NCBI GenBank assembly: GCA_025055115.1
Contig: JANWYJ010000088.1
Span: 1-64,000, forward strand
DNA: 64,000 nt
Source: Gemmata sp.
GTDB lineage: Bacteria > Planctomycetota > Planctomycetia > Gemmatales > Gemmataceae
Reading direction: 5' to 3'
Shown here: piece by piece, positions 1 through 64,000 of the stretch
Numbering within the stretch: position 1 is the stretch's first letter
How the letters are laid out: every line of letters begins with the position of its first letter
Made by a program: the position numbers and the translations under genes
Notes under the pieces: generated by a model
The model's input: only the letters and a program-made list of their open reading frames with translations
What the model was told of the DNA's origin: nothing
The model's database searches: none

Positions 1-107
1 TGGGACTACTTGGAGCCTGGATCGCCATGTGCGCTGACATTTGGATTCGCGGACTATTCTTCACGCTGCGGTTTGCGGGCGGGCGGTGGAAAATGATCCA
101 AGTGTAA
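1..107 (+). CDS. C-terminal end of a probable MATE-family exporter (partial)
   Basis: The window opens inside this gene. Only the last 34 codons are present, read in the third forward frame and ending with TAA at 105-107. The visible tail is a hydrophobic helix followed by a basic end (LRFAGGRWKMIQV). Tails of this form close the last helix of MATE multidrug/Na+ antiporters, where a short RF-x-x-G-x-W-K stretch follows the twelfth helix. The assignment rests on this short tail only, so another polytopic membrane protein is possible. Confidence 0.4.
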   Translation, partial: GLLGAWIAMCADIWIRGLFFTLRFAGGRWKMIQV

Positions 108-505
108 ATAATTTCATATATTATTCCACCAGCGGATGACCGGTGGAAAGGGAACGCAACCCTGGGCCAGCACGATCACACGCAACCGGTACCAGCACGA
201 TCACACGCAACCGGTACCAGCACGATCACACGCAACCGGTACCAGCACGATCACCCGCAACCGGTACCAGCACGATCACACTGGCCCTGCCTCCGGCCTG
301 GAGCGGGCGACCGGTGAGAGGAGAAAACGGCCGCAGGACCAAGCCGTTGGCGACCGGCGACGGATGGTTCCTTCCCTCATCATCGGAGGATAATCGTACC
401 GGGGAGGATACCTCTCCTAGGCCGTTGATGACCTCTGGCGGATGGTTCTTGTGTTCAGATTGTAGTGCCGGGGTCACGGGTCACCGGCTCGTTGCGATGT
501 TGCGG
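108..505. other. gene-free stretch with a tandem repeat
   Basis: No convincing gene lies between the partial exporter and the convergent zinc-ribbon gene. The first part is AT-rich (about 105-125). The middle holds a 25-bp tandem repeat, listed separately. The right part has loosely related GGATGGTTC(C/T)T segments at about 361 and 440 and a CCGGGGAGGATACCTCTCC near-palindrome at about 399-418. The open frames crossing this stretch are translations of the repeat and have no family character. Confidence 0.6.
168..284. repeat. 25-bp tandem repeat, four full copies and a partial fifth
   Basis: Units start at 168, 193, 218 and 243 (CAGCACGATCACACGCAACC followed by GGTAC). A partial fifth copy starts at 268. 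Copy four differs by one base (ACCC for ACAC). Copies abut with no spacer, so this is a minisatellite and not a CRISPR array. Each unit contains the palindrome ACCGGT. Function is unknown. Confidence 0.9.
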
Positions 506-1252
506 TTACACCTTCACCTTCTCCTCAGGCATGTAGTTGATGAAGCAGCGTTTGATGCCGAACTGGGCCGCTTTGAGGATCGGCAAGATGGTTGCGGCCA
601 GAATGAAGGTGATGAACGCCCCGGGTTTGACGTAGAAGGCAATTTCTCCATCGGGGCCTTTTTCGTCTTTTTGTAAGAAGGTATCCGTCATCCAATCGCG
701 CATATTCAGAAAGCAGATGACGTTGAGAGTGATCAGGCCAATGGCCAGCAGCAGGGCGAGAATGCCTGGCGCAAGATGGTGAATCCAGTCGCTGGCGTCG
801 GGAGCCCAGACTTTTTTGGAATCGGCTCGGGTGCGGGTGAGGTTGTTGAAGCCGCAGTGAATGCAGACGATCGCTGTGGGTGGTTCGAGTTCTTTGGCAC
901 AGAAGGGGCAACGGGGAATGTCTTGCCCTTCGTCGATAACGCCCAAGGGTGTGGGTTTGGCGGTGTCTTCTTCACTGTCGTCGTCGAGGAATTTTTTGTA
1001 GCTGGGGTTGGCCGTGGCCGGAGCTGGGGGTGGCGGTGGGGGCACGGCGGCTGGGGCCTTGGGGGGGGCCGCTTGGGGTTTAGAAACGCTCACAGGTTGG
1101 GCGGGGCTTTTTTTCCGCGGCGCGGTGGTTTTGTCGTTGACAGGGATAATTTCACCGCAGTGTTTGCATTTGACTTTCTTGCCGAAGGCGGTTTCGGGCA
1201 CTTTCAGTACGATTTCACACTTGGGACAAGGCAGTTCGAAAACAGTCGCCAT
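506..1252 (-). CDS. zinc-ribbon membrane protein, function unknown
   Basis: A 248-residue protein. It opens with an MJ0042-type zinc ribbon, with Cys pairs at residues 9/12 and 29/32. A Pro/Ala-rich linker of about 50 residues follows, then a second zinc ribbon (CPFC...CIHC) near residues 116-135 and two hydrophobic segments near 157-182 and 208-232. The ATG at 1252 is chosen because the zinc ribbon begins right after it; an in-frame upstream start adds 15 residues without domain character. Planctomycetes often carry such proteins with cytosolic zinc ribbons anchored in the membrane. No enzymatic role can be read from it. Confidence 0.75.
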   Translation of the reverse strand: MATVFELPCPKCEIVLKVPETAFGKKVKCKHCGEIIPVNDKTTAPRKKSPAQPVSVSKPQAAPPKAPAAVPPPPPPAPATANPSYKKFLDDDSEEDTAKPTPLGVIDEGQDIPRCPFCAKELEPPTAIVCIHCGFNNLTRTRADSKKVWAPDASDWIHHLAPGILALLLAIGLITLNVICFLNMRDWMTDTFLQKDEKGPDGEIAFYVKPGAFITFILAATILPILKAAQFGIKRCFINYMPEEKVKV

Positions 1253-1450
1253 GAGCGTGGCCTCGTTTGTACGGTCCGGGGTGGGATTGTTCCGCATCAG
1301 CAGCGGGCCAATCCCTGCGCCGGTGGGGCATAAAGTCAGCCGTGTGCGGGTCTTTCTCGTAAAAATACCGTATCGGCTTGTCTATTGCCTAGTGGCCGCT
1401 GTGGGAATTCGGGCCCCAGCGGTGTTGTATCTGCCCGCGTTGAGTCACCT

Positions 1451-2266
1451 GTGAACCTGTCACGCGATCTTCCAGCCGCGGCCCATCTGGCCCCCGCCGT
1501 GGGGGGTTCTGCCGCGCCTGGCGATACTCGTCAACCACGTCTGCTCGTCTCGTTGGCCACTTACAATGAAGCCGGAAACATCACCGCGTTGATTCGCGAA
1601 ATTCACACCATCGTTCCTCACGCGGATATCCTGGTCATCGACGATAACTCCCCGGATGGCACCGGGGCTTTGGTCGCGGAGCTTTCCCAGAAGGATGCGC
1701 GGATTCGCCTGCTGGCCCGGCCCGGCAAGCTCGGGCTGGGTACGGCCTTGGTGGCTGCCATGCGCTATGCCATCGCCAACAACTACGACTACTTACTGAA
1801 CATGGACGCCGACTTCAGCCATCCGCCGCGATACCTGCCGGGGATTCTTGCTGGCATGAGCCATCACGACATTATGATCGGTTCCCGCTATGTTCGCGGC
1901 GGTGGTACGGAGAATTGGCCCTTGGCCCGGCGGATGATCAGCCAAGCCGTCAATTGGATGGTGCGGTTGTTGCTGCGCATGCCGGTGAAGGATGCCAGCG
2001 GAGCCTATCGCTGTTATCGTGTCAGCAAGCTGCGGGAGGTCGACTTGAACCGAATTCGTTCCCGCGGCTATTCGTTTCAGCAAGAAATGCTCTTTCGTTG
2101 TTACAAAGCCGGTTGCCGACTGGGGGAATTCCCGATTCTTTTCGAGAACCGCCGTGCTGGCGCCAGTAAGGTCAACCGGATGGAAGCCCTCCGCTCGATG
2201 AGTAATCTGCTGTATCTGGGTTTGCGAAATCTCTTCGGTCTGGAAGAAGTCCGCCGCCCAAATTAA
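1451..2266 (+). CDS. family 2 glycosyltransferase, polyprenol-phosphate mannose/glucose synthase-like
   Basis: The protein has 271 residues from the GTG at 1451. An ATG at 1385 in the same frame would add 22 residues of low-complexity sequence. The GT-A core is complete: the nucleotide-binding VIDDNSPDGTG segment, the DAD metal-binding triplet (NMDADFSHPP) and the acceptor-side segment VKDASGAYRCYR followed by GYSFQQEML. These are hallmarks of the DPM1 branch, which moves mannose or glucose from a nucleotide sugar to a polyprenyl phosphate at the inner membrane face. There is no C-terminal membrane domain, so it resembles soluble DPM1. The gene stands alone, divergent from the zinc-ribbon gene. 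Confidence 0.85.
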   Translation: MNLSRDLPAAAHLAPAVGGSAAPGDTRQPRLLVSLATYNEAGNITALIREIHTIVPHADILVIDDNSPDGTGALVAELSQKDARIRLLARPGKLGLGTALVAAMRYAIANNYDYLLNMDADFSHPPRYLPGILAGMSHHDIMIGSRYVRGGGTENWPLARRMISQAVNWMVRLLLRMPVKDASGAYRCYRVSKLREVDLNRIRSRGYSFQQEMLFRCYKAGCRLGEFPILFENRRAGASKVNRMEALRSMSNLLYLGLRNLFGLEEVRRPN

Positions 2267-2396
2267 GGCTTTCCATCGCTGCTACTGTGATACACTAAAG
2301 CTGTGCTTGAGGATGGGGAAAACGGACGGGACCATAGGGAATCGGCCCCCGTGGGCATGAACCCCTCGCGGCGAGCCAGCGTAGAGGAACTAGGGC

Positions 2397-3041
2397 GTGC
2401 GAGAACCAAATCGCCACCTCCCTGAGACCGATGAACAGTTGCTGGAACGGCTGCGGGCCGGCGAGCGCGACTGGCTCGGCACCCTCATCCGCCGGTATGA
2501 ACGGGAACTGTTCGGATACCTGCGCCGATATTTGGGAGACGACGACCTGGCCGACGATGTCTTTCAAAACACCTTCGTGCAGGTCTACTTGAAAATTCAT
2601 CAGTATGAACCCGGACGGCCGGCGCGACCGTGGCTGTATGCCATCGCCACCAATCAGGCTATCGACGCCCTCCGCCGTCGGGGTCGTCGCGCCGATGCCC
2701 GGATCGATGGGGCGACCACCCTGGACGACGAAGGCCAACCACGGCCATTGTTTGAGCTGCTGCCGGCCCCCGGTGAGGAACCCCCGGAAACCGCCGAACG
2801 CGACGAACAACGCCAACGCATCCGGGCAATTGTCGATCGACTCCCGGAACTCTTGCGGCAGGTGGTGATTCTGGCGTATTTTCAAGGAATGAAATACCGG
2901 GATGTGGCCGAGGTATTGGGAATTCCTGTGGGCACTGTCAAATCGCGGTTACACGCGGCTTTGACCCGGCTCACCGAAGAATGGAAAGCCGCGGAGGAAG
3001 GATCGGAGCTATATCCGTCGGTCGCCGTGCCCGACGTGTGA
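2397..3041 (+). CDS. ECF-type RNA polymerase sigma factor
   Basis: A 214-residue sigma-70 family regulator of the extracytoplasmic-function type. It starts with GTG at 2397, a few bases after a GAGGAAC ribosome binding site. Region 2 (about residues 20-95) has the expected DDLADDVFQNTF and PWLYAIATNQAIDALRR segments. Region 4 (about 150-205) carries the helix-turn-helix with GMKYRDVAEVLGIPVGTVKS. The two regions are joined by an acidic linker and region 3 is absent, as in ECF factors. The next gene, 84 bp downstream, looks like its membrane-bound anti-sigma partner, so the pair probably senses an envelope or periplasmic signal. Confidence 0.93.
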   Translation: MREPNRHLPETDEQLLERLRAGERDWLGTLIRRYERELFGYLRRYLGDDDLADDVFQNTFVQVYLKIHQYEPGRPARPWLYAIATNQAIDALRRRGRRADARIDGATTLDDEGQPRPLFELLPAPGEEPPETAERDEQRQRIRAIVDRLPELLRQVVILAYFQGMKYRDVAEVLGIPVGTVKSRLHAALTRLTEEWKAAEEGSELYPSVAVPDV

Positions 3042-3125
3042 TCAGGGGCACCACGGCCAGCGGCTGGCCCCCATCCCCGCAGGCGATGATCGAACGGCAA
3101 CCCGTTAAGGGAAGCCGGCCCAGCT

Positions 3126-4199
3126 ATGGCGGACGTAGAACTACTCAGTTATCTGTTGAATCTCGTCGAAGAGCCGGAACGGGCGGCCATCGCGCAGCGC
3201 CTACACCAGGATCGCGACCTGGCGCAGCGTTATGAACAGCTTCGCCGTGCTTCTCTGGTAACCGCCCTGGAACAGGAACGCGACCACAGCCCCCAACCCC
3301 CGCCAGGGCTGGCCATCCGGGCGATTGAACGGGTAGCCCGCCACATTGTCGAACACGAACCACGGCCCCCTCAACCACCGACCCGCGATCCCCGCTGGGC
3401 GAGCCTGCTGTTGGAACCGGTGGACGAACCTCACACCACACATTGCCCTGCCGCTGCCCCGCTCCCATCGGCCGTCTTGACCGACTCCACCGAAACGGCA
3501 CGTGGTGTCGCCTCACCGATTGTTCCCATGCCGGCCCCCCCGCCTACCGATCGGCCCGACTACCGCTCCTCCGGCCGTTTCCGGGCCGATGCCCTGGTCG
3601 CCGCCTGCATCGCACTCATCAGCCTTGGTCTAGTCGTTTCGGGCATCACCAAAGCCCGGTATCAACAGCGCCTCTCCCACTGTCAGAACAGTCTCCACAC
3701 ACTGCACCGCGGGCTGAACAGCTATGCCGACAGCGATCCGCACGGCCGCTACCCGCAAGTGGGCACCGAACAGTTGCCCACCGCCGATCGCTTCGCCACC
3801 GTTCTGGTTGATCTGGGGCATTTACCGGTGGGCTACCAGCCCGGCTGCCCCGCCGCTGCCGATGTGCCCCCCTACACCTACACTCTGGGTTTTCGCGGAC
3901 CTCAGAACCAAATCCTCGGCCTACGCCGCCCCGGTCACAACGCTGACAGTCCTCAAGACAACACGATGATGCCGATTGCTGCGGATTTACCGAGTTTCGT
4001 CACCGCGACCGATGGCCAGGCCGTCTCGCCGCACGGCCGGATCATGAATGTACTGTTCATCGGTGGGAATGTCCGCGTGACGACCTCTCCGCATGTCGGC
4101 CCGCGTGGCGACGACATCTACCACAATGCCTTCGGGCACGTCGCCGCTGGTGTTCACGCCACCGATGCCGTGTTAGGTGGTCGCGGCGACCGCCCATGA
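3126..4199 (+). CDS. putative membrane anti-sigma factor with a DUF1559-like periplasmic end
   Basis: A 357-residue protein. The N-terminal 60 residues look like a cytoplasmic anti-sigma zinc-less helical domain (LLSYLLNLVEEPERAAIAQR). A proline-rich linker follows, then one membrane segment near residues 156-176 (ADALVAACIALISLGLVVSG). The outer part begins with ARYQQRLSHCQNSLHTLHRGL, which resembles the helix after the membrane segment in planctomycete pilin-like DUF1559 proteins. Near the end it has SPHGRIMNVLFIGGNVRV, a form of the family's 'H-x9-DG' motif with GG for DG. It lies just after the ECF sigma gene and probably holds that sigma factor. The idea of a surface-sensing anti-sigma is inference. 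Confidence 0.7.
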   Translation: MADVELLSYLLNLVEEPERAAIAQRLHQDRDLAQRYEQLRRASLVTALEQERDHSPQPPPGLAIRAIERVARHIVEHEPRPPQPPTRDPRWASLLLEPVDEPHTTHCPAAAPLPSAVLTDSTETARGVASPIVPMPAPPPTDRPDYRSSGRFRADALVAACIALISLGLVVSGITKARYQQRLSHCQNSLHTLHRGLNSYADSDPHGRYPQVGTEQLPTADRFATVLVDLGHLPVGYQPGCPAAADVPPYTYTLGFRGPQNQILGLRRPGHNADSPQDNTMMPIAADLPSFVTATDGQAVSPHGRIMNVLFIGGNVRVTTSPHVGPRGDDIYHNAFGHVAAGVHATDAVLGGRGDRP

Positions 4200-4592
4200 G
4201 CGAAAAAACACGGACGATCTTCACAGCTTCACCAGCCTCCCACGGCATCAGTTCAGTACTGAAGACTTGATTCCATGAGGGAAAAAACACGGACGATCTT
4301 CGCAGCTTCGCAGCCCAGGATCAGGCGTACCCATCCCGACGCGGCCAACGACGCCGCGGAAGCCGTGGCATCCCATGATGGTGCCGGTGGCGGCTCGTCC
4401 CCTCGTGATCGTTGCTGGAAGCGTGATCGTTGCTGGAAGGTGGTCGCTGGTCGCAGCCGTTTGGAACCCCCCGGAGCACTCACGCCGGCCTCAGGTCGAT
4501 CCGGCCATCACATGCAAGCAGGCGTGCGACGAGTTGAGCCGCCAGGAACACTCACGCCGGCCTCAGGTCGATCCGGCCAGCCATACCACGGC
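4197..4592. repeat. gene-free stretch with three sets of short duplications
   Basis: Three unrelated duplications lie here. A 34-bp direct repeat is at 4197-4230 and 4276-4309; its first copy includes the stop codon of the preceding anti-sigma gene. An 18-bp tandem repeat (CGTGATCGTTGCTGGAAG) is at 4404-4421 and 4422-4439. A 35-bp direct repeat is at 4473-4507 and 4545-4579. No gene is supported between the anti-sigma gene and the convergent methyltransferase gene. The open frames here encode the repeats. Confidence 0.8.
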
Positions 4593-5606
4593 TCAGCGGG
4601 GTTTGGTGGCCACAATCAGCGGCGAGGGGCAGGGGAGGTCTTCCAACAGGCGTGGTTGCGTGAAGCCGGCCGCGGTCAGCCAGCGGGAAATTTCGCCAAA
4701 GCTGAAGGTATCGCCCCGTTCGGTGTTCACCAACATGTTCACGGCGAACAGCAACGCCGGCGGCGGGCCGTTGCGATCGTCGTGGACCAGCCATTCGGCA
4801 ATGGCGATGGTGCCGCCAGGCGCGAGGGCTGCGTACGTCTTTTTGAGAAGAGCTTTGCTGCGTTCGATGCCCTCGCTGTGCAAAATATGGCCCAACGTGG
4901 CGACGTGATGACCGGTGCCGAAGTCGGCAGTGGCCAGATCACCCGCGACGTAGGTGAAACGGTCGCCCACGCCATGCCGATCGGCAACCCGTTTGGTCAC
5001 TGGTAGGACGGCTTCCCAATCGACTGCGGTCACGCGAACCTGCGGGCTTTTTTCGGCTAAAGTCACACCCCAAACGCCAGAACCAGCGGCGACATCGAGA
5101 ACTGAAACCAAACTGGTGGCGGCCGCGAGCTGCAGATAGTCGGCCAGGCCCAGAGCGGCCTGGCGGCTGAGGGGGAAAATGTCTTCCACGAATTGCTGAA
5201 AGAAGGCCGCGCCTTCTCCTTCCACGTTGACGGCTTGCGCCGGTTTGCCGGTCCGAACGATTTCGGTCAACTGAAGCCATTTCGGCAAAATGTGTGTACT
5301 GGTGTGAGTAAAAAAGCCGCCCAGATACGTGGGCCGGCCGCGGACCAGGAATTCTTCGGCTTCGGGCGTCAGTTGGTAGTGCCCCGGCTTGGGATGGGTC
5401 AACAGTTGCAGGCCGACCAGCCCATTGAGGAGAATCCGCACACCCCGAACGCTGGTTTTGGTCAATTCTGCCAGATCGTCAGCGGATTTTTCACCGTCGG
5501 CCAAGGCATCGAACAGCCCCAGTTTGACGGCAGCTTCGATCATCAACGGCGGACCATAACCGTACGAGTACTGTAGCACTTTTTCAGGATTCAAAGATGC
5601 TGACAT
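4593..5606 (-). CDS. SAM-dependent O-methyltransferase (Methyltransf_2 family)
   Basis: A 337-residue enzyme with the two-part plan of small-molecule O-methyltransferases. The first 90 residues form a winged-helix dimerisation domain (AAVKLGLFDALADG, then the wing ending in LTHPKPGHYQLTPEAE). The C-terminal Rossmann domain has motif I VLDVAAGSGVWGV near residue 172 and the post-motif acidic residue in VTAVDWEAVL. The LHSEG segment near 245 sits where the family's catalytic His is expected. Relatives include hydroxyneurosporene and acetylserotonin methyltransferases; the substrate here cannot be told. ATG 5606 has a GAGGAA site upstream and is preferred to a start five codons earlier. It stands alone. 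Confidence 0.82.
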   Translation of the reverse strand: MSASLNPEKVLQYSYGYGPPLMIEAAVKLGLFDALADGEKSADDLAELTKTSVRGVRILLNGLVGLQLLTHPKPGHYQLTPEAEEFLVRGRPTYLGGFFTHTSTHILPKWLQLTEIVRTGKPAQAVNVEGEGAAFFQQFVEDIFPLSRQAALGLADYLQLAAATSLVSVLDVAAGSGVWGVTLAEKSPQVRVTAVDWEAVLPVTKRVADRHGVGDRFTYVAGDLATADFGTGHHVATLGHILHSEGIERSKALLKKTYAALAPGGTIAIAEWLVHDDRNGPPPALLFAVNMLVNTERGDTFSFGEISRWLTAAGFTQPRLLEDLPCPSPLIVATKPR

Positions 5607-5678
5607 CGGCGGATTCCTCACAACACCTCAGGACGGAGCCATTCCCCAAGGGGAAGCATGCAACAAGCCGCCGCGGAG

Positions 5679-6695
5679 TTATTCGCGGTTGGCGTTGTTT
5701 TCATCTGTATCGGGTGGAGCCTGGTTTTGGCGGCGTTGGCCTTCGGCCACTAAGCGTGGATCGGTAATCGCGAAGGAATTGATGAATTCCCGGGCGTGGG
5801 AACTATTCGCCCGCGGCCCGACGGCCAGAACAATGTACCGCCGGGTATCCGCAACCACGACACGGGCCGTGTACCAGCCGGAGCGACCTTGATAGCTCAG
5901 ATCGTAGCCGGGGAAGCCGTTGACCGTCACGGGTTTCCGTCGGGGTTGTTTGCCATCGGCGGTGGCTTTGAGGAGCCGGTCGATGGTTTCGGCCAGTTCG
6001 TCGTCATCGGTTTTGTTCCGCTGGCGGCGCTCGGCGGTGCTGGGAATGTCGCGGTAGATCACCATGAACGTTTCTGCCCGTTTCAGGTAGACGGTTCCTT
6101 CAGCATACGTCCCTTTATCGAGGCGGATGCCGACCGCGTCTTCGACATTGGCTTGCGGTGGACCAGGGAGTTTCACTTTGAAACCGCCAACTTTCGATTC
6201 GTGCCATTGCCAATCGGCATCGGGCAACAGGAAGAGGATGCCGCCGCAGCAACCGATGACCAAAATCGACAGAATAAAGCCGATCACCACCAACCAAAAG
6301 AAGATACCGCGGCTGTTGGCTGGGGCCGTCGACGGTTCGTGGCGAAAGCGGCGGAAGCGGTCGTCGCGGGGGGCCGACTCCTGGTCGTCGCGCTGCGATA
6401 CGTCGCGCTGCGATACGTCGTCGGTATTGATCAGTTCCCACTCCCGGCGCCCGGAAGGTTGCGCGGGCGTGGCAGGGAGGGCCGGTAACGGTTCCGTAAC
6501 GGTCGATTCGGTGCGTCGGGAGTGCAGCGGCGGAAGGCTTTCCTCAGGCAGTGTCGGTGGAATCTGGGTTGCGGCGGAAACCTGAGGTACCCGCAGCGTG
6601 GACAGACAACCACCACAGCGGATCACCCGACCGGCCATGTCCTCGCCGACTTGAAGCACCCCCTGGCAGGTAGGGCACTCAAACTCCAGCGCCAT
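5679..6695 (-). CDS. zinc-ribbon membrane protein with an extracytoplasmic domain
   Basis: A 338-residue protein. An MJ0042-like zinc ribbon is formed by Cys 7/10 and 27/30. A variable linker rich in Pro, Ser and Arg follows, then one strong membrane segment near residues 131-155 (FFWLVVIGFILSILVIGCCGG), and an outer domain of about 180 residues that begins with a lipoprotein-like 'gfkv.lP' strand (VGGFKVKLPGPPQ). The linker contains a 15-bp tandem duplication at about 6398-6427 that gives DVSQRDVSQRD. Similar zinc-ribbon/TM/beta-domain proteins are common in planctomycetes and uncharacterised. Confidence 0.7.
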   Translation of the reverse strand: MALEFECPTCQGVLQVGEDMAGRVIRCGGCLSTLRVPQVSAATQIPPTLPEESLPPLHSRRTESTVTEPLPALPATPAQPSGRREWELINTDDVSQRDVSQRDDQESAPRDDRFRRFRHEPSTAPANSRGIFFWLVVIGFILSILVIGCCGGILFLLPDADWQWHESKVGGFKVKLPGPPQANVEDAVGIRLDKGTYAEGTVYLKRAETFMVIYRDIPSTAERRQRNKTDDDELAETIDRLLKATADGKQPRRKPVTVNGFPGYDLSYQGRSGWYTARVVVADTRRYIVLAVGPRANSSHAREFINSFAITDPRLVAEGQRRQNQAPPDTDENNANRE

Positions 6696-6860
6696 TTGCT
6701 TTCCTCAGCCCCTTGGAACAACTCCGCACAGATATGTTACCGACCGACACCCGCAAAGGCGGTAAGAAACTCGCGCATCAATCCGGGTTGCTGCCATGCC
6801 AACACTACGGGTATGCTGAACGTTATGCGATCGTGGGGAAGAATTCGCGAGGAATTTCTT

Positions 6861-8180
6861 ATGCAACCACTCCATCTTCGGCACACCATCGCCCGCGCCC
6901 TGGCCGCTCTGTTGTTCGCGCTGGTTGTGGTGAATGTCACCCAGTCGCAACAACCCGGCTCCCAAGACCCCGGCTCCAAGGAACCGCCTAAACAGCCCGA
7001 ATTCAAATGGCCCACCGAAATCAACGGCAAGGACATTGCCGCAGTCATGAAGGATATGGAAGATAGCGACCCGACGATCCGGGAATTCGCCGTGCGGACG
7101 CTGCCGCTGTTTGGCCCCCCCGCGCAGAAAGAAAAAGCCAGCCAATTGCTCCTCAAACGGCTGGCCAACGAAAAAGACCCCGGGGTGCGCGTCGCCGTTA
7201 TCAACACCATCGGGCAGATTCAATTCGAAAAAGAAGCCGATAACAAAGAAGCTCTCCGCTTGTTGGTCGATGCCGTCAGCAAAGGGCAGCCGGGCGGACT
7301 GACCCGCTTACATGCCGTTCAAGCTATTGGGATGTTTGGCCCCAAAGGGAGTGGGGCTATCACAGTCTTGACGGGCGAACCGCTGCGTGATCCGTCGTAC
7401 GAGATTCGCCGCAGCATCGCCCAAGCCCTCGGCCGCATTGGCCTCAACGAAACCAAAGGCCCCAACATGCGGGCCTTGACGGCCCTGGCCGATATTCTGG
7501 CCAAAGATGTTAGCGCCGCAGTCCGCCTCGAAGCCCTCCAAGCCCTGGTCATCCTGGGGCCACCGTGGGATGGCGAGCGCAAACCCGATGGCCCTCCTCC
7601 GCCGATCGACACCAAATCGGCCAAAACGATTGTCGAGTACATGAAAGCCCGCGTCGGTGATCCCAAGAGCAAAAAACCCGGCGCTGAGAAAGACAAACAG
7701 GTCGAAATCTGGGCCCGGCTCGTCTTGATGCGCTTCGATCCTGCGGAAGTCAACGACGATAACCTGGACGCCCTCGGCCAATACCTCACAGGCAGCGATC
7801 CGGCGGCGAAAATTCAAGCACTCACCGCGATCGGTCTGATCGGAGAGTTGGCGGCCCGCAAATTGACCGAAGTCATCCGTGTCATGGAAGAGGAGAACGC
7901 CCCCTTTGGGCAGGTGGCTGCCTGCGTGCAGGTCATCACCTCGTTTAACGCCGCGGGCAAACCGGCCATTCCCCATTTGGTCAAAATGCGCGATGCCCGC
8001 AAGAAAGAACTGGCGGCCAAGCAATTAGAACTCGCCAAAGCCAAAAAAGAGGATGAAATCCGCCTGACTGCGGAAAAAACCGCTCTCGAAGAGATGGTGA
8101 AGCTGCTCGATGGCGCCATCAAATATCTCGAAGAAGCGAAAGAGCGACCCAAAGAGAAAGAACCACCCAAAAAGCCCTAA
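6861..8180 (+). CDS. secreted HEAT-repeat protein
   Basis: The start is ATG 6861, which follows a GAGGAATTTCTT ribosome binding site and opens a clear signal peptide (LRHTIARALAALLFALVVV). The mature 415 residues are mostly pairs of helices of about 35 residues each, the HEAT/PBS-lyase pattern (for example DPTIREFAVRTLPLFGP and DPSYEIRRSIAQALGRIGL). The last 60 residues are a charged helix with many Lys/Glu, probably coiled coil. HEAT solenoids are protein-binding scaffolds; the partner is unknown. The open frame extends upstream of 6861 but that part has no signal or domain. Confidence 0.8.
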   Translation: MQPLHLRHTIARALAALLFALVVVNVTQSQQPGSQDPGSKEPPKQPEFKWPTEINGKDIAAVMKDMEDSDPTIREFAVRTLPLFGPPAQKEKASQLLLKRLANEKDPGVRVAVINTIGQIQFEKEADNKEALRLLVDAVSKGQPGGLTRLHAVQAIGMFGPKGSGAITVLTGEPLRDPSYEIRRSIAQALGRIGLNETKGPNMRALTALADILAKDVSAAVRLEALQALVILGPPWDGERKPDGPPPPIDTKSAKTIVEYMKARVGDPKSKKPGAEKDKQVEIWARLVLMRFDPAEVNDDNLDALGQYLTGSDPAAKIQALTAIGLIGELAARKLTEVIRVMEEENAPFGQVAACVQVITSFNAAGKPAIPHLVKMRDARKKELAAKQLELAKAKKEDEIRLTAEKTALEEMVKLLDGAIKYLEEAKERPKEKEPPKKP

Positions 8181-8360
8181 GTACCCAACGACCAGGCGCA
8201 GGCCGGTTCACCATCCGGCTGTTGTGGTCGTCCTCGCTCCCTTGCGTTCGTGGCTTTCCACTGCGCCGGCCTGGCATAACAATGCCGGAGCAGGGCCGCC
8301 AAGGTTTTGTTTGATAGCCTATCGGCTCTGCGGAGCAGAAGAGGCGTCTTCGGCGGGCCT

Positions 8361-9140
8361 ATGGCACTGATTACACTGACGACGGATTTCGGCCGCACGT
8401 CCCCTTACGTCGCCGTGATGAAAGGGGTCATTCTGTCACTGGACCCGCACGCCACGCTCATCGACTTGTCGCACGAAATTCGCCCGCAGAATCTCCGCCA
8501 GGCCAGCTACTTTCTGGGCACCGCGACGCCGTACTTTCCGGCAGGAACGATTCATCTGTGTGTGGTGGACCCGGGCGTTGGTTCGTCGCGCGCTGCGTTG
8601 TGTATCGAACAGGCCGGCCGCTATTTCGTCGGCCCCGATAATGGCCTTTTCACCCATGTGCTGACCCAGGGGCCGGCAATTATCCATCAGCTCACCAACC
8701 CCCAGTTTTGGCGGACCCCGACCCCCTCCGCCACCTTCCACGGTCGCGACATCTTCGCCCCGGTGGCGGCGCATCTGAGCCGCGGCAGTCAACCTGCACA
8801 GTTCGGCCCCCTCCTGAGCCAACCCGTTCTCCTGCCCTTGCCAACGGCGGTTATCCAAGGGCGACGATGGCAAGGCAGCGTGCAATTCATCGACGATTTC
8901 GGCAACATCATCACCAACATCCCCGCGGCCCAGCCGCTCTCCCAACTCGTGAAGGTGACCATCCAGAATAAACCGGTAGGCGTGCTGCGCTGGGTGCGAA
9001 CCTATTCCGAGGCTTTGCCGGGTCAGTGGATTGGGCTAACCAGTAGCGATGGTTTCTGTGAAATCGCCGAAGTTAATGGCCACGCAGCCCGCTCGATCGG
9101 TGTTGAAGAAGGCGACACCGTAGAATGGGAATGGCAATGA
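8361..9140 (+). CDS. S-adenosyl-L-methionine hydroxide adenosyltransferase (DUF62 family)
   Basis: A 259-residue protein of the chlorinase/fluorinase fold. It starts directly with the family's first strand (ITLTTDFGRTSPYVAVMKG), where the Asp contacts the SAM ribose. It continues with VVDPGVGSSRAAL, the conserved FVGPDNGLFTHVL, TFHGRDIFAPVAAHL and the C-terminal barrel strand FIDDFGNIITNI. Members lacking a halide pocket hydrolyse SAM to adenosine and methionine. ATG 8361 is preferred to an in-frame start 18 codons upstream. The glutathione peroxidase gene follows 60 bp downstream and may share its transcript. Confidence 0.92.
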   Translation: MALITLTTDFGRTSPYVAVMKGVILSLDPHATLIDLSHEIRPQNLRQASYFLGTATPYFPAGTIHLCVVDPGVGSSRAALCIEQAGRYFVGPDNGLFTHVLTQGPAIIHQLTNPQFWRTPTPSATFHGRDIFAPVAAHLSRGSQPAQFGPLLSQPVLLPLPTAVIQGRRWQGSVQFIDDFGNIITNIPAAQPLSQLVKVTIQNKPVGVLRWVRTYSEALPGQWIGLTSSDGFCEIAEVNGHAARSIGVEEGDTVEWEWQ

Positions 9141-9200
9141 TCCGGCCCCCTGATGCCGGCTTGGCAGCAGGGAACCACACCACCCAGGCAACGAGGAGCC

Positions 9201-9707
9201 ATGCCCATGGAAACCCCCAGCCTCTACGACATCCCGGTCGTCCGCCTCGACGGCACTCCGACCACACTGGCGCCTTATCGAGGGCAAGTGATGCTGATTG
9301 TCAACGTCGCCAGTCACTGCGGCTTCACTCCGCAATACGCGGGGCTAGAAGAGCTTTACCGCCGCTACAAGGACCGCGGCTTTGTGGTCTTGGGGTTCCC
9401 GTGCAATCAGTTTCTGTGGCAAGAACCCGGCAGTGCTGAGGACATTCAAAACTTCTGCACAACGAAGTATAACGTCACCTTTCCACTCTTTGCGAAAATC
9501 GACGTCAACGGGCCGAACACGCATCCGCTGTATCGTTATCTCAAGACGGCAGCACCGGGTTCCTTGGGTACCACCAGCATCAAGTGGAACTTCACGAAGT
9601 TTCTGGTGGATCGTCAAGGGAACGTCGTCGCTCGCTACGGCAGCAGCACCAAGCCCGAACGCCTTGCGCCGGAGATTGAGTCGCTGCTCGCGAAAGCAGC
9701 CGCCTGA
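9201..9707 (+). CDS. glutathione peroxidase family protein (Cys type)
   Basis: A 168-residue thiol peroxidase. The peroxidatic residue is Cys40 in NVASHCGFTPQY, so this is the cysteine form and not a selenoprotein. The active-site Gln is in NQFLWQEPG and the Trp in KWNFTKFLVDR. The family motif VLGFPCNQF carries a second Cys that may resolve the sulfenic acid with thioredoxin. ATG 9201 has AGGAG six bases upstream; another ATG lies two codons later. No signal peptide is seen, so it acts in the cytosol, reducing hydroperoxides. It follows the SAM hydrolase gene. Confidence 0.93.
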   Translation: MPMETPSLYDIPVVRLDGTPTTLAPYRGQVMLIVNVASHCGFTPQYAGLEELYRRYKDRGFVVLGFPCNQFLWQEPGSAEDIQNFCTTKYNVTFPLFAKIDVNGPNTHPLYRYLKTAAPGSLGTTSIKWNFTKFLVDRQGNVVARYGSSTKPERLAPEIESLLAKAAA

Positions 9708-9852
9708 CAGGCCCGAGCGCCGGGCACCAACGGCCGGCGTCCGGAGGCTATACGCTGACGCGCGATGCTCGCCACGATCTTCGCGTTGGCAGTTGGGGGG
9801 TTGGTCGCTATCTTCGGGTGATTGGTGAGCGTGGAGATTCCCAGGAGATTGT

Positions 9853-12084
9853 ATGTTCGCGGGACTGTTCATCGGTGTGCTGCTGAGTCCGGTTGCGGAA
9901 CCGGCCCGCGCTGCGGAAGCGCACAAACAGGCGCTGAGCCACTTTGGTGCCGCCGTGTGGAACCTCCGTCGCGACCGGCTGCTAAGTGCCGTTCAACAGC
10001 TCCAAGCCGCGGTGCAGGCGGAACCCCATGCGACCACCCCGCACAAGGAATTGGCCAAACTCTACGTTCAATTGGGCCGGGAAGCGCAAGCCCTGCGTCT
10101 GGCCCGCGATGTCTGGCAACGCGAGCCGAACGATGCCGACAATGCGGTCTTACTCGCCCGCTTGCTCTTCGATGCTGGGGAAACTAAAGAAGCCCTCACG
10201 ATTGTCCAAACGCTGCTGGCGCGTTCGTCACTCCCTGGTCCGCCAGCACAGGCGGTGGCCATTTATCGCGACTTGGCCCGGCTGTGTGCGAAAGCCGGTG
10301 ATCTCGCCAGCGCCGAACGCGCCTTACAGCGGGCGGTGGAACTCCTGGTGGCGCAGCGAACCGCGCTGATTGCTGCTTTCGCGTTCACCCCCAAACAGGC
10401 CGATACCCAAGCCGCCGAATGCCTCGAACACCTCGGCCGCATTCTCCTGCAACGCCACAAGCCCCATGAGGCGGTGAAAGCGTTCGACGCAGCGGCCAAG
10501 CTCTACGCCGGGCCAACCGTGGCTGACCCGGCCAGCGCGGCTCGGCTGACCTGGCACCGCGCCGTGGCCCGCGAAGCCCAAGGCGACCTCACCGAGGCCA
10601 TTCGCCAACTTGAGATCTACCTGCGGCAACAACCGCGTTCCCCCGAACCTTATCAGCAACTAGCACGCTGGCTGCGCGCCGCCAAACGCGACGAAGAGAT
10701 CATCCCCGCCCTTCAGGCCTACGCCCTCCGCGACAAAACCAACTACGCCCTGGCCGCCGTTCTGGCTGCGGAAATGGCCCGCGAACCCACGACCCGGCGC
10801 AACGCCGATGAACTCTTCACCACTCTGACGACCGTTTCGAGCGACCCGGTGGTGATCGGCATTATCGTTCGCTCGCACCTGGAAAACCGCCGCGCCCTCG
10901 AAATCATCAAAGACCTCGATCGGTCCTTCGTCATCTTGAAGCAAGATAAGGACAAGGACCAACAGAAGCCAGAAACGCCGGAAACGGCAGCGGCCCACAA
11001 ATTCGCCGCAGAGAAAGCCCGGGCCATCGCCGCGGCGCTGGAACAGGAACCTCTCGGGATCGCGGAGTTGCTCCGTGCGGCCGCCGACGATCTGAAAAAC
11101 GGCACGCGTCGCGATCACGCCACTTATTATTTCCTCGGTTCGCTGGCGGCCCGGCATCAGCAACTGGAACTGGCTGTCCTGCAATTCCGCCAGGCGGCCC
11201 GGGTCGCGCCGGAGAATTCCCTCTACGAAGCCTACAGTGCCCTGTTCGATGCTCTGTGGCGTCTGGGCAAACCGGCGGACGTCGAAGCCACCTGCCGTGA
11301 AGCTCTGGGCAGCCGAGCCATTACCCGCGCCGTGGGCGAACTACTGTTCTACTATCATTTGGCGTTAGCATTGGCCGAGCAAGGTCAGGCCGAAGCCGCT
11401 CTCGAGGCCGCCGACCAGGCCATCCGCCAATCGGGTGATCCGAATCGGCTGGTTGTTCGCCTCCGCAAACACCGGGTCTTGTGCGTTTTGGGTCGCTGGG
11501 CCGAAGCCATCGAGTATGGCCACAAACTCATGGACGAATTCGACGCCCCCGACGAACGACAACGCCTTCGCTACGCCCAAGCCGGAGCCTACTGGGGTGC
11601 GAAAAAGAACGCCGAGGCCGAAAAGCTCCTCCGGGCTATCCTCGACGACGACCCCGACCACACCGCCGCCTGCAACGACCTGGGCTACCATCTGGCCGAC
11701 CAAGGCCGCCATCTCGACGAAGCCGAACGGCTGATTCGCCATGCCATCCTCCTCGACCGCCTCGAACGCCGCAAATCAGGCAGTGCGGAAACTGAAAATG
11801 CGGCGTATCTCGACAGCCTCGGTTGGGTGCTGTTCCGCCGCGGCCGGCTCACGGAAGCTCGTGACGAACTGGAACGGGCTTCCGCCCTCCCCGGTGGCGC
11901 TACGGATCCGGTGGTGTGGGACCACCTCGGCGATGTTCTCTTCCGCCTCAATGACAAAATCAAAGCCAAAGCCGCCTGGGAAAAAGCCCTCGAACTCTAC
12001 GAAGCCGACGCCCGGCTGTCGTCCCGCGGCCGCCGTGATGGCCGCCTCGACGAAGTGAAACGCAAACTCGCTCGCCTGCCCTAA
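9853..12084 (+). CDS. large exported TPR-repeat protein
   Basis: A 743-residue protein with an N-terminal hydrophobic signal (FAGLFIGVLLSPVAEPARA). The rest is a run of helix pairs of 34 residues typical of tetratricopeptide repeats; clear copies include EALRLARDVWQREPNDADN, AEKLLRAILDDDPDHTAACNDLGYHLAD and the closing WDHLGDVLFRLNDKIKAKAAWEKAL. An AGGAGA ribosome binding site precedes the ATG. TPR scaffolds hold protein complexes; the partner is not deducible. It is followed by the long repeat-filled gene-free stretch. Confidence 0.8.
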   Translation: MFAGLFIGVLLSPVAEPARAAEAHKQALSHFGAAVWNLRRDRLLSAVQQLQAAVQAEPHATTPHKELAKLYVQLGREAQALRLARDVWQREPNDADNAVLLARLLFDAGETKEALTIVQTLLARSSLPGPPAQAVAIYRDLARLCAKAGDLASAERALQRAVELLVAQRTALIAAFAFTPKQADTQAAECLEHLGRILLQRHKPHEAVKAFDAAAKLYAGPTVADPASAARLTWHRAVAREAQGDLTEAIRQLEIYLRQQPRSPEPYQQLARWLRAAKRDEEIIPALQAYALRDKTNYALAAVLAAEMAREPTTRRNADELFTTLTTVSSDPVVIGIIVRSHLENRRALEIIKDLDRSFVILKQDKDKDQQKPETPETAAAHKFAAEKARAIAAALEQEPLGIAELLRAAADDLKNGTRRDHATYYFLGSLAARHQQLELAVLQFRQAARVAPENSLYEAYSALFDALWRLGKPADVEATCREALGSRAITRAVGELLFYYHLALALAEQGQAEAALEAADQAIRQSGDPNRLVVRLRKHRVLCVLGRWAEAIEYGHKLMDEFDAPDERQRLRYAQAGAYWGAKKNAEAEKLLRAILDDDPDHTAACNDLGYHLADQGRHLDEAERLIRHAILLDRLERRKSGSAETENAAYLDSLGWVLFRRGRLTEARDELERASALPGGATDPVVWDHLGDVLFRLNDKIKAKAAWEKALELYEADARLSSRGRRDGRLDEVKRKLARLP

Positions 12085-12355
12085 CGCCCGCCACACCCAC
12101 TGGCCGCCCAGGGCCACCGACGCGAAACCTGAAACGAGATCAACCAGCTTGGCTTTTCACTACCGCCCGCCACACCCACCTCCGCCCAGGGCCACCGGCG
12201 CGAAACTACCCGATATATCCCAGAAAATCCGAACGCCACCACGCCAACCCGAGCAACGCCCACTCCCCGATCAACCCATCCCGCAGACACCACGGCCTCA
12301 TCCCGATGGTTCCCCCACCAGCGGGTTTTCCTCGTGGGCGCACTGGTTTTAGCGG

Positions 12356-12496
12356 CACCGACGTACTGGTGTTGGCGACACCGACGTACTGGTGTTGGCG
12401 GCATGGACGAACCGGTGTCGGCGGCATGTTGGTCGTCCGTTCCGGAGAAGTGCAGAATACAGGTGTTGGCGGCATGGACGAACCGGTGTCGGCGGC
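12356..12496. repeat. 23-bp degenerate tandem repeat
   Basis: Units at 12356-12378, 12379-12401 and 12402-12424 have the pattern CAcCGACGTACTGGTGTTGGCGg, with the third diverged to CATGGACGAACCGGTGTCGG. After an unrelated 36-bp insert the same last unit returns at 12461-12496. The interrupted array suggests repeat expansion and later insertion. Confidence 0.85.
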
Positions 12497-12612
12497 ACGG
12501 CCACAATCATCGGTCATCCCGATAGTTCCACCCACAGCTGGTTTTCATCAGGGGGTATTTCGACGCGGCACCGACAACGCCGCAGACACCGCGACCTGCT
12601 CAGGGCATTTCC

Positions 12613-12805
12613 ACCATCAACCACCCACTCATACCATCAACCACCCACTCATTAGGAATCATACCATCAACCACGCACTCATTAGGAATAGCCGGCCGAA
12701 AGGACTAGCTGAAAAACCTGTCCGGATGGAGCGACCTGCTCAGGGCATTTCCACCATCAACCATCATTTCCACCATCAACCATCATTTGTACCATCAACC
12801 ACTCT
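12613..12805. repeat. array of ACCATCAACCA-based repeats
   Basis: Units ACCATCAACCACCCACTCAT begin at 12613, 12633 and 12663; the last two are extended by TAGGAAT. A second group, TTTCCACCATCAACCATCA, is at about 12748-12766 and 12767-12785, then a diverged copy to about 12805. The flanking GCGACCTGCTCAGGGCATTT is itself duplicated at 12591 and 12731, so a larger block was copied. Confidence 0.8.
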
Positions 12806-12871
12806 TGGGGCGGCCGTGCCGGGAGGGTACCTCTTACTTTCGGTGGGCAAGATGTCGCATTTTGGCACAAT

Positions 12872-12885
12872 GTTCCACGTGGAAC
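12872..12885. other. parS-like centromere site (GTTCCACGTGGAAC)
   Basis: A perfect 14-bp palindrome, GTTCCACGTGGAAC, matching the bacterial parS consensus (GTTYCACGTGRAAC) to which ParB binds and from which it spreads. It is the only exact match I see in the window, and it lies in non-coding DNA, unlike chance matches inside genes. In most bacteria parS sites cluster near the replication origin. No parA or parB gene is in the window. Confidence 0.7.
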
Positions 12886-12904
12886 GTCAGCCAATGTGAG
12901 AATG

Positions 12905-13022
12905 TCGCGCCGAAGTGCTGAAAAATAATGAACATACGAATACTAATCATCTTTTCACCTCCGTTACCCCCGTCCTCTGGAAATTATACAAAAGTATACA
13001 TAAATGGACAAAAATAGACATT
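12905..13022. other. AT-rich tract 3' of the parS-like site
   Basis: This stretch is markedly AT-rich compared with its surroundings. It contains TATAC-AAAA-GTATA (12985-12999) and repeated GGACAAAAA/TAGACATT-like runs. It could be a promoter, a DNA-unwinding element or a nucleoid-protein binding site. I see no perfect DnaA box (TTATCCACA) here and no replication gene beside it, so an origin is only a possibility. Confidence 0.4.
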
Positions 13023-13115
13023 ACCCCCCTTCGGCCGTCGCGAACGGGGGGTTGTGACAGAGGTTGTGACAGGCCGTCGATCAAGGTAACGACGAGTGGC
13101 TCAGCAACAGCGGTT

Positions 13116-13175
13116 GGTCCATCACAAGCGGGGTTCTGACAAGCGGGGTCCATCGCATGCGGGGTTCTGACAAGC
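13116..13175. repeat. 29-bp direct repeat, two copies
   Basis: Copies at 13116-13144 and 13147-13175 differ at two positions (GGTCCATC then A/G CA then A/T GCGG, then GGTTCTGACAAGC). A shorter GGTTGTGACAG doublet lies just upstream at about 13052-13074. No function is evident. Confidence 0.8.
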
Positions 13176-13332
13176 CGTGGCCCCTTCGGCGTGGGGGCGA
13201 ACCTTGCGGAACAAACACATCCGACGAACGGCTCCGGTCTTGCGCAGCCGTATTGTACGCTGTTCTTCTTTGCCCAAGGGCACGATAACGGCGAGCGGCT
13301 CCGCTTTTGCGCAGAGCACCATTGGGTCGCGG

Positions 13333-14583
13333 TTATCGCCCCAATGCGGTGAAATCGACGATCACTCGTTCGCCGGCGCGGAATGGCACTTTCTGCGTCA
13401 GGGTTTCCGGATGGCCATTGCGGATGATTTCGGCTTTCAGCAAGTACGCGAATTCCCGACCCACGGGCAACAACGGCGTGGAGAAGGTGCGGACCGGCTC
13501 CTGCGAGGGGCTTCGGCGGTCGTCGACATACAGGGTGGCCCCGGGGGGCAGTTTCACGGTGATGATCGCCCGGTCACTGGCCGCCGATCCGAGTGCCGAG
13601 GAAGCAGTCACCGATGGTTCGGTGGTTGTATTTTTCACGGGAATGGCCGGTGTTTCTGTCTTCTCCGTCGTGTTGGTCTTCTCCGTCGTGTTGGTGGCAG
13701 TGGTTGTGGTGGGCGAAGGCAGGACATGCGGCGCTTGGGCCGCGGTCAGATCGACAAATTCCACAGTCACTGTGGCTCCCGCGCGGACTGTCACTTTCTT
13801 GGTCACGCTGACAGTTTCCCCCGCGCGTTCATATTCGGCCCGGAACCGGTACTGGAATTCTTGCTGCGTCGGCAATTCGGGAGTTACGAACTTCCGCTCG
13901 GCCCCCGTAAGATTCAGCGGGCGGTTATCGGCATAGAGTTTGGCATCGGCGGGAAGCTTCACGATGACTGTGGCCCGCCCCGTCGAAGGATTCGACACCA
14001 ACGCGGACGACGAGCCGCCCGCAGGGCGCAAGCCGACATTGCCCGGCGCTGGGTCGGGAATTGCATACGGGATACTCGGGCTGCCGGGTACCGAGGAGGG
14101 GTCGAGAATCGGTGGCGGGGCCGACATGGGAATGCCCCCCTGGCACGACAACCCACCGTTGAACACCGGGGTGTACGAAATGGGCATTCCGAAGCACGCA
14201 TACGCCGAACCGGAACACGAGAACCCCGCGCAGGAATAACCGCGCCCACCACAGCAACCGTAGCCGGAGCTATCGCGATCGAACCAGCGGCGGACCCGAT
14301 CTGCCAACCCCCAACCGAAGACACTCCCACTACAACCACTGCAACCGCGACAGGATGCCGAATACGACAACCCACCCTGACAGCCCAAGCACGAGGCACT
14401 GGCCGCCGTTAGCCCCGCGCAGCCACCATAGCAACTGTACCGGGCCGCTCCGATGCAACCCCCACAACCGCCACAACCCGTGCCGCTGCTACTGTCGCGG
14501 CTGAATAGATCGCGAAAGTACCCATTGAATTGCGGTACCTCCGGGGTCGCGGTCAATGCGGTCAGCATCACAATGCTATACAT
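13333..14583 (-). CDS. Cys/Gly-rich protein with two TIGR03000-type domains
   Basis: A 416-residue protein. The first 160 residues hold about 16 cysteines in Gly/Ser-rich contexts such as CGGCGGC and SCRGCSGC. Two copies of a beta-rich domain of about 75 residues follow: one starts ATVIVKLPADAKLYADNRPL, the other AIITVKLPPGATLYVDDRR. Each ends with a strand of the form VTVRAGATVTVEF. This is the pattern of the planctomycete-specific TIGR03000 family, whose function is unknown. The domains are joined by a Thr-rich linker. ATG 14583 follows GAAAAGG. No classical signal peptide is seen. A structural or envelope role is guesswork. Confidence 0.75.
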   Translation of the reverse strand: MYSIVMLTALTATPEVPQFNGYFRDLFSRDSSSGTGCGGCGGCIGAARYSCYGGCAGLTAASASCLGCQGGLSYSASCRGCSGCSGSVFGWGLADRVRRWFDRDSSGYGCCGGRGYSCAGFSCSGSAYACFGMPISYTPVFNGGLSCQGGIPMSAPPPILDPSSVPGSPSIPYAIPDPAPGNVGLRPAGGSSSALVSNPSTGRATVIVKLPADAKLYADNRPLNLTGAERKFVTPELPTQQEFQYRFRAEYERAGETVSVTKKVTVRAGATVTVEFVDLTAAQAPHVLPSPTTTTATNTTEKTNTTEKTETPAIPVKNTTTEPSVTASSALGSAASDRAIITVKLPPGATLYVDDRRSPSQEPVRTFSTPLLPVGREFAYLLKAEIIRNGHPETLTQKVPFRAGERVIVDFTALGR

Positions 14584-14844
14584 GGCCTTTTCTCGCGCGC
14601 AGTCCTGTCCGGGATTTTGGAGACTTTACAAAGCCTCTAGCGCGAACATAGCTGGCGCAAGCGGGGCAAGCAAATCACTTGAAGTAAACTTTACAACGTA
14701 GCTTGTTCAGTTGCTGGCGGCTCCGTTGCAATGCAACTGCTCGGCATTGTTGACACAAACGGACGAAGCTTCGCCGCTGGCTCTCTTCCGAAAATCCCTT
14801 TCGCTTTTTGCTCAGTTTCGCCCGCCAAAGCATATGATTTCTGC

Positions 14845-15639
14845 ATGTCGATGGAATGGACATTGGCGTTTCTGTGCGCGTCGGCGTTTGTGGCCGGGGC
14901 GATGAACTCGGTCGCCGGGGGCGGCACATTGTTGACGTTTCCTGCCCTGACCGCAGTAGTCAGTCCGGCGGTGGCGAACGCTACGAGCACGGTAGCCCTG
15001 TTGCCGGGGTCGTTCGCGGGGGCGTTGGGTTATCGCCGCGAATTGTGGGACTGCCGCCGTTTCGTGTTCCGGATGCTGGTACCGAGTCTGGTGGGCGGCG
15101 GATTCGGCGCGTGGTTGGTGGTGAAGAATCAGAGGGCGTTTGCGAGCCTGGTCCCGTGGTTGATTCTGACCGCCGCTGTGCTCTTCGCCATCCAGGCGCC
15201 GCTGGCGAGATGGCTGAAGCGGCGAGCCGCTACAACCAATGCCCAGCCGGGTGAAGCCCGTGGGCCTCTGCAGTGGGCCGTCATGGTTTTTCAGCTACTG
15301 ATTGCGATTTACGGCGGCTACTTCGGCGCGGGCATCGGCATTTTGATGCTGAGTGCCTTGGGATTGATGGGGATGGGCGACATTCACCGGATGAACGCCG
15401 TCAAAACCTTTCTGGCAGCGATCATCAACACAGCCACAGTGGCCGTTTTTCTTTCGGCAGGCGATCGCCTGGTGCGGTGGGATTTGGCGTGGCCAATGGT
15501 CGTTTCGTCGATCGTGGGCGGCTATTGTGGAGCGCGGGTGGCCCGCCGTTTGCCAGCGCATTACGTGCGCTATGCGGTCGTCGTGATTGGTTTCAGCCTG
15601 TCGGCGTATTACTTTCTCAAGGAGTACGCGAAGCTGTGA
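14845..15639 (+). CDS. TSUP/TauE-SafE family membrane transporter
   Basis: A 264-residue polytopic protein with about eight hydrophobic helices. It has the family's duplicated motif: GAMNSVAGGGTLLTFPAL near the start and YGGYFGAGIGILML near the middle, each at the start of a half. TSUP proteins export or import sulfite, sulfoacetate, taurine or related anions; the substrate is not readable. ATG 14845 or 14851 fits, since the first helix begins there. It runs divergently from the TIGR03000 gene, and its last 23 bp overlap tail-to-tail with the copper ATPase gene. Confidence 0.85.
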   Translation: MSMEWTLAFLCASAFVAGAMNSVAGGGTLLTFPALTAVVSPAVANATSTVALLPGSFAGALGYRRELWDCRRFVFRMLVPSLVGGGFGAWLVVKNQRAFASLVPWLILTAAVLFAIQAPLARWLKRRAATTNAQPGEARGPLQWAVMVFQLLIAIYGGYFGAGIGILMLSALGLMGMGDIHRMNAVKTFLAAIINTATVAVFLSAGDRLVRWDLAWPMVVSSIVGGYCGARVARRLPAHYVRYAVVVIGFSLSAYYFLKEYAKL

Positions 15640-18526
15640 GTCGCCAGCGGCTGGGGAAAAACGTCACGGCGGCCAGCCCCACAAGCAGCCGCTCCGTAAA
15701 CCAGGTGCCCACCACCATGCCGGCCAGCATGCCGGCTGTCATACCGAGGAAACTGGCCAGCACGGCCACGGTGAGGTGCGGCGTTGCGAACGGCATAGAC
15801 CATTGCCCACCAGCGAGCATGCCGAACACCATACCGAGATTGCCCCCCGTGAACATCGCCCACTGATGCCGGCGATTCGGGATCGCTCCTTGCCCCAGCC
15901 ACCGCATTGCGATGTTCGCCAGAACCAGCATCCCCACCCACATCCACGGTTTCATCACACCGGCCCGCATCGCTTCGACACACTGGCAACAGCCATGATC
16001 GGCCAGTGGAGTCAAGCCGTTGTCGACCCACCAGCCAAGGAGCATGCCCAAGTTGCCGAAGGTCAACATCCCTCCACACATATCGAGCGTATGCGGCCAG
16101 GTGAACCGCTGCCAAGCATATGTCCAGGCTACGCCCAAACAGCCAAACACCCCGAGAATAGCCACCGCAGCCAGCGGTTGTTGCCACGCAGCCAGTAACA
16201 GAATAAAAACCCCACCCTGGAGAAAGAGCGCTAACCCGTGCAATCGCGCTAGCCAACGAGACTTCGAGAAACGCGACGGCGGCGTTAAAGAAGGGGCGGT
16301 TCCCGATGGCTGAGAAGACGACGGCCACCGAAGAGCGTCGATAACGGCCTGGGGTGACCATGCCGCCGGTGTACCCCCGGCTTCAGGTAACGTTTCCCGG
16401 TGAATGCTTGCCACCGCGGCGGGTGGACGTGCAGTGACGGGTTCTGGCATGCGAGGCGACTCTTCGGCGGTCTCGTCACAGTGCCCCACACGGGTCGACG
16501 AGAAAAGCAAGGTGAGGCTCGAAACCACCATCAAAAGCGCTGCAACCACCGGGTGGAGTAGGCCACAGGCCGCCAGGGTGATACCGACCAGATTGTAACT
16601 CACAGCGCGAATGAGATTCCAACGCACCGCCCGCAGTGCCTCGCGACTGATTTCAATCGCCCACGGGATCACCCGCAGATCATCGTGATACAGTGTGATC
16701 GCCGCGGCCTGCACGGCCAGGTCGGTTCCACACGCCAAGGCGATCCCGCAGTGAGCGCGTGCCAGGGCCGCGGCATCATTGATGCCGTCGCCAATGAACA
16801 GCGGTTTTCCGCCGGCGGCTTGAACAGCTTCGACCACAGCGTGCTTCTCGGTGGGCAATAGGCCACTGCGCGCTGGCGGCAGACCGAGAGCTTCCGCACG
16901 GCCGCTGGCATCACCCGTGAGCACTTCCACAGGGAGACCGAGGCGGGCGAAGTGGGCCAGAGCCTGCGGCGTGGATTTGCGCAACGTCTCTGCGACCGTC
17001 GCCACAGCGACCACGGTATCATCCACCGCCACAAAAACCCGCGCCTCCCCCCCCGGCGGCGTGGCCTCAGCGGTACCGGTGATCCAAGCCGCCGTACCGA
17101 TGCGCAGAGTGTGCCGCTTGCCATCGGCTTCATCCAACTCCGCACTCACCCCACAACCAGGAACAACGACGAACGACCGCACTTGCGGTTCGCGCCCCGG
17201 CATGAAGGGCCGCGGCAGCTCCGCAAAGGGCTTGGCGATCGGGTGCTGGCTGTGCGCTTGCACCAGCGACAACCACCCGAGCAACTGCGCCCGCTCTTCG
17301 CCCGTACAAGTCGTTGCGATGTCGATGAGTGTGAAACGGTCTTCGGTCAGGGTGCCGGTTTTGTCAACAAGAACGCGATCGACGGAGGCGAGCCGTTCCA
17401 ACGCTTCACCGTGACGAATGATCACGCCCCGTTCCGCGAGGCGGCTGAGTGCTGACCACACCACCACCGGAGTCGCCAGACCGATCACACACGGGCACGC
17501 GACCAGCAGAACCGACATAGCGTAAAAGAGCGCTGTTTCCCACCCGACCGCTGCGACAAAGCCCCAATAAACGAAGGTGCCAATAGCGACCCAAACGACC
17601 AAAGGGAGAAACCACCGGCCGAGGGCATCCGCGCGGGCTTGCAGTGATAGGGGCTGGCCGCGGGCCGCTTCCACTATGGCCAAAAGCCGATCGACCTCGC
17701 GTTCGGTACCCGGGGCCGTAGCGCGAATGCGGAAGCGGGCATCGTGGCTGATTGAGCCGGCCAGAACGCGATCACCGGGCCGGCGGACTACGGCAAACGG
17801 TTCACCGCGAACGGCCGATTCCGATATAAAGCCGACACCGTCGCAGACAATCCCATCCACCGCGATCCATTCCCCCGGATGCACTTCGACAACATCTCCC
17901 GGTTGCACTTCAGTCACACGTCGGGTGTGCGTTTGTCCGGATGCGTCCACGATGCGGCAGAAGGAAAGTTGATCGCTCCATGCCCGGGATGCGGCCAGTG
18001 CCGCGGCTCGCGCTCGCGCACCGATCAGCTTGCCAAGCGTGTAGACGACCAGGAGAACGGACACGACCTCGAAGTAAATCTTCCCATAGCCGGTCAGAAG
18101 CGCTTGAAGCGATGCCGTCATCGCTCCGGCCATGGTAACGAGGAAGAGGGCTTCGAGAGTGAGCCGGCCGCGGCGCAATTCGTTCCATGCGGAGTGAAAA
18201 AGCGGCCAGCCGAGCAGGGCGATGACCACGAGGGTCCCCGCCAGTATGGCCGACTGGGTGAAGGTGCGTGCCGCCGCGGGAACGTCGTCGTGCAGGTTGA
18301 GGGCCAGGCCGAAGATCATCGACTGACCGACAACAAGAATGGCCACTCCCAGCCGCCAACCGAGAGAGCGGGCCGCGTCTGGGGCGCAGGTTTCGTCACA
18401 AGCATTTTCATCCAACGCCAAACAGCCAAAGCAGCAGTAGGTGCGCCCGTTGCGGCCCGGGTGTCCGCTGCCGGTGATCGGTCCGCCGCAGTGTCCGCAG
18501 TTTGGCATAGATCGCGTCAGGGTCAT
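15617..18526 (-). CDS. ccoI: CcoI/FixI-type copper P1B-ATPase with an extra C-terminal membrane domain
   Basis: A 969-residue heavy-metal P-type ATPase. The N-terminus has the Cys-rich metal-binding module seen in CcoI/FixI (CGHCGGP..., then CCFGCLALDE). Core motifs are complete: the CPC ion site in VACPCVIGLATP, the phosphorylation site DKTGTLTE, HP in the SQHPIAKP segment and GDGINDAAALA. The core ends near residue 690. About 270 more residues follow, with five or six membrane helices, twin GNLGM motifs and a CCQC cluster. CcoI proteins load copper for cbb3 oxidase assembly, and this gene ends the oxidase operon. The extension is not part of usual CcoI. Confidence 0.9.
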   Translation of the reverse strand: MTLTRSMPNCGHCGGPITGSGHPGRNGRTYCCFGCLALDENACDETCAPDAARSLGWRLGVAILVVGQSMIFGLALNLHDDVPAAARTFTQSAILAGTLVVIALLGWPLFHSAWNELRRGRLTLEALFLVTMAGAMTASLQALLTGYGKIYFEVVSVLLVVYTLGKLIGARARAAALAASRAWSDQLSFCRIVDASGQTHTRRVTEVQPGDVVEVHPGEWIAVDGIVCDGVGFISESAVRGEPFAVVRRPGDRVLAGSISHDARFRIRATAPGTEREVDRLLAIVEAARGQPLSLQARADALGRWFLPLVVWVAIGTFVYWGFVAAVGWETALFYAMSVLLVACPCVIGLATPVVVWSALSRLAERGVIIRHGEALERLASVDRVLVDKTGTLTEDRFTLIDIATTCTGEERAQLLGWLSLVQAHSQHPIAKPFAELPRPFMPGREPQVRSFVVVPGCGVSAELDEADGKRHTLRIGTAAWITGTAEATPPGGEARVFVAVDDTVVAVATVAETLRKSTPQALAHFARLGLPVEVLTGDASGRAEALGLPPARSGLLPTEKHAVVEAVQAAGGKPLFIGDGINDAAALARAHCGIALACGTDLAVQAAAITLYHDDLRVIPWAIEISREALRAVRWNLIRAVSYNLVGITLAACGLLHPVVAALLMVVSSLTLLFSSTRVGHCDETAEESPRMPEPVTARPPAAVASIHRETLPEAGGTPAAWSPQAVIDALRWPSSSQPSGTAPSLTPPSRFSKSRWLARLHGLALFLQGGVFILLLAAWQQPLAAVAILGVFGCLGVAWTYAWQRFTWPHTLDMCGGMLTFGNLGMLLGWWVDNGLTPLADHGCCQCVEAMRAGVMKPWMWVGMLVLANIAMRWLGQGAIPNRRHQWAMFTGGNLGMVFGMLAGGQWSMPFATPHLTVAVLASFLGMTAGMLAGMVVGTWFTERLLVGLAAVTFFPSRWRLTASRTP

Positions 18527-18593
18527 GAACGAGCGACGTTACCTCGGGGTGGGTCGCGCGGCCGGTCATGGGCATATTCGACCGCAGGGATAG

Positions 18594-19457
18594 CTAGTTC
18601 TTCGGAGGCGGTGGGCCACCGTCGAGGTCGGAATAGGTTACCGGAATCTTCAGCAGTTCCGCTTCCGTGACGGGTTGGGTGCCGTTGGTGGGGCGACGGC
18701 CTTCTTTAGCGCGGGCCGCTTTGACGTGGGCGGCGGTGATCGCCGGTTTGGCGTTATCGGGGTCGGCTTTATTGCTCCAACTATTGCGGATGTACGTGAG
18801 CACACCAGCGATTTCGTAATCTTTCAAGACGTTGCCCTGTTGGGGCATCACCGCGCCGTTGTAGCGGCGGCCGCTGACGGTGATCGGACCATTCAAGCCA
18901 TACAAAAGAATCCGCGCCAAGCGTGCGGCCGACGCTTGATCGCCGGCCACCCATTCGGAACCATCGAGGGGGGGGATGTTCTGGGCGGGTTGCCCTTGAC
19001 CGTTGGCTCCGTGGCACGCCGCACAGATCGTTTGGTATTTCTGTTCGCCAATACGCTTGAGTTCTTCGACTGTCAGCGGGTTGGGGTCGGGCATCGGTTT
19101 GGCTGGCGGGGCCACGTCTTTCAGATCAGCCCGATCGTAGACATCGCTGCGGAAGTCGGCGGTGTAGGTGCCGATATAGTAGCCGCCCCAGGCCAACAAA
19201 GCCCCACACACAACGGCAACCCAGAACGGCACCGGCTCGAAGCCATCGCGCGGTTCGGCTTGCTCGCGTATCACCATCGCGTGCAGGCCTTGCACTGAGT
19301 CGGAAGCTGTACCCCCGGGTTCTTCAACGGCTTCATCGCTCACACCGGTGGCCGACAGCATCACTGGGTTGTTCATCTGCGCCATGGGGGCGCGGTGCAT
19401 GGCAGCGACGGCATCAGCGCTGCCCACGGGCGGGCGGAGTTCGTTCGGTTCGTTCAT
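18594..19457 (-). CDS. membrane-anchored monohaem cytochrome c in the CcoP position
   Basis: A 287-residue protein: about 80 polar residues, one membrane segment near 84-104 (PVPFWVAVVCGALLAWGGYY), then a class I cytochrome c domain with one haem site, CAACH, near residue 149 and a probable axial Met in GAVMPQQGN. The start at 19457 overlaps the ccoO stop by four bases (ATGA), a coupled arrangement. In cbb3 oxidases this slot is filled by CcoP, which has two haems; here only one CxxCH is seen. It probably passes electrons to CcoO. Confidence 0.82.
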   Translation of the reverse strand: MNEPNELRPPVGSADAVAAMHRAPMAQMNNPVMLSATGVSDEAVEEPGGTASDSVQGLHAMVIREQAEPRDGFEPVPFWVAVVCGALLAWGGYYIGTYTADFRSDVYDRADLKDVAPPAKPMPDPNPLTVEELKRIGEQKYQTICAACHGANGQGQPAQNIPPLDGSEWVAGDQASAARLARILLYGLNGPITVSGRRYNGAVMPQQGNVLKDYEIAGVLTYIRNSWSNKADPDNAKPAITAAHVKAARAKEGRRPTNGTQPVTEAELLKIPVTYSDLDGGPPPPKN

Positions 19458-20275
19458 TCTTTGGCCTCCGGTAGCGGCACCTCCGCTTTGCGCAGTGCCA
19501 ACAGGTATGCGACCAGGGCTTCCCCATCGGCCGTGGGCACGATTTGGTAATCTTCTTCCGGTGTGGTGAGCCAGAAGTCGAGTAAGCGTTTTTGGCCGTC
19601 GGCGGTGGTGAGGTCGAAGGTTTCGGTGGGCGCAGAGGCGAGGACTTGCCTGAGGATCGTAGCGCCGCGTTCGCGGAGCAGTTCGTCCCATTGTTGTGGG
19701 GTGGGTCGCCAGCGGTAACCTGGGTGGACTGTCCATTCCCGCCCCAGCAGAAGGGCTTTTTCGCTCCGGTCGCCGACAATCTTTTCGCGCTTGTACAAGT
19801 ACGGAAACGACGGCATGATGCTCCAGGGGTTGGCGCTGCGTGGATTGAGCAGATGGGTATGATGCCACATCGCCGAGGGGTTGCGGACACCGATGTTGGC
19901 CAGGTCCGGACCAGTGCGCATGGTGCCGAGCATGGTCGGGTTGTCGTAGAGGTAATCGCGCGACACGGTGCGGCGTAAGCCCCAGCTGCGTTTGATGTCG
20001 GCCCCGGTTCGTTCTTCGCCGTTGTCGTCCCACCAGTTGCCGAAGCGCTGGCTGCGCACTTGCTGCGAGTGGCAATACATGCAACCATTCGCCTGGTACA
20101 CGCGCTTACCGGCCACGGCGATGCCTTGCAGCGGCTGTGGGTACGGATCGTCGCTGTCCGATTTCTGGTAAGGCTGTTCGTGACCCAGTTGTTGGAAGGG
20201 AAAGACGATCAGCCCCAGCCAACTTGATGAAAACGTGAATAACGCCCCCAGAAAAATCACCATCCCACGATCCAT
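19454..20275 (-). CDS. ccoO: cbb3-type cytochrome oxidase subunit II
   Basis: A 273-residue protein with one N-terminal membrane helix (GMVIFLGALFTFSSSWLGL) and a single haem c site in GCMYCHSQQVR, the signature of CcoO. The GPDLANIGVR segment and the Met in SIMPSFPYL match the family's haem surroundings. The ATG at 20275 is preferred to a longer frame, as it begins just before the anchor helix. It overlaps the following cytochrome gene by four bases and lies 34 bp after ccoN. Confidence 0.92.
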   Translation of the reverse strand: MDRGMVIFLGALFTFSSSWLGLIVFPFQQLGHEQPYQKSDSDDPYPQPLQGIAVAGKRVYQANGCMYCHSQQVRSQRFGNWWDDNGEERTGADIKRSWGLRRTVSRDYLYDNPTMLGTMRTGPDLANIGVRNPSAMWHHTHLLNPRSANPWSIMPSFPYLYKREKIVGDRSEKALLLGREWTVHPGYRWRPTPQQWDELLRERGATILRQVLASAPTETFDLTTADGQKRLLDFWLTTPEEDYQIVPTADGEALVAYLLALRKAEVPLPEAKE

Positions 20276-20309
20276 AGCCACAGCTCCCGGAGTGACAACA
20301 ACCCACCGC

Positions 20310-21815
20310 TTACAAGTCCCGCGGGCCGATCCGTTGCGGACCTGACAGACTGGCGCTGGGAGGTTCGACGAAGAATGTCGGACCGCCGGCGCGTTGCTGC
20401 CCCCAACCCGCCACATTCATGACAAACAGCACCGTGAATGCCAGATGGCCGGCGGTCATCAGCGTGCCCGCGATCGAGCGCGAAAACAGATACGGCAGTG
20501 TGTAGTTGACGATATGGGCAAACGGCACATTCGGGTTATTCAGCATCCGGCCCTGCCACCAACCACCGATCGATAAGCCAGCAAAATAGATGGCAATCCC
20601 CACCGCCGCGCACCAGAAGTGAACGCGGATCAGCGTGGAGCTGGCCCACTCACGACCCGTCAGCCGCGGCACCATGTAGTAGAACAGGCCGAACATAATC
20701 ATGGTGACGAAGCCATAAACACCCAGATGGGCGTGGGCCACGGTGTAATGCGTAAAGTGCGTCACTTCACTGAAATCCTTCAGAGCTTCAAAAGACCCCT
20801 GCACGCTGACAAGCGTATAGGCGATGGCCCCAAAGACGGTGAACCGCAACGCCGGGCTATAACGCAGGCGGTGGAAGTGCCCGCGCATTGTCATGTGATG
20901 ATTGATGGCCACGGCCAGCACGGGTATCAGCATCATCATACTTCCCACCGTGCTGGCGCTGGAAAGCCAACCAGGAATGGGGCCGCCAATCAGATGGTGC
21001 ATTCCCGCCCACGAGTAAAACAATGCCAATGACCAAAAACCGATGATGCTCAGATAGTAACTGTGAATGGGCCGGCCGATGATCTTGGGAATCAGGTAGT
21101 ACGCCGTGCCAACCGCCACCGGAGTGAACCACAAGCCAATCACGTTGTGGCCGAACCACCAATTCACAATCGGCTGAACCACGCCGACCGCGGTACTCCA
21201 GAAGATCATGAACTGCGCCACCAGATACAACCACGGGAACCAGAAGATGGCCCCGAGAATGTACCATTGCGTCACATACACATGCGGTTCGCGGCGGCGG
21301 CGGAACACGGCCACGGTCCACGCGGAGATAATCCCTACAGCCGCGATGAAAAACGGCGGCGCGTACGCGGGCGCTTCCAACCATTCCACCGAAGTTGCGT
21401 CACCCAGGATGATGCCAACGACGGCGAGGAATTGTCCGATATTCCACAGCACGCCGGCTAGGATCAGCAACTTCGGGTACACCAACTCGGCTCGCGACAG
21501 CCGGCACATCTGCCATAACAGGGCAGCCACCGTGGCCAGCGACAACCAGCCGTAACCCATCGCTTGCAGGTGGGCCATGCGCACCCGGCCGAAGGTCAGT
21601 TCCGGGCTGGCGGTCAGCAAGTAGGGCGTATGCAGTTTCACCGAGGCCAAAAGTGCCAGCAGCGAGCCAACGAGTAACCACACGATGGCACTGGCAGCAA
21701 AGAACAGCACCGGACCGCGACAGGAGGCGTCGATGGCGGCGCGTTCCGCGGCGGCTTGCGCCCGGTCGCGGGCAGAATCGTCAACCGTAGTCGTCATTGC
21801 AGCGGTTGTGGCCAT
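20310..21815 (-). CDS. ccoN: cbb3-type cytochrome oxidase catalytic subunit I
   Basis: A 501-residue haem-copper oxidase subunit with 12 or more helices. CuB and cross-link residues are in WWFGHNVIGLWF and, for the cbb3-specific Tyr on helix VII, in LALFYSWAGMHHLIG. The haem ligands are in THYTVAHAHLGVYG. Its placement with ccoO and ccoS supports the C-family assignment. Reduces O2 to water and conserves energy as a proton gradient. The ribosome binding site (AAAAGGA) lies inside a 17-bp tandem duplication at 21817-21850, so the gene has two copies of it. Confidence 0.93.
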   Translation of the reverse strand: MATTAAMTTTVDDSARDRAQAAAERAAIDASCRGPVLFFAASAIVWLLVGSLLALLASVKLHTPYLLTASPELTFGRVRMAHLQAMGYGWLSLATVAALLWQMCRLSRAELVYPKLLILAGVLWNIGQFLAVVGIILGDATSVEWLEAPAYAPPFFIAAVGIISAWTVAVFRRRREPHVYVTQWYILGAIFWFPWLYLVAQFMIFWSTAVGVVQPIVNWWFGHNVIGLWFTPVAVGTAYYLIPKIIGRPIHSYYLSIIGFWSLALFYSWAGMHHLIGGPIPGWLSSASTVGSMMMLIPVLAVAINHHMTMRGHFHRLRYSPALRFTVFGAIAYTLVSVQGSFEALKDFSEVTHFTHYTVAHAHLGVYGFVTMIMFGLFYYMVPRLTGREWASSTLIRVHFWCAAVGIAIYFAGLSIGGWWQGRMLNNPNVPFAHIVNYTLPYLFSRSIAGTLMTAGHLAFTVLFVMNVAGWGQQRAGGPTFFVEPPSASLSGPQRIGPRDL

Positions 21816-21816
21816 G

Positions 21817-21850
21817 TCCTTTTGAACTCCAGCTCCTTTTGAACTCCAGC
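21817..21850. repeat. 17-bp tandem duplication containing the ccoN ribosome binding site
   Basis: TCCTTTTGAACTCCAGC occurs at 21817-21833 and again at 21834-21850, identical. On the coding strand each copy ends AAAAGGA; the proximal one is placed to serve the ccoN ATG. Confidence 0.9.
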
Positions 21851-21876
21851 GTTTCCGCGAACGAGAACCTGGGACG

Positions 21877-22083
21877 TTACTTGCGTTCGTGGTTCATATC
21901 GGGGAAGCCGTCGGTCGCTTCACCGATGGGTTCATCCGGGCCGAAGATCGACTTCGCTCCGCGATCGAAATTGTCGAACTGCCCAGAGCGGAACGCCCAG
22001 CCCAGCGCCAGCACAGCCGCGCCACCAAAGAGCACCATCGAACCTATCACGGTCGCAAAAAGCGCTATCTCGACAGCAGTCAT
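21877..22083 (-). CDS. ccoS: CcoS-like cbb3 oxidase assembly protein
   Basis: A 68-residue protein with one N-terminal membrane helix (ALFATVIGSMVLFGGAAVLAL), then WAFRSGQFDNFDRGAKSIF. The G-Q-F-D-(D/N) segment after the helix is the mark of CcoS, which is needed to load haem and copper in CcoN. The C-terminal part is longer than usual and contains GPDEPIGEATD. It overlaps the upstream small membrane protein gene by four bases. Confidence 0.85.
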   Translation of the reverse strand: MTAVEIALFATVIGSMVLFGGAAVLALGWAFRSGQFDNFDRGAKSIFGPDEPIGEATDGFPDMNHERK

Positions 22084-22445
22084 GGTTTCTTTCCTGGGCT
22101 TGGGGTCTTGGGGGGTTCGTCGTTGGGATCGGGCGTGGGAAACGGCAGTTTGTCGTTGGGTGTTTTGAGGGTGCTGAGGAGTTCTGCATGGGCTTTATCC
22201 AAGGGCATTTTCGCCCCGACGCCGCGGAGGGCCGCGTCGTTGCGGGCTTGAACTTCCTCAAGATTGGGCACGAACTTCTTGCCGCTGTCGGCCTCAGACG
22301 ATGGGGCCGGCGCGCGTGTGACCGTAAACCACATCAGCCCGAGGAAAACGAACAGCGCGGCGAAGGCGGCGGCTACTGTCATCACCGGGAAGCCAGAAGC
22401 ATCCGGCGCTGGATCGTCGTTGCTAGTCTCGGTAACGTCGCTCAT
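22080..22445 (-). CDS. small single-helix membrane protein in the respiratory operon
   Basis: A 121-residue protein: a short acidic N-terminus, one membrane helix near 20-43 (VMTVAAAFAALFVFLGLMWF), then a polar tail ending in a Pro/Lys-rich stretch (DEPPKTPSPGKKP). It starts with ATGA overlapping the actF stop and ends overlapping ccoS, so it is translated in step with both. I do not recognise a family. Its position between complex III and oxidase genes suggests an accessory or assembly subunit, which is inference. Confidence 0.7.
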   Translation of the reverse strand: MSDVTETSNDDPAPDASGFPVMTVAAAFAALFVFLGLMWFTVTRAPAPSSEADSGKKFVPNLEEVQARNDAALRGVGAKMPLDKAHAELLSTLKTPNDKLPFPTPDPNDEPPKTPSPGKKP

Positions 22446-23713
22446 GGTGTTTCATTCTCGTAGCCGATGGTTTCGTTCAAACGGGCGTCGCGAATCGGAA
22501 TCAGTGGGTAGCGTACAAAGCCCCAGAAGGTACTCCCCAGCAGCACACCCAGGAAGAACACCGGGGCCGCGAAGTCGAGCCAATGCACACGGACCGTATC
22601 CTTGTGCAGCACAGGCAAAATCTGCCAATACAATTCGTAGGCATGCATCGCGAGAATCCAGGCTGCGGCGAAGGCGAGCCACTTCGGGTGGCGTTTGTGA
22701 GCACGCGGCAACAACACGAAGAACGGCACAATGAAGGAAAGAATCGGCAACAATAGGCTCAGGGTGTACCAGGCACCGTTTCGCCGCAGAAGATAGAACT
22801 GTGTCTCTTCTGGCACATTGCCATACCAGATGAGGAAGTATTGCGCGAAGGCAATATACGCCCAGAAGACGGTGAAACCGAACATGAGTTTGGCAACATC
22901 ATGCAGGTGTTCCATCGTGATGGTTTGCCGCAGGTAGCCCGCAGCGCGCAGGCCAAGTACTAGCAGAACACCCATCGACAGCGAGCCGCGTAGCCCTCCC
23001 ACCCAGAAGTAGACACCGTAGATGGTGCTGAACCATGAGTATTGCAGGCTCATCAGGATGTCGACAGCAAAGAACGTGCTGGTCACACCGAGTAGCACAA
23101 CACCCGAGGGTGCCCACCATTGCATCGTGCGGGTCAGGGCAGCGCCGCCGACGGCATCTTGCGTCAGCGACCAGCGCCGCATCGCCGTGGCGTACGCGAT
23201 CCACACACCGAAGTAGACAGCCAGCCGCGCCAGGAAAAACGGCGTGTGGAAGTAGAGATGTTTAACGTGCCACAGATGGTGCAAATGTTCCTCGTCGGGT
23301 TCCGGGCCATGCACGAACGCGTACCACGCGTGCAGGTTACCGCTGAAGGTGCCGATCAGCACCGGGAGGAACAACAGCGCCAGAGGTCCGATGGCCCGCG
23401 TGATGTTCTCATAGACACGTCGCAGCCCGACCGACCAGCCGGCATCCGCCACATGGTGAATCAGCACCCAAAAGAGCGCGCCGAGGGCCATATCGAGGGC
23501 GAACACATAGCCGAACAAGTAGGAATGGTAGAACTGCGGCGGATTCACCAACAGGCCGAGCACCAATAGCGCTCCGGTGGCGAGTGTTACGGCAAAGAGA
23601 AGCCGCGCCCCGCTCGCCAGCGCATCGATTGTCAACGGGGCAACGTTATCTGGCAACCCTTCGGGGTAGCTCAGTGGCGGGCCGTTACTATTGGTCGCAC
23701 TCACGGTACTCAT
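22442..23713 (-). CDS. actF: alternative complex III subunit ActF, quinone-binding membrane subunit
   Basis: A 423-residue polytopic protein with about ten helices, the length and pattern of ActF, the smaller NrfD/PsrC-like subunit of alternative complex III. Characteristic stretches are FYHSYLFGYVFALDMALGAL, HAWYAFVHG and the His-rich loop HLHHLWHVKHLYFHTPFF. It and ActC anchor the complex in the membrane. It is the last act gene and is joined by a four-base overlap to the small membrane protein gene. Confidence 0.9.
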   Translation of the reverse strand: MSTVSATNSNGPPLSYPEGLPDNVAPLTIDALASGARLLFAVTLATGALLVLGLLVNPPQFYHSYLFGYVFALDMALGALFWVLIHHVADAGWSVGLRRVYENITRAIGPLALLFLPVLIGTFSGNLHAWYAFVHGPEPDEEHLHHLWHVKHLYFHTPFFLARLAVYFGVWIAYATAMRRWSLTQDAVGGAALTRTMQWWAPSGVVLLGVTSTFFAVDILMSLQYSWFSTIYGVYFWVGGLRGSLSMGVLLVLGLRAAGYLRQTITMEHLHDVAKLMFGFTVFWAYIAFAQYFLIWYGNVPEETQFYLLRRNGAWYTLSLLLPILSFIVPFFVLLPRAHKRHPKWLAFAAAWILAMHAYELYWQILPVLHKDTVRVHWLDFAAPVFFLGVLLGSTFWGFVRYPLIPIRDARLNETIGYENETP

Positions 23714-23780
23714 GGATTCCTCAACCCTCCGGCTTCAGCCCCAGCGCATGGTTGGGTTCGCTTTCTCCAGCCGGGTTTGT

Positions 23781-24659
23781 TCACTTGTTGTCCACCCGTT
23801 CGTTGCCATAGGCGTATTGCAATACCCGCAGATAGGCGACGATCGCCCAGCGATCGAGGACATCTTTGATCTGATGGCCGTAACCGGGCATTTGTCGCAC
23901 GCCATGCGTGATGACATGGAACAATTGGCCGTCGGGTTGGGCCTGAATCGCCGCAGTGAGCGTGTTGGCCGGGGGCACACTCAGCCCGTAGGCGCCGACA
24001 ATGCCATAAGCGGCATCACCGGCGCCGCCGCGGCCACTGGTTCCGTGACAAACCGCACAATGGCGGTTGAACTGTATCTGGCCGCGGCGGAAAAGCGCAT
24101 CCCAACCACCGGCCCGTTCAACTGCAGTGGGCGGAATGTGGTTCACATAGTAGCCCTCGCCGACGAGCTGGCCGTTCTCCCATTTCGGTTTGATCGGTAC
24201 TTCGACGCCATCTTTCATCTCTTTGGCATCGGGGTTGGCAATGCCGAAATAGTAGCGGCGGTCGGCCTGGAGAAAGTCGGCGTGGGGGACGGTATGGTAG
24301 CCGGCGTCGGCGCTGTGGGCGGTTCCGTCGAAGGGAATGGTACCTTCGGGTGGCAGGCGGCTACTGCGACCATCGGCGAAGTATTGGCTGGGGCCTTGCG
24401 CGGTGTACTTCCCTTGGTATTTCATGTCGAGGAAGAAGTGCCACGGGCGGTCGCGACTGAGCGAGCCACGCGCCCCCAGCACGACCGTAATGGCGGCGAA
24501 CGTCCCGAAAATCGCCGTGAGCATGTACAGGTATGACATCACTCGGCCCCGGGCACCGCGCCACGCCCCCACCAGCGTGACGATCAACAACAACCCTGCG
24601 ATGCCGAGAATGCCCAGCATCACCGCGTTCATCAGGATGTTGGTGTCGATGTAATACAT
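23781..24659 (-). CDS. actE: alternative complex III subunit ActE, monohaem cytochrome c
   Basis: A 292-residue protein with two N-terminal helices (near 13-33 and 41-62) and a C-terminal cytochrome c domain with one CAVCH site near residue 201. A Met ligand is likely in GVRQMPGYG. The two leading helices differ from the lipoprotein form of ActE in Rhodothermus. The haem faces the periplasm and passes electrons from ActA towards the oxidase. It lies 67 bp before actF and 41 bp after the actCD gene. Confidence 0.87.
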   Translation of the reverse strand: MYYIDTNILMNAVMLGILGIAGLLLIVTLVGAWRGARGRVMSYLYMLTAIFGTFAAITVVLGARGSLSRDRPWHFFLDMKYQGKYTAQGPSQYFADGRSSRLPPEGTIPFDGTAHSADAGYHTVPHADFLQADRRYYFGIANPDAKEMKDGVEVPIKPKWENGQLVGEGYYVNHIPPTAVERAGGWDALFRRGQIQFNRHCAVCHGTSGRGGAGDAAYGIVGAYGLSVPPANTLTAAIQAQPDGQLFHVITHGVRQMPGYGHQIKDVLDRWAIVAYLRVLQYAYGNERVDNK

Positions 24660-24665
24660 GGCGTT

Positions 24666-24721
24666 GGCTCCGCTAAGCTTCGATCACCGCGACGGCTCCG
24701 CTAGGCTTCGACCACCGCGAC
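24666..24721. repeat. 28-bp tandem duplication of the actCD stop region
   Basis: Copies at 24666-24693 and 24694-24721 differ at two or three bases. On the coding strand each contains GTCGCGGTG(G/A)TCGAAGC(C/T)TAG, so the last codons and the stop of actCD are duplicated. The second copy is now the actCD-actE spacer. Confidence 0.9.
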
Positions 24722-26794
24722 ATGGCGGCCGCCGAGCGATTCGAGGAAGGCGCGCGTGGCATCGGGGTTGAATTTCTCGTCTTTCGCTTCAATCGTCAGG
24801 AAGAAGCCGCTTTGGGTGCTACGGTGAAAGGTCGGGTGGCTATCGACGGGGTGAAACAAGCGCGGCAGCCCACAGAGGCCAATGAGGGCCAAGAGCGTGA
24901 AGAACCCCGCGAACAGCACCGTCATTTCGAAGAAGATCGGCACGAACGCTTCCCACGACCGGTATTCCTTGCCACCAACGATGATCGGATAGTAGTACGC
25001 CGAGAAGTAGAACTGCATCGCTACGGCGGCAGTCAGTCCGGTCAGCGCGCCGGCGAGGGTAAATAGTGGCAAGCGGCTGCGTGTGCGGCCGATGGCTTCT
25101 TTCATGCCGTGAACGTAGAACGGCGTCCAGGCGTCGATGTGCTGGTAGCCTGCGGCAAGGGCTTTCTTAGCGGCTTCTAATAGCTGCGTCCCGTTGGCGA
25201 ACTCGGCGATGGCACCCCACGGCGTGCCACGACCCCCGGGAGTGGGTATGAACGGTGGTACCGGCTGGCTGTGCGGCTTCACTTCGGTGGTTGGCTCCGC
25301 AGGCGGGCCATACGCGGCGGCCAGAGCGTGATCGGCCGTGGGGTATTGGCCGTCGCTGCCCTTGAGGTACTGCCCAGTGGGTACGAAGTGGTAATGCGGG
25401 TTGGCCATCGGCAGAACCCCTTTCACTTCGGCGACCGCGACCATCGGCAAGAAGCGAATGAACAAGAGCGTGAGCGTGAAGAACAGTCCAAAGTCGCCGA
25501 TCATCTGCAACCAATCGACCCACGTGGGGTAGAATTGCCCCCACGAACCCGGCAAAAAGTCATGATGCAACGATTGCACGATGATGACAAAGCGCTCATA
25601 CCACATACCGACATTCACACAGGTGACGACAATCAGTACAAACCACGGTGTCTGCCGGCACCAGCGAATCCAGAACACCTGCGGGATGATGAGATTGCAC
25701 GTCATCATCACCCAATAGGCCCAGGTGTAATCGCCATCGAAGGCTCGATTCTGGAAGGTTTGCCATTCATAGGGATTGCCAGAAAACCACGCGATAAACA
25801 ACTCCATGAGGTACGCGTAACCGACGAGCGAACCGGTGGCGAGGATGAACTTGCACATCACGTCGATGTGTTTGATCGTCACCACGTTTTCGAGTTTGTA
25901 GGCTGCTCGCGCCGGGATCATGCATTGCAAAACCATTGCGAAACCGCCGAAGATCGCCCCGGCGACGAAGTAGGGCGGGAAGATCGTGGTATGCCATCCG
26001 GGGATAATCGACGTTGCGAAGTCGAAGCTCACCACCGAGTGAACCGACAGCACCAGTGGTGTACTGAGGCCAGCGAGCATCAGATACGCGACTTCGTAAT
26101 GCCGCCAGTTGCGCGTACTGCCGCGCCAGCCGAGCGACAGGAAACCGAAGATCACCTGGCGCATGCGGCTTTTGGCCCGGTCGCGCAAGGTCGCCAGGTC
26201 GGGAATCAGCCCGATATACCAGAAGATCAGCGATATCGTGAAGTAGGTACTGACCGCAAACAAGTCCCACAGTAGCGCTGAGCGGAAGTTCGGGAAGATA
26301 TGGTTGGCGTTGGGCAATGGGAACATAAACCACGCGTACCAAAACCGCCCGACGTGAATGCCAGGGTATATCCCCGCGCAGATGACCGCGAAGATCGTCA
26401 TCGCTTCAGAGAAGCGGTTGATACTTGTGCGCCATTTCTGCCGGAACAAGAACAGAATGGCGCTGATGAGTGTGCCGGCGTGGCCAATCCCGATCCAGAA
26501 CACGAAGTTGGTGATGTCGAAAGCCCAGTTCACCGGGTTGTTCGATCCCCACACGCCCACACCCGTGGAGATGAGATAGGTCGCGGCCAAGACCCCGCCG
26601 CACAACAGCGACGACGTGATGAGAAACGCCGGCCACCACCAATACGGTTGCGCCCTCTCGGTGATCGAGCTGATCTGTTCGGAGAGTGAGTCGTAGTTCG
26701 CTGGCCCCCACACCAGTGGAATGCGCGGTAACGGGTCGGGGAAGGCTGGCCCGTGCGGCGGTTCGTGCGTTGAGGGAGTGGTCGTGGTAGTCAT
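24701..26794 (-). CDS. actCD: alternative complex III ActC-ActD fusion
   Basis: A 697-residue protein joining two subunits that are usually separate. Residues 1 to about 470 are ActC, an NrfD/PsrC-type membrane subunit with ten helices ([54 protein letters not shown]). A linker of about 60 residues rich in Pro/Gly follows. Residues from about 530 on are ActD (DUF3341): [36 protein letters not shown], two helices, and the ending [20 protein letters not shown]. ActC lies next to the quinol site; ActD has an unclear structural role. Confidence 0.9.
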
Positions 26795-26870
26795 GGCCTG
26801 ATTCAGGGTTGTGGTCGGTCGGTGTCCGGTGTTAGCGATCGTGTCGTGGCGACCAAGCGAGCCGTAGCGG

Positions 26871-29800
26871 TTAGAGCATCTGGGGATTCAGGTTCCGCAG
26901 CCGCGGCCGGTAGCTGGTCCGTGGTTTGGTATTCAGTTCGCCGAGCAGTAAATAGTCGCTGTCGCGCTGTTTGAGCTGGCTGACACGGCTGGTGGGATCG
27001 AGAGCGTTGCCGAAGGTAATCGCCCGCGTCGGGCAGGCCGCTTCGCACGCAGTCACGATCAGGCCATCGGGGACGATGACGCGGCCTTGCGCGTCGAGAT
27101 CGTAGCCCGCCGCACGTGGGTTCTTCGGCTTGCGATAAGCACCCGCGGAACCATTGGCCGGTTGGAAGCTGTCGTCCACTTCGATCACTCGTCGGCCTTG
27201 AGCGACCTCGGCCGCTGCGATCTTGGCGCTGTATTTGCCACGCTCGATCCGCTGCACACAATACGTGCATTTCTCCATGACCCCACGCATGCGCAACGAC
27301 ACGTCAGGGTTTTTCAGCATCTTGAGCGTTTCTGGAACACCGGTGCCGCGGAAGTTAGCTCCATCTTTCGCCAAGGGAGTTGGCACGCGCAGTTCGTCCA
27401 GACCACGTTTGTTGAAATCGAACCAATTGAAGCGGCGAACTTTGTACGGACAAGCGTTGGCGCAGTAGCGTGTGCCGATGCAGCGGTTGTACACTTGCAA
27501 GTTCAGCCCTTCGTCGCTGTGAACCGCCGCGTTCACCGGGCAGACTTGCTCGCAGGGGGCCGCTTCACAATGTACGCACGCTACCGGTTGCGTGACGATC
27601 CGTGGTTCATCACGCGGTCCCGTGAAGTAGCGGTCGAGGCGAATCCAATGCATTTCGCGATTCCGCTTCACCTCATGTTTGCCCACCACCGGGATGTTAT
27701 TCTCCACTTGGCAGGCCATCATGCAGGCCGAACAACCGATGCACACGTTCAGATCGATCACCATCCCCCATTGGAACTGGCTGTTGAGCGCTTCGGGGCG
27801 GGCCAGATCGAGAGGGAAGCGGGTTTGCTTCTGCCGCGCTGGCGCTGGTTGCGGCTGCGGGTTGCCATACGCTCCTTGAAAACCCTTCTTGAGCATCTCC
27901 TCGGTAATGTGCCCGTCGGGAGGAATGCCGATCAGTGGCTGTGCATGGTGCGCTGATCCGCCATCCGCATGGGGCGATGTTTCCTGCAACGGATGCACGG
28001 CAGGCGTTTGCTGCGGAACGGCTTCGCGAACAATATCGCGGCCGTGCGGAATGACCCCGTGTTCCTGTGTCGTGACCAGATCGAACGTTCGCCCTGTTGG
28101 TTTCAGTTGCGCTCCGGTGGCGATGTGCAAAGCCTTCGACAATCGCAGTGGGAAAACGTTGACCCCACCCCCCTGCGGCACATTCTCAATCCGCATCTGG
28201 CCATACTGACCAAACGTCAAGGCGATGGAATAATCCGCCTGCCCTGGCAACACGAAAGCCGGAACCGCGACTGCGTTTTGCTGCAACCGAACTTCGATGA
28301 GGTCACCCGTGCGGATGCCGAACTCAGCCGCCGTCGCCGGGCTGATGCAGGCGGCGTTATCCCACACCACCTTGGTGATTGGGTCAGGCAATTCTTGCAG
28401 CCACGGGTTCATCGCCCCGCGACCATCGCCCACCGTGTACGATGGATGGAAGGTGACTTCCAAGGAATCTTTCGTCGGTCCTGGCACTGGCTTGGCCGCG
28501 GCAACGGCGGTGGCCACATCGGCAGCCTTCAGTTCGCCTGAGGGCTTCGGCTTCTCCTTCGCACCATCCGGGGCGTGATCGACAGGAAGGAAACCGAGTT
28601 GCTTGTAGCGGTTGAAGGCCTCTTCGAAATCAGTCGCGGTGATGGCTTTACCGCTGCGCTGGGCGAACGACAGCCGCACGAAGTGGTACGCGGCTTTCTG
28701 CGCGGCTGTGTACGACACCACCGGTTTGCGGTCGGCCCCGGGTACTTGGGCCAGTTGCACCAGCACTTCCAAAGCGGTACGGCCGCCGCGAGCTGGCGGG
28801 GCCAAATCGTCACCGCCACTGCGACCACTGTTCAAAGGAGCAATGAGCGGCTGAACACAACACAGCGAGCCATCACCCGCTTCCGTGTCACCCCAACTTT
28901 CCAGATAGTGGGCCAGCGGCAGATGCCAGCTACATCGTTCAGAAGTCTGATCGTAATACAGCCCCAAGCGGATTGTCGTGCGGACCTTCGTGAGTTCTTC
29001 GGCGAAGCGCAAGTCGGCCGGAGCATTCAGCACCGGATTGCCACCGATGATGATCAAGGTGTTCACCTGACCCTGCCGGATCGCTTCGACCAATTGCGGC
29101 AAGGAAGGGTCGAGCATTTCTGGCGGCGCGGGGCGGAATTCGGCCATCCCCGCCGCATAGTTGCCCAGCGCGACATTGACGGCGTGCGCCAGTGCGTGAA
29201 CCCAGGCTGGTTGCCGCGGCCCTACCACCACCAGGCTCTTGCCAGCATTCGCCGCTAGGTCGTGAGCCACAGCTTGCACCCACTTGCGCTCGAATGCGCT
29301 GGCGTTGGGCAACGCGGGAAGCGCCGTTGCGCTGGGAAGAGCCGCGGCGTGCTTCGTCTTCAGTTCCTCGGCCAGCGCGATCAGATAAAAACCAATCTGC
29401 GACGCAGCCAGGCGGTAGCGATGATCGGCCATAGTACCCGTGATCGTGTACGTCGATTCGACAACGTACAGCCGGTTCATAGACCGTTCGTCGTGGCGTT
29501 TGGTCGCGAAATTGCGGGCGTAAAACACATGGTCGCTTTCGTGGCCGAGAAAGTCGCTATCGAGTGCCAGAATCCGTTCTGCACGCTCGAAGTGGTAGCG
29601 GGGAAGAAGTTTTTCCCCGAAGGCTATGTCGGTGCCGTGCAGAATTTCGCTCAGGTCGCACGCTTCGTAGCTGTACCAGGCGGTTTCTGGCCATTTTGCG
29701 GCCATTTCCTGACGCAACAGCCGCAACGCGGGGAAGGGAGTTTGTTCCGTGAGAATCGCCAGCCCCCGGCCCTTGTCTTTCGTCAGTTGTTCAGTGAGAG

Positions 29801-30398
29801 TTCGGGCGAAACGATCGTAATCGTCCCATTTCCGCGCGCTGCGGCCTTGCATCACGCCAGGGTATTTCTCCGACATGACCCGATCCGGGCTGTACAGATC
29901 AAAGATACTGGCCTGGGCGAAGGCGTCGGTGCTGCCGCGGCTGCAGGGGTGTTGCGGATGGCCTTCGATCTTGGTGGGTCGGCCGTCGTGGCTTTCAACC
30001 AGCACCGGCAGGGCACCGCCGGGGCGTGGAATGCTGGTGGCGTAAAATGTTGGTTGGCCGTGAACAATGTGGCCGGTTTGTTCGTCGGGCACTGCGGCAT
30101 AGGGGAGAATGGGAATCTCAGGCCGCCGGCAACCGGCCAAAGCCGCCATGGCCAACGTGGTACTGGAGAGTGCCAGAAACTTCCGCCGCGACACGATGGC
30201 CCAACCGGGGTTGTCGTCGCGCAGTTCGGCTTCGCCCCGCGCGTCGTACACGTTGACGAAGCCGGGGAACTCCTCGGCGGCTTGCGCCTGGAATTCTGGC
30301 GTTGCGGCCAGATGGTCGAGGCTCCGGTAATAAGTTGGTGCGGTCATGGTCGGGTTGAATTCCCAGGCTGTGATGGGCGTTGGTTCGTGGTTCGGCAT
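26871..30398 (-). CDS. actB: alternative complex III subunit ActB, molybdoprotein-like and iron-sulfur fusion
   Basis: A 1175-residue subunit. A twin-arginine-type segment lies near residues 70-90 ([20 protein letters not shown]). A molybdopterin-oxidoreductase-like domain (to about 830) follows, which in ActB holds no molybdenum. From about 870 the iron-sulfur part has four Cys groups: [39 protein letters not shown] (Thr in place of a Cys, as expected for the 3Fe-4S cluster) and CTYCVQRI paired with CEAACP. Electrons pass from quinol through these clusters to ActA. ATG 30398 or the one 17 codons later may be the start. Follows actA by 16 bp. Confidence 0.93.
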
Positions 30399-30414
30399 TC
30401 CACGGTCTGGCCGG

Positions 30415-31080
30415 TTAGCGGTGGCAACCTTGGCAGTTCATCGGCGCTTTGATCTGCAAATCCGTGGCGATGCTGGCCCCGATTTCGCGGGCGGTTTTAC
30501 CGTCCGGTGGAGCCCACTTCAGATTCGTTACCTCATGAACCGGTCGCAGGTGTTCGTGCGGATCGGTGTGACACTTCAAGCACCAGCCCATCGTCAGCGG
30601 TTGATGGTGATAAACGACCTTCATCTCGTTGATCGGGCCGTGGCAGGAAATGCACGATACCCCTTTGTTCACATGGACCGCATGATTGAAGTAGGCGTAC
30701 TCGGGAAGCTTGTGAATCCGCTTCCACTCCACCGGTTGGCCAGTATCGTAGCTGGTGCGAATGGGCGCTAGTAGCGGACTGTTGCCTTTCACATTCGCCA
30801 TTTTGGGATTGTGGCAATTCATGCAGACGCGCGCCGTCGGCACAGTCGCATGCGGCGATTCATAGACCGATTGATGGCAGTAGGCGCAATCCATGCCGAG
30901 CTTGCCGGCGTGCAGTTCGTGCGAAAACGGTACCGGTTGCTCCGGGGCATAGCCCACACGCGTATAGCTCGGCAACGCGTAGTAGTACCAGCCCACCACC
31001 AACAACCCCACCGCGACCACCACACCCACTGCCGCTTGGCGAACCACAGCATCGGCTGATCGCGCAAAGATCGCGGGCAA
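30415..31080 (-). CDS. actA: alternative complex III subunit ActA, pentahaem cytochrome c
   Basis: A 221-residue protein with one N-terminal membrane helix (AVGVVVAVGLLVVGWYYYA) and five CxxCH sites: CAYCH, CMNCH, CISCH, CLKCH and CQGCH. Five haems and this size are typical of ActA. The start is TTG at 31080, seven bases after GAGGGG. It is the first gene of the operon that runs through to the copper ATPase. A likely -10 element and a CRP/FNR-like operator lie just upstream. Confidence 0.92.
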   Translation of the reverse strand: MPAIFARSADAVVRQAAVGVVVAVGLLVVGWYYYALPSYTRVGYAPEQPVPFSHELHAGKLGMDCAYCHQSVYESPHATVPTARVCMNCHNPKMANVKGNSPLLAPIRTSYDTGQPVEWKRIHKLPEYAYFNHAVHVNKGVSCISCHGPINEMKVVYHHQPLTMGWCLKCHTDPHEHLRPVHEVTNLKWAPPDGKTAREIGASIATDLQIKAPMNCQGCHR

Positions 31081-31109
31081 GTTCGATCCCCTCGAAATGA
31101 CGACCCAGG

Positions 31110-31150
31110 ATTGTAGACGAATTTGACTTTGTGAAAAGTTTCACAAAGTC
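31110..31150 (-). promoter_or_regulatory. CRP/FNR-family operator and promoter of the respiratory operon
   Basis: A perfect inverted repeat, GACTTTGTGAAA-AG-TTTCACAAAGTC, spans 31125-31150. Its core is TGTGA (31130-31134), six bases, TCACA (31141-31145), the binding pattern of CRP-type regulators. On the minus strand a possible -10 box TACAAT lies at 31115-31110, so the site would cover the -35 region. ActA starts at 31080. This suggests activation or repression of the actA-ccoI operon by a CRP/FNR-family protein that senses oxygen, NO or redox state; which one is unknown. Confidence 0.7.
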
Positions 31151-31172
31151 ACAGACATCTTATATTCTGTAA

Positions 31173-31312
31173 CTGTCCGCTGGCAAGGTAACTGTCGGCT
31201 GGCAAGTCGCGGCCACCAACCGAACCAAGGCCATGATTCCATCGCCTTCTTTCCGGTCCTTATATTACCTCTGTCCGCTGGCAAGTCGCGGCCACCAACC
31301 GAACCAGGGCCA
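31173..31312. repeat. 42-bp direct repeat upstream of the actA promoter
   Basis: CTGTC(C/G)GCTGGCAAGTCGCGG... occurs at 31192-31233 and 31271-31312 with two differences. A 16-bp piece of it is at 31173-31188. The copies lie between the small membrane peptide gene and actA. The reading frames across them are artefacts of the repeat. Confidence 0.85.
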
Positions 31313-31344
31313 CCATCGCGCAAGCACAACAGCCGCGAGTCTGG

Positions 31345-31452
31345 TCATGGCCGGCCCAGAAAGCCCGCCAGCCAAAACGGCAGGGCGATGATCAGCGGAA
31401 TTCCGAAGATGGTGAACAGCACCATCGCGCTTTGTTTGAGGAACTGGCTCAT
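31345..31452 (-). CDS. 35-residue single-helix membrane peptide
   Basis: A short reading frame, MSQFLKQSAMVLFTIFGIPL at its start and ending in GFLGRP. It is preceded by AAGGAGG with a seven-base spacer, one of the strongest ribosome binding sites in the window. It has one hydrophobic stretch of about 22 residues with two prolines. It lies 38 bp after the ABC-ATPase/acetyltransferase gene on the same strand and 264 bp before actA. It could be the third gene of the terminase-like module or a small subunit for the respiratory complex. No family is recognised. Confidence 0.6.
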   Translation of the reverse strand: MSQFLKQSAMVLFTIFGIPLIIALPFWLAGFLGRP

Positions 31453-31490
31453 TGAATGTCCTCCTTCGGTCGCGGACTACGTTACGAGTT

Positions 31491-32705
31491 TCACGGAGGT
31501 GTGTCCGCCTTCTGGCGGTTATCGAACAGATAGTAAACCGGATTGCTGAAGTCACTCTTCACCGCAGTTGCGCGGGCGATCTTGCCGCGGGGGCCGAACT
31601 GCCCACTTCGGCCACACCGAGGAATCACACCGATACGGCGAAAACCAGCACGCTCGAACACGGGGTTGCTCTGGCCCATCGCGGAGAGGGTTTCGATCCA
31701 ATCGACCGGACACAATTGGCACGCCCGCCGCACCAACGCGGCAGCAATGCCCACGCCACGATAGGTAGGGTGAAGCACCACGCGCTGCAACAACCACAAC
31801 TGTTCATTCAACGCCGCCAGCGCCAAAGGCGATCGCGGCGATTGCAGGCCAAAGAACCACGAACGGAGCGACAGGCTGGCCGCCGGAGTCGCAAACACGC
31901 AAATACCCACTGGCTCTTGGCGATGCCAAAGCACAAAGACACGCTTCACGAAGGCCAAGCGCTGGCCACGATAATGCCACCGTGCGAAGTACGGCCAATC
32001 GCGTGCGGAACCATCCGACAGCCACAGTTCGCTGGCGAAGGAAATACTTCGCCTTTCCCACCTCCGGCGTTCCACGCTCACATTCCCCTCACCACGGCAG
32101 CGAATCACGACATCAGGGTTCAGATCGTCGAGAATGTCGTCATGCGTAGTGGCTGCGAGTAACCCTACGCCCAGGCGAGCCAACCACTTCCGCATGTTGA
32201 AGGCGACACACTTCGCCAAAGTCCGATCAAGAGTCGCAGTGAATTCATCCGCTACAAGAAACGGCGGACGATCCGACTCGGCTGCCGTTCGTAAGGTGGC
32301 CGCACCCCAACCGAGCCGAAACCGGTAGCGTTGCCCTTCGCTCAATTCCTGCGGAGTGCGCAAGAACAACCGGGCTTCGGAAAGCCCGCAAGCCGCCAGC
32401 AGCGCCAAACGCTCGTCCAGCGCACCAGGCAAAGCGTCGATCAGCGGGACTTCCGGCAACGGCTCGGAAGCAATATCCAGGGCGTGCAGTTGCTCAGCCA
32501 CAGCTCGAAGCAAACTGGATTTCCCGCTTCCACTGGGGCCAACGAAGAGCACCACATCGGCCGGTCGAATGTCGAGCTGGAGGTTCTCGCAAATGGTGTA
32601 TTCCGGTTCGTCCTCGGACAACCCGAATTGGTCTGCGACAGCCACAGTCGCCCAGCTGCGCCGCTGTGGTGCAAACCGATAACGAATCGTTATGGGTGCA
32701 AGCAT
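31491..32705 (-). CDS. ABC-type ATPase fused to a GNAT-like acetyltransferase domain (COG2401-like)
   Basis: A 404-residue protein with no membrane segment. The ABC domain has Walker A FVGPSGSGKSSLLRA near residue 52, a signature-like ELSEGQRYRFRLG and Walker B PFLVADEFTATLD, with His at THDDI. From about 225 it becomes GNAT-like: a RWHYRGQ segment, LQRVVLHPTYRGVGIAAALV (the acetyl-CoA-binding R/Q-x-x-G-x-G/A loop) and the ending NPVFERAGFRRIG. This layout matches COG2401, 'ABC ATPase fused to a predicted acetyltransferase', of unknown function. ATG 32705 begins at the first strand. It follows the terminase-like gene on the same strand. Confidence 0.8.
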   Translation of the reverse strand: MLAPITIRYRFAPQRRSWATVAVADQFGLSEDEPEYTICENLQLDIRPADVVLFVGPSGSGKSSLLRAVAEQLHALDIASEPLPEVPLIDALPGALDERLALLAACGLSEARLFLRTPQELSEGQRYRFRLGWGAATLRTAAESDRPPFLVADEFTATLDRTLAKCVAFNMRKWLARLGVGLLAATTHDDILDDLNPDVVIRCRGEGNVSVERRRWERRSISFASELWLSDGSARDWPYFARWHYRGQRLAFVKRVFVLWHRQEPVGICVFATPAASLSLRSWFFGLQSPRSPLALAALNEQLWLLQRVVLHPTYRGVGIAAALVRRACQLCPVDWIETLSAMGQSNPVFERAGFRRIGVIPRCGRSGQFGPRGKIARATAVKSDFSNPVYYLFDNRQKADTPP

Positions 32706-32792
32706 CGCCGAACTCCCGCAATCACCTCGGACAACCGATGATACACTCAGGCGCATTCTGCAAGCAGAACGCCACAAGGTCCCCCACGCGCT

Positions 32793-32963
32793 TCAGCGCT
32801 GAGCGAACCAGACAACCGACGGCGACATCCCATCCGCGCTGGCCGGCGCGATGGTGTTGGCAGAGAAGTTGATGAAGCTGTCGGCCTTTGGGGAGAAGAT
32901 GGTGTGCCCGGTTTCCGTGGTGCTGTAGCCGAGTTCTTCCCTGAATCGGTCCAGCGCCGAGCT
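32793..32963 (-). other. 56-codon open frame without a usual start, possible gene remnant
   Basis: Between the terminase-like gene and the ABC-ATPase gene one minus-strand frame reads as protein-like sequence: LDRFREELGYSTTETGHTIF, then FSANTIAPASADGMSP and VVWFAQR, ending with TGA at 32793. It is bounded upstream by an in-frame TGA at 32964-32966 and has no ATG, GTG or TTG before the protein-like part. It may be the end of a degraded gene, a frameshifted one, or chance. The overlapping frames are richer in Arg/Pro and look like shadows. Confidence 0.35.
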
Positions 32964-32994
32964 TCACAGCTCATCCCTGATCTTCTGGCCACAT

Positions 32995-34407
32995 CTACCA
33001 GACGCGTGGTTCGCGGCGGTCGAGCAGGAAGGCCGTACCGGTGGCCGCAGCATCGAGTAGGTCGTCGTGATCACCGCATGGAAAGCTCAGCATCTCGTCG
33101 TGCAATTCCCTCTGACTGACATCGACCATTCCTCGGGAGCCTTCTTGGAGGCGGAACGAACCATTCTCCACCGCGACACTGAAGGCAGCGATGCGGGCGG
33201 TTTTGTTCGCGGATTGCGTCACCGCGCGGAGTTTGGGGCCAAAGCGGGTTTGCCGTGTCAGCAAGTCCTTGATGCCGCGAAAGGCCGCATTGGCTTCGAA
33301 GAGGATCACGGCCGGATTCCAGGCACGATCAAAAGTGTCGATCAGTTGCAAAAGCTCTGGGGCTGCCACACGTCGAGCTGTACACGCCAGAACGTGAATT
33401 TCCACCGCAGCGAATACCGTGGCTGTTCGTCCCAATACCACAAACGCCGTGCGATCCGCATCAGCCGCAGTACTGACGGCTGGATCGACCGAGAGTACGA
33501 TTGTGTCGTAGTCCGCAGGCTCGCGCCAATACTGGACCCAGGTGGGCTGAATGAGCGTTTCATCCGCAGCCAAGGGCAAGAGCCGATAGCCGCGGGCAAA
33601 AGACGCACTGCCAATCTCGGCTAGCCGCGCTTTGAGTCGTTCGGCGGGCCATTTCTCCGGCCACAATGGTTCGAAATCCGGACCAATCGCGCGGCGAAAC
33701 ACGGCGTAAGCGCCACTTTTCTTCAACCGGGCATTGAGATCGTCGCCATGCCAAGGAGTGCACAACCCCCAAAATCGGCCATCGGGTTCCAGCAGATTCA
33801 TCAAGTTGTTAGTGAAGTAATCAGCCACACGTTCACGTTCGGCGCGACTGTGCAGAGCGCGAACATCAACAACATCATCACAAATCAGCAAATCGGCTCG
33901 GGTTCCTGTGCAACCAGCCCCAATGCCAAAGGCCGCAACACTCGGACCGATCTTCGGCGGAGCTGTGGCGAGCGTGAATTCCTTGGCACTCCAGGGACGA
34001 CCGCAGCGGAGCGTGGGAAACGCTGTGCGGAGCCGATCATTGCGCACAATGCTGTCGCGCAGGAAACGGCTTCGCTCTCGAGCAACCGCCTCGGTGGCAC
34101 AAACAATCTTGACGCGTAAACCGGGGTTCTTGCCCAACTCCCACAATACGCGACAACACACCTGAAAACTCTTGCCATGATCGCGCGGCAACTCCACCAA
34201 CGCTTTGCTGTGATGGCTCAGAAAATCCTGCAATTCGCGGTGAAATTCTGCTTGGCGGATCGTTGCACCACCAGAATCGGTAAAGCAATGCTCGATGAAA
34301 TCATTGACATCGGTGAAACTCGTAATGAGGCGAAAGCACCGATCGGGCAATGGAACCGGATCATTGCGCGGACGACGACAAACCGGCCACGGGGCACGGG
34401 TACTCAT
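32995..34407 (-). CDS. terminase-large-subunit-like ATPase/nuclease
   Basis: A 470-residue protein with both halves of a phage packaging motor. ATPase: a Walker A-like LVELPRDHGKSFQV near residue 75, Walker B LLICDDVVD and the coupling segment LCTPWHGDDL. Nuclease (RNase H fold): the first Asp in VLSVDPAVS, a Glu in ILFEANAAFRG and the final acidic group in CGDHDDLLDAA. All catalytic positions look intact. ATG 34407 has GGAG seven bases upstream; the frame extends 18 codons further to a GTG without such a site. No capsid, portal, integrase or small terminase gene is near, so it looks domesticated or part of a non-phage system. Confidence 0.8.
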   Translation of the reverse strand: MSTRAPWPVCRRPRNDPVPLPDRCFRLITSFTDVNDFIEHCFTDSGGATIRQAEFHRELQDFLSHHSKALVELPRDHGKSFQVCCRVLWELGKNPGLRVKIVCATEAVARERSRFLRDSIVRNDRLRTAFPTLRCGRPWSAKEFTLATAPPKIGPSVAAFGIGAGCTGTRADLLICDDVVDVRALHSRAERERVADYFTNNLMNLLEPDGRFWGLCTPWHGDDLNARLKKSGAYAVFRRAIGPDFEPLWPEKWPAERLKARLAEIGSASFARGYRLLPLAADETLIQPTWVQYWREPADYDTIVLSVDPAVSTAADADRTAFVVLGRTATVFAAVEIHVLACTARRVAAPELLQLIDTFDRAWNPAVILFEANAAFRGIKDLLTRQTRFGPKLRAVTQSANKTARIAAFSVAVENGSFRLQEGSRGMVDVSQRELHDEMLSFPCGDHDDLLDAAATGTAFLLDRREPRVW

Positions 34408-34476
34408 AGTACGCTCCACCACCAGGGAAACAGTATCGGCAGACACGTCGGGAGTGGTCACACTTCAGGACGTGAA

Positions 34477-34553
34477 GTATACTTTTGTCAACTTCTAGCA
34501 TAAGTCTGCGCAATATGTGTTCATTTGTCAACCAAAATGACAAAAAGTGAACA
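34477..34553 (-). promoter_or_regulatory. AT-rich promoter region of the terminase-like gene with nested inverted repeats
   Basis: A two-tier dyad spans 34518-34553: outer arms TGTTCA/TGAACA and inner arms TTTGTCA/TGACAAA around ACCAAAA. A further TTTTGTCAA is at 34483-34491, beside GTATAC. On the minus strand two TTGACA-like -35 candidates occur. The dyad and the GTCAA repeats suggest a dedicated repressor. The 12-mer ACAAAAGTATAC (34488-34477) is also present at 12988-12999. Confidence 0.5.
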
Positions 34554-34633
34554 ATTTTTCATATATTGGCCGCCAAGACACCCCGGCTGATCTGAGAGTG
34601 GACCGATGATCGGGCTATGGTGTGGTGGGGCGG

Positions 34634-35476
34634 CTAGACCTGGCGGGCTTCAAACAGCCGGCTGTGCCACAGGCCGAGCCGATGGAGCCAGTACCGCGTC
34701 ACGGTGGCGACGGTTTGAATGCCGTACTTCAGGCTCCGGCGGAAATTGATTTGGCTGGCTTCGTCGAAGTACCGTACAGGCACGGGAATGTCGCCGAGTC
34801 GGAAGCCGAAGTGAACCGCTTGCACCAGAAATTGGGTATCGAAGACGAAATCATCGCTATTGCGCTCAAACGGAATGGTTTCGAGAACTTTCCTCCGGTA
34901 GACACGGAAACCGCTGTGGAATTCGCCAAGGTTCTGCCCCAGCATCAGGTTCTCGAAAATAGTCAGTCCGCGATTGCTGATGTACTTCCACCACGGCATG
35001 CCGCACTGCAGGGCTTCGGCGCGGCTGCGAATACGGTTTCCGAGAATCACATCGCAAATGCCCAACTCGATCATGCCCACCGCATGAGGGATGACGCGGG
35101 CATCGTATTGATAATCGGGGTGGATCATGACCACGACATCGGCGCCATGATCGAGGCAGTAGCGGTAGCAGGTCTTTTGATTGCCGCCGTAGCCGCGATT
35201 CTGGTCGTGCACAATCACTGTCAGGCCCATCGCGCGGGCGATGGCCACGGTGTTGTCGGTGCTGCCGTCATCGACCAGGAGGATGTCATCGACACATCCC
35301 GGCGGAAAGTCGGCCAGCGTAGCGGCGAGGGTGCGTTCGGCGTTGTACGCCGGCAGAACGGCGATGATCTTGTGCCGACGGCAGGGCGTGGATTTCTCAG
35401 GTTTCAGGATGCGTTCGACGTGAAAAATCTCGTGGACCGGGTTGAGCGGCGGTTCGGTAAGCAGTGTCGTCGGCAT
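34634..35476 (-). CDS. family 2 glycosyltransferase
   Basis: A 280-residue GT-A enzyme. The core is [19 protein letters not shown] near residue 37, the [13 protein letters not shown] strand, the metal-site variant [16 protein letters not shown] in place of a DxD, and [16 protein letters not shown], with a closing amphipathic stretch [14 protein letters not shown]. It has no membrane helices. The sequence type (PDYQYDP) matches glycosyltransferases that build polyprenyl-linked sugars or decorate cell-surface glycans. It stands between the terminase-like gene and the cbiO gene. Confidence 0.87.
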
Positions 35477-35592
35477 GGGCAGGTATCGGGCTGTGGGGGG
35501 CGGAAGGTTTCCTCATCTTATATAGGATGCTCGGCGAGTGATGGAATTCCCCAGAATCGCTAGAACTTCCATCCCATCCTGATCACTGCCAC

Positions 35593-36345
35593 CTAACGGC
35601 GTTGCAACCGATAAGGCACTTCCAAGCCGTGCCGTTCCATGAGTTCCCCATCGGCCAACAGTTGTTCGGCCGGGCCATCGGCAACGAGCCGTCCGGCGTC
35701 GAGAATCAGCACCCGGGGGCAGAGATCGAGAACCAGATCGAGATCGTGCGTTGCGATGAGTTTCGTACCGGGGAGGTTGCGGATGGTGCCGATCAGTTCG
35801 CGGCGGCCGCGGGGGTCGAGAAACATACTGGGTTCGTCGAGAAGCCAGACCGACGGCCGCATGGCCAAGACGCCGGCCAGGGCCGCCCGGCGCTTCTCGC
35901 CGCCGGAAAGTTGAAACGGCACCCGCTCGGCCGCATCCGCCAATCCCACGGCCGCGAGGGCTTCCGTGGCACGCGCGTGGGCCTCATCAACGCTGGCCCC
36001 CAAGTTCAAGGGACCAAATGCGACATCGTCCACCACTGTGGGGCTGAAAAGCTGGTCATCGGGATTTTGAAAGACCACGCCGACCACTTCTGGCAATTTC
36101 TTGCGGTGTTCAGCGATCGCCGGGTCTAGCCCGTGAATGGTCGCTTGCCCAGGCGGACCAGACAGTACGCCGCAGAGGCGGAGGAACAGAGTCGTTTTCC
36201 CGGCTCCGTTGGGGCCGACCAGGGCCACACACTCGCCGGCGGTGAGGGTAAACGAAACCGCATCCAGCGCTAATTGCCCGGATGAATAGCGGTGGGAGAG
36301 CCGGTGGGTAGCAAGGATTGGTTGGTCGATCACGCGAGAACCCAT
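35593..36345 (-). CDS. cbiO: energy-coupling-factor transporter ATPase CbiO
   Basis: A 250-residue ABC ATPase: Walker A LVGPNGAGKTTLF near residue 42, Q-loop VVFQNPDDQLFSPTV (the NPDDQ form typical of ECF ATPases), signature FQLSGGEKRRAAL, Walker B VWLLDEPSMFLDP and switch His in LIATHDLDL. ATG 36345 starts 16 bases before the end of cbiQ. With CbiQ it forms the energising module of a cobalt or nickel importer. The substrate-binding CbiM/N parts are not in the window. Confidence 0.9.
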   Translation of the reverse strand: MGSRVIDQPILATHRLSHRYSSGQLALDAVSFTLTAGECVALVGPNGAGKTTLFLRLCGVLSGPPGQATIHGLDPAIAEHRKKLPEVVGVVFQNPDDQLFSPTVVDDVAFGPLNLGASVDEAHARATEALAAVGLADAAERVPFQLSGGEKRRAALAGVLAMRPSVWLLDEPSMFLDPRGRRELIGTIRNLPGTKLIATHDLDLVLDLCPRVLILDAGRLVADGPAEQLLADGELMERHGLEVPYRLQRR

Positions 36346-37091
36346 CGGTCCCAAAGCAGCAGAGCGATCAGGGCGGCGACGACGGCCGCGAATATTATCA
36401 TATCACCGGCGGTAGTACGAAATGTGGAAAGTGTATGAAAGGTGCCGTCGAAGCCGCGGGTGCGCATGGCCGCGGCAACGATTTCAGCCCGGTCGGCACT
36501 GCGGACCAACAGGGCCCCGGTCGCGTGGCCCAGGGCGCGGTAGCTGTGCCGGTTTCCCCCGACACGGTAGCCGCGGGTGCGCATGGCGATCCGCAGCCGC
36601 CGGTATTCATCCGCCAACAGAAAAGCATAGCGATAGGTGAGAACCATCACCTGAACAATCCGTCCAGGCAGCTTCAAACGGTGGGCGGCGGCCAACGTCG
36701 CAGGTAGTGGAGCCGTTCCAACCAAAACCAACGCCCAGCAACCTATCGCCAGCGCACGACACAAAACACCCATCCCCGCCACCAACCCGCGTTCTGAAAC
36801 ATGCACCGGACCCAACGACCACCCCGGACCATCGAGGGTCAGGGGAAGCACCACCACAAATGGAAACGTAGCCAGTGCAACGATGGCCAAGCGGGGCAGT
36901 ACCCAACCGATGGGCAGTCGGGCCACAACCGCGCCTGCCAGCCCCAAGAGCACTGCGACGGCGGCGGCGGCCGCATGGTTCAGCGTGGCGATTCCCCCGA
37001 CCACAAGCAGTACCGCGGCCAGCTTCCACCGACCATCCCAGCGCGCCAGCGGCGAGGGCGGAACCGGTCGGTGGCGAAAGGCGAGTGTCAT
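36330..37091 (-). CDS. cbiQ: energy-coupling-factor transporter membrane subunit CbiQ
   Basis: A 253-residue protein with five or six helices and the coupling motifs AMRTRGYRVG and AAMRTRGFDGTF, the paired A-x-R-x-RG segments that couple EcfT/CbiQ to its ATPases. The N-terminal DGRWKLAAVLLVVGGIA helix is usual for CbiQ. Followed by an overlapping cbiO. A separate sirohydrochlorin chelatase (CbiX) at 57 kb also points to cobalt or sirohaem use in this cell. Confidence 0.88.
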   Translation of the reverse strand: MTLAFRHRPVPPSPLARWDGRWKLAAVLLVVGGIATLNHAAAAAVAVLLGLAGAVVARLPIGWVLPRLAIVALATFPFVVVLPLTLDGPGWSLGPVHVSERGLVAGMGVLCRALAIGCWALVLVGTAPLPATLAAAHRLKLPGRIVQVMVLTYRYAFLLADEYRRLRIAMRTRGYRVGGNRHSYRALGHATGALLVRSADRAEIVAAAMRTRGFDGTFHTLSTFRTTAGDMIIFAAVVAALIALLLWDRWVLA

Positions 37092-37374
37092 CGCTGGCCC
37101 TGTACAATCTTTGAACAGACTTGATCCCGGATGTTTCGTCGTGGTCCGTTTCGGAGAGTGGAAGTTGTTTTAGCGTCCTGGGGCCATTTGTCCCAGCCAA
37201 GCCACGGATGGGACGAGTTGCGAAACGACCACCTGCGTGCCCCACAACGACGGACTTGGACAATTCCGGACGAATGGTTATGGTGAAGTCGAAGTTCTGG
37301 AAAATGGTACACCAATGGCTTTGTCAAGGCGGGGGCTTCCAGGCACAAATTGAGGACGTAGGACCCAACGACTT

Positions 37375-39651
37375 ATGTTGGAACAATTAACGGGCGTGAT
37401 TGAACGTATCACGTTTCACAACGAAGACAACGGCTACTGTGTGCTGCGGGTTTCTGCGCAGGGTCACCGCGAGCTGATTACTGTTGTGGGGCACTTACAG
37501 CAGGTGGTGGCCGGCGAGTACATCACCGCCACCGGCGATTGGGTGAGCGACCGTGTCCACGGGATGCAGTTCAAAGCCCGCGAGATTCACACGCAACCGC
37601 CGCAAAGTGTGGAAGGGATCATTCGCTATTTGGGTTCGGGTCTGATTAAAGGCATCGGTCCGCGTTATGCGAAGCGGATTGTCGATGTTTTTGGGGAGCG
37701 AACGCTCGATGTCATCGATCGTTCGCCGACATTTCTGGCTCAGGTGAAGGGTATTGGTCCCAAACTCATTGAGAAAATTCGCAAAAGTTGGGAGGAAAAT
37801 CGCGGCGCGCGGAAAATCATGGTCTTTTTGCATTCGCTCAAAATCGGCCCGGCTCGTGCCACCAAAATTTACCGATATTTCACCGAACGCGGCGAAGAAC
37901 CCATCACGGCCATCAAAGCCAACCCTTACCGACTGGGTAACGAAATCTGGGGTATTGGTTTCAAGCAGTCCGACGAAATCGCCCTCAATCTGGGAATTCC
38001 CCTCAATTCGCCGTTTCGGGCCCAGGCAGCGGTGCGCCATGTTTTGGCCGAAGAAACCAACAACGGGCACGTCGGTTACCCCGAAGACCGGGTGATTCAG
38101 AAAGCCTGTGAACTGACTGGTATTGATGCCGTGGGGATTATCGACGCTATTGAACAGCTGCGCATTACCGACGAAATCATCCGCGACAGTCCTGCCGCGG
38201 CGACCAAAACCGCCCGTCAGCGTTACCCCTTGGCCGAACTACCCAGCGAGAACCTGCTTTTTCTTCGCCCTTTCTTCCTGGCCGAATTGGGCGTGGCCCG
38301 GGCGGTGAAAATGTTGGCTGACGGTCCCCATCCGCTGGCTAAGCTTTCCATCGACGACATGTTGCAATGGGCTGAACAGCGGATGAAGATCACCTTCGCC
38401 GGCAGCCAACGGGCGGCCATCCGGGCGGCAGTCACACAGAAGCTGTTAGTCATCACTGGGGGACCGGGTACCGGAAAGACGACCATCGTTCGCGCTATCA
38501 TCGAAATATTTGAACGACACCGACTGCGGGTGGTTCTCACCGCCCCCACGGGCCGGGCCGCTAAACGGCTGAGCGAATCCACCGGTCGCGAGGCGAAAAC
38601 CATCCACCGCTTGTTGGAATTCACTCCCGGAACGCGCGAATTCGCCCGTAACCGCGAAAACCCGCTCCCGACCGATTTGCTTGTGGTCGATGAAACGTCG
38701 ATGGTGGATGTGCTGTTGATGAACAAGCTGCTGCAAGCGGTGCCACCGTGGGCTTGTGTGGTTTTGGTCGGCGATGTGGACCAGCTGCCCTCAGTGGGTG
38801 CGGGCGCGGTGCTGACCGACTTGATCGCCTCGCAAACCGTCCCGGTAGCCCGGCTGACGGAAGTTCATCGGCAGGCCGAAAGCAGTTGGATCGTTCGTGC
38901 CGCCCACGCCATCAACCACGGTGAAGAACCGCTCTCGGCTCCCCCCGGCAGTCAGGGCGATTTCTACTTCATTGAAGCCAACGAGCCGGAAGCGATCATC
39001 GACCGCATCATCCAAATGGTCCGCGACCGCATCCCCGCCAAATTCCACCTCGACCCTTTCCGTGATATTCAAGTTCTTTCGCCCCAAGTGAAAACCCTGC
39101 TTGGGGTTCAGAATTTGAACCGCGAACTGCAAACCGTCCTCAATCCCGCCCGACCTGGCATCGCCGAAGTGAAAAAATACGACACGGTTTTTCGTGTCGG
39201 CGATAAAGTGATGCAGATTCGCAATAACTACGATCGCGACGTCTTCAACGGCGACATTGGCCGTGTTGTGGCAATCGACACCGCCGAGCAGGCGCTTTTC
39301 GTCGATTACGACGGCCGCATCGTGGAATACGATTTCACCGATGTGGATGAACTGCAATTAGCCTACGCCATCAGTGTGCACAAATCGCAAGGCTCGGAAT
39401 ACCCAGCGGTCGTCATGCCGCTGCACACACAGCATTATCTGATGCTGCAGCGGAATCTGCTCTATACCGGCATCACCCGCGGCCGGCAATTGGTGGCTTT
39501 AGTCGGCAGTCGCAAGGCGTTGTGGAAAGCGTACAGCACCGCGGAGACGAAAACGCGCTATTCCCTGCTGAAATGGCGGCTGTTGCCGCATGATGATGCG
39601 GCAGCCATCTTGGACGGCCTGGGCGTGGAGTCTATCGAGCCGTTGGGCTGA
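37375..39651 (+). CDS. recD2: RecD2-type ATP-dependent DNA helicase
   Basis: A 758-residue SF1B helicase. The N-terminal 190 residues hold an OB-like start and helix-hairpin-helix motifs (LIKGIGPRYAKRIVD, QVKGIGPKLIEKI), the mark of RecD2 as opposed to RecBCD RecD. The motor has Walker A ITGGPGTGKTTIV at about residue 358, motif II VVDETSMVD, LVGDVDQLPSVGAG (motif III) and motif V/VI YAISVHKSQGSEYP and LYTGITRGRQ. RecD2 unwinds 5'-3' and takes part in repair and replication-fork handling. Single gene. Confidence 0.95.
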   Translation: MLEQLTGVIERITFHNEDNGYCVLRVSAQGHRELITVVGHLQQVVAGEYITATGDWVSDRVHGMQFKAREIHTQPPQSVEGIIRYLGSGLIKGIGPRYAKRIVDVFGERTLDVIDRSPTFLAQVKGIGPKLIEKIRKSWEENRGARKIMVFLHSLKIGPARATKIYRYFTERGEEPITAIKANPYRLGNEIWGIGFKQSDEIALNLGIPLNSPFRAQAAVRHVLAEETNNGHVGYPEDRVIQKACELTGIDAVGIIDAIEQLRITDEIIRDSPAAATKTARQRYPLAELPSENLLFLRPFFLAELGVARAVKMLADGPHPLAKLSIDDMLQWAEQRMKITFAGSQRAAIRAAVTQKLLVITGGPGTGKTTIVRAIIEIFERHRLRVVLTAPTGRAAKRLSESTGREAKTIHRLLEFTPGTREFARNRENPLPTDLLVVDETSMVDVLLMNKLLQAVPPWACVVLVGDVDQLPSVGAGAVLTDLIASQTVPVARLTEVHRQAESSWIVRAAHAINHGEEPLSAPPGSQGDFYFIEANEPEAIIDRIIQMVRDRIPAKFHLDPFRDIQVLSPQVKTLLGVQNLNRELQTVLNPARPGIAEVKKYDTVFRVGDKVMQIRNNYDRDVFNGDIGRVVAIDTAEQALFVDYDGRIVEYDFTDVDELQLAYAISVHKSQGSEYPAVVMPLHTQHYLMLQRNLLYTGITRGRQLVALVGSRKALWKAYSTAETKTRYSLLKWRLLPHDDAAAILDGLGVESIEPLG

Positions 39652-39771
39652 GAGTTCAGCGTCTGAAAGCCCGTGGACTGGGTTGTCCGAAGTGTATGGC
39701 TCTCATCAGACCAGCGCCTCCGAAGCCCTGGGTGGGGGCCGCGGAAGCGCTGTGAGGCTGTGAACAATAGA

Positions 39772-41250
39772 CTACGGCGCGGGGAACTTGTTGGGATCGG
39801 TCACGATCGGGTCGAGGGGGTCACCGTTGAGGGCCTTCAGATACAGCACCAGGTCGGCCTTCTCCTGAGCGGTGAGGTTGAGCTTCAAGGGGATGATGGG
39901 CCGTTTGGCCGGGCCATACGTCTTCACGTTGGGATCGACGGGTTGGCCTTGGGCACGGGCGCGGATGTAGGCCGCCTCGGCTTCGGTATCTCGCATCTTT
40001 TCGCTCAGCCACGGATTGACGTTGCCGCCACGATCATAAAACTCCACGACGGCTTCCAGGGTTTTCTCTTCACCACTGTGAAGGTAGGGGGCCGTCCAGA
40101 GCAGGCCGCGGGTGCCGGGGGTTTTGAAGGCCCCGATCATGCTTGGGTCTTTGTGTCCAGGCGGCAGGGCGGCGAAACGACCAAATTCGCTGGGGGGTAG
40201 TTCACCGTCTTTGGCCCCCACCCCTAGATTGTGGAACGAATGGTCAGTAAATGTATCACCGGTGTGACAATTCGAGCAGCGGGCTTTGCCGAAGAACAGT
40301 TCGCGGCCGGCCAGAATCCGTTTGGCGTATTCGTCGATTTTCCCGGCGTCTTTCTCAGCATCGAGGCCGAGGTCTTTCAGTACACTGCTTTTGGCCGCGA
40401 ATTCGGCCTTTAAGGCCTTGGCGTAATCTTCGGCTTTCAGTACAAATTTGCCGCTCTCTTCTTCGATGACTCGTTGCCGCATCAGAGCGTTGGCTTTGTC
40501 GTCGAGGCTGTTGCCCAGAAGGATCGTGCGTTCGTAGGTGGCGATGGCTTTGGCTGCGGCATCGCGGGTTGGGGCATGGCCGAAGACCCGATAGAACGCC
40601 TGCACGTAGCTAGGGTTGGCGCGGATGCGGGCAATCGCTTCTTCCCAGGGGTCTCCTTTGCCGGCGAACATTTCTTTGTCGTTGCCGACGGGGCCTTGGG
40701 CCTGTTCTTCTAACGAGGCGGCGCGGCCATCCCAGAATTGGAAGCGGTTGTAGGCCGCGTTGAAGATCGTTGGCGAGTTGATTGGCCCAATGGCGCTGTT
40801 GATACCGGTCGATGTTCTCTTGCCATCTGAGAAGCCGCGATTGGGGGAATGGCAACTGGCACAGGATACGGTATTGTCGGTCGACAGAATGTTGTCGTAG
40901 TACAGTCGTTTGCCCAGCACCCATTTCTCAACGGTCATCGGGTTTTCGGGGGGCACTGGGGGAGCTTGGGTCAGGCCTAATGGGACTTTGATTTTCACGA
41001 CTTTCTGGGTGATTTTTTGGCCAGTGGTCGGGTCGATGGTTTCTTGCGTGCCTTCGTTCCAGTAGCTGTTGAGTGTCTTCCATTCGGGTTGATTCATCGT
41101 CACAAACAGGATCGGCACGCGATCCTTGAACGGTGTCATTTTGGATTCGTCGGGCAACAGGTAGTTGGCCGAATCGGGTTTAGGCTGCGCTGCGGCGAAG
41201 CCGGGTAGCAGCATGAGAGCCGCCAGGGAGAGTAAGCGTGTGTGTGTCAT
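39772..41250 (-). CDS. di-haem cytochrome c peroxidase family protein (MauG/CcpA-like)
   Basis: A 492-residue secreted protein with signal peptide (LLSLAALMLLPGFAAAQ). Two haem sites are present: CASCH near residue 133 and CSNCH near 345. The MauG-family segments GKRLYYDNILSTDNTVSCASC, FWDGRAASLEEQAQGP and LRGLLWTAPYLHSGEEKTL-like (FKTPGTRGL then PYLHSGE) are clear. An insert between the haems is rich in Lys/Ala helices. It is longer than bacterial CcpA (about 330), mostly through the N-terminal 90 residues and this insert. ATG 41250 sits after AAGGATGATT. Likely a periplasmic peroxidase or a redox enzyme. Confidence 0.87.
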   Translation of the reverse strand: MTHTRLLSLAALMLLPGFAAAQPKPDSANYLLPDESKMTPFKDRVPILFVTMNQPEWKTLNSYWNEGTQETIDPTTGQKITQKVVKIKVPLGLTQAPPVPPENPMTVEKWVLGKRLYYDNILSTDNTVSCASCHSPNRGFSDGKRTSTGINSAIGPINSPTIFNAAYNRFQFWDGRAASLEEQAQGPVGNDKEMFAGKGDPWEEAIARIRANPSYVQAFYRVFGHAPTRDAAAKAIATYERTILLGNSLDDKANALMRQRVIEEESGKFVLKAEDYAKALKAEFAAKSSVLKDLGLDAEKDAGKIDEYAKRILAGRELFFGKARCSNCHTGDTFTDHSFHNLGVGAKDGELPPSEFGRFAALPPGHKDPSMIGAFKTPGTRGLLWTAPYLHSGEEKTLEAVVEFYDRGGNVNPWLSEKMRDTEAEAAYIRARAQGQPVDPNVKTYGPAKRPIIPLKLNLTAQEKADLVLYLKALNGDPLDPIVTDPNKFPAP

Positions 41251-41399
41251 AATCATCCTTTCGACAGAGGAAGCGAGCCGGAGTTGGTCACGTGTTGGAT
41301 GATGGCCTGCTAGCTGAAATTAACCGACAACTACGGACATTGACAACCGGTGAGCCAGGCGAAAACACTACTGTATCGTTAGCCCTCTCTGCGGTAGAG

Positions 41400-41978
41400 T
41401 CAATCCGCGGAAGTATCGGAGGAGCGATCATGTGAAATTGGTTTTGCCGATGGAAGTTGACGCAGCAATTCAGTGACCGTCGGGCGATCCGTCGGGTCGG
41501 CCGAGCGGTACGCGAACAGCACGCGACGCTCGCGGGAGATCAGGAAATCGCCCCCGAGCTGGAGGAGGTCTTCGCCGCGGTAGGGTCGTTTCACCCCATA
41601 GCCCCGCAGCATTCCACGGAAGTAGCCGATCAGTACCCGCGGCCGGAAGAACGTCCACCAGCCGGTCCGCTCTAAACCCAAGGCCGTGTAGGCCGTGCGC
41701 TGTGGATCACAGACCAGTGGAACGTGCCATTCCACGCGTGCCAGATACTGGGCCAGCACCTCGGGTGCCGCTTGCGCTACGGCCACAACGGAACAGCTCC
41801 GCGCAGCGAACAGCTCGCGGGCGGCGTCCACCTCACCGAGGTGGGCATTGCATGGAATTCACGCCAAATGACGCAAAAAGACCAACAACAGATACTCCGC
41901 CGTGCACAATGCCGACAGCCGGACGCTCGAACCATCCGGCTTCCAAAAGGTGAAATCAGGCAGTTCGTCGTGACTCAT
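41400..41978 (-). CDS. Prx-like (AhpC-TSA_2/SelU-type) protein with in-frame TGA, probable selenoprotein
   Basis: If the TGA at 41861-41859 is read as selenocysteine (U), the gene is 192 residues from ATG 41978. The part before it (LPDFTFWKPDGSSVRLSAL, then LLLVFLRHLA) is the first half of a thioredoxin fold, and the part after continues with IPCNAHLGEVDAARELFAAR and VPLVCDPQRTAYTALGL. The joined active site is U40-I-P-C43, exactly where Prx-like-2 proteins have CxxC or UxxC. The ATG lies inside the end of the preceding glycosyltransferase gene (23-bp overlap), which supports a coupled start here and not at the GTG after the TGA. A hairpin lies just behind the TGA. A nonsense mutation is the alternative. 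Confidence 0.72.
41828..41844 (-). promoter_or_regulatory. bacterial SECIS-like hairpin after the TGA codon
   Basis: On the coding strand CCACCT-CGGTG-AGGTGG forms a perfect 6-bp stem with a 5-base loop that has G in the second and third positions. The stem starts 15 bases after the TGA (41859-41861) and the loop 21 bases after. Bacterial SECIS elements, recognised by SelB, lie just behind the UGA with a short stem and a G early in the loop at about this distance. Confidence 0.6.
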
Positions 41979-43035
41979 GGCCGTCCACTGTTGGTTGGCC
42001 GCGAAGAAGTGTGCGTTGGGCCATTAACCCGCGCCGGGGCCACAGCCGCATCCGGAATTGATGCACCACTTCGCTCCAGAAACCATAGGCAAAGCCGAAG
42101 TGAATCGCCACAAACACCCCTGGGATGCGCACCGCCACTGCCGCGGGCTTCCGCCAACCCAAAATCCCCGCAGCCACCATCAAGACGCTAGCATACAGTG
42201 CCAAGCTCGCCAACCACAACCCACCCACTGTCGGCCACACCCACCCGAGGCTCGCTCCCCCCAGCACCCACAGCGCCCACAGCGGCGGAACTAGCGCCGG
42301 CACCGTCAGCGAGTGCGGATGCTTGAATGCCAGTTTCGCCCGGCCCCGGCCATAGCGGCTCAATTGATAAAACAACGCACGGAAATTCCGCCGCGGTTCG
42401 TACACGACCTTCACCTGCGGGGTGAAGTAGCAGCGGAAGCCCGCGGCATGCACCCGTTCGTTGAATTCCACGTCTTCACACGCATCAAAGGCTTGATCGA
42501 ACAGACCGATGGTGTGGAAAACCTGGCGGGTATACGCCACCGCGGTACTCTGCGGAGCGACAAACTTCGCGTCGTGAGAATAAATATCCGAATCGGGGTT
42601 ATGCCCCAAGGGGCTGCTGCGGGCCAGGCTGACGGCTTGTTGGAAGGGCGTGGCGTTGGCAATTTCGAGGGGCTGCGGACGACCGAGGCAGTCGGCCCCG
42701 CTGGTTGCAAACGCCGTCGCGACGTTCTGCAGATAATCGCGGCTGGGGATGTGGCAGTGGCCATCGACGATGACGACAACATCCTTGGTGGCATGACGAA
42801 TCGCCGTGTTTCGCCCACAAGAGGCTAACCGTCCGGGGTTGAAAACAAGCTTCAGATTCGCAAACTCGCCCTGGAGGCGGCGGACAATCGGTACGGTGTC
42901 GTCCGTGGAGGCCCCATCGGCGACAATCACCTCAAATTCATGCGGTGGAAAGTCTTGTGTCAACAGCGCACGGAGTGTCGGTTCAATCGACCGTGCTTCA
43001 TTCCGCACCGGGACAACAACCGAGATTGTCGGCAC
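41956..43035 (-). CDS. family 2 glycosyltransferase with C-terminal membrane helices
   Basis: A 359-residue enzyme from GTG 43035; the frame continues upstream but would run into the sugar transferase gene. The GT-A domain begins at once (TISVVVPVRNEARSIEPTL), with VIVADGASTDDT, a DGH in place of the usual DxD (VVIVDGHCHIPSRDYL) and FDACEDVEFNERVHAAG, the ED acceptor-site motif. Two to four helices follow from about residue 240 (VPPLWALWVLGGASLGWVW). It resembles exopolysaccharide glycosyltransferases such as SuccO/ExoA types. Second-last gene of the polysaccharide operon. Confidence 0.87.
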   Translation of the reverse strand: MPTISVVVPVRNEARSIEPTLRALLTQDFPPHEFEVIVADGASTDDTVPIVRRLQGEFANLKLVFNPGRLASCGRNTAIRHATKDVVVIVDGHCHIPSRDYLQNVATAFATSGADCLGRPQPLEIANATPFQQAVSLARSSPLGHNPDSDIYSHDAKFVAPQSTAVAYTRQVFHTIGLFDQAFDACEDVEFNERVHAAGFRCYFTPQVKVVYEPRRNFRALFYQLSRYGRGRAKLAFKHPHSLTVPALVPPLWALWVLGGASLGWVWPTVGGLWLASLALYASVLMVAAGILGWRKPAAVAVRIPGVFVAIHFGFAYGFWSEVVHQFRMRLWPRRGLMAQRTLLRGQPTVDGHESRRTA

Positions 43036-43094
43036 TTCACCATCCCCCCAACAATTGCCCCAACCCCGCCCACGGCCGCCACACTTCGGGCCTT

Positions 43095-43838
43095 TCACTC
43101 CGTGGGTATCCGCGGCGCCCGGTAGTAGAGTCGCTTGAGGCCGAGCATTTTCAGCCCGGTGGCCAGAAGAATGAACAATTCCAGCCGCCACGAGCGATGG
43201 CGGATGTAGAAGAGATCGTACACGAGTTTATTGCGCACGCTGCGAAGGCACGAATCCGGCGGCAGATGAATTTGGGCAAACCCGGTGATACCAGGGGTGA
43301 CCGCGTGACGGCGATCGTAACCGACCACTTGTTCACGGAGCTGCTGAACAATTTCCGGCCGCTCGGGGCGTGGTCCGACAAGGCTCATTTCGCCTTTGAG
43401 GACGTTGAATAACTGGGGCAGTTCATCCAGATGCAGTTTCCGTAGGACACGCCCGAGGGGGGTGATGCGGCGGTCGCCCGGTCGGGACCACGTTGGCCCG
43501 GTGTCTTTCTCACAATCGTGATACATTGTGCGGATTTTGTACAGTGTGAAGACACGACCGCCGCGGCCAACGCGGGTTTGCGTGTAGATGGCCGGCCCCC
43601 GTGAGGTGAGCCGCACCAGCACCATCGCCCCCAACAGAATCGGAATAGCCGGTATGAGCAGCAACACGGCCATGACCTTATCCAAGGCCGCCTTGGCCTG
43701 TTCGTTGAAGGGGTAAGGCGGGAGGGCCGGCGAGTCGCCCCAGGGGGGCTGTCTTCGCAGCGCCGGTTGTGCGGGCGTTCGCAACGCAGACCTCGGGCTG
43801 AACCGGACAGGCGACAAACGACTGGCTCGTTGGACCAT
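43095..43838 (-). CDS. undecaprenyl-phosphate sugar phosphotransferase (initiating glycosyltransferase)
   Basis: A 247-residue monotopic enzyme of the WcaJ/PglC family. One membrane segment lies near residues 54-77 (VMAVLLLIPAIPILLGAMVL). The catalytic core has VFTLYKIRTMYHD, LRKLHLDELPQLFNVLKGEMSLVGPRP and the closing AVTPGITGFAQI. It lacks the four N-terminal helices of WcaJ, so it is the short type. It moves a sugar-1-phosphate from a nucleotide sugar to the lipid carrier, the first step of the polymer. It starts with ATG 43838 after AGGATGAC. Confidence 0.93.
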   Translation of the reverse strand: MVQRASRLSPVRFSPRSALRTPAQPALRRQPPWGDSPALPPYPFNEQAKAALDKVMAVLLLIPAIPILLGAMVLVRLTSRGPAIYTQTRVGRGGRVFTLYKIRTMYHDCEKDTGPTWSRPGDRRITPLGRVLRKLHLDELPQLFNVLKGEMSLVGPRPERPEIVQQLREQVVGYDRRHAVTPGITGFAQIHLPPDSCLRSVRNKLVYDLFYIRHRSWRLELFILLATGLKMLGLKRLYYRAPRIPTE

Positions 43839-43915
43839 CAGTTGTCATCCTCACAGGGGCGAGCAGGGGGACTGCCGTTAAGGGCACGACCGACGTGGCA
43901 ATCGTCGGATTTTCT

Positions 43916-44569
43916 CTAGGGGCCGACGGCAGCCGCGTACTGGCTCCAGGTCGCCAGAACAAAAGCCGTGGTGATCGCATCGTCTTCGGGGGTACTCTCG
44001 GTGTCGCTGTCGGGCAGGGGGGCGATCACGTAGACTTTGTACAGTGTGGGTGCCCGCAGTTCGCCGGCCAACTGCCAGCGTGGCCGATCGGGCGCTACCC
44101 ATTGCCCATCCACCAACCACGCCCAGCGGACCCGCAGGCGATCCCGTTTCGTTTGCGTTTTCTTCTCAAAATCGGCGACATAGCAAGTCCCGCTGCGGCC
44201 ATCCGGGAGCGTGAAGTTCTCTTTGCGGACGCCACGCAGCGTCTTATATCCGCTGCTGGGATAACAGACATCGGGAGTGTGGGTGGCTACCGAACCGGGA
44301 ATACCGCTGATGAGGCTAACCAGCATCGTGCGGGCATGCTTAGCGGAGTCGTAGCGGCGGCTGCTGGCGATACAGCGTTCGTGGGTGGGGAGTTCCGTTG
44401 GGACGTCGGTCGGTTTCCAGTCATCCCAGCGGATTTCGAGCTGATGGAGCTTGGCGGTTAATTCCTTGTTCGGCTCCAATAAGTTCCACCGCTGGGTGGT
44501 AGCCCCGTGAACCAAGGCTCCGGCCACCACCAGGGCCAGAACCGCAACATAAGTGGCCGAGTTCAGCAT
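43916..44569 (-). CDS. exosortase-associated EpsI family protein
   Basis: A 217-residue protein with one N-terminal signal/anchor helix (ATYVAVLALVVAGALVHG). The family mark is the HTPDVCYPSSGYKTL segment, where EpsI proteins have CYPxxGW. C-terminal strands include VRWAWLVDGQWVAPD. EpsI domains occur beside or fused to exosortases and are thought to help in export or attachment of the polymer or its proteins. ATG 44569 is chosen because the helix starts there; the frame runs 27 codons upstream into the preceding gene. Confidence 0.85.
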   Translation of the reverse strand: MLNSATYVAVLALVVAGALVHGATTQRWNLLEPNKELTAKLHQLEIRWDDWKPTDVPTELPTHERCIASSRRYDSAKHARTMLVSLISGIPGSVATHTPDVCYPSSGYKTLRGVRKENFTLPDGRSGTCYVADFEKKTQTKRDRLRVRWAWLVDGQWVAPDRPRWQLAGELRAPTLYKVYVIAPLPDSDTESTPEDDAITTAFVLATWSQYAAAVGP

Positions 44570-44643
44570 ACGACCGCTTCTCCCCGGTTTGGTACCAAGT
44601 CGGTTTCTCCCACCGCGGCTGTCTTGCCGGTGGGCACTGTCTC

Positions 44644-46917
44644 TCAACACAGAGCTTCTTGTTCGCTGGCGCCGACGTAAACCAGGCCGGTGTAAGGAAT
44701 TTCCATGGTGGCGATCCGTTCAGCAGCGTTTTTCAACAGTGGAATGGCCGTTTCGCGATAGCGGGCGCAGACCAACACCACCTCACACCGCCGGGCCACT
44801 TCCACGGATTCAGCCACGGTCAACAAGGCATGCCCGTGCAGAACGACACAATCATACGGTTCTTTGAGTTTCGCCAGAATGGTTGCGAGCCGCTCCCCCG
44901 TTGCGGCTTTGCGGGCTTCGTCGGACCATTGACCCGCTGGCAGCAAGTGCAAGCCGTTGGGCAGGAACTGAATCGCAGAGCGGAGATCGGTTTCACTGCG
45001 CAACAGTTCGCAGACCCCCGCCCCATTGGGAACGCCGGCGTAGCTGTGGAGGATCGGTGCGCGCAGGTCGAAGTCGGCCAGGAGGGTTTTGTAGCCGGCC
45101 TGGGCCAGACTACTGGCCAATCCGAAGGCCGTGAAAGCCTTGCCTTCATCACCGATGGAGCTGGTGACGGCGATGGCGGTGGCTCCGCGGCTGAGCCACG
45201 TTTGGGCGACGTAGGTCCGGAGTTTGTCGATGGCTTCGTTGGCGGCGGCCCGTTTGAGGGGGTCGCGGCCCATGGCTTCGGCTGGTTGATAGGGAATGAC
45301 ACCGACCACGGGCGATGGCAGGGCCATTTTCACATCGGCCAAGGAACTGACCCGTCGCGTGTACGTTTCGTACGCCACCACACCGAAAGCGATGATGACA
45401 AAGCCCATCACCCCCGCCACGCCAGTGCCCAGATACTGTTTCTTGACATCGCGCTGAACGGGGTGTGAAGCGCTTTGCAGCACCTTGACGCGCTGGGGCG
45501 AATTCAATTCCCAAAATTTCTGGTAATACTGTTTGACGAGTTCGCGATAGATGGCATCGGTGGTGTCCAGCGCGCTGGCCTCGGGCGTGTAGGTCATCTT
45601 GTCGTCGAGCTTGACAGCAACGACGCCGTTTTGATCGGTGGGCAGCGGTAGTTCTAGCAATTGCTTGCCGGCTTTTTCCAGTTGTTCTTTGGCGTAGTTG
45701 TACTGCTCTTGATAGCGTTGCCCGGTGCGGATGACTTCCTCGAGTTCGGCGGCGATTTTGCTAGCTTGTTCGCGGCGGCGTTGGCCGTCGTAGGTGTCGA
45801 GTTTTTCTTTCTTTTTGTCTTCCCACTTTTTGCGTTGGGCTTCGTAGGCGGCTTGCAGTTCCAAAACCGCTGGGGTGGGATTCTTCGGGTCGCCGGCGTA
45901 CAACCAGCGTTCATACTCCGCTTTGGCCCGGTTGAGGAGGATTTTCTCAACAATCACATCCTGATCTTTCTCGATCATGTCCAAAATGGCTTGCGGGACC
46001 GGGGCCTCTTGCAGAGCTTTGAGCTTCTCTTTGAGGACGGCTTCGCGGCGCTTGTAGTCGTTGAGCGTCAGTGGCAGTTGGTCGACTTGTTGTTGCAGAT
46101 TCACGATGCGGTTGATGAGAATGCGTGGATCGATGCGCACTAGCACTTCGCTGGGCAGTCGCGCTGGGGCGGGGGGAGGGGCTTGCGCCGCCGGGGGCGG
46201 ATCGTCCGTCTTGCCTGCCGGTACAACGCCTTCATTGGCCGCGGTCTTTTTGGCTGATTGGTTGAGAATCCGCTTCATTTCTGCTTGGGCTTTCTCCAAC
46301 TCGGTCAGGAAGTTCCGCTTCTCTTGAACATCGCGTTGGATCACGTTGGCCATGAAGGCTTTTTGCACGGCATCGACGATCAGCCTGGTATCCTCGGGAA
46401 TCGTTCCTTTGAAGGTGATGCGAATGACTTCTGAACCATCTTGCCAGGCTACTTGAATTTCTTCATCGAGGAACTTGAGGGGGTCTTTCTGGGCTTTGAT
46501 CGTTGGGAGGTCTTTAATGTCGCGTAAGGCGGCGTTGAGGACGAACTCGGATTTCAGCAAGGCCGCGGTCGTTTTGACATAAGTCGCAAAATCGGTGCGG
46601 GCCTGGTTGGGATTGTTGGGATTGGCCAGTGCCGTCGGCACGCTCGACACCTGCAACAGCGCGTAGGACTCGTACTTGCTGGCCAACACCTCCCACGCGA
46701 CCATCGCGCCTGCCCCACCCAGCAGGGTTCCGCAAAAGGCGATCATCAGCCAATGCAGGCGGAGGTAGGTGAAGAGGCGCAACGGCAAGCCGTCGTCGGC
46801 CGAAGGTTTCGGGCCAGGGCGAGCGGACGGGGAAATCGGCTTGGCGGTCGAGGCCGCCGGGGCCGAATGAACAGAGCCGGTCGCCGACACGGCGAAGGAA
46901 GGTCCGGTCATGGCCAT
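44644..46917 (-). CDS. Wzz-type chain-length protein fused to a degenerate tyrosine-kinase-like domain
   Basis: A 757-residue inner membrane protein. The Wzz half has helices near residues 54-74 (LMIAFCGTLLGGAGAMVAW) and about 525-545 (GVMGFVIIAFGVVAYE), with a long periplasmic coiled coil between. The cytosolic part is like BY-kinases (CapB/Wzc), but the sites are eroded: the P-loop reads SSIGDEGKAFTA, with Ala where Ser/Thr follows Lys, and the DTPP Walker B strand is CVVLHGHAL. The DFDLR (Walker A') is kept. There is no C-terminal Tyr cluster. So it probably controls chain length without kinase activity. Confidence 0.85.
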   Translation of the reverse strand: MAMTGPSFAVSATGSVHSAPAASTAKPISPSARPGPKPSADDGLPLRLFTYLRLHWLMIAFCGTLLGGAGAMVAWEVLASKYESYALLQVSSVPTALANPNNPNQARTDFATYVKTTAALLKSEFVLNAALRDIKDLPTIKAQKDPLKFLDEEIQVAWQDGSEVIRITFKGTIPEDTRLIVDAVQKAFMANVIQRDVQEKRNFLTELEKAQAEMKRILNQSAKKTAANEGVVPAGKTDDPPPAAQAPPPAPARLPSEVLVRIDPRILINRIVNLQQQVDQLPLTLNDYKRREAVLKEKLKALQEAPVPQAILDMIEKDQDVIVEKILLNRAKAEYERWLYAGDPKNPTPAVLELQAAYEAQRKKWEDKKKEKLDTYDGQRRREQASKIAAELEEVIRTGQRYQEQYNYAKEQLEKAGKQLLELPLPTDQNGVVAVKLDDKMTYTPEASALDTTDAIYRELVKQYYQKFWELNSPQRVKVLQSASHPVQRDVKKQYLGTGVAGVMGFVIIAFGVVAYETYTRRVSSLADVKMALPSPVVGVIPYQPAEAMGRDPLKRAAANEAIDKLRTYVAQTWLSRGATAIAVTSSIGDEGKAFTAFGLASSLAQAGYKTLLADFDLRAPILHSYAGVPNGAGVCELLRSETDLRSAIQFLPNGLHLLPAGQWSDEARKAATGERLATILAKLKEPYDCVVLHGHALLTVAESVEVARRCEVVLVCARYRETAIPLLKNAAERIATMEIPYTGLVYVGASEQEALC

Positions 46918-47029
46918 ACCTGAATCCCTTCAGGTGAGTGAGTTCGTGCCTGCCGCCCTCCGGGCAGCGTTGGTATTGGTCCCTGTCTGATTCTGCCGCA
47001 ATGCTTCTAAACTTGTAATGATTCTAAAC

Positions 47030-47941
47030 TTATGACGCAAAACCGAATTGCGACTGTGGTTCCTCCACCACCAGCTGTTTCAACACCCACAGTTCCACCG
47101 CGAGCAGCAACAGCCCCATCAGCATCATGGCATAGCCCAAGAAATCGTGCAGTTGGTCGCGGACGGCCGGATCACTGAAGAGGGTGTAGCCCAGCCCGGT
47201 GGCGGTGATACGTAACACGTTGGTCACTATGGCAATCGGGATGATACCCAATAGCACCATGAGTTTTTCGAACCGGCTGCGGGACATCAGCAACACCGCG
47301 CCGACGGAGAACGCTGCAAACGTCACCAGCATCTTCAAGCCGCTGCAGGCATCGACGACACCGAGGCGAACATCGTCGATGAGAATGAGGTTTCCATCCC
47401 GAATCGCTGGCAGGCCCAGGGTTTGCAGCAAAAAGGTACTGCTGATCGTAGCCGCGGTTTTCAGCGGACCGCCGACATTGCGTTCGAGTTCATAGGGCAG
47501 CGGAATCATAAAGATCAAAAACGCGATCGCTGGCCATATCCGCTTCAGCATGGGCATGCCGCCAAAGGCAACGACAGCCCCGGTCATGGCCAACAACAAC
47601 GAAGCCGCATCAAGCTGATAAAACAGCAGCGATCCCGCCACCGCCCGCAGCCCTAAAATCCCCACCAACAGCAAACAGCCCACCAGGGGCCGCGGACGCA
47701 CTTCGAGAGGATGGGTGGAATACACCCGCCACACCCAATACCCCGAAAACAACGGGACCAACAACCCGTGGGAATACTGCGGGTCGTTGACCCATTTATC
47801 CGCAAAGACGACCAGCGTCGGCCAGTAGGCCCAGCCCAGCACTGCGGCCAAACCAACCAGTTGCCAAAGCAGACCCCGCGGAAGAGGGCTTCCAGGGGTT
47901 CTGGGAGTTGCCAAGCCAGTTGACGACATCCGTGTCACCAT
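47030..47941 (-). CDS. exosortase (planctomycete type)
   Basis: A 303-residue polytopic protein with about eight helices. The catalytic triad is visible: Cys in VVDACSGLKMLVTF, Arg in NVLRITATGLG and His in LHDFLGYAMMLMG. SHGLLVP near residue 57 is the family's N-terminal mark. Exosortases cut and re-attach proteins carrying PEP-CTERM-like tails. No protein with an obvious PEP-CTERM tail lies in the window. It is the first gene of the minus-strand polysaccharide operon running to 41400. Confidence 0.92.
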   Translation of the reverse strand: MVTRMSSTGLATPRTPGSPLPRGLLWQLVGLAAVLGWAYWPTLVVFADKWVNDPQYSHGLLVPLFSGYWVWRVYSTHPLEVRPRPLVGCLLLVGILGLRAVAGSLLFYQLDAASLLLAMTGAVVAFGGMPMLKRIWPAIAFLIFMIPLPYELERNVGGPLKTAATISSTFLLQTLGLPAIRDGNLILIDDVRLGVVDACSGLKMLVTFAAFSVGAVLLMSRSRFEKLMVLLGIIPIAIVTNVLRITATGLGYTLFSDPAVRDQLHDFLGYAMMLMGLLLLAVELWVLKQLVVEEPQSQFGFAS

Positions 47942-48138
47942 CAATCAAGGGTGAGGGAGGCCGCTGATGCAACGGCGTTCCCATCGGATGGGGGATTGTG
48001 GTCAATTTTTTCACTGCGAATCAACCCCAGTTTTCGAGGAGCTGCCGATGTGTCGGATTTTCGGACAACGCTGGCCGCCCCCCGACGGCAACAATCTGCT
48101 ATAACTGTGGCAATCCCATCGCTATCCAGGAACCCCCT

Positions 48139-49500
48139 ATGCGTTGGTCTATTGTTCGCTTGATCGCCGGGCGGGAAATCCGCGACCAGCTCCGCGACCG
48201 CCGCACGCTTTTTCTGATTCTCGGCTTACCGGTGTTGATGTACCCGCTGTTTGTCGGCGTGGGTATTCTGTTTGTCACGGCCCTCAAAGATAAGAAGCTC
48301 GTCATTGGTTTGGTGGGGGCCGAACATTTGCCAGCTCCCCTGCCGGATTTGTCCCCCTTGGTGGGCGGCGCGGGTCATCTGGCTCAACGCTTCCAGTCCT
48401 ACCCGCCGCTGCTGACGCCTCAGGGGCAATTTGTGGAACGCTACACCCTGGATGCCCTCAATTCGGCACCGCTGGACGTTCAGCCAATGGAACCGGCCAG
48501 TGACGAGGAACTGAAAGAACGGCTCGCGGCTCGCCAAGCCGATGCGATTGTGGTCATCCCACCGGGGACCGCGGCACAACTGGCTCGCGGGGAACGCCCG
48601 GAAATTCGCGTTTTGGGCCGGGATGGGGAAGAGAACTCGAAACTCGCCGTCAGCCGGGTGACCGCCACCCTGCGCCGTTGGGCCGATGATCTGAAGGCGA
48701 TTCGCTTTCTCCGCGACGGCAAACCGGCCGATTACGACCGTGTCCTGGATATTCGCGATCCGCAATCCGAGAAGCCCGATGAGAAAAAAGTGGCCGATGA
48801 ACTCCGCGATATGCTGGTCAAGGTCATCCCCTTTTTGCTGGTGATGTGGATGCTCACCGGGGCCGTGTACCCCGCGATCGATATGACCGCCGGGGAGAAA
48901 GAACGCGGGACCATGGAAACGCTGCTGATCAGCCCGGCGGAACGCACCGAGATCGTGGCCGGAAAGTTCATCGCCACGGCGATTTTTGGCTTCAGCACCG
49001 CGTTGTGGAATGTCTGGCTGATGGTTGTGGCGCTGGCCGTGGCTCCCCTGCTACGGCCCGACATTTTTAGTTATGAACTCATTTCCCTGCCGGGCTTGGC
49101 CGCATGCATTCTCACCGCCGTACCCCTGGCGATGTTGCTGGCCGCCTTGGCCCTGTCGTTGGGCATCTTCGCCCGCAGCACCAAAGAGGGGAACTACTAT
49201 ATGGTGCCCCTCTTTTTCGCCGCCTTGCCCTTGTCGTACCTGAGCATGACCCCCGGCATGGAGTTGGACGCCACCACCAGTTGGCTTCCTGTGGCCAATG
49301 CGTTGCTCTTGCAACAGCGGCTCATGTCGGTTCGGCCTGACCCGTTTCCCTGGCAGCATGTGCCAGCGGTATTTGGTTCGTTGGCGGTGTGTGTCGCGGT
49401 GGCATTGTGGGCCGCGGTGCGACAGTTCCATCGCGAAACCGTACTGTTCCGCGAAACCGCGTCGAAGGCGCGCACGTGGTCGTGGTGGCGCGGGAAGTAG
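48139..49500 (+). CDS. ABC-2 type transporter permease (NatB-like)
   Basis: A 453-residue permease. The first helix is near residues 24-47 (LFLILGLPVLMYPLFVGVG). A large outer domain of about 180 residues follows, then five or six helices from about 230 (FLLVMWMLTGAVYPAIDMTAGEKERGT, LISLPGLAACILTAVPLAML). The AGEKERGTMETLLISP motif is the coupling helix of NatB-type exporters. No ATPase partner is adjacent; it may be encoded elsewhere. ATG 48139 is used since upstream residues lack any domain. The gene stands in front of the phosphonate operon but with a gap of 121 bp, so they need not be linked. Confidence 0.87.
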   Translation: MRWSIVRLIAGREIRDQLRDRRTLFLILGLPVLMYPLFVGVGILFVTALKDKKLVIGLVGAEHLPAPLPDLSPLVGGAGHLAQRFQSYPPLLTPQGQFVERYTLDALNSAPLDVQPMEPASDEELKERLAARQADAIVVIPPGTAAQLARGERPEIRVLGRDGEENSKLAVSRVTATLRRWADDLKAIRFLRDGKPADYDRVLDIRDPQSEKPDEKKVADELRDMLVKVIPFLLVMWMLTGAVYPAIDMTAGEKERGTMETLLISPAERTEIVAGKFIATAIFGFSTALWNVWLMVVALAVAPLLRPDIFSYELISLPGLAACILTAVPLAMLLAALALSLGIFARSTKEGNYYMVPLFFAALPLSYLSMTPGMELDATTSWLPVANALLLQQRLMSVRPDPFPWQHVPAVFGSLAVCVAVALWAAVRQFHRETVLFRETASKARTWSWWRGK

Positions 49501-49504
49501 GCTG

Positions 49505-49515
49505 TGTATAATACA
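49505..49515 (+). promoter_or_regulatory. candidate operator TGTATAATACA in front of the regulator gene
   Basis: TGTAT-A-ATACA is a perfect 5-bp inverted repeat around one base. It also contains a TATAAT-like -10 box. It lies about 110 bp before the GntR/LacI-type regulator gene; a similar CATACAATATTCGTG follows at 49529. GntR-type regulators often bind GT-x-x-AC dyads near their own promoters. Binding is inferred. Confidence 0.4.
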
Positions 49516-49621
49516 AGTGGCGCCAATTTCATACAATATTCGTGACAGTTGCTCTGGCTTCTCCTGTTGCCACGAGCGATACTGTGCTATACGCCGCGGG
49601 CGCACGGGCGGAGATAAGGCC

Positions 49622-50779
49622 ATGAGTCAACTGACAGGTCTGCCAAAATACGTGGAAGTGGCCGCGGCACTCGAAATGCAAATCCGGGATGGGAAATGGG
49701 AAGGGGGCAAGATGCCCAGCGTGCGGGGGATCGCTGAGCAGCACAAAGTGAGCGTCGTGACCGCTTCGCGCGCTATCCAGATTCTCCGCGACAAAGGGTT
49801 GATTCAAACCATCCACCGTTCCGGATGCTTCCGCGTCCCGCCGCCTACCGCGGAACGCTGGGCCTTGGTCTTACGGCTGACCCCCGGAGCATGGCAGAAA
49901 GCCACCATCAGCCAAAGCCGCTCCGGGTTCGAGGCCCTGGCTCGCCGGGAGCCGATGCATCTGGAACCAGAACTGATCCAGTTATCCCTGAATTTATCGG
50001 ATATGGAGATAGGGGAAGCCATCCGCCGCGCCAAAGCTCGCGGCGTGCGTGGCGTCTTCTTCTTACCGTCCCGGCACCACGACGACGAAATGCGGCTTGA
50101 TGAGCGCTTTCTGGCCGCCTGCGATGCCGAATCGTTACCGGTGGTGCTGCTGGAACGCAATCTGCGTGGGCACCATCGGGAATTGACGCACGATCTGGTC
50201 GCGGTCGACGATCTCGACGGGGCCAGCCGTTCCACCCGTCACTTGCTGGAACTGGGGCGCAAACGCATCGGTCTGATTGTCGCGTCCCCCACCAGCAGCC
50301 ACAACGACCGCATCGCCGGTTATCTCTACGCTCTGCATGCTGCATCGTTGGCCAGCGACCGCTCGAGCTACGATCTGAAGCCAACCGTGCTGTATCAAAG
50401 CCACGATGTACCGTCGCGGGAAGCCTATGCCAAACTGGCCGATCAGGTCAAGAAACTGAAGCTCGATGGGGTCATCTGCTACCAGGACTACACGGCCATG
50501 GGGCTGATCATCGAGCTTTTGGCACGTGGTGCCCGCGTCCCCGATGATGTCGCAGTGGTCGGTTCCGATGATCTGGCGATTGGCAATTTATTCACCATCG
50601 GTATCACCACCTATGCGTATCCCTCCGAGGCGATGGCCGAACAAGCAGTGCGCTTGATGCGGGAACGGTTGAAAGATCGCTACCGCCGGCCGTTAAAAGT
50701 CGTCGTTCCGGGGCAGTTGATTATCCGCGAAAGTACAGTTGGCCCGATGGCGCTGCGTGGGGATGGAGGGGGATCGTGA
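49622..50779 (+). CDS. GntR-HTH/LacI-sensor transcription regulator
   Basis: A 385-residue regulator. Residues 1-75 are a GntR winged helix (YVEVAAALEMQIRDGKWEGG, then PSVRGIAEQHKVSVVTASRAIQ). The rest is a periplasmic-binding-protein-like sensor as in LacI (ALVLRLTPGAW..., VPVVLLERNL-like SLPVVLLERNL, VAVVGSDDLAIGNL, TTYAYPSEAMAEQA). The combination fits regulators that respond to a small ligand. It ends with GTGA, overlapping the next gene by four bases, so it is co-expressed with the phosphonate genes and probably controls them. Confidence 0.9.
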   Translation: MSQLTGLPKYVEVAAALEMQIRDGKWEGGKMPSVRGIAEQHKVSVVTASRAIQILRDKGLIQTIHRSGCFRVPPPTAERWALVLRLTPGAWQKATISQSRSGFEALARREPMHLEPELIQLSLNLSDMEIGEAIRRAKARGVRGVFFLPSRHHDDEMRLDERFLAACDAESLPVVLLERNLRGHHRELTHDLVAVDDLDGASRSTRHLLELGRKRIGLIVASPTSSHNDRIAGYLYALHAASLASDRSSYDLKPTVLYQSHDVPSREAYAKLADQVKKLKLDGVICYQDYTAMGLIIELLARGARVPDDVAVVGSDDLAIGNLFTIGITTYAYPSEAMAEQAVRLMRERLKDRYRRPLKVVVPGQLIIRESTVGPMALRGDGGGS

Positions 50780-51918
50780 CGGCACACAGTTATCGCACGG
50801 ACGTGGCGGTCGTCGGTGCGGGCATCGTCGGCCTTGCCTTTGCTTGGGAAGCCGCGCGGCGGGGGCTTGCGGTCGTCCTGTTCGACCGCACCCGGCAACC
50901 GGAAGGGGCCTCGGTGCGAAACTTCGGTATGATCTGGCCGATCGGTCAACCGCTGGGCGAAGAGTATCAGCGGGCCTTGCGCAGCCGGCAACGGTGGCTG
51001 GAATTGCGCGACTGTGCCGGAATCTGGGTGGCCGAGTGCGGTTCGCTGCACGTGGCGCATCACGATGACGAAAACGAGGTTCTGCGAGAATTTGCCGCGG
51101 TGGGCGAAAAGCACGGGGTGCAATGCGAATATTTGTCGGCCGTGGAAGCCAGCAAACGCTTCCCCGCCGTCGCGACTTCGGGGCTGCAAGGCGCTCTCTA
51201 TAGCCCCACCGAACTCGCTGTCAACTCCCCGGCGGCCGTCGCCCGCTTGCCGCACTATTTGGCGGAAACCTACGGTGTGCAACTGCGTCTGGGTGTCGCA
51301 GTCACGGATGTGAACATGCCTGAAGTGCGCACCGCCAGCGGCGAACGGTGGCTGGCCGATCGCGTCTTCGTCTGTTCCGGTAGCGACTTCGCCTCGCTCT
51401 TCCCGGCCGTGCTATCGACCGCCGGTATTCGCCGCTGCAAACTGCAAATGATGCGGACACGCCCGCAACCGAACAACTGGCGGCTCGGCCCGCACCTCGC
51501 CGGTGGGCTGACGCTGGCGCACTACAAAAGCTTCGAAGTGTGCCGTTCCCTCGGCCCCCTCAAAGCCCGCATCGCCGCTACGATGCCCCAGTACATCCAC
51601 TACGGTATCCATGTGATGGCCTCGCAGAACGACCACGGCGAAGTCATCATCGGCGATTCCCACGAATACGACGCCGACATCAGCCCCTTCGACAAACCAG
51701 AAATCGATGAACTCATTCTCGCGTACTTACGCCCCCGACTCAACCTGCCGGATTGGCACATCGCCGCCCGCTGGCATGGTATCTATGCCAAACACCCCAC
51801 GAAATCGTTCGTCACGGCCGAACCGCAACCGGGTTGTGTCATCGCGGTCGCTCCTGGCAGCACGGGGATGACAATGTCGTTTGGGCTGGCGGCGGATTGG
51901 TGGGAGACGCACGCATGA
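50776..51918 (+). CDS. FAD-dependent oxidoreductase of phosphonate operons (TIGR03364-like)
   Basis: A 380-residue DAAO/glycine-oxidase-like flavoprotein. The FAD-binding loop is VAVVGAGIVGLAFAWEA at the N-terminus, with VVLFDRTRQPEGASVRNFGM after it; the end has VIAVAPGSTGMTMSFGLA. The RNFGMIWP segment and the operon setting point to the TIGR03364 family. Related enzymes oxidise 2-aminoethylphosphonate or its N-methyl form to phosphonoacetaldehyde. No aminotransferase PhnW is present, so this oxidase may supply the PhnX substrate. It starts with GTG at 50776 and its stop overlaps the HD gene by four bases. Confidence 0.87.
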   Translation: MTAHSYRTDVAVVGAGIVGLAFAWEAARRGLAVVLFDRTRQPEGASVRNFGMIWPIGQPLGEEYQRALRSRQRWLELRDCAGIWVAECGSLHVAHHDDENEVLREFAAVGEKHGVQCEYLSAVEASKRFPAVATSGLQGALYSPTELAVNSPAAVARLPHYLAETYGVQLRLGVAVTDVNMPEVRTASGERWLADRVFVCSGSDFASLFPAVLSTAGIRRCKLQMMRTRPQPNNWRLGPHLAGGLTLAHYKSFEVCRSLGPLKARIAATMPQYIHYGIHVMASQNDHGEVIIGDSHEYDADISPFDKPEIDELILAYLRPRLNLPDWHIAARWHGIYAKHPTKSFVTAEPQPGCVIAVAPGSTGMTMSFGLAADWWETHA

Positions 51919-52499
51919 CCCCAGCCGACGTACTCGCTCGCATCGACCAGCTCTTCGCCGAACGCGGTAGCAGCGAATACCACGGGGAAGCCGTCACCCA
52001 ACTCGAACACGCCCTCCAAGCCGCCACACTCGCCGAGCAAGACGGGCAGCCGCCACAAGTCATTGCCGCGGCGCTTTTGCACGACATCGGCCATTTGCTC
52101 CACGGCTGGGGCGAAGATTACCTCGACCGCCACCTCAACGATCAGCACGAAGACCTCGGCGCACGCTTCCTGGCCCACGCTTTCGGCCCCGCCGTGACCG
52201 AGCCGATCCGCTTGCACGTCGCCGCCAAACGCTATCTGTGTACGGTCCGGCCCGGTTACTCCGCCACCCTCTCACCCGCCTCAGTCCGCAGCTTGGAACT
52301 GCAAGGCGGCCCAATGACCACCGACGAAGTGCGTACCTTCGAAGCTCACCCAGACTGTGCCATCGCCGCGACCATCCGGGAATACGACGATCGCGCCAAA
52401 GTCGTCGGTTGGGCGACGCCGCCGTATACCCACTTCCGCCGTTACTTGGAGTTCTCTCTCCGTGAACCCGGCTTGCAGCATCCAATTGGTGGTGTTTGA
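51915..52499 (+). CDS. PhnZ-like HD-domain oxygenase, phosphonate degradation
   Basis: A 194-residue HD-domain protein of the kind found in phosphonate operons. Metal ligands are His32, His56-Asp57 and His60 (LLHDIGHLLHG). Tyr22 and Glu25 (SEYHGEAVTQLEHALQ) correspond in spacing to the substrate-gating Tyr/Glu pair of PhnZ, which splits 2-amino-1-hydroxyethylphosphonate into glycine and phosphate with a mixed-valence di-iron centre. PhnY, the usual hydroxylase, is not in the window, so the exact substrate is uncertain. It overlaps phnX by 38 bp. Confidence 0.85.
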   Translation: MTPADVLARIDQLFAERGSSEYHGEAVTQLEHALQAATLAEQDGQPPQVIAAALLHDIGHLLHGWGEDYLDRHLNDQHEDLGARFLAHAFGPAVTEPIRLHVAAKRYLCTVRPGYSATLSPASVRSLELQGGPMTTDEVRTFEAHPDCAIAATIREYDDRAKVVGWATPPYTHFRRYLEFSLREPGLQHPIGGV

Positions 52500-53274
52500 T
52501 TGGGCAGGAACGACCATCGACCACGGCTGCCTGGCTCCTGCGGGAGCCTTCGTGGCCTCGTTTGCTGCACGTGGGGTTCCGGTCACACTGGCCGAAGCCC
52601 GCGGACCGATGGGATTGCACAAGAAGGATCACATCCGGGCCATGCTCCAAACGGACGCTGTCGGCCGTAAATGGCACCAAACCATCGGCCGCCCATGGAC
52701 GGAAGCCGATGTCGAGGACCTGTATCGCGACGTGACGCCGCGACAACTGGCAGCCGTCGAGCAATATAGCGAATTGGTCCCCGGATTGCTCGCCGTGGTG
52801 CAGATTCTTCGCGCACGCGGGTTGAAGATCGCGGCATCCACCGGTTATTTCCGTGCTGCCGCGGCGGCGGTGCTGGCCGCGGCGCAACGTCAGGGCTATT
52901 TCCCTGACTTCAACATCTGTGCCGATGATGTGCCCGCCGGCCGCCCCGCGCCGTGGATGATCTTCCGCTGTATGGAGGCGCTGGGTGTCTATCCGCCCGC
53001 AGCGGTCGTCAAAGTCGGGGATACCGTGGTGGATATTGAGGACGGCCTGAACGCGGGGTGTTGGAGTGTGGGGGTGGTCGACACAAGTAACGAAATGGGT
53101 CTCAGTGCCGCGGAATGGGCGGCGCTGGCCGCGGACGAAAAGGCCGCACGCCGCAGCACCGTGCGCCAGCGTTTCATGGCCGCCGGTGCCCACGCGGTCA
53201 TCGACACCCTGGCAGAGCTTCCGGTCCTCATCGACGAATGCAACGCTCGGCTCCAACGCGGTCAACGTCCGTGA
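52462..53274 (+). CDS. phnX: phosphonoacetaldehyde hydrolase
   Basis: A 270-residue HAD-family enzyme. The nucleophile region is VVFDWAGTTIDHGCLAP near the start. The Schiff-base Lys is in MGLHKKDHIRAML near residue 53. The ASTGYFR and VVKVGDTVVDIEDGLNAG segments complete the HAD site. It cuts phosphonoacetaldehyde into acetaldehyde and phosphate. GTG 52462 gives the standard length; it starts inside the HD gene. Together with the FAD oxidase it would use aminoethylphosphonate as a source of phosphate. Confidence 0.95.
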   Translation: MNPACSIQLVVFDWAGTTIDHGCLAPAGAFVASFAARGVPVTLAEARGPMGLHKKDHIRAMLQTDAVGRKWHQTIGRPWTEADVEDLYRDVTPRQLAAVEQYSELVPGLLAVVQILRARGLKIAASTGYFRAAAAAVLAAAQRQGYFPDFNICADDVPAGRPAPWMIFRCMEALGVYPPAAVVKVGDTVVDIEDGLNAGCWSVGVVDTSNEMGLSAAEWAALAADEKAARRSTVRQRFMAAGAHAVIDTLAELPVLIDECNARLQRGQRP

Positions 53275-53343
53275 AAACCCGCTTCACCGCGTGAACCACC
53301 GCAAGATACAATAGCGCAGCAGGGATCAGGGAGGGAGTTTCCG

Positions 53344-54693
53344 ATGCTCCGGCTCATTCTTGTCGCAATTCTTAGCGCAACAACAAGTTACGCATTCGCC
53401 GCCGAACGAGAACGCACCCCCGCCGAACGCGGCCACCAAGCCCTGACGCAAACCGCCTTCATCCCCGGTTTCTGGTCGACCAACGCCCTGGCCAACGTTT
53501 GGAAACAATGGGGCCTGAAGGAGAAACCCGCCGACTACGACGCAGCGCTCCGCGCCCGCTACGGACTACACCCGGCCCCCTATCCCAACGATGGCCTCCC
53601 TATGGGGTTGCGCAAAGCCCCGCTGCTGCTGAAAACGGGCATCGGGCTGGATTGCATGCTCTGCCACGGCGGCTCGATCATGGGGAAGAGCTATATCGGA
53701 CTGGGCAATAGCACCCTCGACGTTCAAGCTCTCTTCGAGGAACTGGCCCGGGCCGATGGCCTCAGCGGCAAACTCCCCTTCACGTTCAGCAATGTCCGCG
53801 GCACCAACGAAGCCGGCGGCTTCGGCGTTTACCTGCTGGGCTACCGCAAGCCCGACATGACCCTCAAAAGCGAGTGGACCAACCTCGGCCTGCACGACAA
53901 CTTGTGCGAAGATGTGCCGGCCTGGTGGCTAATGAAGAAGAAGAAAAGCCTTTACTACACCGGGGCCGCCGATGCCCGCTCGGTCCGCACACTCATGCAA
54001 TTCATGATGCACCCGCTAACACCCGCCAACGACTTCCCCAAGCACGAAGCCGCCTTCCGCGACATTCAACAGTACCTTCTCAGCCTCGAACCACCACAGT
54101 ATCCGTTCCCCATCGACCGGGCCAAAGCCGCCCAAGGCGAAGTGCTCTTCAACCAACATTGCGCGGAATGTCATGGTACTTATGGGGAAAAATGGACGTA
54201 CCCGAACAAAATCATCCCCCTCGACGACATCGGGACCGACCCGGCCCGCTATCACGGCATCGAACGCGCCTACGGCGAAGCCTACCTCGCCTCGTGGTTT
54301 GGCCAGGAACAGGGCGAATGGAAGTTTCCCGGGCAACGGCCATTGCGGGAAACCAAAGGCTACCAAGCCCCACCGCTCGACGGCATCTGGGCCACCGCTC
54401 CGTACTTCCACAACGGCAGCGTTCCCACTCTCTATGGCGTTCTCAACTCAAAAGCCCGCCCCAAACTCTATACCCGCAGCTTCCAAACCGGCGAAGACGA
54501 CTACGACAAAGTCCACGTCGGCTGGAAAATCACCCTCCTGCGTGCCCCCCCCTCGGATCAACTTTCCCCCTGGGAACGCCGCAAAATCTACGATACCTCC
54601 CAACCCGGACGCGGCAACGGCGGACACACCTACGGCGATGAACTGACCGACGAGCAACGGTTCCAGTTGATCGAATACCTCAAAACGCTCTGA
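53344..54693 (+). CDS. secreted di-haem cytochrome c (RoxA/MauG-related)
   Basis: A 449-residue protein with signal peptide (LILVAILSATTSYAFAAE). Two haem sites: CMLCH near residue 103 and CAECH near 276. The C-terminal part has GIWATAPYFHNGSVPTLYGV, the active-site segment of the peroxidase/rubber-oxygenase (RoxA) lineage. The N-terminal WSTNALANVWKQWG region is not seen in classical peroxidases. It is probably a periplasmic oxidoreductase acting on an organic substrate; which one is unknown. It stands 69 bp after phnX, with a GGAGGG site before the ATG, and need not belong to that operon. Confidence 0.82.
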   Translation: MLRLILVAILSATTSYAFAAERERTPAERGHQALTQTAFIPGFWSTNALANVWKQWGLKEKPADYDAALRARYGLHPAPYPNDGLPMGLRKAPLLLKTGIGLDCMLCHGGSIMGKSYIGLGNSTLDVQALFEELARADGLSGKLPFTFSNVRGTNEAGGFGVYLLGYRKPDMTLKSEWTNLGLHDNLCEDVPAWWLMKKKKSLYYTGAADARSVRTLMQFMMHPLTPANDFPKHEAAFRDIQQYLLSLEPPQYPFPIDRAKAAQGEVLFNQHCAECHGTYGEKWTYPNKIIPLDDIGTDPARYHGIERAYGEAYLASWFGQEQGEWKFPGQRPLRETKGYQAPPLDGIWATAPYFHNGSVPTLYGVLNSKARPKLYTRSFQTGEDDYDKVHVGWKITLLRAPPSDQLSPWERRKIYDTSQPGRGNGGHTYGDELTDEQRFQLIEYLKTL

Positions 54694-54794
54694 TGCCCGC
54701 TGCGGCCCCATCAGGCCACGGCGAACCGGTGGGTATGACCCCCAGGCGTGTCGTCTTGCCGTAACCAACGGCCCTCGCAAACGGGACCGGAGGA

Positions 54795-55298
54795 TCACCC
54801 CCGGGGAGTGAGTCGCTCAATCTCCGTGGCAAACGCAGGCCAGCGGGAAGTCAGCTCCGCTCGGCCACCGCGGCGATAATCGGCATACTCGAAACCCGGG
54901 GCGACCGTACAGCCCAACAACGCAAAGCCCTGGTCGCCCACCAAGCGCGCACCCTGCCAAACCCCCGCAGGTACCACGACTTGCGGCACCTCCCCAGCTG
55001 CCAGGTTGGTACCCAGAATCACTTCCTGCCCGCGGCCATCGGGCCACAACTGCAACATCCGCACCGGCTCACCCAGGTAGAAGTGAAACACCTCATCGCT
55101 GGCCAGAACATGCAATTCGGAGACATGCCCCGGCATCAGCAAGTAGTAAATCGCCGTGGAAACGGCACGCGAGGCACCATAGCCGGGCAACATCGACGCC
55201 GGTAGCACCACCGACGAACGGTAGGTTTCGCGAAAGTACCCCCCTTCAACCGGATGCGGCTGAAGCTGCAAGAGGCGAATGACGTCTTCAGCAGTCAT
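54795..55298 (-). CDS. cupin-fold protein (DUF985 family)
   Basis: A 167-residue protein that opens with the DUF985 mark HPVEGGYFRETYRS. It has the cupin strands SELHVLASDEVFHFYLGEP and GVWQGARLVGDQGFALLGC, and closes with VAPGFEYADYRRGGRAEL. These are small single-domain cupins, some related to sugar epimerases; no reaction is established. ATG 55298 is chosen since the domain starts there. A dyad lies 38-56 bp upstream. Confidence 0.88.
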   Translation of the reverse strand: MTAEDVIRLLQLQPHPVEGGYFRETYRSSVVLPASMLPGYGASRAVSTAIYYLLMPGHVSELHVLASDEVFHFYLGEPVRMLQLWPDGRGQEVILGTNLAAGEVPQVVVPAGVWQGARLVGDQGFALLGCTVAPGFEYADYRRGGRAELTSRWPAFATEIERLTPRG

Positions 55299-55335
55299 CG
55301 TGGTGCGCTCAACGCGTTTCCAAGTTACCCAGATA

Positions 55336-55354
55336 CTGTACAAATATTGTACAG
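55336..55354 (-). promoter_or_regulatory. inverted repeat CTGTACAA-ATA-TTGTACAG upstream of the cupin gene
   Basis: Eight-base arms, perfectly matched, around ATA. It lies 38-56 bp upstream of the cupin ATG, where an operator would overlap the promoter. It is AT-rich against its GC-rich surroundings. A lone GATGTACAG half-site is at about 55381-55389. Confidence 0.5.
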
Positions 55355-55434
55355 CTTAGCTCTCATAGCTTAGCTCTAATGATGTACAGATTAGTTCTTC
55401 GTGGTGCCATTCCTACTTCGTGGTGCCATTCCTA
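55353..55434. repeat. two tandem duplications at the end of the TPR/peptidase-like gene
   Basis: AGCTTAGCTCTCAT (55353-55366) is followed by AGCTTAGCTCTAAT (55367-55380). CTTCGTGGTGCCATTCCTA is at 55397-55415 and again, identical, at 55416-55434; the second copy includes the stop codon of the minus-strand gene ending at 55432. Confidence 0.88.
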
Positions 55435-56949
55435 CCGAGTAGCGAGTTGCAAACACTCGCGTTTCCAGGCCTGTTCGAGCGCGGCAATATTGTCGATGCC
55501 ATATTGACGTTTTAATGCTTGCAAAAGGCCATAACGTTGCGCATCATTGAGGAAGATTTTGAAATTCCGTTCACCCCCGCGACCAATCAGGTACTCGGTG
55601 AGAGAAACACTCTGGCAGTAGAAGCCGGTGATTCCTTCGGTGGGAATGTCTTTCAGCTCTAACAGAGCCGCCAGCGAACGCAATTCGTTCTCCCGGGCGC
55701 AACGGGGAAGGGTCTGATGGTAGCGACGAATTTCTTCCGGTGAGCCAGCGAGAATCGCCATACCTTCCATTGCCCACTTGGGTGGTGGGCTGGTAGGGAA
55801 AAGGTCGGCCAAAATCACATGGGTCAGTTGACGGGGAAGCGTGTTGGCGAGCAATGCGTCGTCGTCTGCGCGCAGGTCGATGCGGCGTTCGGTGGGCCGG
55901 TGGTTGACGAGTTTGACGGTGGCATGCCCTGTCAGAACGGCTGGCTGGCCGGTAGCGCGGGCGTAGGCGGCGGCGTCGGTGTGCAGCACAATGTCGCACT
56001 TCGGTTCCCACGCTCCACCCGGCGGGCCTGACCAGCGCTCGAAAATCCGTTGCCGATTGGCTTCGGCGGCTTTCGCCAACTGTTCGCCCAATTCCGGTCG
56101 GCCACCATGATGCACGCGAAAGCTCGCCGTTTCATAAACATCACTGGAGCCTGGATGGATGCTGGAACCCACGGGCCGGGGCGACGCGGGCTTGGCCCCG
56201 TGGGCTTTGGTTTGCGCGGCTTGGAGTACGTCGCGACCTACGGCCAGCAACTTGGCATTGTCGGTAATCAGTTCTAAGGCGGCGGCCACTTCATCGGCCA
56301 GTGCCGCCGCGGTCGGAGCGTCGCAGGAGGGCGAATTGAGCCGATCGGCCGCTAGCTTGATGCGGCAATACGCCCACGCCGACTTCTGCTGCGTCGACAG
56401 TTTGGCTGCACCCAGTTGCGCAAACAGCTTCTCGGCCTGGGCGAAGTTTTGTTGGTTGAACGCGGCAATAGCTTCGTCAAGCCCCGGTCGACTGGGTCCG
56501 GGAGAGGGGGAGGTTATTGCCAGCGGCGTTGAGGCGGGAACGACTGACCCGACCGGCGGAGCGGTATCCGGAGACGAGGGCACGACGGGGGCTGGAGACG
56601 GTGCAGGGAGGCTTACCGTTTCGCTTCCCTCCAGAAGTGCCAGCTTGCGTTTCATGTGTGCCAGCCGCTGCGCGTTCGTGGGGGGCGATTGTTCGAGCTG
56701 CCTTATCTCCGCGCGATAGGCTTCCCGCAACAGATTCAAAAAGGCTTTATGGCCATCGGCGTAGGCGAGTTTTTCCTCCAGAACCGCGATCGCTTCGGCC
56801 GGATGGTGGCGATCAAGGGCTTGCCGAGCCGAAACCATGGCCGCTTGAATCGCCAACTGCTTTTCAACCGGGGAAACCTCGGGTTCCGTGGCTTGCAGCA
56901 CCAGCGGCATCACTAGCGTGCTGAGGATGACAAGTGTGAATCGGTCCAT
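55432..56949 (-). CDS. secreted protein with TPR-like part and a degenerate gluzincin peptidase domain
   Basis: A 505-residue protein from ATG 56949 with a signal peptide (LVILSTLVMPLVLQA). A helical first half has TPR-like pairs (ALDRHHPAEAIAVLEEKL, AIAAFNQQNFAQAEKLFAQL) and a Pro/Ser-rich linker. From about residue 270 it matches peptidase-MA-like proteins: a beta part with SFRVHHGG and YARATGQP, then LPRQLTHVILADLF and KWAMEGMAILAG. In active members the first of these reads HELTH; here it is RQLTH, so the first His and the catalytic Glu are missing. It is probably not an active protease. Role unknown. Confidence 0.7.
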   Translation of the reverse strand: MDRFTLVILSTLVMPLVLQATEPEVSPVEKQLAIQAAMVSARQALDRHHPAEAIAVLEEKLAYADGHKAFLNLLREAYRAEIRQLEQSPPTNAQRLAHMKRKLALLEGSETVSLPAPSPAPVVPSSPDTAPPVGSVVPASTPLAITSPSPGPSRPGLDEAIAAFNQQNFAQAEKLFAQLGAAKLSTQQKSAWAYCRIKLAADRLNSPSCDAPTAAALADEVAAALELITDNAKLLAVGRDVLQAAQTKAHGAKPASPRPVGSSIHPGSSDVYETASFRVHHGGRPELGEQLAKAAEANRQRIFERWSGPPGGAWEPKCDIVLHTDAAAYARATGQPAVLTGHATVKLVNHRPTERRIDLRADDDALLANTLPRQLTHVILADLFPTSPPPKWAMEGMAILAGSPEEIRRYHQTLPRCARENELRSLAALLELKDIPTEGITGFYCQSVSLTEYLIGRGGERNFKIFLNDAQRYGLLQALKRQYGIDNIAALEQAWKRECLQLATR

Positions 56950-57094
56950 CGTGCGGCATCCTTGCCGGAAAGAGTTGCCGCGGCCGGCGCGGTCCTCCAC
57001 GCCTACCGCCAAGGATGCACTCTATACGGAGAAGAGCGAAGTGAGGCAAGACGAATGTCACGGCCCTTTGCAGAGATCGGTCTTACGGATGTGG

Positions 57095-57505
57095 TCAGCG
57101 GTGATGGGCAAACCCCGACGAAGGCGCATACGGACTTTCCTCAGCGGCTTCATTAGCCCGTTGTTCGACCACCTCCACCAACAACGGATGCCGCCCCAAC
57201 GGTTGCGCCAGAGCGAAGTGGACCTGGGGAAAACGCTCCTGGAGGCTGTCGCGCGCTGCGGCGAGGTCGTCTACCACATGAACGCCCGGCGAAAGGAAAT
57301 ACGGCACAAGAATCACCTCGGTCGCCCCCGCGGCCACACACTGTGCCCCGCCAGTTGCGATCGTCGGTTCGGCGAATTCCAAATACGCTACACCCACAAT
57401 CGGATAGCGACCGCGGGCACGCAGTTGCGCGGCGATGAATTCCAGATCGGCGTTGGCTTCGGTCCGCCGGCTGCCGTGGGCGATCAGTAATAGAGCCGTT
57501 GGCAT
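57095..57505 (-). CDS. cbiX: sirohydrochlorin chelatase (CbiX family)
   Basis: A 136-residue protein, the size of the short CbiX/SirB type. It has LLIAHGSRRTEANADLE, with the metal-binding His, and the second conserved block VILVPYFLSPGVHVVDDL. It inserts cobalt or iron into sirohydrochlorin on the way to cobalamin or sirohaem. ATG 57505 follows AGGAGGATGT, a strong ribosome binding site, so the longer frame upstream is not used. The mannosidase-like gene precedes it on the same strand. Confidence 0.9.
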   Translation of the reverse strand: MPTALLLIAHGSRRTEANADLEFIAAQLRARGRYPIVGVAYLEFAEPTIATGGAQCVAAGATEVILVPYFLSPGVHVVDDLAAARDSLQERFPQVHFALAQPLGRHPLLVEVVEQRANEAAEESPYAPSSGFAHHR

Positions 57506-57601
57506 ACATCCTCCTTCCGAGCCATCTCCTTGCGAGCCATATTTCAAAAATCCCGAAAGAAAACGCAACGCTCGACCACCTCGGCGGAAGCCCTCTGGCC
57601 C

Positions 57602-60421
57602 TCAGCGCCATTCCGCCTTGATGCGGATGGTTTCCCCGGCAGAATATTCCAACGGGATAGCGTCGCCATTGATGGGAATTGCGTCGCGGAAGTGGTCGTT
57701 ACCGTCGACGAGGGCGACTTCCTGGGGATCGCGGGCAAAACGCAACTCCGCCGCCCCACCAAAACCCGCCGTTTCGACAAAGGCACACGTCACGGCGCGG
57801 CTCATGCCAGCCCCCGGTTCCACAGGCTTCATACTGGTGAGAAGCAGACTCGGCATATCGACATGCGCCAACCAACCCGACGGCCCCACCGGCGGCGGCC
57901 CCTTCTCGGTGAATACCACCGGCGCTGGTGACACCCAACCCAACGCCGTGGGCATCGGCACGTCGCGATCGGTGGCCAAAAGCAAGTCGAAGGTGCGGCC
58001 CCGTTCTCCTTCGGGAATGAGGATGACATCGACCATGCGCGAACCGTGGCGTTGGAGAAACGGCAACCCCCCCGTGAACAGGAACGACCGTTCCGCACCC
58101 AGCCGCACTTCGAGATAATCGGGTGACACGGGCCGAGTGTAGCCAGTTTGGGCGTTGGCCCCGTTGACGCCGCGAAACAACACCGCGCGATCGTCGCGCC
58201 AGCCGAACCGCGCTCCGTAGAACGCATGCCACGGATAACCGCTGGGTTCGTGCTGGAGGTCCAACTCGATCCGCAGCTCCAGAACCGGCCGCCCCAACCA
58301 CGCCCGTACCCGTTGCCGGAAGGTGGCCAGGCGGTTATCGTGGTCGTCGATCAAGTCGCCGGTGCTGACGATTTCACCCAAGGCCGGACCATTGTTCGTA
58401 ATGCGGATGTCGCGGGCCACCATCTTGCTGCCCGGGTTGTATACCAATTGCTGACCGAAGCGTGTCGCCCGGCTACGCGTGTCGCGGAACGAACGAATGC
58501 CGCCGGTGGTGGCATCGATGTCGCATTCGAGGAACTCATTGCGAACGGTTAATCCCTCCGCCAGGCGGATCCGTGGCTTGGGGGGCGCGGCCTGCCCCCC
58601 GCGTGGCAGCCACGCGAACCCCAACGCCGGGACTTCCACCACCAACTTGGCGTGAGTACCAGCGAACTCTGCTGCCTTGAGCGGATCGACAATCGGAATG
58701 GGGCCGCCGAAGCCGTCCACTTCCAACGCCACCCGCCGCGGAAAGCTGCAGGGATTGAACACCAGCAACCCCGGTTGTCCCTCGGCGGCCCGCGCTTGAA
58801 TGCGCTCAGCCAGCCGTTGCGCCCAGTATTGCTCGATGTGGATGAGGGCCGTCGCGGCTTTGCCGGCCTCTTCGGATTCCACGTTGACGCCGTGCTGTTC
58901 GATCTGATCCTCAACCTCAGCCAGTTGCCGGAGGGAATCGTCATCCTCGGGTGTTGGTGGTGTCAAGCAGCGATGGAGGGCCGCGAGGGTGTAGGTGGCG
59001 TCGAGACGGCGACGCAACCGCCAGTGGCGGGCGAAGCCGCTGACCGGTTCCGGCCGGTGCTGCTGCGTCACACGGTCGTCGAGATAATCGGCGAAGAACT
59101 CGTCGGCCGGTTGTTCACCGATGTAGTCACCGCTGGTCACCCCGCCGAAGTAGCGGCTGAGGTTGGTCCACGTGCCGAACACCGGCGCCAGTTCCAGCAG
59201 AGCAAGCAAATCATCATAGCTGGGGAAGGCAGCTTCGCCTTTATGAATGAGGGAAACCGTCGGTGCGGAATCGTAGGTGGTCGCCTGATGGAGGTAGTAG
59301 ACGAGGTTGAAGAAGGTGTGCGGGTCGTGCGCGGGGAGCGGTTCGCGGGTGTACGCTTCCACCGAGCGGCCATCCGGACCGGGCCAATTCACCGCCGACG
59401 AACGGATATTGGGAATCAAGCTGCCATCGGTGCTCAGCAACACGGCATGCTTGAAGCCGAAGTGATACAACCAACTGGGCAACTGCGGGTGATACGCGGA
59501 TTTCTGGCGGCCATACACCACCGGCTCGACCCCGAAGAGCTTCTTCACGACCCGCCGCGCAGCCCGCAAATTCCACCATTGGCTTTCGATGGGCATGAGG
59601 GCATCTTCCCGGTCCCGGTACGAACCGCAGCACAGATCGACGGCCTGCGGCATGTCGGGCGGTAGCTTCGCCTTCAGCTCCGCGAATCGCTGTGGGGCTT
59701 GCGCTGCCAGTTGTTCGAGGGTTTCGCCCGATGCCGCCACGATCATCGGCAACCCCGCGGCCAGTGACGCGGGCCACGGAGCGTGCAGAGACTGCGGCTG
59801 TAACTGAACCCAATCGAGCCAGTGAATGGAACCGGAGAAGACCGGTTCGCGTCCGGCCAGCAGCTTCTCCGCAGCCCGTTGCAGAGGCTGCCGATAGTCA
59901 GCCCCAGCGGCCAGGGCCTCCACCGCGGCGACCACCTCCGCCCAGAATCCAGGACCATCGACCAACTTCTCGTGGTCCATCGCTTCGTAGAGGGTATCGA
60001 GTAAGGCGTAACCATAACCTAAGCCGGCGAAAAGCTGCACTGCCTCCGCCGGTGCCTCCAATAGCGGACCGGTGGCCCCCGCGGCGCGTAATGCCGACAA
60101 CAGCCGGGCGATGGTTTCGCTGCGTGAGGCGGTCGCTCTCACCACGATCGACTGGGCGTCAGCGGCCCGCTGATCCCAATTCTCGGGCTGGAACAGAGGG
60201 GGACCTTCGGGAATGACGTACACAAAGCCGCTTTGTGGCACATCGTGATCGTAGGAATTGGAAACTTGCGGTACTTGGACTGCGCCAGCCAGTGCGGCGG
60301 GGTGCCACAGCGCGGCATAACCATTCAGCCAGGCGGCGACTTCATCCGCCGTTTGTTGCAGCGGATACGATGTCGCTAACCGGTAGGGCGACAGCAAGTG
60401 CAGTTGGCGTGCTTCGCTCAT
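57602..60421 (-). CDS. large glycoside-hydrolase-like protein, GH38-like C-terminal half
   Basis: A 939-residue protein without signal peptide. The middle (about residues 290-400) has YGRQKSAYHPQLPSWLYHFG and AVLLSTDGSLIPN, which resembles the catalytic-domain strands of GH38/GH57 enzymes. The second half has the beta-sandwich pattern of alpha-mannosidases: LLVFNPCSFPRRVALEV, NEFLECDIDATTGGIRSFRD, RVRAWLGRPVLELRIELDL. The HxDxxW start motif of active GH38 is not seen at the N-terminus. It may cleave or bind mannose-containing glycans, or may be inactive. I can name no exact family. Confidence 0.5.
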   Translation of the reverse strand: MSEARQLHLLSPYRLATSYPLQQTADEVAAWLNGYAALWHPAALAGAVQVPQVSNSYDHDVPQSGFVYVIPEGPPLFQPENWDQRAADAQSIVVRATASRSETIARLLSALRAAGATGPLLEAPAEAVQLFAGLGYGYALLDTLYEAMDHEKLVDGPGFWAEVVAAVEALAAGADYRQPLQRAAEKLLAGREPVFSGSIHWLDWVQLQPQSLHAPWPASLAAGLPMIVAASGETLEQLAAQAPQRFAELKAKLPPDMPQAVDLCCGSYRDREDALMPIESQWWNLRAARRVVKKLFGVEPVVYGRQKSAYHPQLPSWLYHFGFKHAVLLSTDGSLIPNIRSSAVNWPGPDGRSVEAYTREPLPAHDPHTFFNLVYYLHQATTYDSAPTVSLIHKGEAAFPSYDDLLALLELAPVFGTWTNLSRYFGGVTSGDYIGEQPADEFFADYLDDRVTQQHRPEPVSGFARHWRLRRRLDATYTLAALHRCLTPPTPEDDDSLRQLAEVEDQIEQHGVNVESEEAGKAATALIHIEQYWAQRLAERIQARAAEGQPGLLVFNPCSFPRRVALEVDGFGGPIPIVDPLKAAEFAGTHAKLVVEVPALGFAWLPRGGQAAPPKPRIRLAEGLTVRNEFLECDIDATTGGIRSFRDTRSRATRFGQQLVYNPGSKMVARDIRITNNGPALGEIVSTGDLIDDHDNRLATFRQRVRAWLGRPVLELRIELDLQHEPSGYPWHAFYGARFGWRDDRAVLFRGVNGANAQTGYTRPVSPDYLEVRLGAERSFLFTGGLPFLQRHGSRMVDVILIPEGERGRTFDLLLATDRDVPMPTALGWVSPAPVVFTEKGPPPVGPSGWLAHVDMPSLLLTSMKPVEPGAGMSRAVTCAFVETAGFGGAAELRFARDPQEVALVDGNDHFRDAIPINGDAIPLEYSAGETIRIKAEWR

Positions 60422-60622
60422 GGTCTTTCCAAACCGTCGGCAGGGTACCAGCGGAAGCGCCGTTGGAAGGGCCGACCGGATACACCTCCGACGTTTCCTC
60501 CACAGCCAAACTCTGCTGGTTATAGTACAAGAAAGCCCCGGGAGGGAACTTCACGCCGCGGCGGTGCGCAACTTCTGTGCGCCGTGGCATTCTTGGACGA
60601 TCCGCGCGTATCATGAACCCAT

Positions 60623-61843
60623 ATGACCGACACCGTACTGATTGTCGACGACGAAGAGTCCGTCCGGCGCACGTTTCAGGACTGGCTGACAGCCGCGTTG
60701 CCGGAGGTGCATGTGTTGGCGGCTGCCGATGCCGAAACCGCCCTACGGCTGGCGAATGAACACCCCATCGACCTCGCCATTCTCGATTGGAACCTCGGCT
60801 CCGGTTCCGATGGGCTGCGCTTACTGGAAGACCTCGTTGAATTCCGCCCCGATGTGGTGGCGATCCTGGTCACCGGATTTGCCCATCAGGCCACGCCCCT
60901 TGATGCGCTGCGGATGGGCGTTCGGGATTACATCGACAAAAACCAAGACCTGACGCGGGAATCCTTCGTCGCTGCGGTGCGGCAACAACTCGACCGCATT
61001 CACCCCGCCAAGCACCAACGCGAACTCAACCGCCGGCTCGCCGTATTCCGGGAAACCGTGGAGAAAATTCTGCCGATCATCCAAACTTCGGCGGCCTTCA
61101 ACGACCCGGTCCCGCTCCCGGAAGCCGTCCAATCGTTCCTGCGGCTGCTGCTGCGCAGTACACAGGCCACCGACGGGGCCCTGATCGTGCGGCACACCAC
61201 CACCGACGGCCGAGAATCCACCATCGCCTACGCTTCCGACGGCACACTGTTGCCAGCACCGGCGGTTCCGTTCAGCCGCTCGCTGGCGGCCAGTGTGATC
61301 AGCTTTCAGGAACCCGTGGTCGTCAACGAATGGGCTTCGCAAACCCTTGGCCCGGTGGAATTACTCCCCTTCGAGATGAACCGCACCTGCCTTCTGGCGG
61401 CCCCGCTGCGCATCAGCACCGAGACGGTCGCCGTGGTCGAATTATTCGACAAAGCCGCGCCGGGATTCACCGACGACGACCGCCGCTGGCTCGCGGCCGC
61501 CGCCGAGGTCGGGACCGATCTGCTGCGGCAGGCGGTGGCCGAACGGCAAACACATCGTTTGCTCTTCGACGCGGTCGAAGCCGCGCTGGCGGCCACAGCG
61601 TCTGTCGCCCAGACGCCAACGCCATCGTCCACGGTCGAAACACCCCCGGCCGATGTGTTGCAACGAATCAAGGAAGGATTGGGAGCCGATACGAATGCCC
61701 TGGTCGATGCCGAAACCACACTGCGATTGGTCGAGGCCGTCCGGGCTTTGGCTTTCCACCATGGCCCCCGGGCCGTCGAATATTGTGTCCGCGTTGTCCA
61801 CGACCTTCATCAACTTCTCAACGAAGTGACAGGAACCACCTAA
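60623..61843 (+). CDS. response regulator with receiver and GAF domains
   Basis: A 406-residue protein. The receiver domain (residues 1-125) has the acidic pair Asp9/Asp10, phospho-acceptor Asp55 in LAILDWNLGSG, Thr in LVTGFA and Lys in YIDKNQDL. A helical linker follows, then a GAF-like domain at about 165-310 (TDGALIVRHTTTDGRES, FTDDDRRWLAAAAEVG). No DNA-binding domain is present, so it probably acts through protein contacts or as a sensor hub. No histidine kinase is nearby. The protease gene follows 130 bp downstream. Confidence 0.88.
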   Translation: MTDTVLIVDDEESVRRTFQDWLTAALPEVHVLAAADAETALRLANEHPIDLAILDWNLGSGSDGLRLLEDLVEFRPDVVAILVTGFAHQATPLDALRMGVRDYIDKNQDLTRESFVAAVRQQLDRIHPAKHQRELNRRLAVFRETVEKILPIIQTSAAFNDPVPLPEAVQSFLRLLLRSTQATDGALIVRHTTTDGRESTIAYASDGTLLPAPAVPFSRSLAASVISFQEPVVVNEWASQTLGPVELLPFEMNRTCLLAAPLRISTETVAVVELFDKAAPGFTDDDRRWLAAAAEVGTDLLRQAVAERQTHRLLFDAVEAALAATASVAQTPTPSSTVETPPADVLQRIKEGLGADTNALVDAETTLRLVEAVRALAFHHGPRAVEYCVRVVHDLHQLLNEVTGTT

Positions 61844-61972
61844 CCGAGAAGGATTTCACCCCACCGGCCCGCCACTGTGCCTCGCAGGGTCCCAACGACG
61901 TCAACACGGTTCGTATTCGGAATGACCAGAGCGAGGGAAGGGCTGCCGTTGTGGCGGGTGTTGCAGGAACTC

Positions 61973-62782
61973 ATGAACACGCCAACGGTTTTTGACGAAA
62001 TTTTTGCTCGCCTCACACCCGACCGCATCTTGCGCGATCCCCGGGCCACCGGGGAAGGTATCGCGGTGGCTGTGATTGATTCCGGGGTCGAACGGGCAGT
62101 GCTGGAAGAGAAGTTCCGCGCTGTAGGAACACCGATTCACCCCATCGAAGGGGCGGTTTTCCGCTCCAGCGGCCCGCCACTGGAATACACCGGGCACCAA
62201 TCCAGCCCCCATGGCACCACCGTGGCCGACATCATTCTGACGATCGCGCCGCGGGTGAAGCTCTACTCCGCAGACGTCTTCGGACCAACGGGTTCGTGCG
62301 AAGTCGAAACCGTCATGGCCGCCTTACGCTATGCCATCGATGTGTGGCATGTAAAAATTATCAATTTATCGCTGGGCGTGCCGGAGCATAAACTGCAACA
62401 ACTGCCGCGACGACACCAACTGCAACGCGCCATTGAAGAAGCCTACTTCCGCGATGTGTTGGTCTTTGCTGCTGCCCACAATGAGCATCCACTGATGCGC
62501 AGCTACCCGGCGGCGTTTGCTCCCCCGCTCATCTCGGTTGATAAGGGGCTATTCGACGATCCCCTGCGTTTCGCCTATAAACTTCGCGAGCAGGTGGAAT
62601 TTCAAGCCCATGGCAAAGGTTACTTGGGACCACTGGCCCGGGAACCGGCCACCAGTTGGGCCACGCCCCATCTGGCGGGAATTGCCGCCCGTATCTTGTC
62701 GCTGAAGCCCGATTTAAAACCCTTCGAGATCAAAACGATACTGTACTGGCTGTTCCGCAGCAGTAGCCGCAGCCACGACTAA
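61973..62782 (+). CDS. subtilisin-like serine protease (S8 family)
   Basis: A 269-residue cytosolic protease without signal or pro-region. The catalytic triad is Asp in VAVIDSGVE, His in SSPHGTTVADI and Ser in TSWATPHLAGIA; the oxyanion Asn is in FAAAHNEHP. The family's usual GTSxAxP is ATSWATP here. ATG 61973 follows AGGAAC; an ATG at 61922 and a start at 61877 are alternatives that would add 17 or 32 residues. It is shorter than secreted subtilisins, so it may be an intracellular regulator or an effector linked to the response regulator upstream. Confidence 0.85.
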   Translation: MNTPTVFDEIFARLTPDRILRDPRATGEGIAVAVIDSGVERAVLEEKFRAVGTPIHPIEGAVFRSSGPPLEYTGHQSSPHGTTVADIILTIAPRVKLYSADVFGPTGSCEVETVMAALRYAIDVWHVKIINLSLGVPEHKLQQLPRRHQLQRAIEEAYFRDVLVFAAAHNEHPLMRSYPAAFAPPLISVDKGLFDDPLRFAYKLREQVEFQAHGKGYLGPLAREPATSWATPHLAGIAARILSLKPDLKPFEIKTILYWLFRSSSRSHD

Positions 62783-62921
62783 GCCCTCAGACCCCAGCCG
62801 CCCGCAACACCCCAGCAAGCCCCGCCGCCAAGGGCCGCCACCGACGCAGAAACCTTTCGCTTCGCCGACCGATCGCTAGAATGAATCGCCATCGTCCCCT
62901 TCTGATTGGAGAGGTTGACTC

Positions 62922-64000
62922 ATGGCCACCCCAAGCGCGGATATTGGATTGATTGGTCTGGCCGTCATGGGTGAAAATCTCGTGCTGAATATGGAATCGC
63001 ACGGTTTCACTGTGGCGGTTTACAATCGCACCACCGAGAAAGTGACCGAATTTGTCAACGGTCGCGGCAAAGGGAAAAAGATCATCGGTGCAACGCATCT
63101 GCCCGAGTTCGTGGCCAGTATCAAAAAGCCGCGCAAGATCATGATGATGGTCAAAGCCGGCAAGCCAGTGGACGAAACCATTGCCAGTGTCTTGCCCTAC
63201 CTGGAACCAGGCGACATCCTCATCGACGGTGGCAACACCCACTTCCCCGACACCACGCGGCGGATGAAAGAATTGGCGGCTAAGGGCATCCGCTTCATCG
63301 GAACCGGGGTCAGCGGCGGCGAGGAAGGGGCGCTCAAAGGGCCAAGCATCATGCCCGGAGGCGACCCGAGCGCCTGGCCCGAGGTCAAACCGATCTTTCA
63401 AGCGATCGCTGCCAAAGTGAAAGACACCGACGGCCAGGAAGTTCCGTGTTGCGATTGGGTCGGTCCAGAAGGCGCCGGGCACTTCGTCAAAATGGTGCAC
63501 AACGGGATTGAATACGGCGATATGCAGCTCATCTGCGAGTCGTACCATTTGCTCAAAGAACTTTGTGGTATGTCGGCCGCCGAAATGAGCGCGGTATTCG
63601 CCAAGTGGAATAAGGGTGTACTGGATAGCTATCTGATTGAAATCACCGCCGACATCCTCGCCTACATCGACCCAGAGACGAAGCAACCGCTGGTGGACCG
63701 GATTCTCGACACCGCCGGCCAAAAAGGTACCGGCAAATGGACCGTCGATAGTGCAACCGAAAACGGGATACCGCTGACCCTGATCGCCGAAGCGGTCTTC
63801 AGCCGCTGCTTATCAGCGCAGAAAGAGGAGCGGGTTGCGGCCAGCCGGATTCTCGCGGGGCCGAGTGTGCAAAAAATCACGGACCGCGAGCAATTCATCG
63901 CGGATGTGGAAATGGCCCTCTACGCATCCAAAATTGTCAGCTACGCCCAAGGTTACACGCTCATGGCCGCCCAGGCCAAAGCCAGCAATTGGGAACTGAA
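62922..64000 (+). CDS. gnd: 6-phosphogluconate dehydrogenase (partial, cut by the window end)
   Basis: The first 359 codons of a gene of about 490. The NADP-binding fold has IGLIGLAVMGENLVLNM at the start. The substrate site has GTGVSGGEEGALKGPSIMPG and the catalytic Lys in GAGHFVKMVHNGIEYGDMQ; AGQKGTGKWT follows. It decarboxylates 6-phosphogluconate to ribulose 5-phosphate in the pentose phosphate pathway and makes NADPH. The ATG at 62922 follows a GAGAGG site. The long form (with the KGTGKW motif) is the NADP type. Confidence 0.95.
   Translation, partial: MATPSADIGLIGLAVMGENLVLNMESHGFTVAVYNRTTEKVTEFVNGRGKGKKIIGATHLPEFVASIKKPRKIMMMVKAGKPVDETIASVLPYLEPGDILIDGGNTHFPDTTRRMKELAAKGIRFIGTGVSGGEEGALKGPSIMPGGDPSAWPEVKPIFQAIAAKVKDTDGQEVPCCDWVGPEGAGHFVKMVHNGIEYGDMQLICESYHLLKELCGMSAAEMSAVFAKWNKGVLDSYLIEITADILAYIDPETKQPLVDRILDTAGQKGTGKWTVDSATENGIPLTLIAEAVFSRCLSAQKEERVAASRILAGPSVQKITDREQFIADVEMALYASKIVSYAQGYTLMAAQAKASNWEL

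Follow-up and report, generated by a model that had tools for sequence, protein, structure and literature searches.

A conserved methionine-rich membrane extension of a planctomycete CcoI-type copper ATPase that co-occurs with a divergent cbb3-type oxidase

In the window, the 64,000-nucleotide stretch of a Gemmata sp. contig analysed here, a CcoI-type copper ATPase does not end where its catalytic core ends. This raises the questions of whether the additional C-terminal residues belong to the protein and what they might do for the oxidase encoded next to it. The ATPase gene (Table 1) is an open reading frame of 969 residues with no internal stop. The sequence-only reading had set the end of the core at about residue 690, followed by 270 residues; the additional part stands, whereas the core ends near residue 679, since TIGR01525 matches residues 129-679 above its cut-off, and the last core helix spans residues 659-678 in the structure model. 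A CcoI chain is expected to stop after TM8, whereas this one runs on for about 290 residues. The broader statement that CcoI and CopA proteins stop at the core held for the eight extension-less CcoI and eight other P1B ATPases examined, although some other P1B matches lie in open frames that reach about 1,100 residues.

Table 1. Features of the ATPase gene and its oxidase neighbourhood (positions in the window).
Feature	Position	Strand	Evidence
CcoI-type P1B copper ATPase with C-terminal membrane extension, 969 aa	15617..18526	minus	single ORF; TIGR01525 over cut-off; found again in relatives
P1B core, residues 1-680	16489..18526	minus	Pfam E1-E2_ATPase and Hydrolase; invariant motifs; structure model
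CPC transport-site motif, residues 344-346	17489..17497	minus	invariant in alignment A3
Linker, residues 683-755	16262..16480	minus	disordered, pLDDT under 50; fast evolving
Predicted six-TM Met-rich extension domain, residues 755-953	15668..16264	minus	AF2 model; alignments A2, A4
Helix 3, DMxxxMxxxGNLGM, first half of internal repeat	16022..16093	minus	alignment, model, repeat test
CCQC, residues 846-849, predicted periplasmic loop	15980..15991	minus	alignments; loop charges
Helix 4, MxxGM...AM	15899..15949	minus	alignment, model
Helix 5, MxxxGNLGMxxGM, second half of internal repeat	15800..15874	minus	alignment, model, repeat test
Helix 6, GMTxGMxxGM	15668..15775	minus	alignment, model
CcoP-like cytochrome c	18594..19457	minus	start from sequence; weak TIGR00782; Pfam Cytochrom_C and Cytochrome_CBB3 (scanned as 18597-19421)
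CcoO-like cytochrome c subunit (start uncertain)	19454..20416	minus	TIGR00781 and PRK14487 under cut-off
Divergent CcoN, cbb3-type subunit I	20310..21815	minus	TIGR00780 235 bits vs cut-off 583; heme and CuB His kept
FixS/CcoS-like small membrane protein (provisional start)	21877..22065	minus	PF03597 over cut-off at 21946-22047; translation
Alternative complex III genes	22442..31080	minus	Qrc/Dsr-type subunit matches for three, none for ActF-like one; gene order

The P1B core comprises an N-terminal Cys cluster without a Pfam match and eight predicted TM helices, and it carries the DKTGT, GDGxND and A-domain GE elements of a P1B catalytic core. The residues of the CPC, DKTGT, GDGxND, YN and MxxSS motifs are invariant in 14 full-length rows (alignment A3), including C344, P345, C346, Y644, N645, M666, S669 and S670; we take YN and MxxSS to be copper transport motifs. 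The copper-specific model TIGR01511 matches just under its cut-off (371 versus 397). A tree of 41 rows separates the ATPase from other P1B ATPases and groups it with planctomycete CcoI proteins whose genes adjoin ccoN (SH-aLRT 99); the extension-bearing ATPases fall in one CcoI clade. No HMA domain (PF00403, E up to 0.1) was detected in ten planctomycete CcoI proteins scanned, three with and seven without the extension, so that HMA loss was rejected as a trait of the extension-bearing variant. The absence of this N-terminal domain (N-MBS2 of Rhodobacter CcoI) lowers, by sequence criteria, strict membership in CcoI/FixI. The protein shares with CcoI/FixI (CopA2-type P1B-1 copper ATPases) the core, the transport motifs, a place beside ccoNOP and a FixS-like gene, and a clade separate from the other P1B ATPases examined; it differs in its additional six-TM Met-rich C-terminal domain and in having no detected HMA domain. 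It can accordingly be described, on sequence grounds, as a CcoI-clade P1B-1-type Cu(I) ATPase with a putative six-TM domain fused behind the pump.

The CcoP-like gene stops 67 bases ahead of the ATPase start. The divergent CcoN, hereafter CcoN-A, keeps its heme and CuB ligand His residues and is encoded beside alternative complex III, whose genes we presume to be ActF, E, C, B and A. A FixS-like gene adjoins CcoN-A in 24 of the 26 genomes that encode CcoN-A.

The extension is a genuine part of the protein rather than the product of a lost stop codon. It was found in 26 of 59 related genomes (the present one included), nearly always in frame with a CcoI-type ATPase, and also in four distant planctomycetes. 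Among 25 relatives fetched, it shares the frame of the core in 22, whereas the frame breaks near the linker in two and a contig end cuts one. Purifying selection acts on the extension, with dN/dS values of 0.12-0.26 in four pairs; for the linker, two of the four pairs allowed a calculation and gave 0.48 and 0.59. Broken frames in a few relatives might speak for a sequencing error that took out a stop and joined an unrelated frame, as the sequence-only reading had allowed. The same-frame fusions in relatives and in distant classes, the selection values and the presence of 23 extension loci in named genomes make this explanation vanishingly improbable, and we rejected it.

That reading had also proposed looking for the extension as a separate gene near other oxidases, and the search of relatives returned instead the core-fused frames counted above. 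Two loci, L030 (genome G010) and L033 (G015), have the extension in its own frame beside the core, but both cores are broken; a start codon ahead of the domain is missing from the L030 frame, and that of L033 has one about five residues ahead. A further locus, L063, is also split, with ambiguous bases in the linker. We interpret all three as probable frame breaks and rejected gene fission. A lone 210-residue relative in G154 (L112/L146) was likewise set aside, as the match is weak (E 6e-7), lacks most of the invariant Met residues and has no adjoining ATPase match.

An AF2 model of the extension (pLDDT 85.5, pTM 0.81) predicts six long helices, in line with the five or six anticipated from the sequence. 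In the model of the full-length protein they span residues 755-778, 784-807, 812-835, 860-876, 885-909 and 918-953, and a short helix at 847-858 lies in a loop. The full-length model has a pTM of 0.52 and places the core relative to the extension with low confidence. The twin GNLGM motifs (residues 824-828 and 895-899), the CCQC cluster and the richness in Met and Trp that had been noticed were all located or counted in the extension: Met and Trp make up 6.9% and 6.5% of the domain versus 1.2% and 2.1% of the core. Loop charges are consistent with the Cys loop lying outside. The pair of helices 3 and 4 aligns with helices 5 and 6 (hhalign probability 93.8, E 1.7e-7, from shallow, Met/Gly-rich profiles), while helices 1 and 2 showed no relation to either pair by hhalign. 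The four Met-rich helices thus look like a duplicated hairpin.

Methionines of the extension are conserved selectively. In alignment A2 (24 sequences), 12 of 15 Met columns are invariant versus 1 of 88 Leu/Ile/Val/Phe/Ala columns (Fisher p 4e-12, a nominal value given the relatedness of the 24 rows); in a wider set of 22 rows, 10 of the 15 Met columns are invariant. The invariant Met residues lie mostly in MxxxM and GNxGM motifs on four helices, with MxxxM spacing at positions 63/67 (helix 3), 109/113 (helix 4), 146/150 (helix 5) and 176/180/184 (helix 6) in A2 numbering. On a helix wheel, no single helix showed significant Met clustering (p 0.11-0.30). The last Cys of CCQC (C96) is invariant in both the 24-row and 22-row alignments, as are D62 and D82; H59 is invariant in the 24 rows, and many Gly and some Trp residues are invariant in A2. 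The extension of the window's ATPase contains no CxxC or CxxCH motif.

No Pfam model reached its cut-off on the extension (window protein and 24 members scanned), no NCBIfam model matched it, no PDB sequence matched at E up to 10 and no match was found on plasmids. Ctr (looked for at E up to 1), MFS and PF02630 (SCO1/SenC) were not among the families matched by the 24 extension sequences. Foldseek gave no match to the model below E 1 (best E 1.2). The best VIA match (Z 4.5, rmsd 5.5, 122 aligned) is weak and no proof of a new fold, and the CbiM/NikM and TRIC chains scored no higher than unrelated rows (Z 2.4-3.6). By hhalign, the extension showed no homology with helices of the core or with TauE, CcoN, ActF or ActC (E 0.11 or worse). 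A search of a literature collection with few subscription journals gave no paper whose title or abstract deals with this fusion. The extension is a conserved family, nameless in the libraries scanned, and seems undescribed.

The distribution of the extension follows that of CcoN-A. Among the 59 genomes, 25 have both, one has each alone and 32 have neither; by genus, CcoN-A is present in 9 of 9 genera with the extension versus 1 of 28 others. The four distant carriers all have CcoN-A (52-55%). Since the extension and CcoN-A genes lie 87-281 kb apart in three genomes (G008, G010 and G012) and on separate contigs in G028, the link is not mere synteny. Seven of the eight extension-less CcoI proteins examined belong to another clade and lie beside another CcoN (28-30% identity). 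Two genomes have CcoN-A without the extension: G046, which encodes a CcoI of the extension clade, and G274, where no extension was found; the extension is therefore not indispensable for CcoN-A-type oxidases. Nor does it generally replace SCO1, because SCO1/SenC homologues match in 56 of the 59 genomes (55 over cut-off), extension carriers included, although three carriers (G019, G023 and G026) have none over cut-off.

Because the extension occurs together with CcoN-A, it probably helps load copper into this oxidase. How it would do so is less certain, and we give a probability of roughly 0.45 to its acting as a fused Cu(I) acceptor that passes copper from the pump exit to CuB of CcoN-A. The flexible linker would keep the extension in the pump's own membrane, where it would present a periplasmic Cys loop (CCxC) and four Met-rich helices derived from one duplicated hairpin. 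It would take Cu(I) exported by the pump and deliver it, at the membrane or inside it, to CuB of the divergent CcoN working with alternative complex III. The earlier suggestion that copper is passed to the oxidase fits the co-occurrence counts (25/1/1/32) and the intact CuB ligands of CcoN-A; we infer metal binding, the direction of transfer and contact with CcoN. Soluble metal-binding tails of P1B ATPases include HMA domains, and plant HMA4 reportedly carries a di-Cys tail (PMC6255694); like them, the extension would add a putative accessory metal site to a P1B core, whereas here the accessory part is a polytopic membrane domain. There is an engineered parallel: in a study in Rhodobacter (PMC8475189), SenC fused to the CcoI C-terminus works, and the copper leaving CcoI is believed to be received by a membrane-bound periplasmic chaperone. 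The R. capsulatus fusion resembles the present protein in carrying at the CcoI C-terminus a copper acceptor, a role that here is presumed, that serves a cbb3 oxidase. SenC itself is a periplasmic SCO-family chaperone bound to the membrane, whereas the extension is polytopic, has no PF02630 match and belongs to a natural protein.

The same methionines could instead serve import. CTR1/COPT importers have MxxxM in membrane helices, as the extension does on helices 3, 4, 5 and 6 in the alignment and model. CcoA imports copper for the cbb3 oxidase with the help of MxxxM motifs, HxxxM motifs and Cys residues that face the periplasm (PMC8406296), features that the extension partly shares. A passive importer of either kind would bring in periplasmic copper as a private supply of the fused pump, which would then export it for CuB. 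Import followed by export in a single protein demands a cytoplasmic hand-over, yet the conserved Cys residues sit in a predicted periplasmic loop; none of the 24 members matches a Ctr or MFS family in Pfam, and six long helices contrast with the 12 TM expected of CcoA/MFS. The extension further differs from both importer types in lacking profile or PDB sequence matches, in having its Met pairs spread over four helices within a single chain and in its fusion to a pump, and we regard import as somewhat unlikely. A metal-free module keeping the pump next to CcoN or to alternative complex III, with Met and Gly packing the helices, would account for the strict tie to one oxidase, the many invariant Gly residues and some Trp; packing alone, however, would not usually keep Met and one Cys invariant in preference to Leu, Ile, Val, Phe and Ala, which makes this docking role unlikely. 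Still more improbable is another cofactor or redox role, in which the Cys loop, His59 and the invariant Asp residues would serve, for example, thiol redox chemistry or the handling of heme: D62, D82, C96 and H59 are conserved as described, whereas CxxC and CxxCH are absent and the domain is fused to a copper pump.

Returning to the fused acceptor, it is possible, if doubtful, that the extension is an integral-membrane Cu(I) carrier of a new class, in which a duplicated Met-hairpin forms a multi-methionine conduit joined to a P1B pump, leading exported copper to CuB without periplasmic release and reserved for the cbb3 branch partnered with alternative complex III. The copper route from CcoI to the buried CuB of cbb3 oxidases is not fully settled, and a natural fused acceptor with few candidate ligands would make the hand-over testable in a single protein. 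In planctomycetes, the extension is also a candidate marker for the alternative complex III-coupled oxidase.

The copper ATPase of the window, which lies in a 4.93-Mb genome (G000:C66; closest relative among the genomes studied, G017), matches the heavy-metal P-type ATPase family TIGR01525 above cut-off over residues 129-679 and reaches 371, below the cut-off of 397, for the copper family TIGR01511. Judged by its motifs, the core should be an ordinary and active pump for Cu(I). Past residue 680, no family reached cut-off in scans of Pfam and NCBIfam. The sequence-only reading had described there a long run beyond the core with extra helices, twin GNLGM motifs, abundant Met and Trp and a CCQC cluster, all of which are present in the open reading frame.

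Using the extension alone as query, we detected matches at E up to 1e-3 in 26 of 59 related genomes, the window's own included. Core and extension share one frame in 22 of the 25 other matching genomes, whose loci were fetched with flanks (18 full length, two cut by contig ends and two with a break inside the core); the remaining three comprise two with frame breaks near the linker (residues 683-755) and one cut by a contig end. Codon comparison of four pairs yielded dN/dS values of 0.12-0.26 for the extension and 0.11-0.18 for the core, and of 0.48 and 0.59 for the linker in the two computable pairs. The shared frame and the dN/dS of the extension argue against a frame artefact, which we reject. 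Two peptide patterns taken from alignment A1 were used to scan 84,980 species genomes, a search that distant relatives can escape; of the 100 stretches returned, 23 encode a relative. All 23 are labelled as planctomycete, and 13 as Gemmata, Gemmataceae, Fimbriiglobus or Zavarzinella. In the linkers of loci L029-L034 and inside the core at L061, there are recurrent peptides such as TPSPKKGGG and PLPEGKGEK; as a guess, these may stem from dispersed repeats that entered disordered parts and are now translated.

The extension is predicted by AlphaFold2, from 24 aligned extensions, to fold as six long helices, with a further short helix within the Cys loop (mean pLDDT 85.5, pTM 0.81). A full-protein model comprises a P1B core with eight membrane helices, the disordered linker and the same six helices; its pTM of 0.52 leaves the mutual placement of core and extension unfixed. 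Helix pair 3-4 aligns with pair 5-6, giving a tandem repeat (hhalign probability 93.8, E 1.7e-7, a score possibly flattered by shallow, Met/Gly-rich profiles), and helices 1-2 align to neither pair. In a 24-row alignment, Met816, 820, 828, 862, 866, 874, 891, 899, 903, 929, 933 and 937 are invariant, as are His812, Asp815, Asp835 and Cys849, among others; ten of the Met, Asp815, Asp835 and Cys849 remain so across 22 rows that include more distant members. Invariant columns account for 12 of 15 Met versus 1 of 88 Leu/Ile/Val/Phe/Ala positions (p 4e-12, nominal since the rows are related), and clustering of Met on one face of single helices was not significant (p 0.11-0.30). Mean charges are positive for loops 2-3 and 4-5 and the C-terminus, and neutral or negative for loops 1-2, 3-4 and 5-6. 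By the positive-inside rule, and because the core ends in the cytoplasm, the Cys-bearing loop that joins helices 3 and 4 probably faces outside.

Upstream of the ATPase on the same strand lie, in transcription order, alternative complex III genes, followed by genes for a 121-residue protein, a FixS/CcoS-like protein detected by family search only, a divergent cbb3-type CcoN (CcoN-A), CcoO and CcoP, the last ending 67 bases from the ATPase. The window CcoN scores 235 bits on TIGR00780 (cut-off 583). Its residues His82, His223, His273, His274, His361 and His363, at the heme and CuB positions, are kept in 7/7 canonical and 27/27 A-type rows, the latter counting the window and G223 twice each, including the intermediate G154 and omitting the broken L041. 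Of the 26 CcoN-A genomes, 24 have a PF03597 match shortly upstream of CcoN-A, and 21 of the 34 extension-bearing stretches have a TauE gene no more than about 1 kb from the extension. The window also holds a Cys/Gly-rich protein, short repeat arrays and, near the respiratory cluster, what is possibly a phage remnant.

Coordinates of the ATPase and other features in the window
Feature	Positions	Strand	Remarks
ATPase ORF	15617-18526	-	969 residues, stop-free
FixS/CcoS-like small gene	21877-22065	-	PF03597 over cut-off; between 121-aa protein gene and ccoN
TauE/SafE-family gene (PF01925)	14848-15639	+	convergent with ATPase, 23-base overlap at ATPase end
Cys/Gly-rich protein	13333-14583	-	no Pfam match; similar frames in L028, L115, L117
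Short tandem repeat array	12342-12426		period 23
Short tandem repeat array	12613-12801		period 19-30
Short tandem repeat array	167-281		period 25
Protein with terminase RNaseH-like domain (PF17289)	32995-34461	-	near respiratory cluster

Among the 59 relatives, CcoN-A (50% identity or more, E below 1e-150) and the extension each occur in 26: both in 25, the extension only in one, CcoN-A only in one and neither in 32. The extension-only genome, G003, is a 1430-contig draft in which ccoO adjoins the ATPase close to where a contig begins (L037); the CcoN-A-only genome is G046. At genus level the corresponding counts are 9/0/1/27 (p 8e-8, genera not being independent either), and the extension is absent from fifteen relatives whose only CcoN is of the 28-33% type. 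Wider searches, in which part of the first-look candidates was scored in most genomes so that misses are possible, found the ATPase-fused extension in three of 392 genomes drawn evenly from the phylum (G000, G165, G223), all with CcoN-A, and CcoN-A in four, G274 being the one without a detected extension. A fourth match, in G154, is a stand-alone membrane protein of 210 aa that shows weak similarity to the extension (L112:9259-9888, minus strand, E 6e-7) and has no ATPase match adjoining; the CcoN of this genome is intermediate (40%). In another class, G505 and G544 are carriers, with G165 making three of 298 searched, and both also have CcoN-A. Distances of 281, 87 and 264 kb separate the two genes in G008, G010 and G012, and in G028, G165, G505 and G544 they are on separate contigs, so their association is more than neighbourhood.

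In a tree of 41 P1B cores (25 extended loci, broken or duplicate ones excluded; quick search, no bootstrap; L047 and L049 on long branches), all 25 extended proteins and that of G046 form one clade (SH-aLRT 100), next to the other seven planctomycete CcoI that lack the extension, and separate from eight other P1B ATPases. Either a single fusion was followed by loss in G046, or G046 split off before the fusion. Its extension-less CcoI (L113, 9043-11235), adjoining alternative complex III and CcoN-A, offers a useful comparison. Other P1B-like ATPases whose open frames run to about 1,100 residues, well above bare-core length, occur at G025:C4, G031:C37, G034:C249, G037:C48, G040:C32 and G041:C330.

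A role in copper handling is the most likely one for the extension, to judge from its conserved Met and Cys, its stable fusion to the pump and its association with an oxidase whose CuB site is intact. We favour a function as an acceptor or relay that would receive Cu(I) at the exit side of the pump, because the Cys loop is predicted to be periplasmic and because Rhodobacter offers a precedent: CcoI-SenC, with the acceptor at the CcoI C-terminus, rescued both ccoI and senC mutants and required the copper site of each part (PMC8475189). In Caulobacter, full cbb3 activity needs FixI and a PCuAC chaperone (PMC12617631). The presence of SCO1/SenC homologues in 56 of the 59 genomes speaks against the extension simply replacing them, although three carriers (G019, G023, G026) have none over cut-off.

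In CTR1, an MxxxM motif serves import. The same motif serves import in CcoA (PMC8406296), and by this analogy the main rival explanation is that the extension may be a copper importer. Docking without metal ranks third. Between these readings and an exit-side acceptor or relay, we favour the latter.

P1B pumps with accessory metal-binding parts are known. Neither library scanned (Pfam, NCBIfam) offers a family name for the extension, and we found no description of a CcoI with a polytopic, Met-rich membrane domain in the literature searched.

Follow-up and report, generated by a model that had tools for sequence, protein, structure and literature searches.

Genes and features at the locus

In the window, by which we mean the whole 64,000-nucleotide stretch of planctomycete DNA that was analyzed, lies a minus-strand gene for a peroxiredoxin (Prx)-like protein with a TGA in its active site. 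It sits between two genes of the same strand, and the features on which the argument turns are these:

41978-41400, minus strand: putative selenoprotein coding sequence, 192 residues, ATG start, predicted selenocysteine (Sec) at residue 40
41859..41861, minus strand: predicted Sec-UGA codon, the U of the U-I-P-C active site; a TGA/Cys column in the family
41850..41852, minus strand: codon of Cys43, the second residue of UxxC; invariant in 38 aligned sequences, TGC or TGT in 63 of 63 loci
41828..41844, minus strand: bSECIS-like hairpin CCACCU-CGGUG-AGGUGG, with a 6-bp stem, a 5-nt loop and G at loop position 2
41956..43191, minus strand: upstream family-2 glycosyltransferase gene (Pfam Glycos_transf_2)
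39772..41256, minus strand: downstream di-haem cytochrome c peroxidase / MauG-like gene (Pfam CCP_MauG)

Translation of 41978-41400 on the minus strand bore out the initial annotation, which had described a frame with one stop only: the single internal stop is the TGA of codon 40 (41861-41859), preceded by VFLRHLA and followed by IPCNAHLGEV, and with Sec at this codon the active site would read UIPC. The 192-residue frame terminates with an ordinary TGA at 41402-41400, and because the gene itself ends in this codon, TGA is not generally reassigned. The mechanical list of open reading frames in the window agrees with two further claims, that the ATG overlaps the glycosyltransferase frame (41956-43191) by 23 bp and that only a 143-residue fragment would be left of the gene; that fragment, 41400-41831, is its sole entry in the list. 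Gene callers thus lose the first 49 residues of a redox enzyme, including its active site, and its function would be missed. Despite its apparent stop the gene is almost certainly intact, and the TGA is common to most of its relatives in the family.

Protein family and active site

The best Pfam match of the full translation is AhpC-TSA_2 (PF13911; 60.6 bits against a cut-off of 27), with PF00578 second, and the protein matches the NCBIfam family NF040769, 'SelL-related redox protein', over its full length (199.5 bits against a curated cut-off of 120). An AlphaFold model with a mean pLDDT of 93.3 has a thioredoxin-like fold in which a helix (residues 41-52) begins directly after U40, the usual place of the active site in this fold. 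The best Foldseek match in the PDB is human prostamide/PGF synthase, a Prx-like-2 protein with C44 and C47, followed by BCP-type peroxiredoxins and ResA. Matches to L-asparaginase in the PDB, obtained by single-sequence phmmer, were chance only; a profile search gave an alignment to peroxiredoxins instead. That alignment places the catalytic Cys of the peroxiredoxins on Cys43 and their Thr/Ser position on U40, which makes the protein a UxxC oxidoreductase rather than a TxxU peroxiredoxin. True peroxiredoxin selenoproteins (TxxU) belong to the same fold superfamily; however, their peroxidatic motif, PxxxTxxC/U, is absent here, where the corresponding stretch reads RHLAUIPC.

Selenocysteine machinery in the host genome and across the phylum

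The host genome, that of a Gemmataceae planctomycete, is 4.93 Mb long and 98% complete. All four components to which the initial annotation had pointed are present: selA (563.9 bits), selB (401.7 bits for the frame), selD (390 bits) and tRNA-Sec (selC; 72.9 bits, called as SeC(tca) by ARAGORN), each match exceeding its curated cut-off. Full sets of Sec-insertion genes were reported from Gemmata obscuriglobus and Isosphaera pallida in 2016 (PMC4807772).

Across the phylum, 392 genomes were then searched for members of NF040769, and 80 of the genomes with a member were searched for selA. TGA-bearing and uninterrupted members both occur in the planctomycete genomes searched. Counting the stronger members, selA exceeds its cut-off in 37 of the 39 genomes that carry a TGA-bearing member, versus 10 of the 38 whose members are all uninterrupted (Fisher p = 2e-10, an optimistic value since the genomes are related). 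The two TGA-bearing exceptions, in which a full-length selA match is missing, are G308 (67% complete) and G358 (91%). Every internal stop listed in this search is TGA, and never TAA or TAG.

Codon 40 across the Gemmataceae

The nearest relative, from an uncultured Gemmata sp. in the public set, is 78% identical and has TGA at the same codon. The scan that yielded this single sequence reaches close relatives only, and the family was covered by a broader genome search, which examined 95 family genomes and found homologues in 61 of them, at 63 places. Codon 40 was read in 63 loci representing 62 places, two loci (L018 and L020) apparently being the same stretch, as they are identical over the part read; the 63rd place, the weakest match (in G028), is unaligned and lies outside this count. 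The codon is TGA at 59 of the 62 places and Cys at three (L030, L040 and L047), with no other residue or stop, so that the homologues have TGA or Cys exclusively at the residue where the initial annotation had looked for Cys or Sec. The Cys three positions on is invariant among the family loci read. The enzyme thus nearly always has the active-site TGA across the Gemmataceae. Five TGA-bearing family genomes are without a full-length selA match (G014, G030, G069, G082 and G086), and these are 65-88% complete.

This column bears on two ways in which the TGA might be an accident. A one-base change would turn the codon into Cys, and a TGC or TGT that was misread or misassembled would accordingly produce what is seen at this one locus. 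The 78%-identical relative, however, carries the same TGA, which recurs in dozens of genomes that were sequenced independently and of which several are single-contig assemblies, so sequencing error is no explanation and its probability is negligible. The gene could also be a pseudogene, a former Cys protein cut short by a nonsense mutation, and in favor of this is that the gene is complete apart from its one internal stop. This too is extremely unlikely, given a TGA in 59 of 62 family places that is never TAA or TAG, an intact frame, an invariant Cys at +3 and a frame that stays conserved downstream of the TGA from genus to genus.

A selenoprotein gene remains the reading that we prefer, and the rare Cys forms may be understood in its terms. 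On a tree of 38 sequences the Cys state requires three separate changes, and well supported branches force all three; Cys has probably taken the place of Sec on three occasions, the direction being the part that the sequences leave to interpretation. All three Cys-form genomes retain selA. The hairpin described below still stands behind codon 40 in two of the Cys forms, L030 and L040, and this suggests that the replacement, in genomes which keep selA, is recent. Three separate Cys forms, all with selA and two with the hairpin, offer a clean natural experiment on the retention and loss of Sec. In one other locus (L021) a second TGA was considered as a second Sec codon; it falls where the match ends, at the C-terminus (RERAR-TGA), and is most likely an ordinary stop.

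A bSECIS-like hairpin behind the TGA

The initial annotation had reported a hairpin 15 bases behind the TGA. Its 6-bp stem and G-containing 5-base loop are indeed present, and the distance is 14 nt rather than 15: counted from the UGA, the stem starts after 14 nt and the apical loop after 20. By the published rules, a bacterial SECIS element has a stem of 4-16 bp, a loop of 3-9 nt with G within its first two positions, a distance of 16-37 nt from the UGA and a minimum free energy of -7.5 kcal/mol or lower (PMC13188914). With 6 bp, the loop CGGUG, 20 nt and -12.5 kcal/mol, the hairpin falls within all four, and its loop also fits the N1-G-[G/U]-N-N2 pattern (PMC13188914). The structure conforms to the published bSECIS model, and it shows covariation in addition.

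The fold energy of the single sequence is unexceptional (z -0.36), and the case for the hairpin therefore rests on covariation. Across 48 distinct TGA-bearing sequences, 98.3% of hairpin cells are paired versus 36-54% when the partner is slid, a percentage inflated by the omission from this set of groups in which the register fails to form, which leaves the kinds of pair unaffected. Both sides have changed in 21 hairpin cells, a number reached in 0 of 500 shuffles, which ignore the relatedness of the sequences. The basal pair in the same set takes the forms CG (22), GC (16), UA (4), UG (3) and AU (1). Two-sided covariation is confined to this pair; the inner pairs are nearly invariant, which is partly explained by the conserved peptide H-L-G/V-E/Q-V. 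In an unselected set, 43 rows have an Ala codon whose third base is the 5' stem base, free to change without altering the protein, and in 36 of these rows it is still base-paired to its partner, versus 20.5 in shuffles. Cys homologues from outside the family form a mean of 2.5 of the 6 pairs in the same register (16 sequences). Because the same column is TGA in 59 of 62 family places and the hairpin covaries, the TGA is beyond chance.

The register is not fully formed everywhere. Within the family it is incomplete in L070-L075 and L079, all from one Gemmataceae genus, and in L082-L084, and outside the family the same goes for all seven TGA-bearing members of the phylum that were read. The loci of that genus keep the TGA and have downstream of it GCCC-AUCU-GGGC, whose loop contains no G and comes 16 nt behind the UGA. 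Model R1, a SECIS model whose reach is limited to elements resembling this hairpin, scores it at 57 bits; run over the whole host genome, it gave nothing comparable and no other convincing site.

Probable reading of the UGA as selenocysteine

We put at roughly 96% the probability that this is a selenoprotein gene in which UGA would be read as Sec, giving a UxxC Prx-like-2 oxidoreductase. The sel genes, the column of TGA or Cys only, the fit to the bSECIS model and the covariation of the hairpin all support this assignment, which the initial annotation had made. Another route through the UGA, be it generic readthrough or near-cognate decoding as Trp or Cys, in which the hairpin would stimulate readthrough, is compatible with the sequence alone; it is nevertheless very unlikely, as the column is Cys wherever it is not TGA, the TGA tracks selA across the phylum and the hairpin fits the SECIS rules.

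Under selenocysteine insertion, SelB with GTP and Sec-tRNA(Sec) would dock on the hairpin 14 nt downstream of the codon-40 UGA, and Sec would be inserted there instead of termination. The predicted product is an oxidoreductase of the Prx-like-2 (AhpC-TSA_2) type, with the thioredoxin fold and UxxC at its active site. Standing at the N-terminal end of the active-site helix, Sec40 would serve as the attacking selenolate, and Cys43 would resolve it through a selenenyl-sulfide. Peroxides or disulfides are probably what the enzyme reduces. Computation shows the machinery, the conservation of the codon and the RNA structure; the insertion of Sec, the substrate and the chemistry we infer.

Relationship to known selenoproteins

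Fish SelU has a UxxC motif. The initial annotation had compared the protein with eukaryotic SelU, and this comparison holds for the fold and the motif: SelU / PRXL2A and PGF synthase (PRXL2B) share the Prx-like-2 fold with U/CxxC at the start of a helix, as here. It does not extend to the nearest curated family, which is the SelL-related one. Identity to human PGFS is about 18%, and unlike in eukaryotic SelU / PRXL2A the SECIS element here would be of the bacterial type and within the coding region. In bacteria, moreover, the symbol SelU usually denotes tRNA 2-selenouridine synthase.

SelL is a Prx-like protein whose Sec sits in a motif of a similar kind, and NCBI links the two families by name. 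The SelL motif is UxxU, which forms a diselenide. Here the motif is UIPC rather than a two-Sec one, and with Cys at the second position throughout (63 of 63 loci) there is therefore no diselenide. Among the papers searched, none uses the name 'SelL-related'.

Prx-like selenoproteins with UxxC and UxxU have long been known (PMC2398784, PMC13188914). The bacterial Prx-like thiol:disulfide oxidoreductases of PF00578 (UxxC/UxxU) have in common with the present protein the thioredoxin fold, UxxC and a SECIS directly after the UGA; the present protein differs in scoring best against AhpC-TSA_2 in Pfam. A 2026 inventory of 119 prokaryotic selenoprotein families names neither PF13911 nor NF040769, and its PF00578 UxxC entry may cover both. 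NF040769, the curated family of the full-length match, itself includes TGA-bearing and uninterrupted planctomycete members. The NCBIfam family and UxxC Prx-like selenoproteins are thus known already, and the gene adds a well supported example. A wider proposal, which we offer tentatively and hold to be rather doubtful as a whole, is that these genes form an unlisted AhpC-TSA_2 UxxC subfamily with Sec as the default in Gemmataceae and a conserved glycosyltransferase/MauG-like gene order, possibly serving a redox pathway of the envelope or cell surface.

Neighboring genes

Homologues of both flanking genes recur beside the selenoprotein gene: the glycosyltransferase does so in about 20 loci, and the di-haem cytochrome c peroxidase / MauG-like gene in about 23. 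The order glycosyltransferase, selenoprotein, di-haem peroxidase (39772-43191 in the window) is kept across several Gemmataceae genera, and it is also found around two of the Cys forms, L030 and L047. A functional link between the selenoprotein and its flanking genes is possible, as judged from gene order.

Further upstream on the same strand, 43095-46917 holds three reading frames: one for a bacterial sugar transferase, one that matches nothing in Pfam and one for a large protein containing a CbiA-type nucleotide-binding domain. The set is consistent with an exopolysaccharide cluster. The lone tRNA gene found in the window is a tRNA-Arg (acg) at 52278-52359 on the minus strand.
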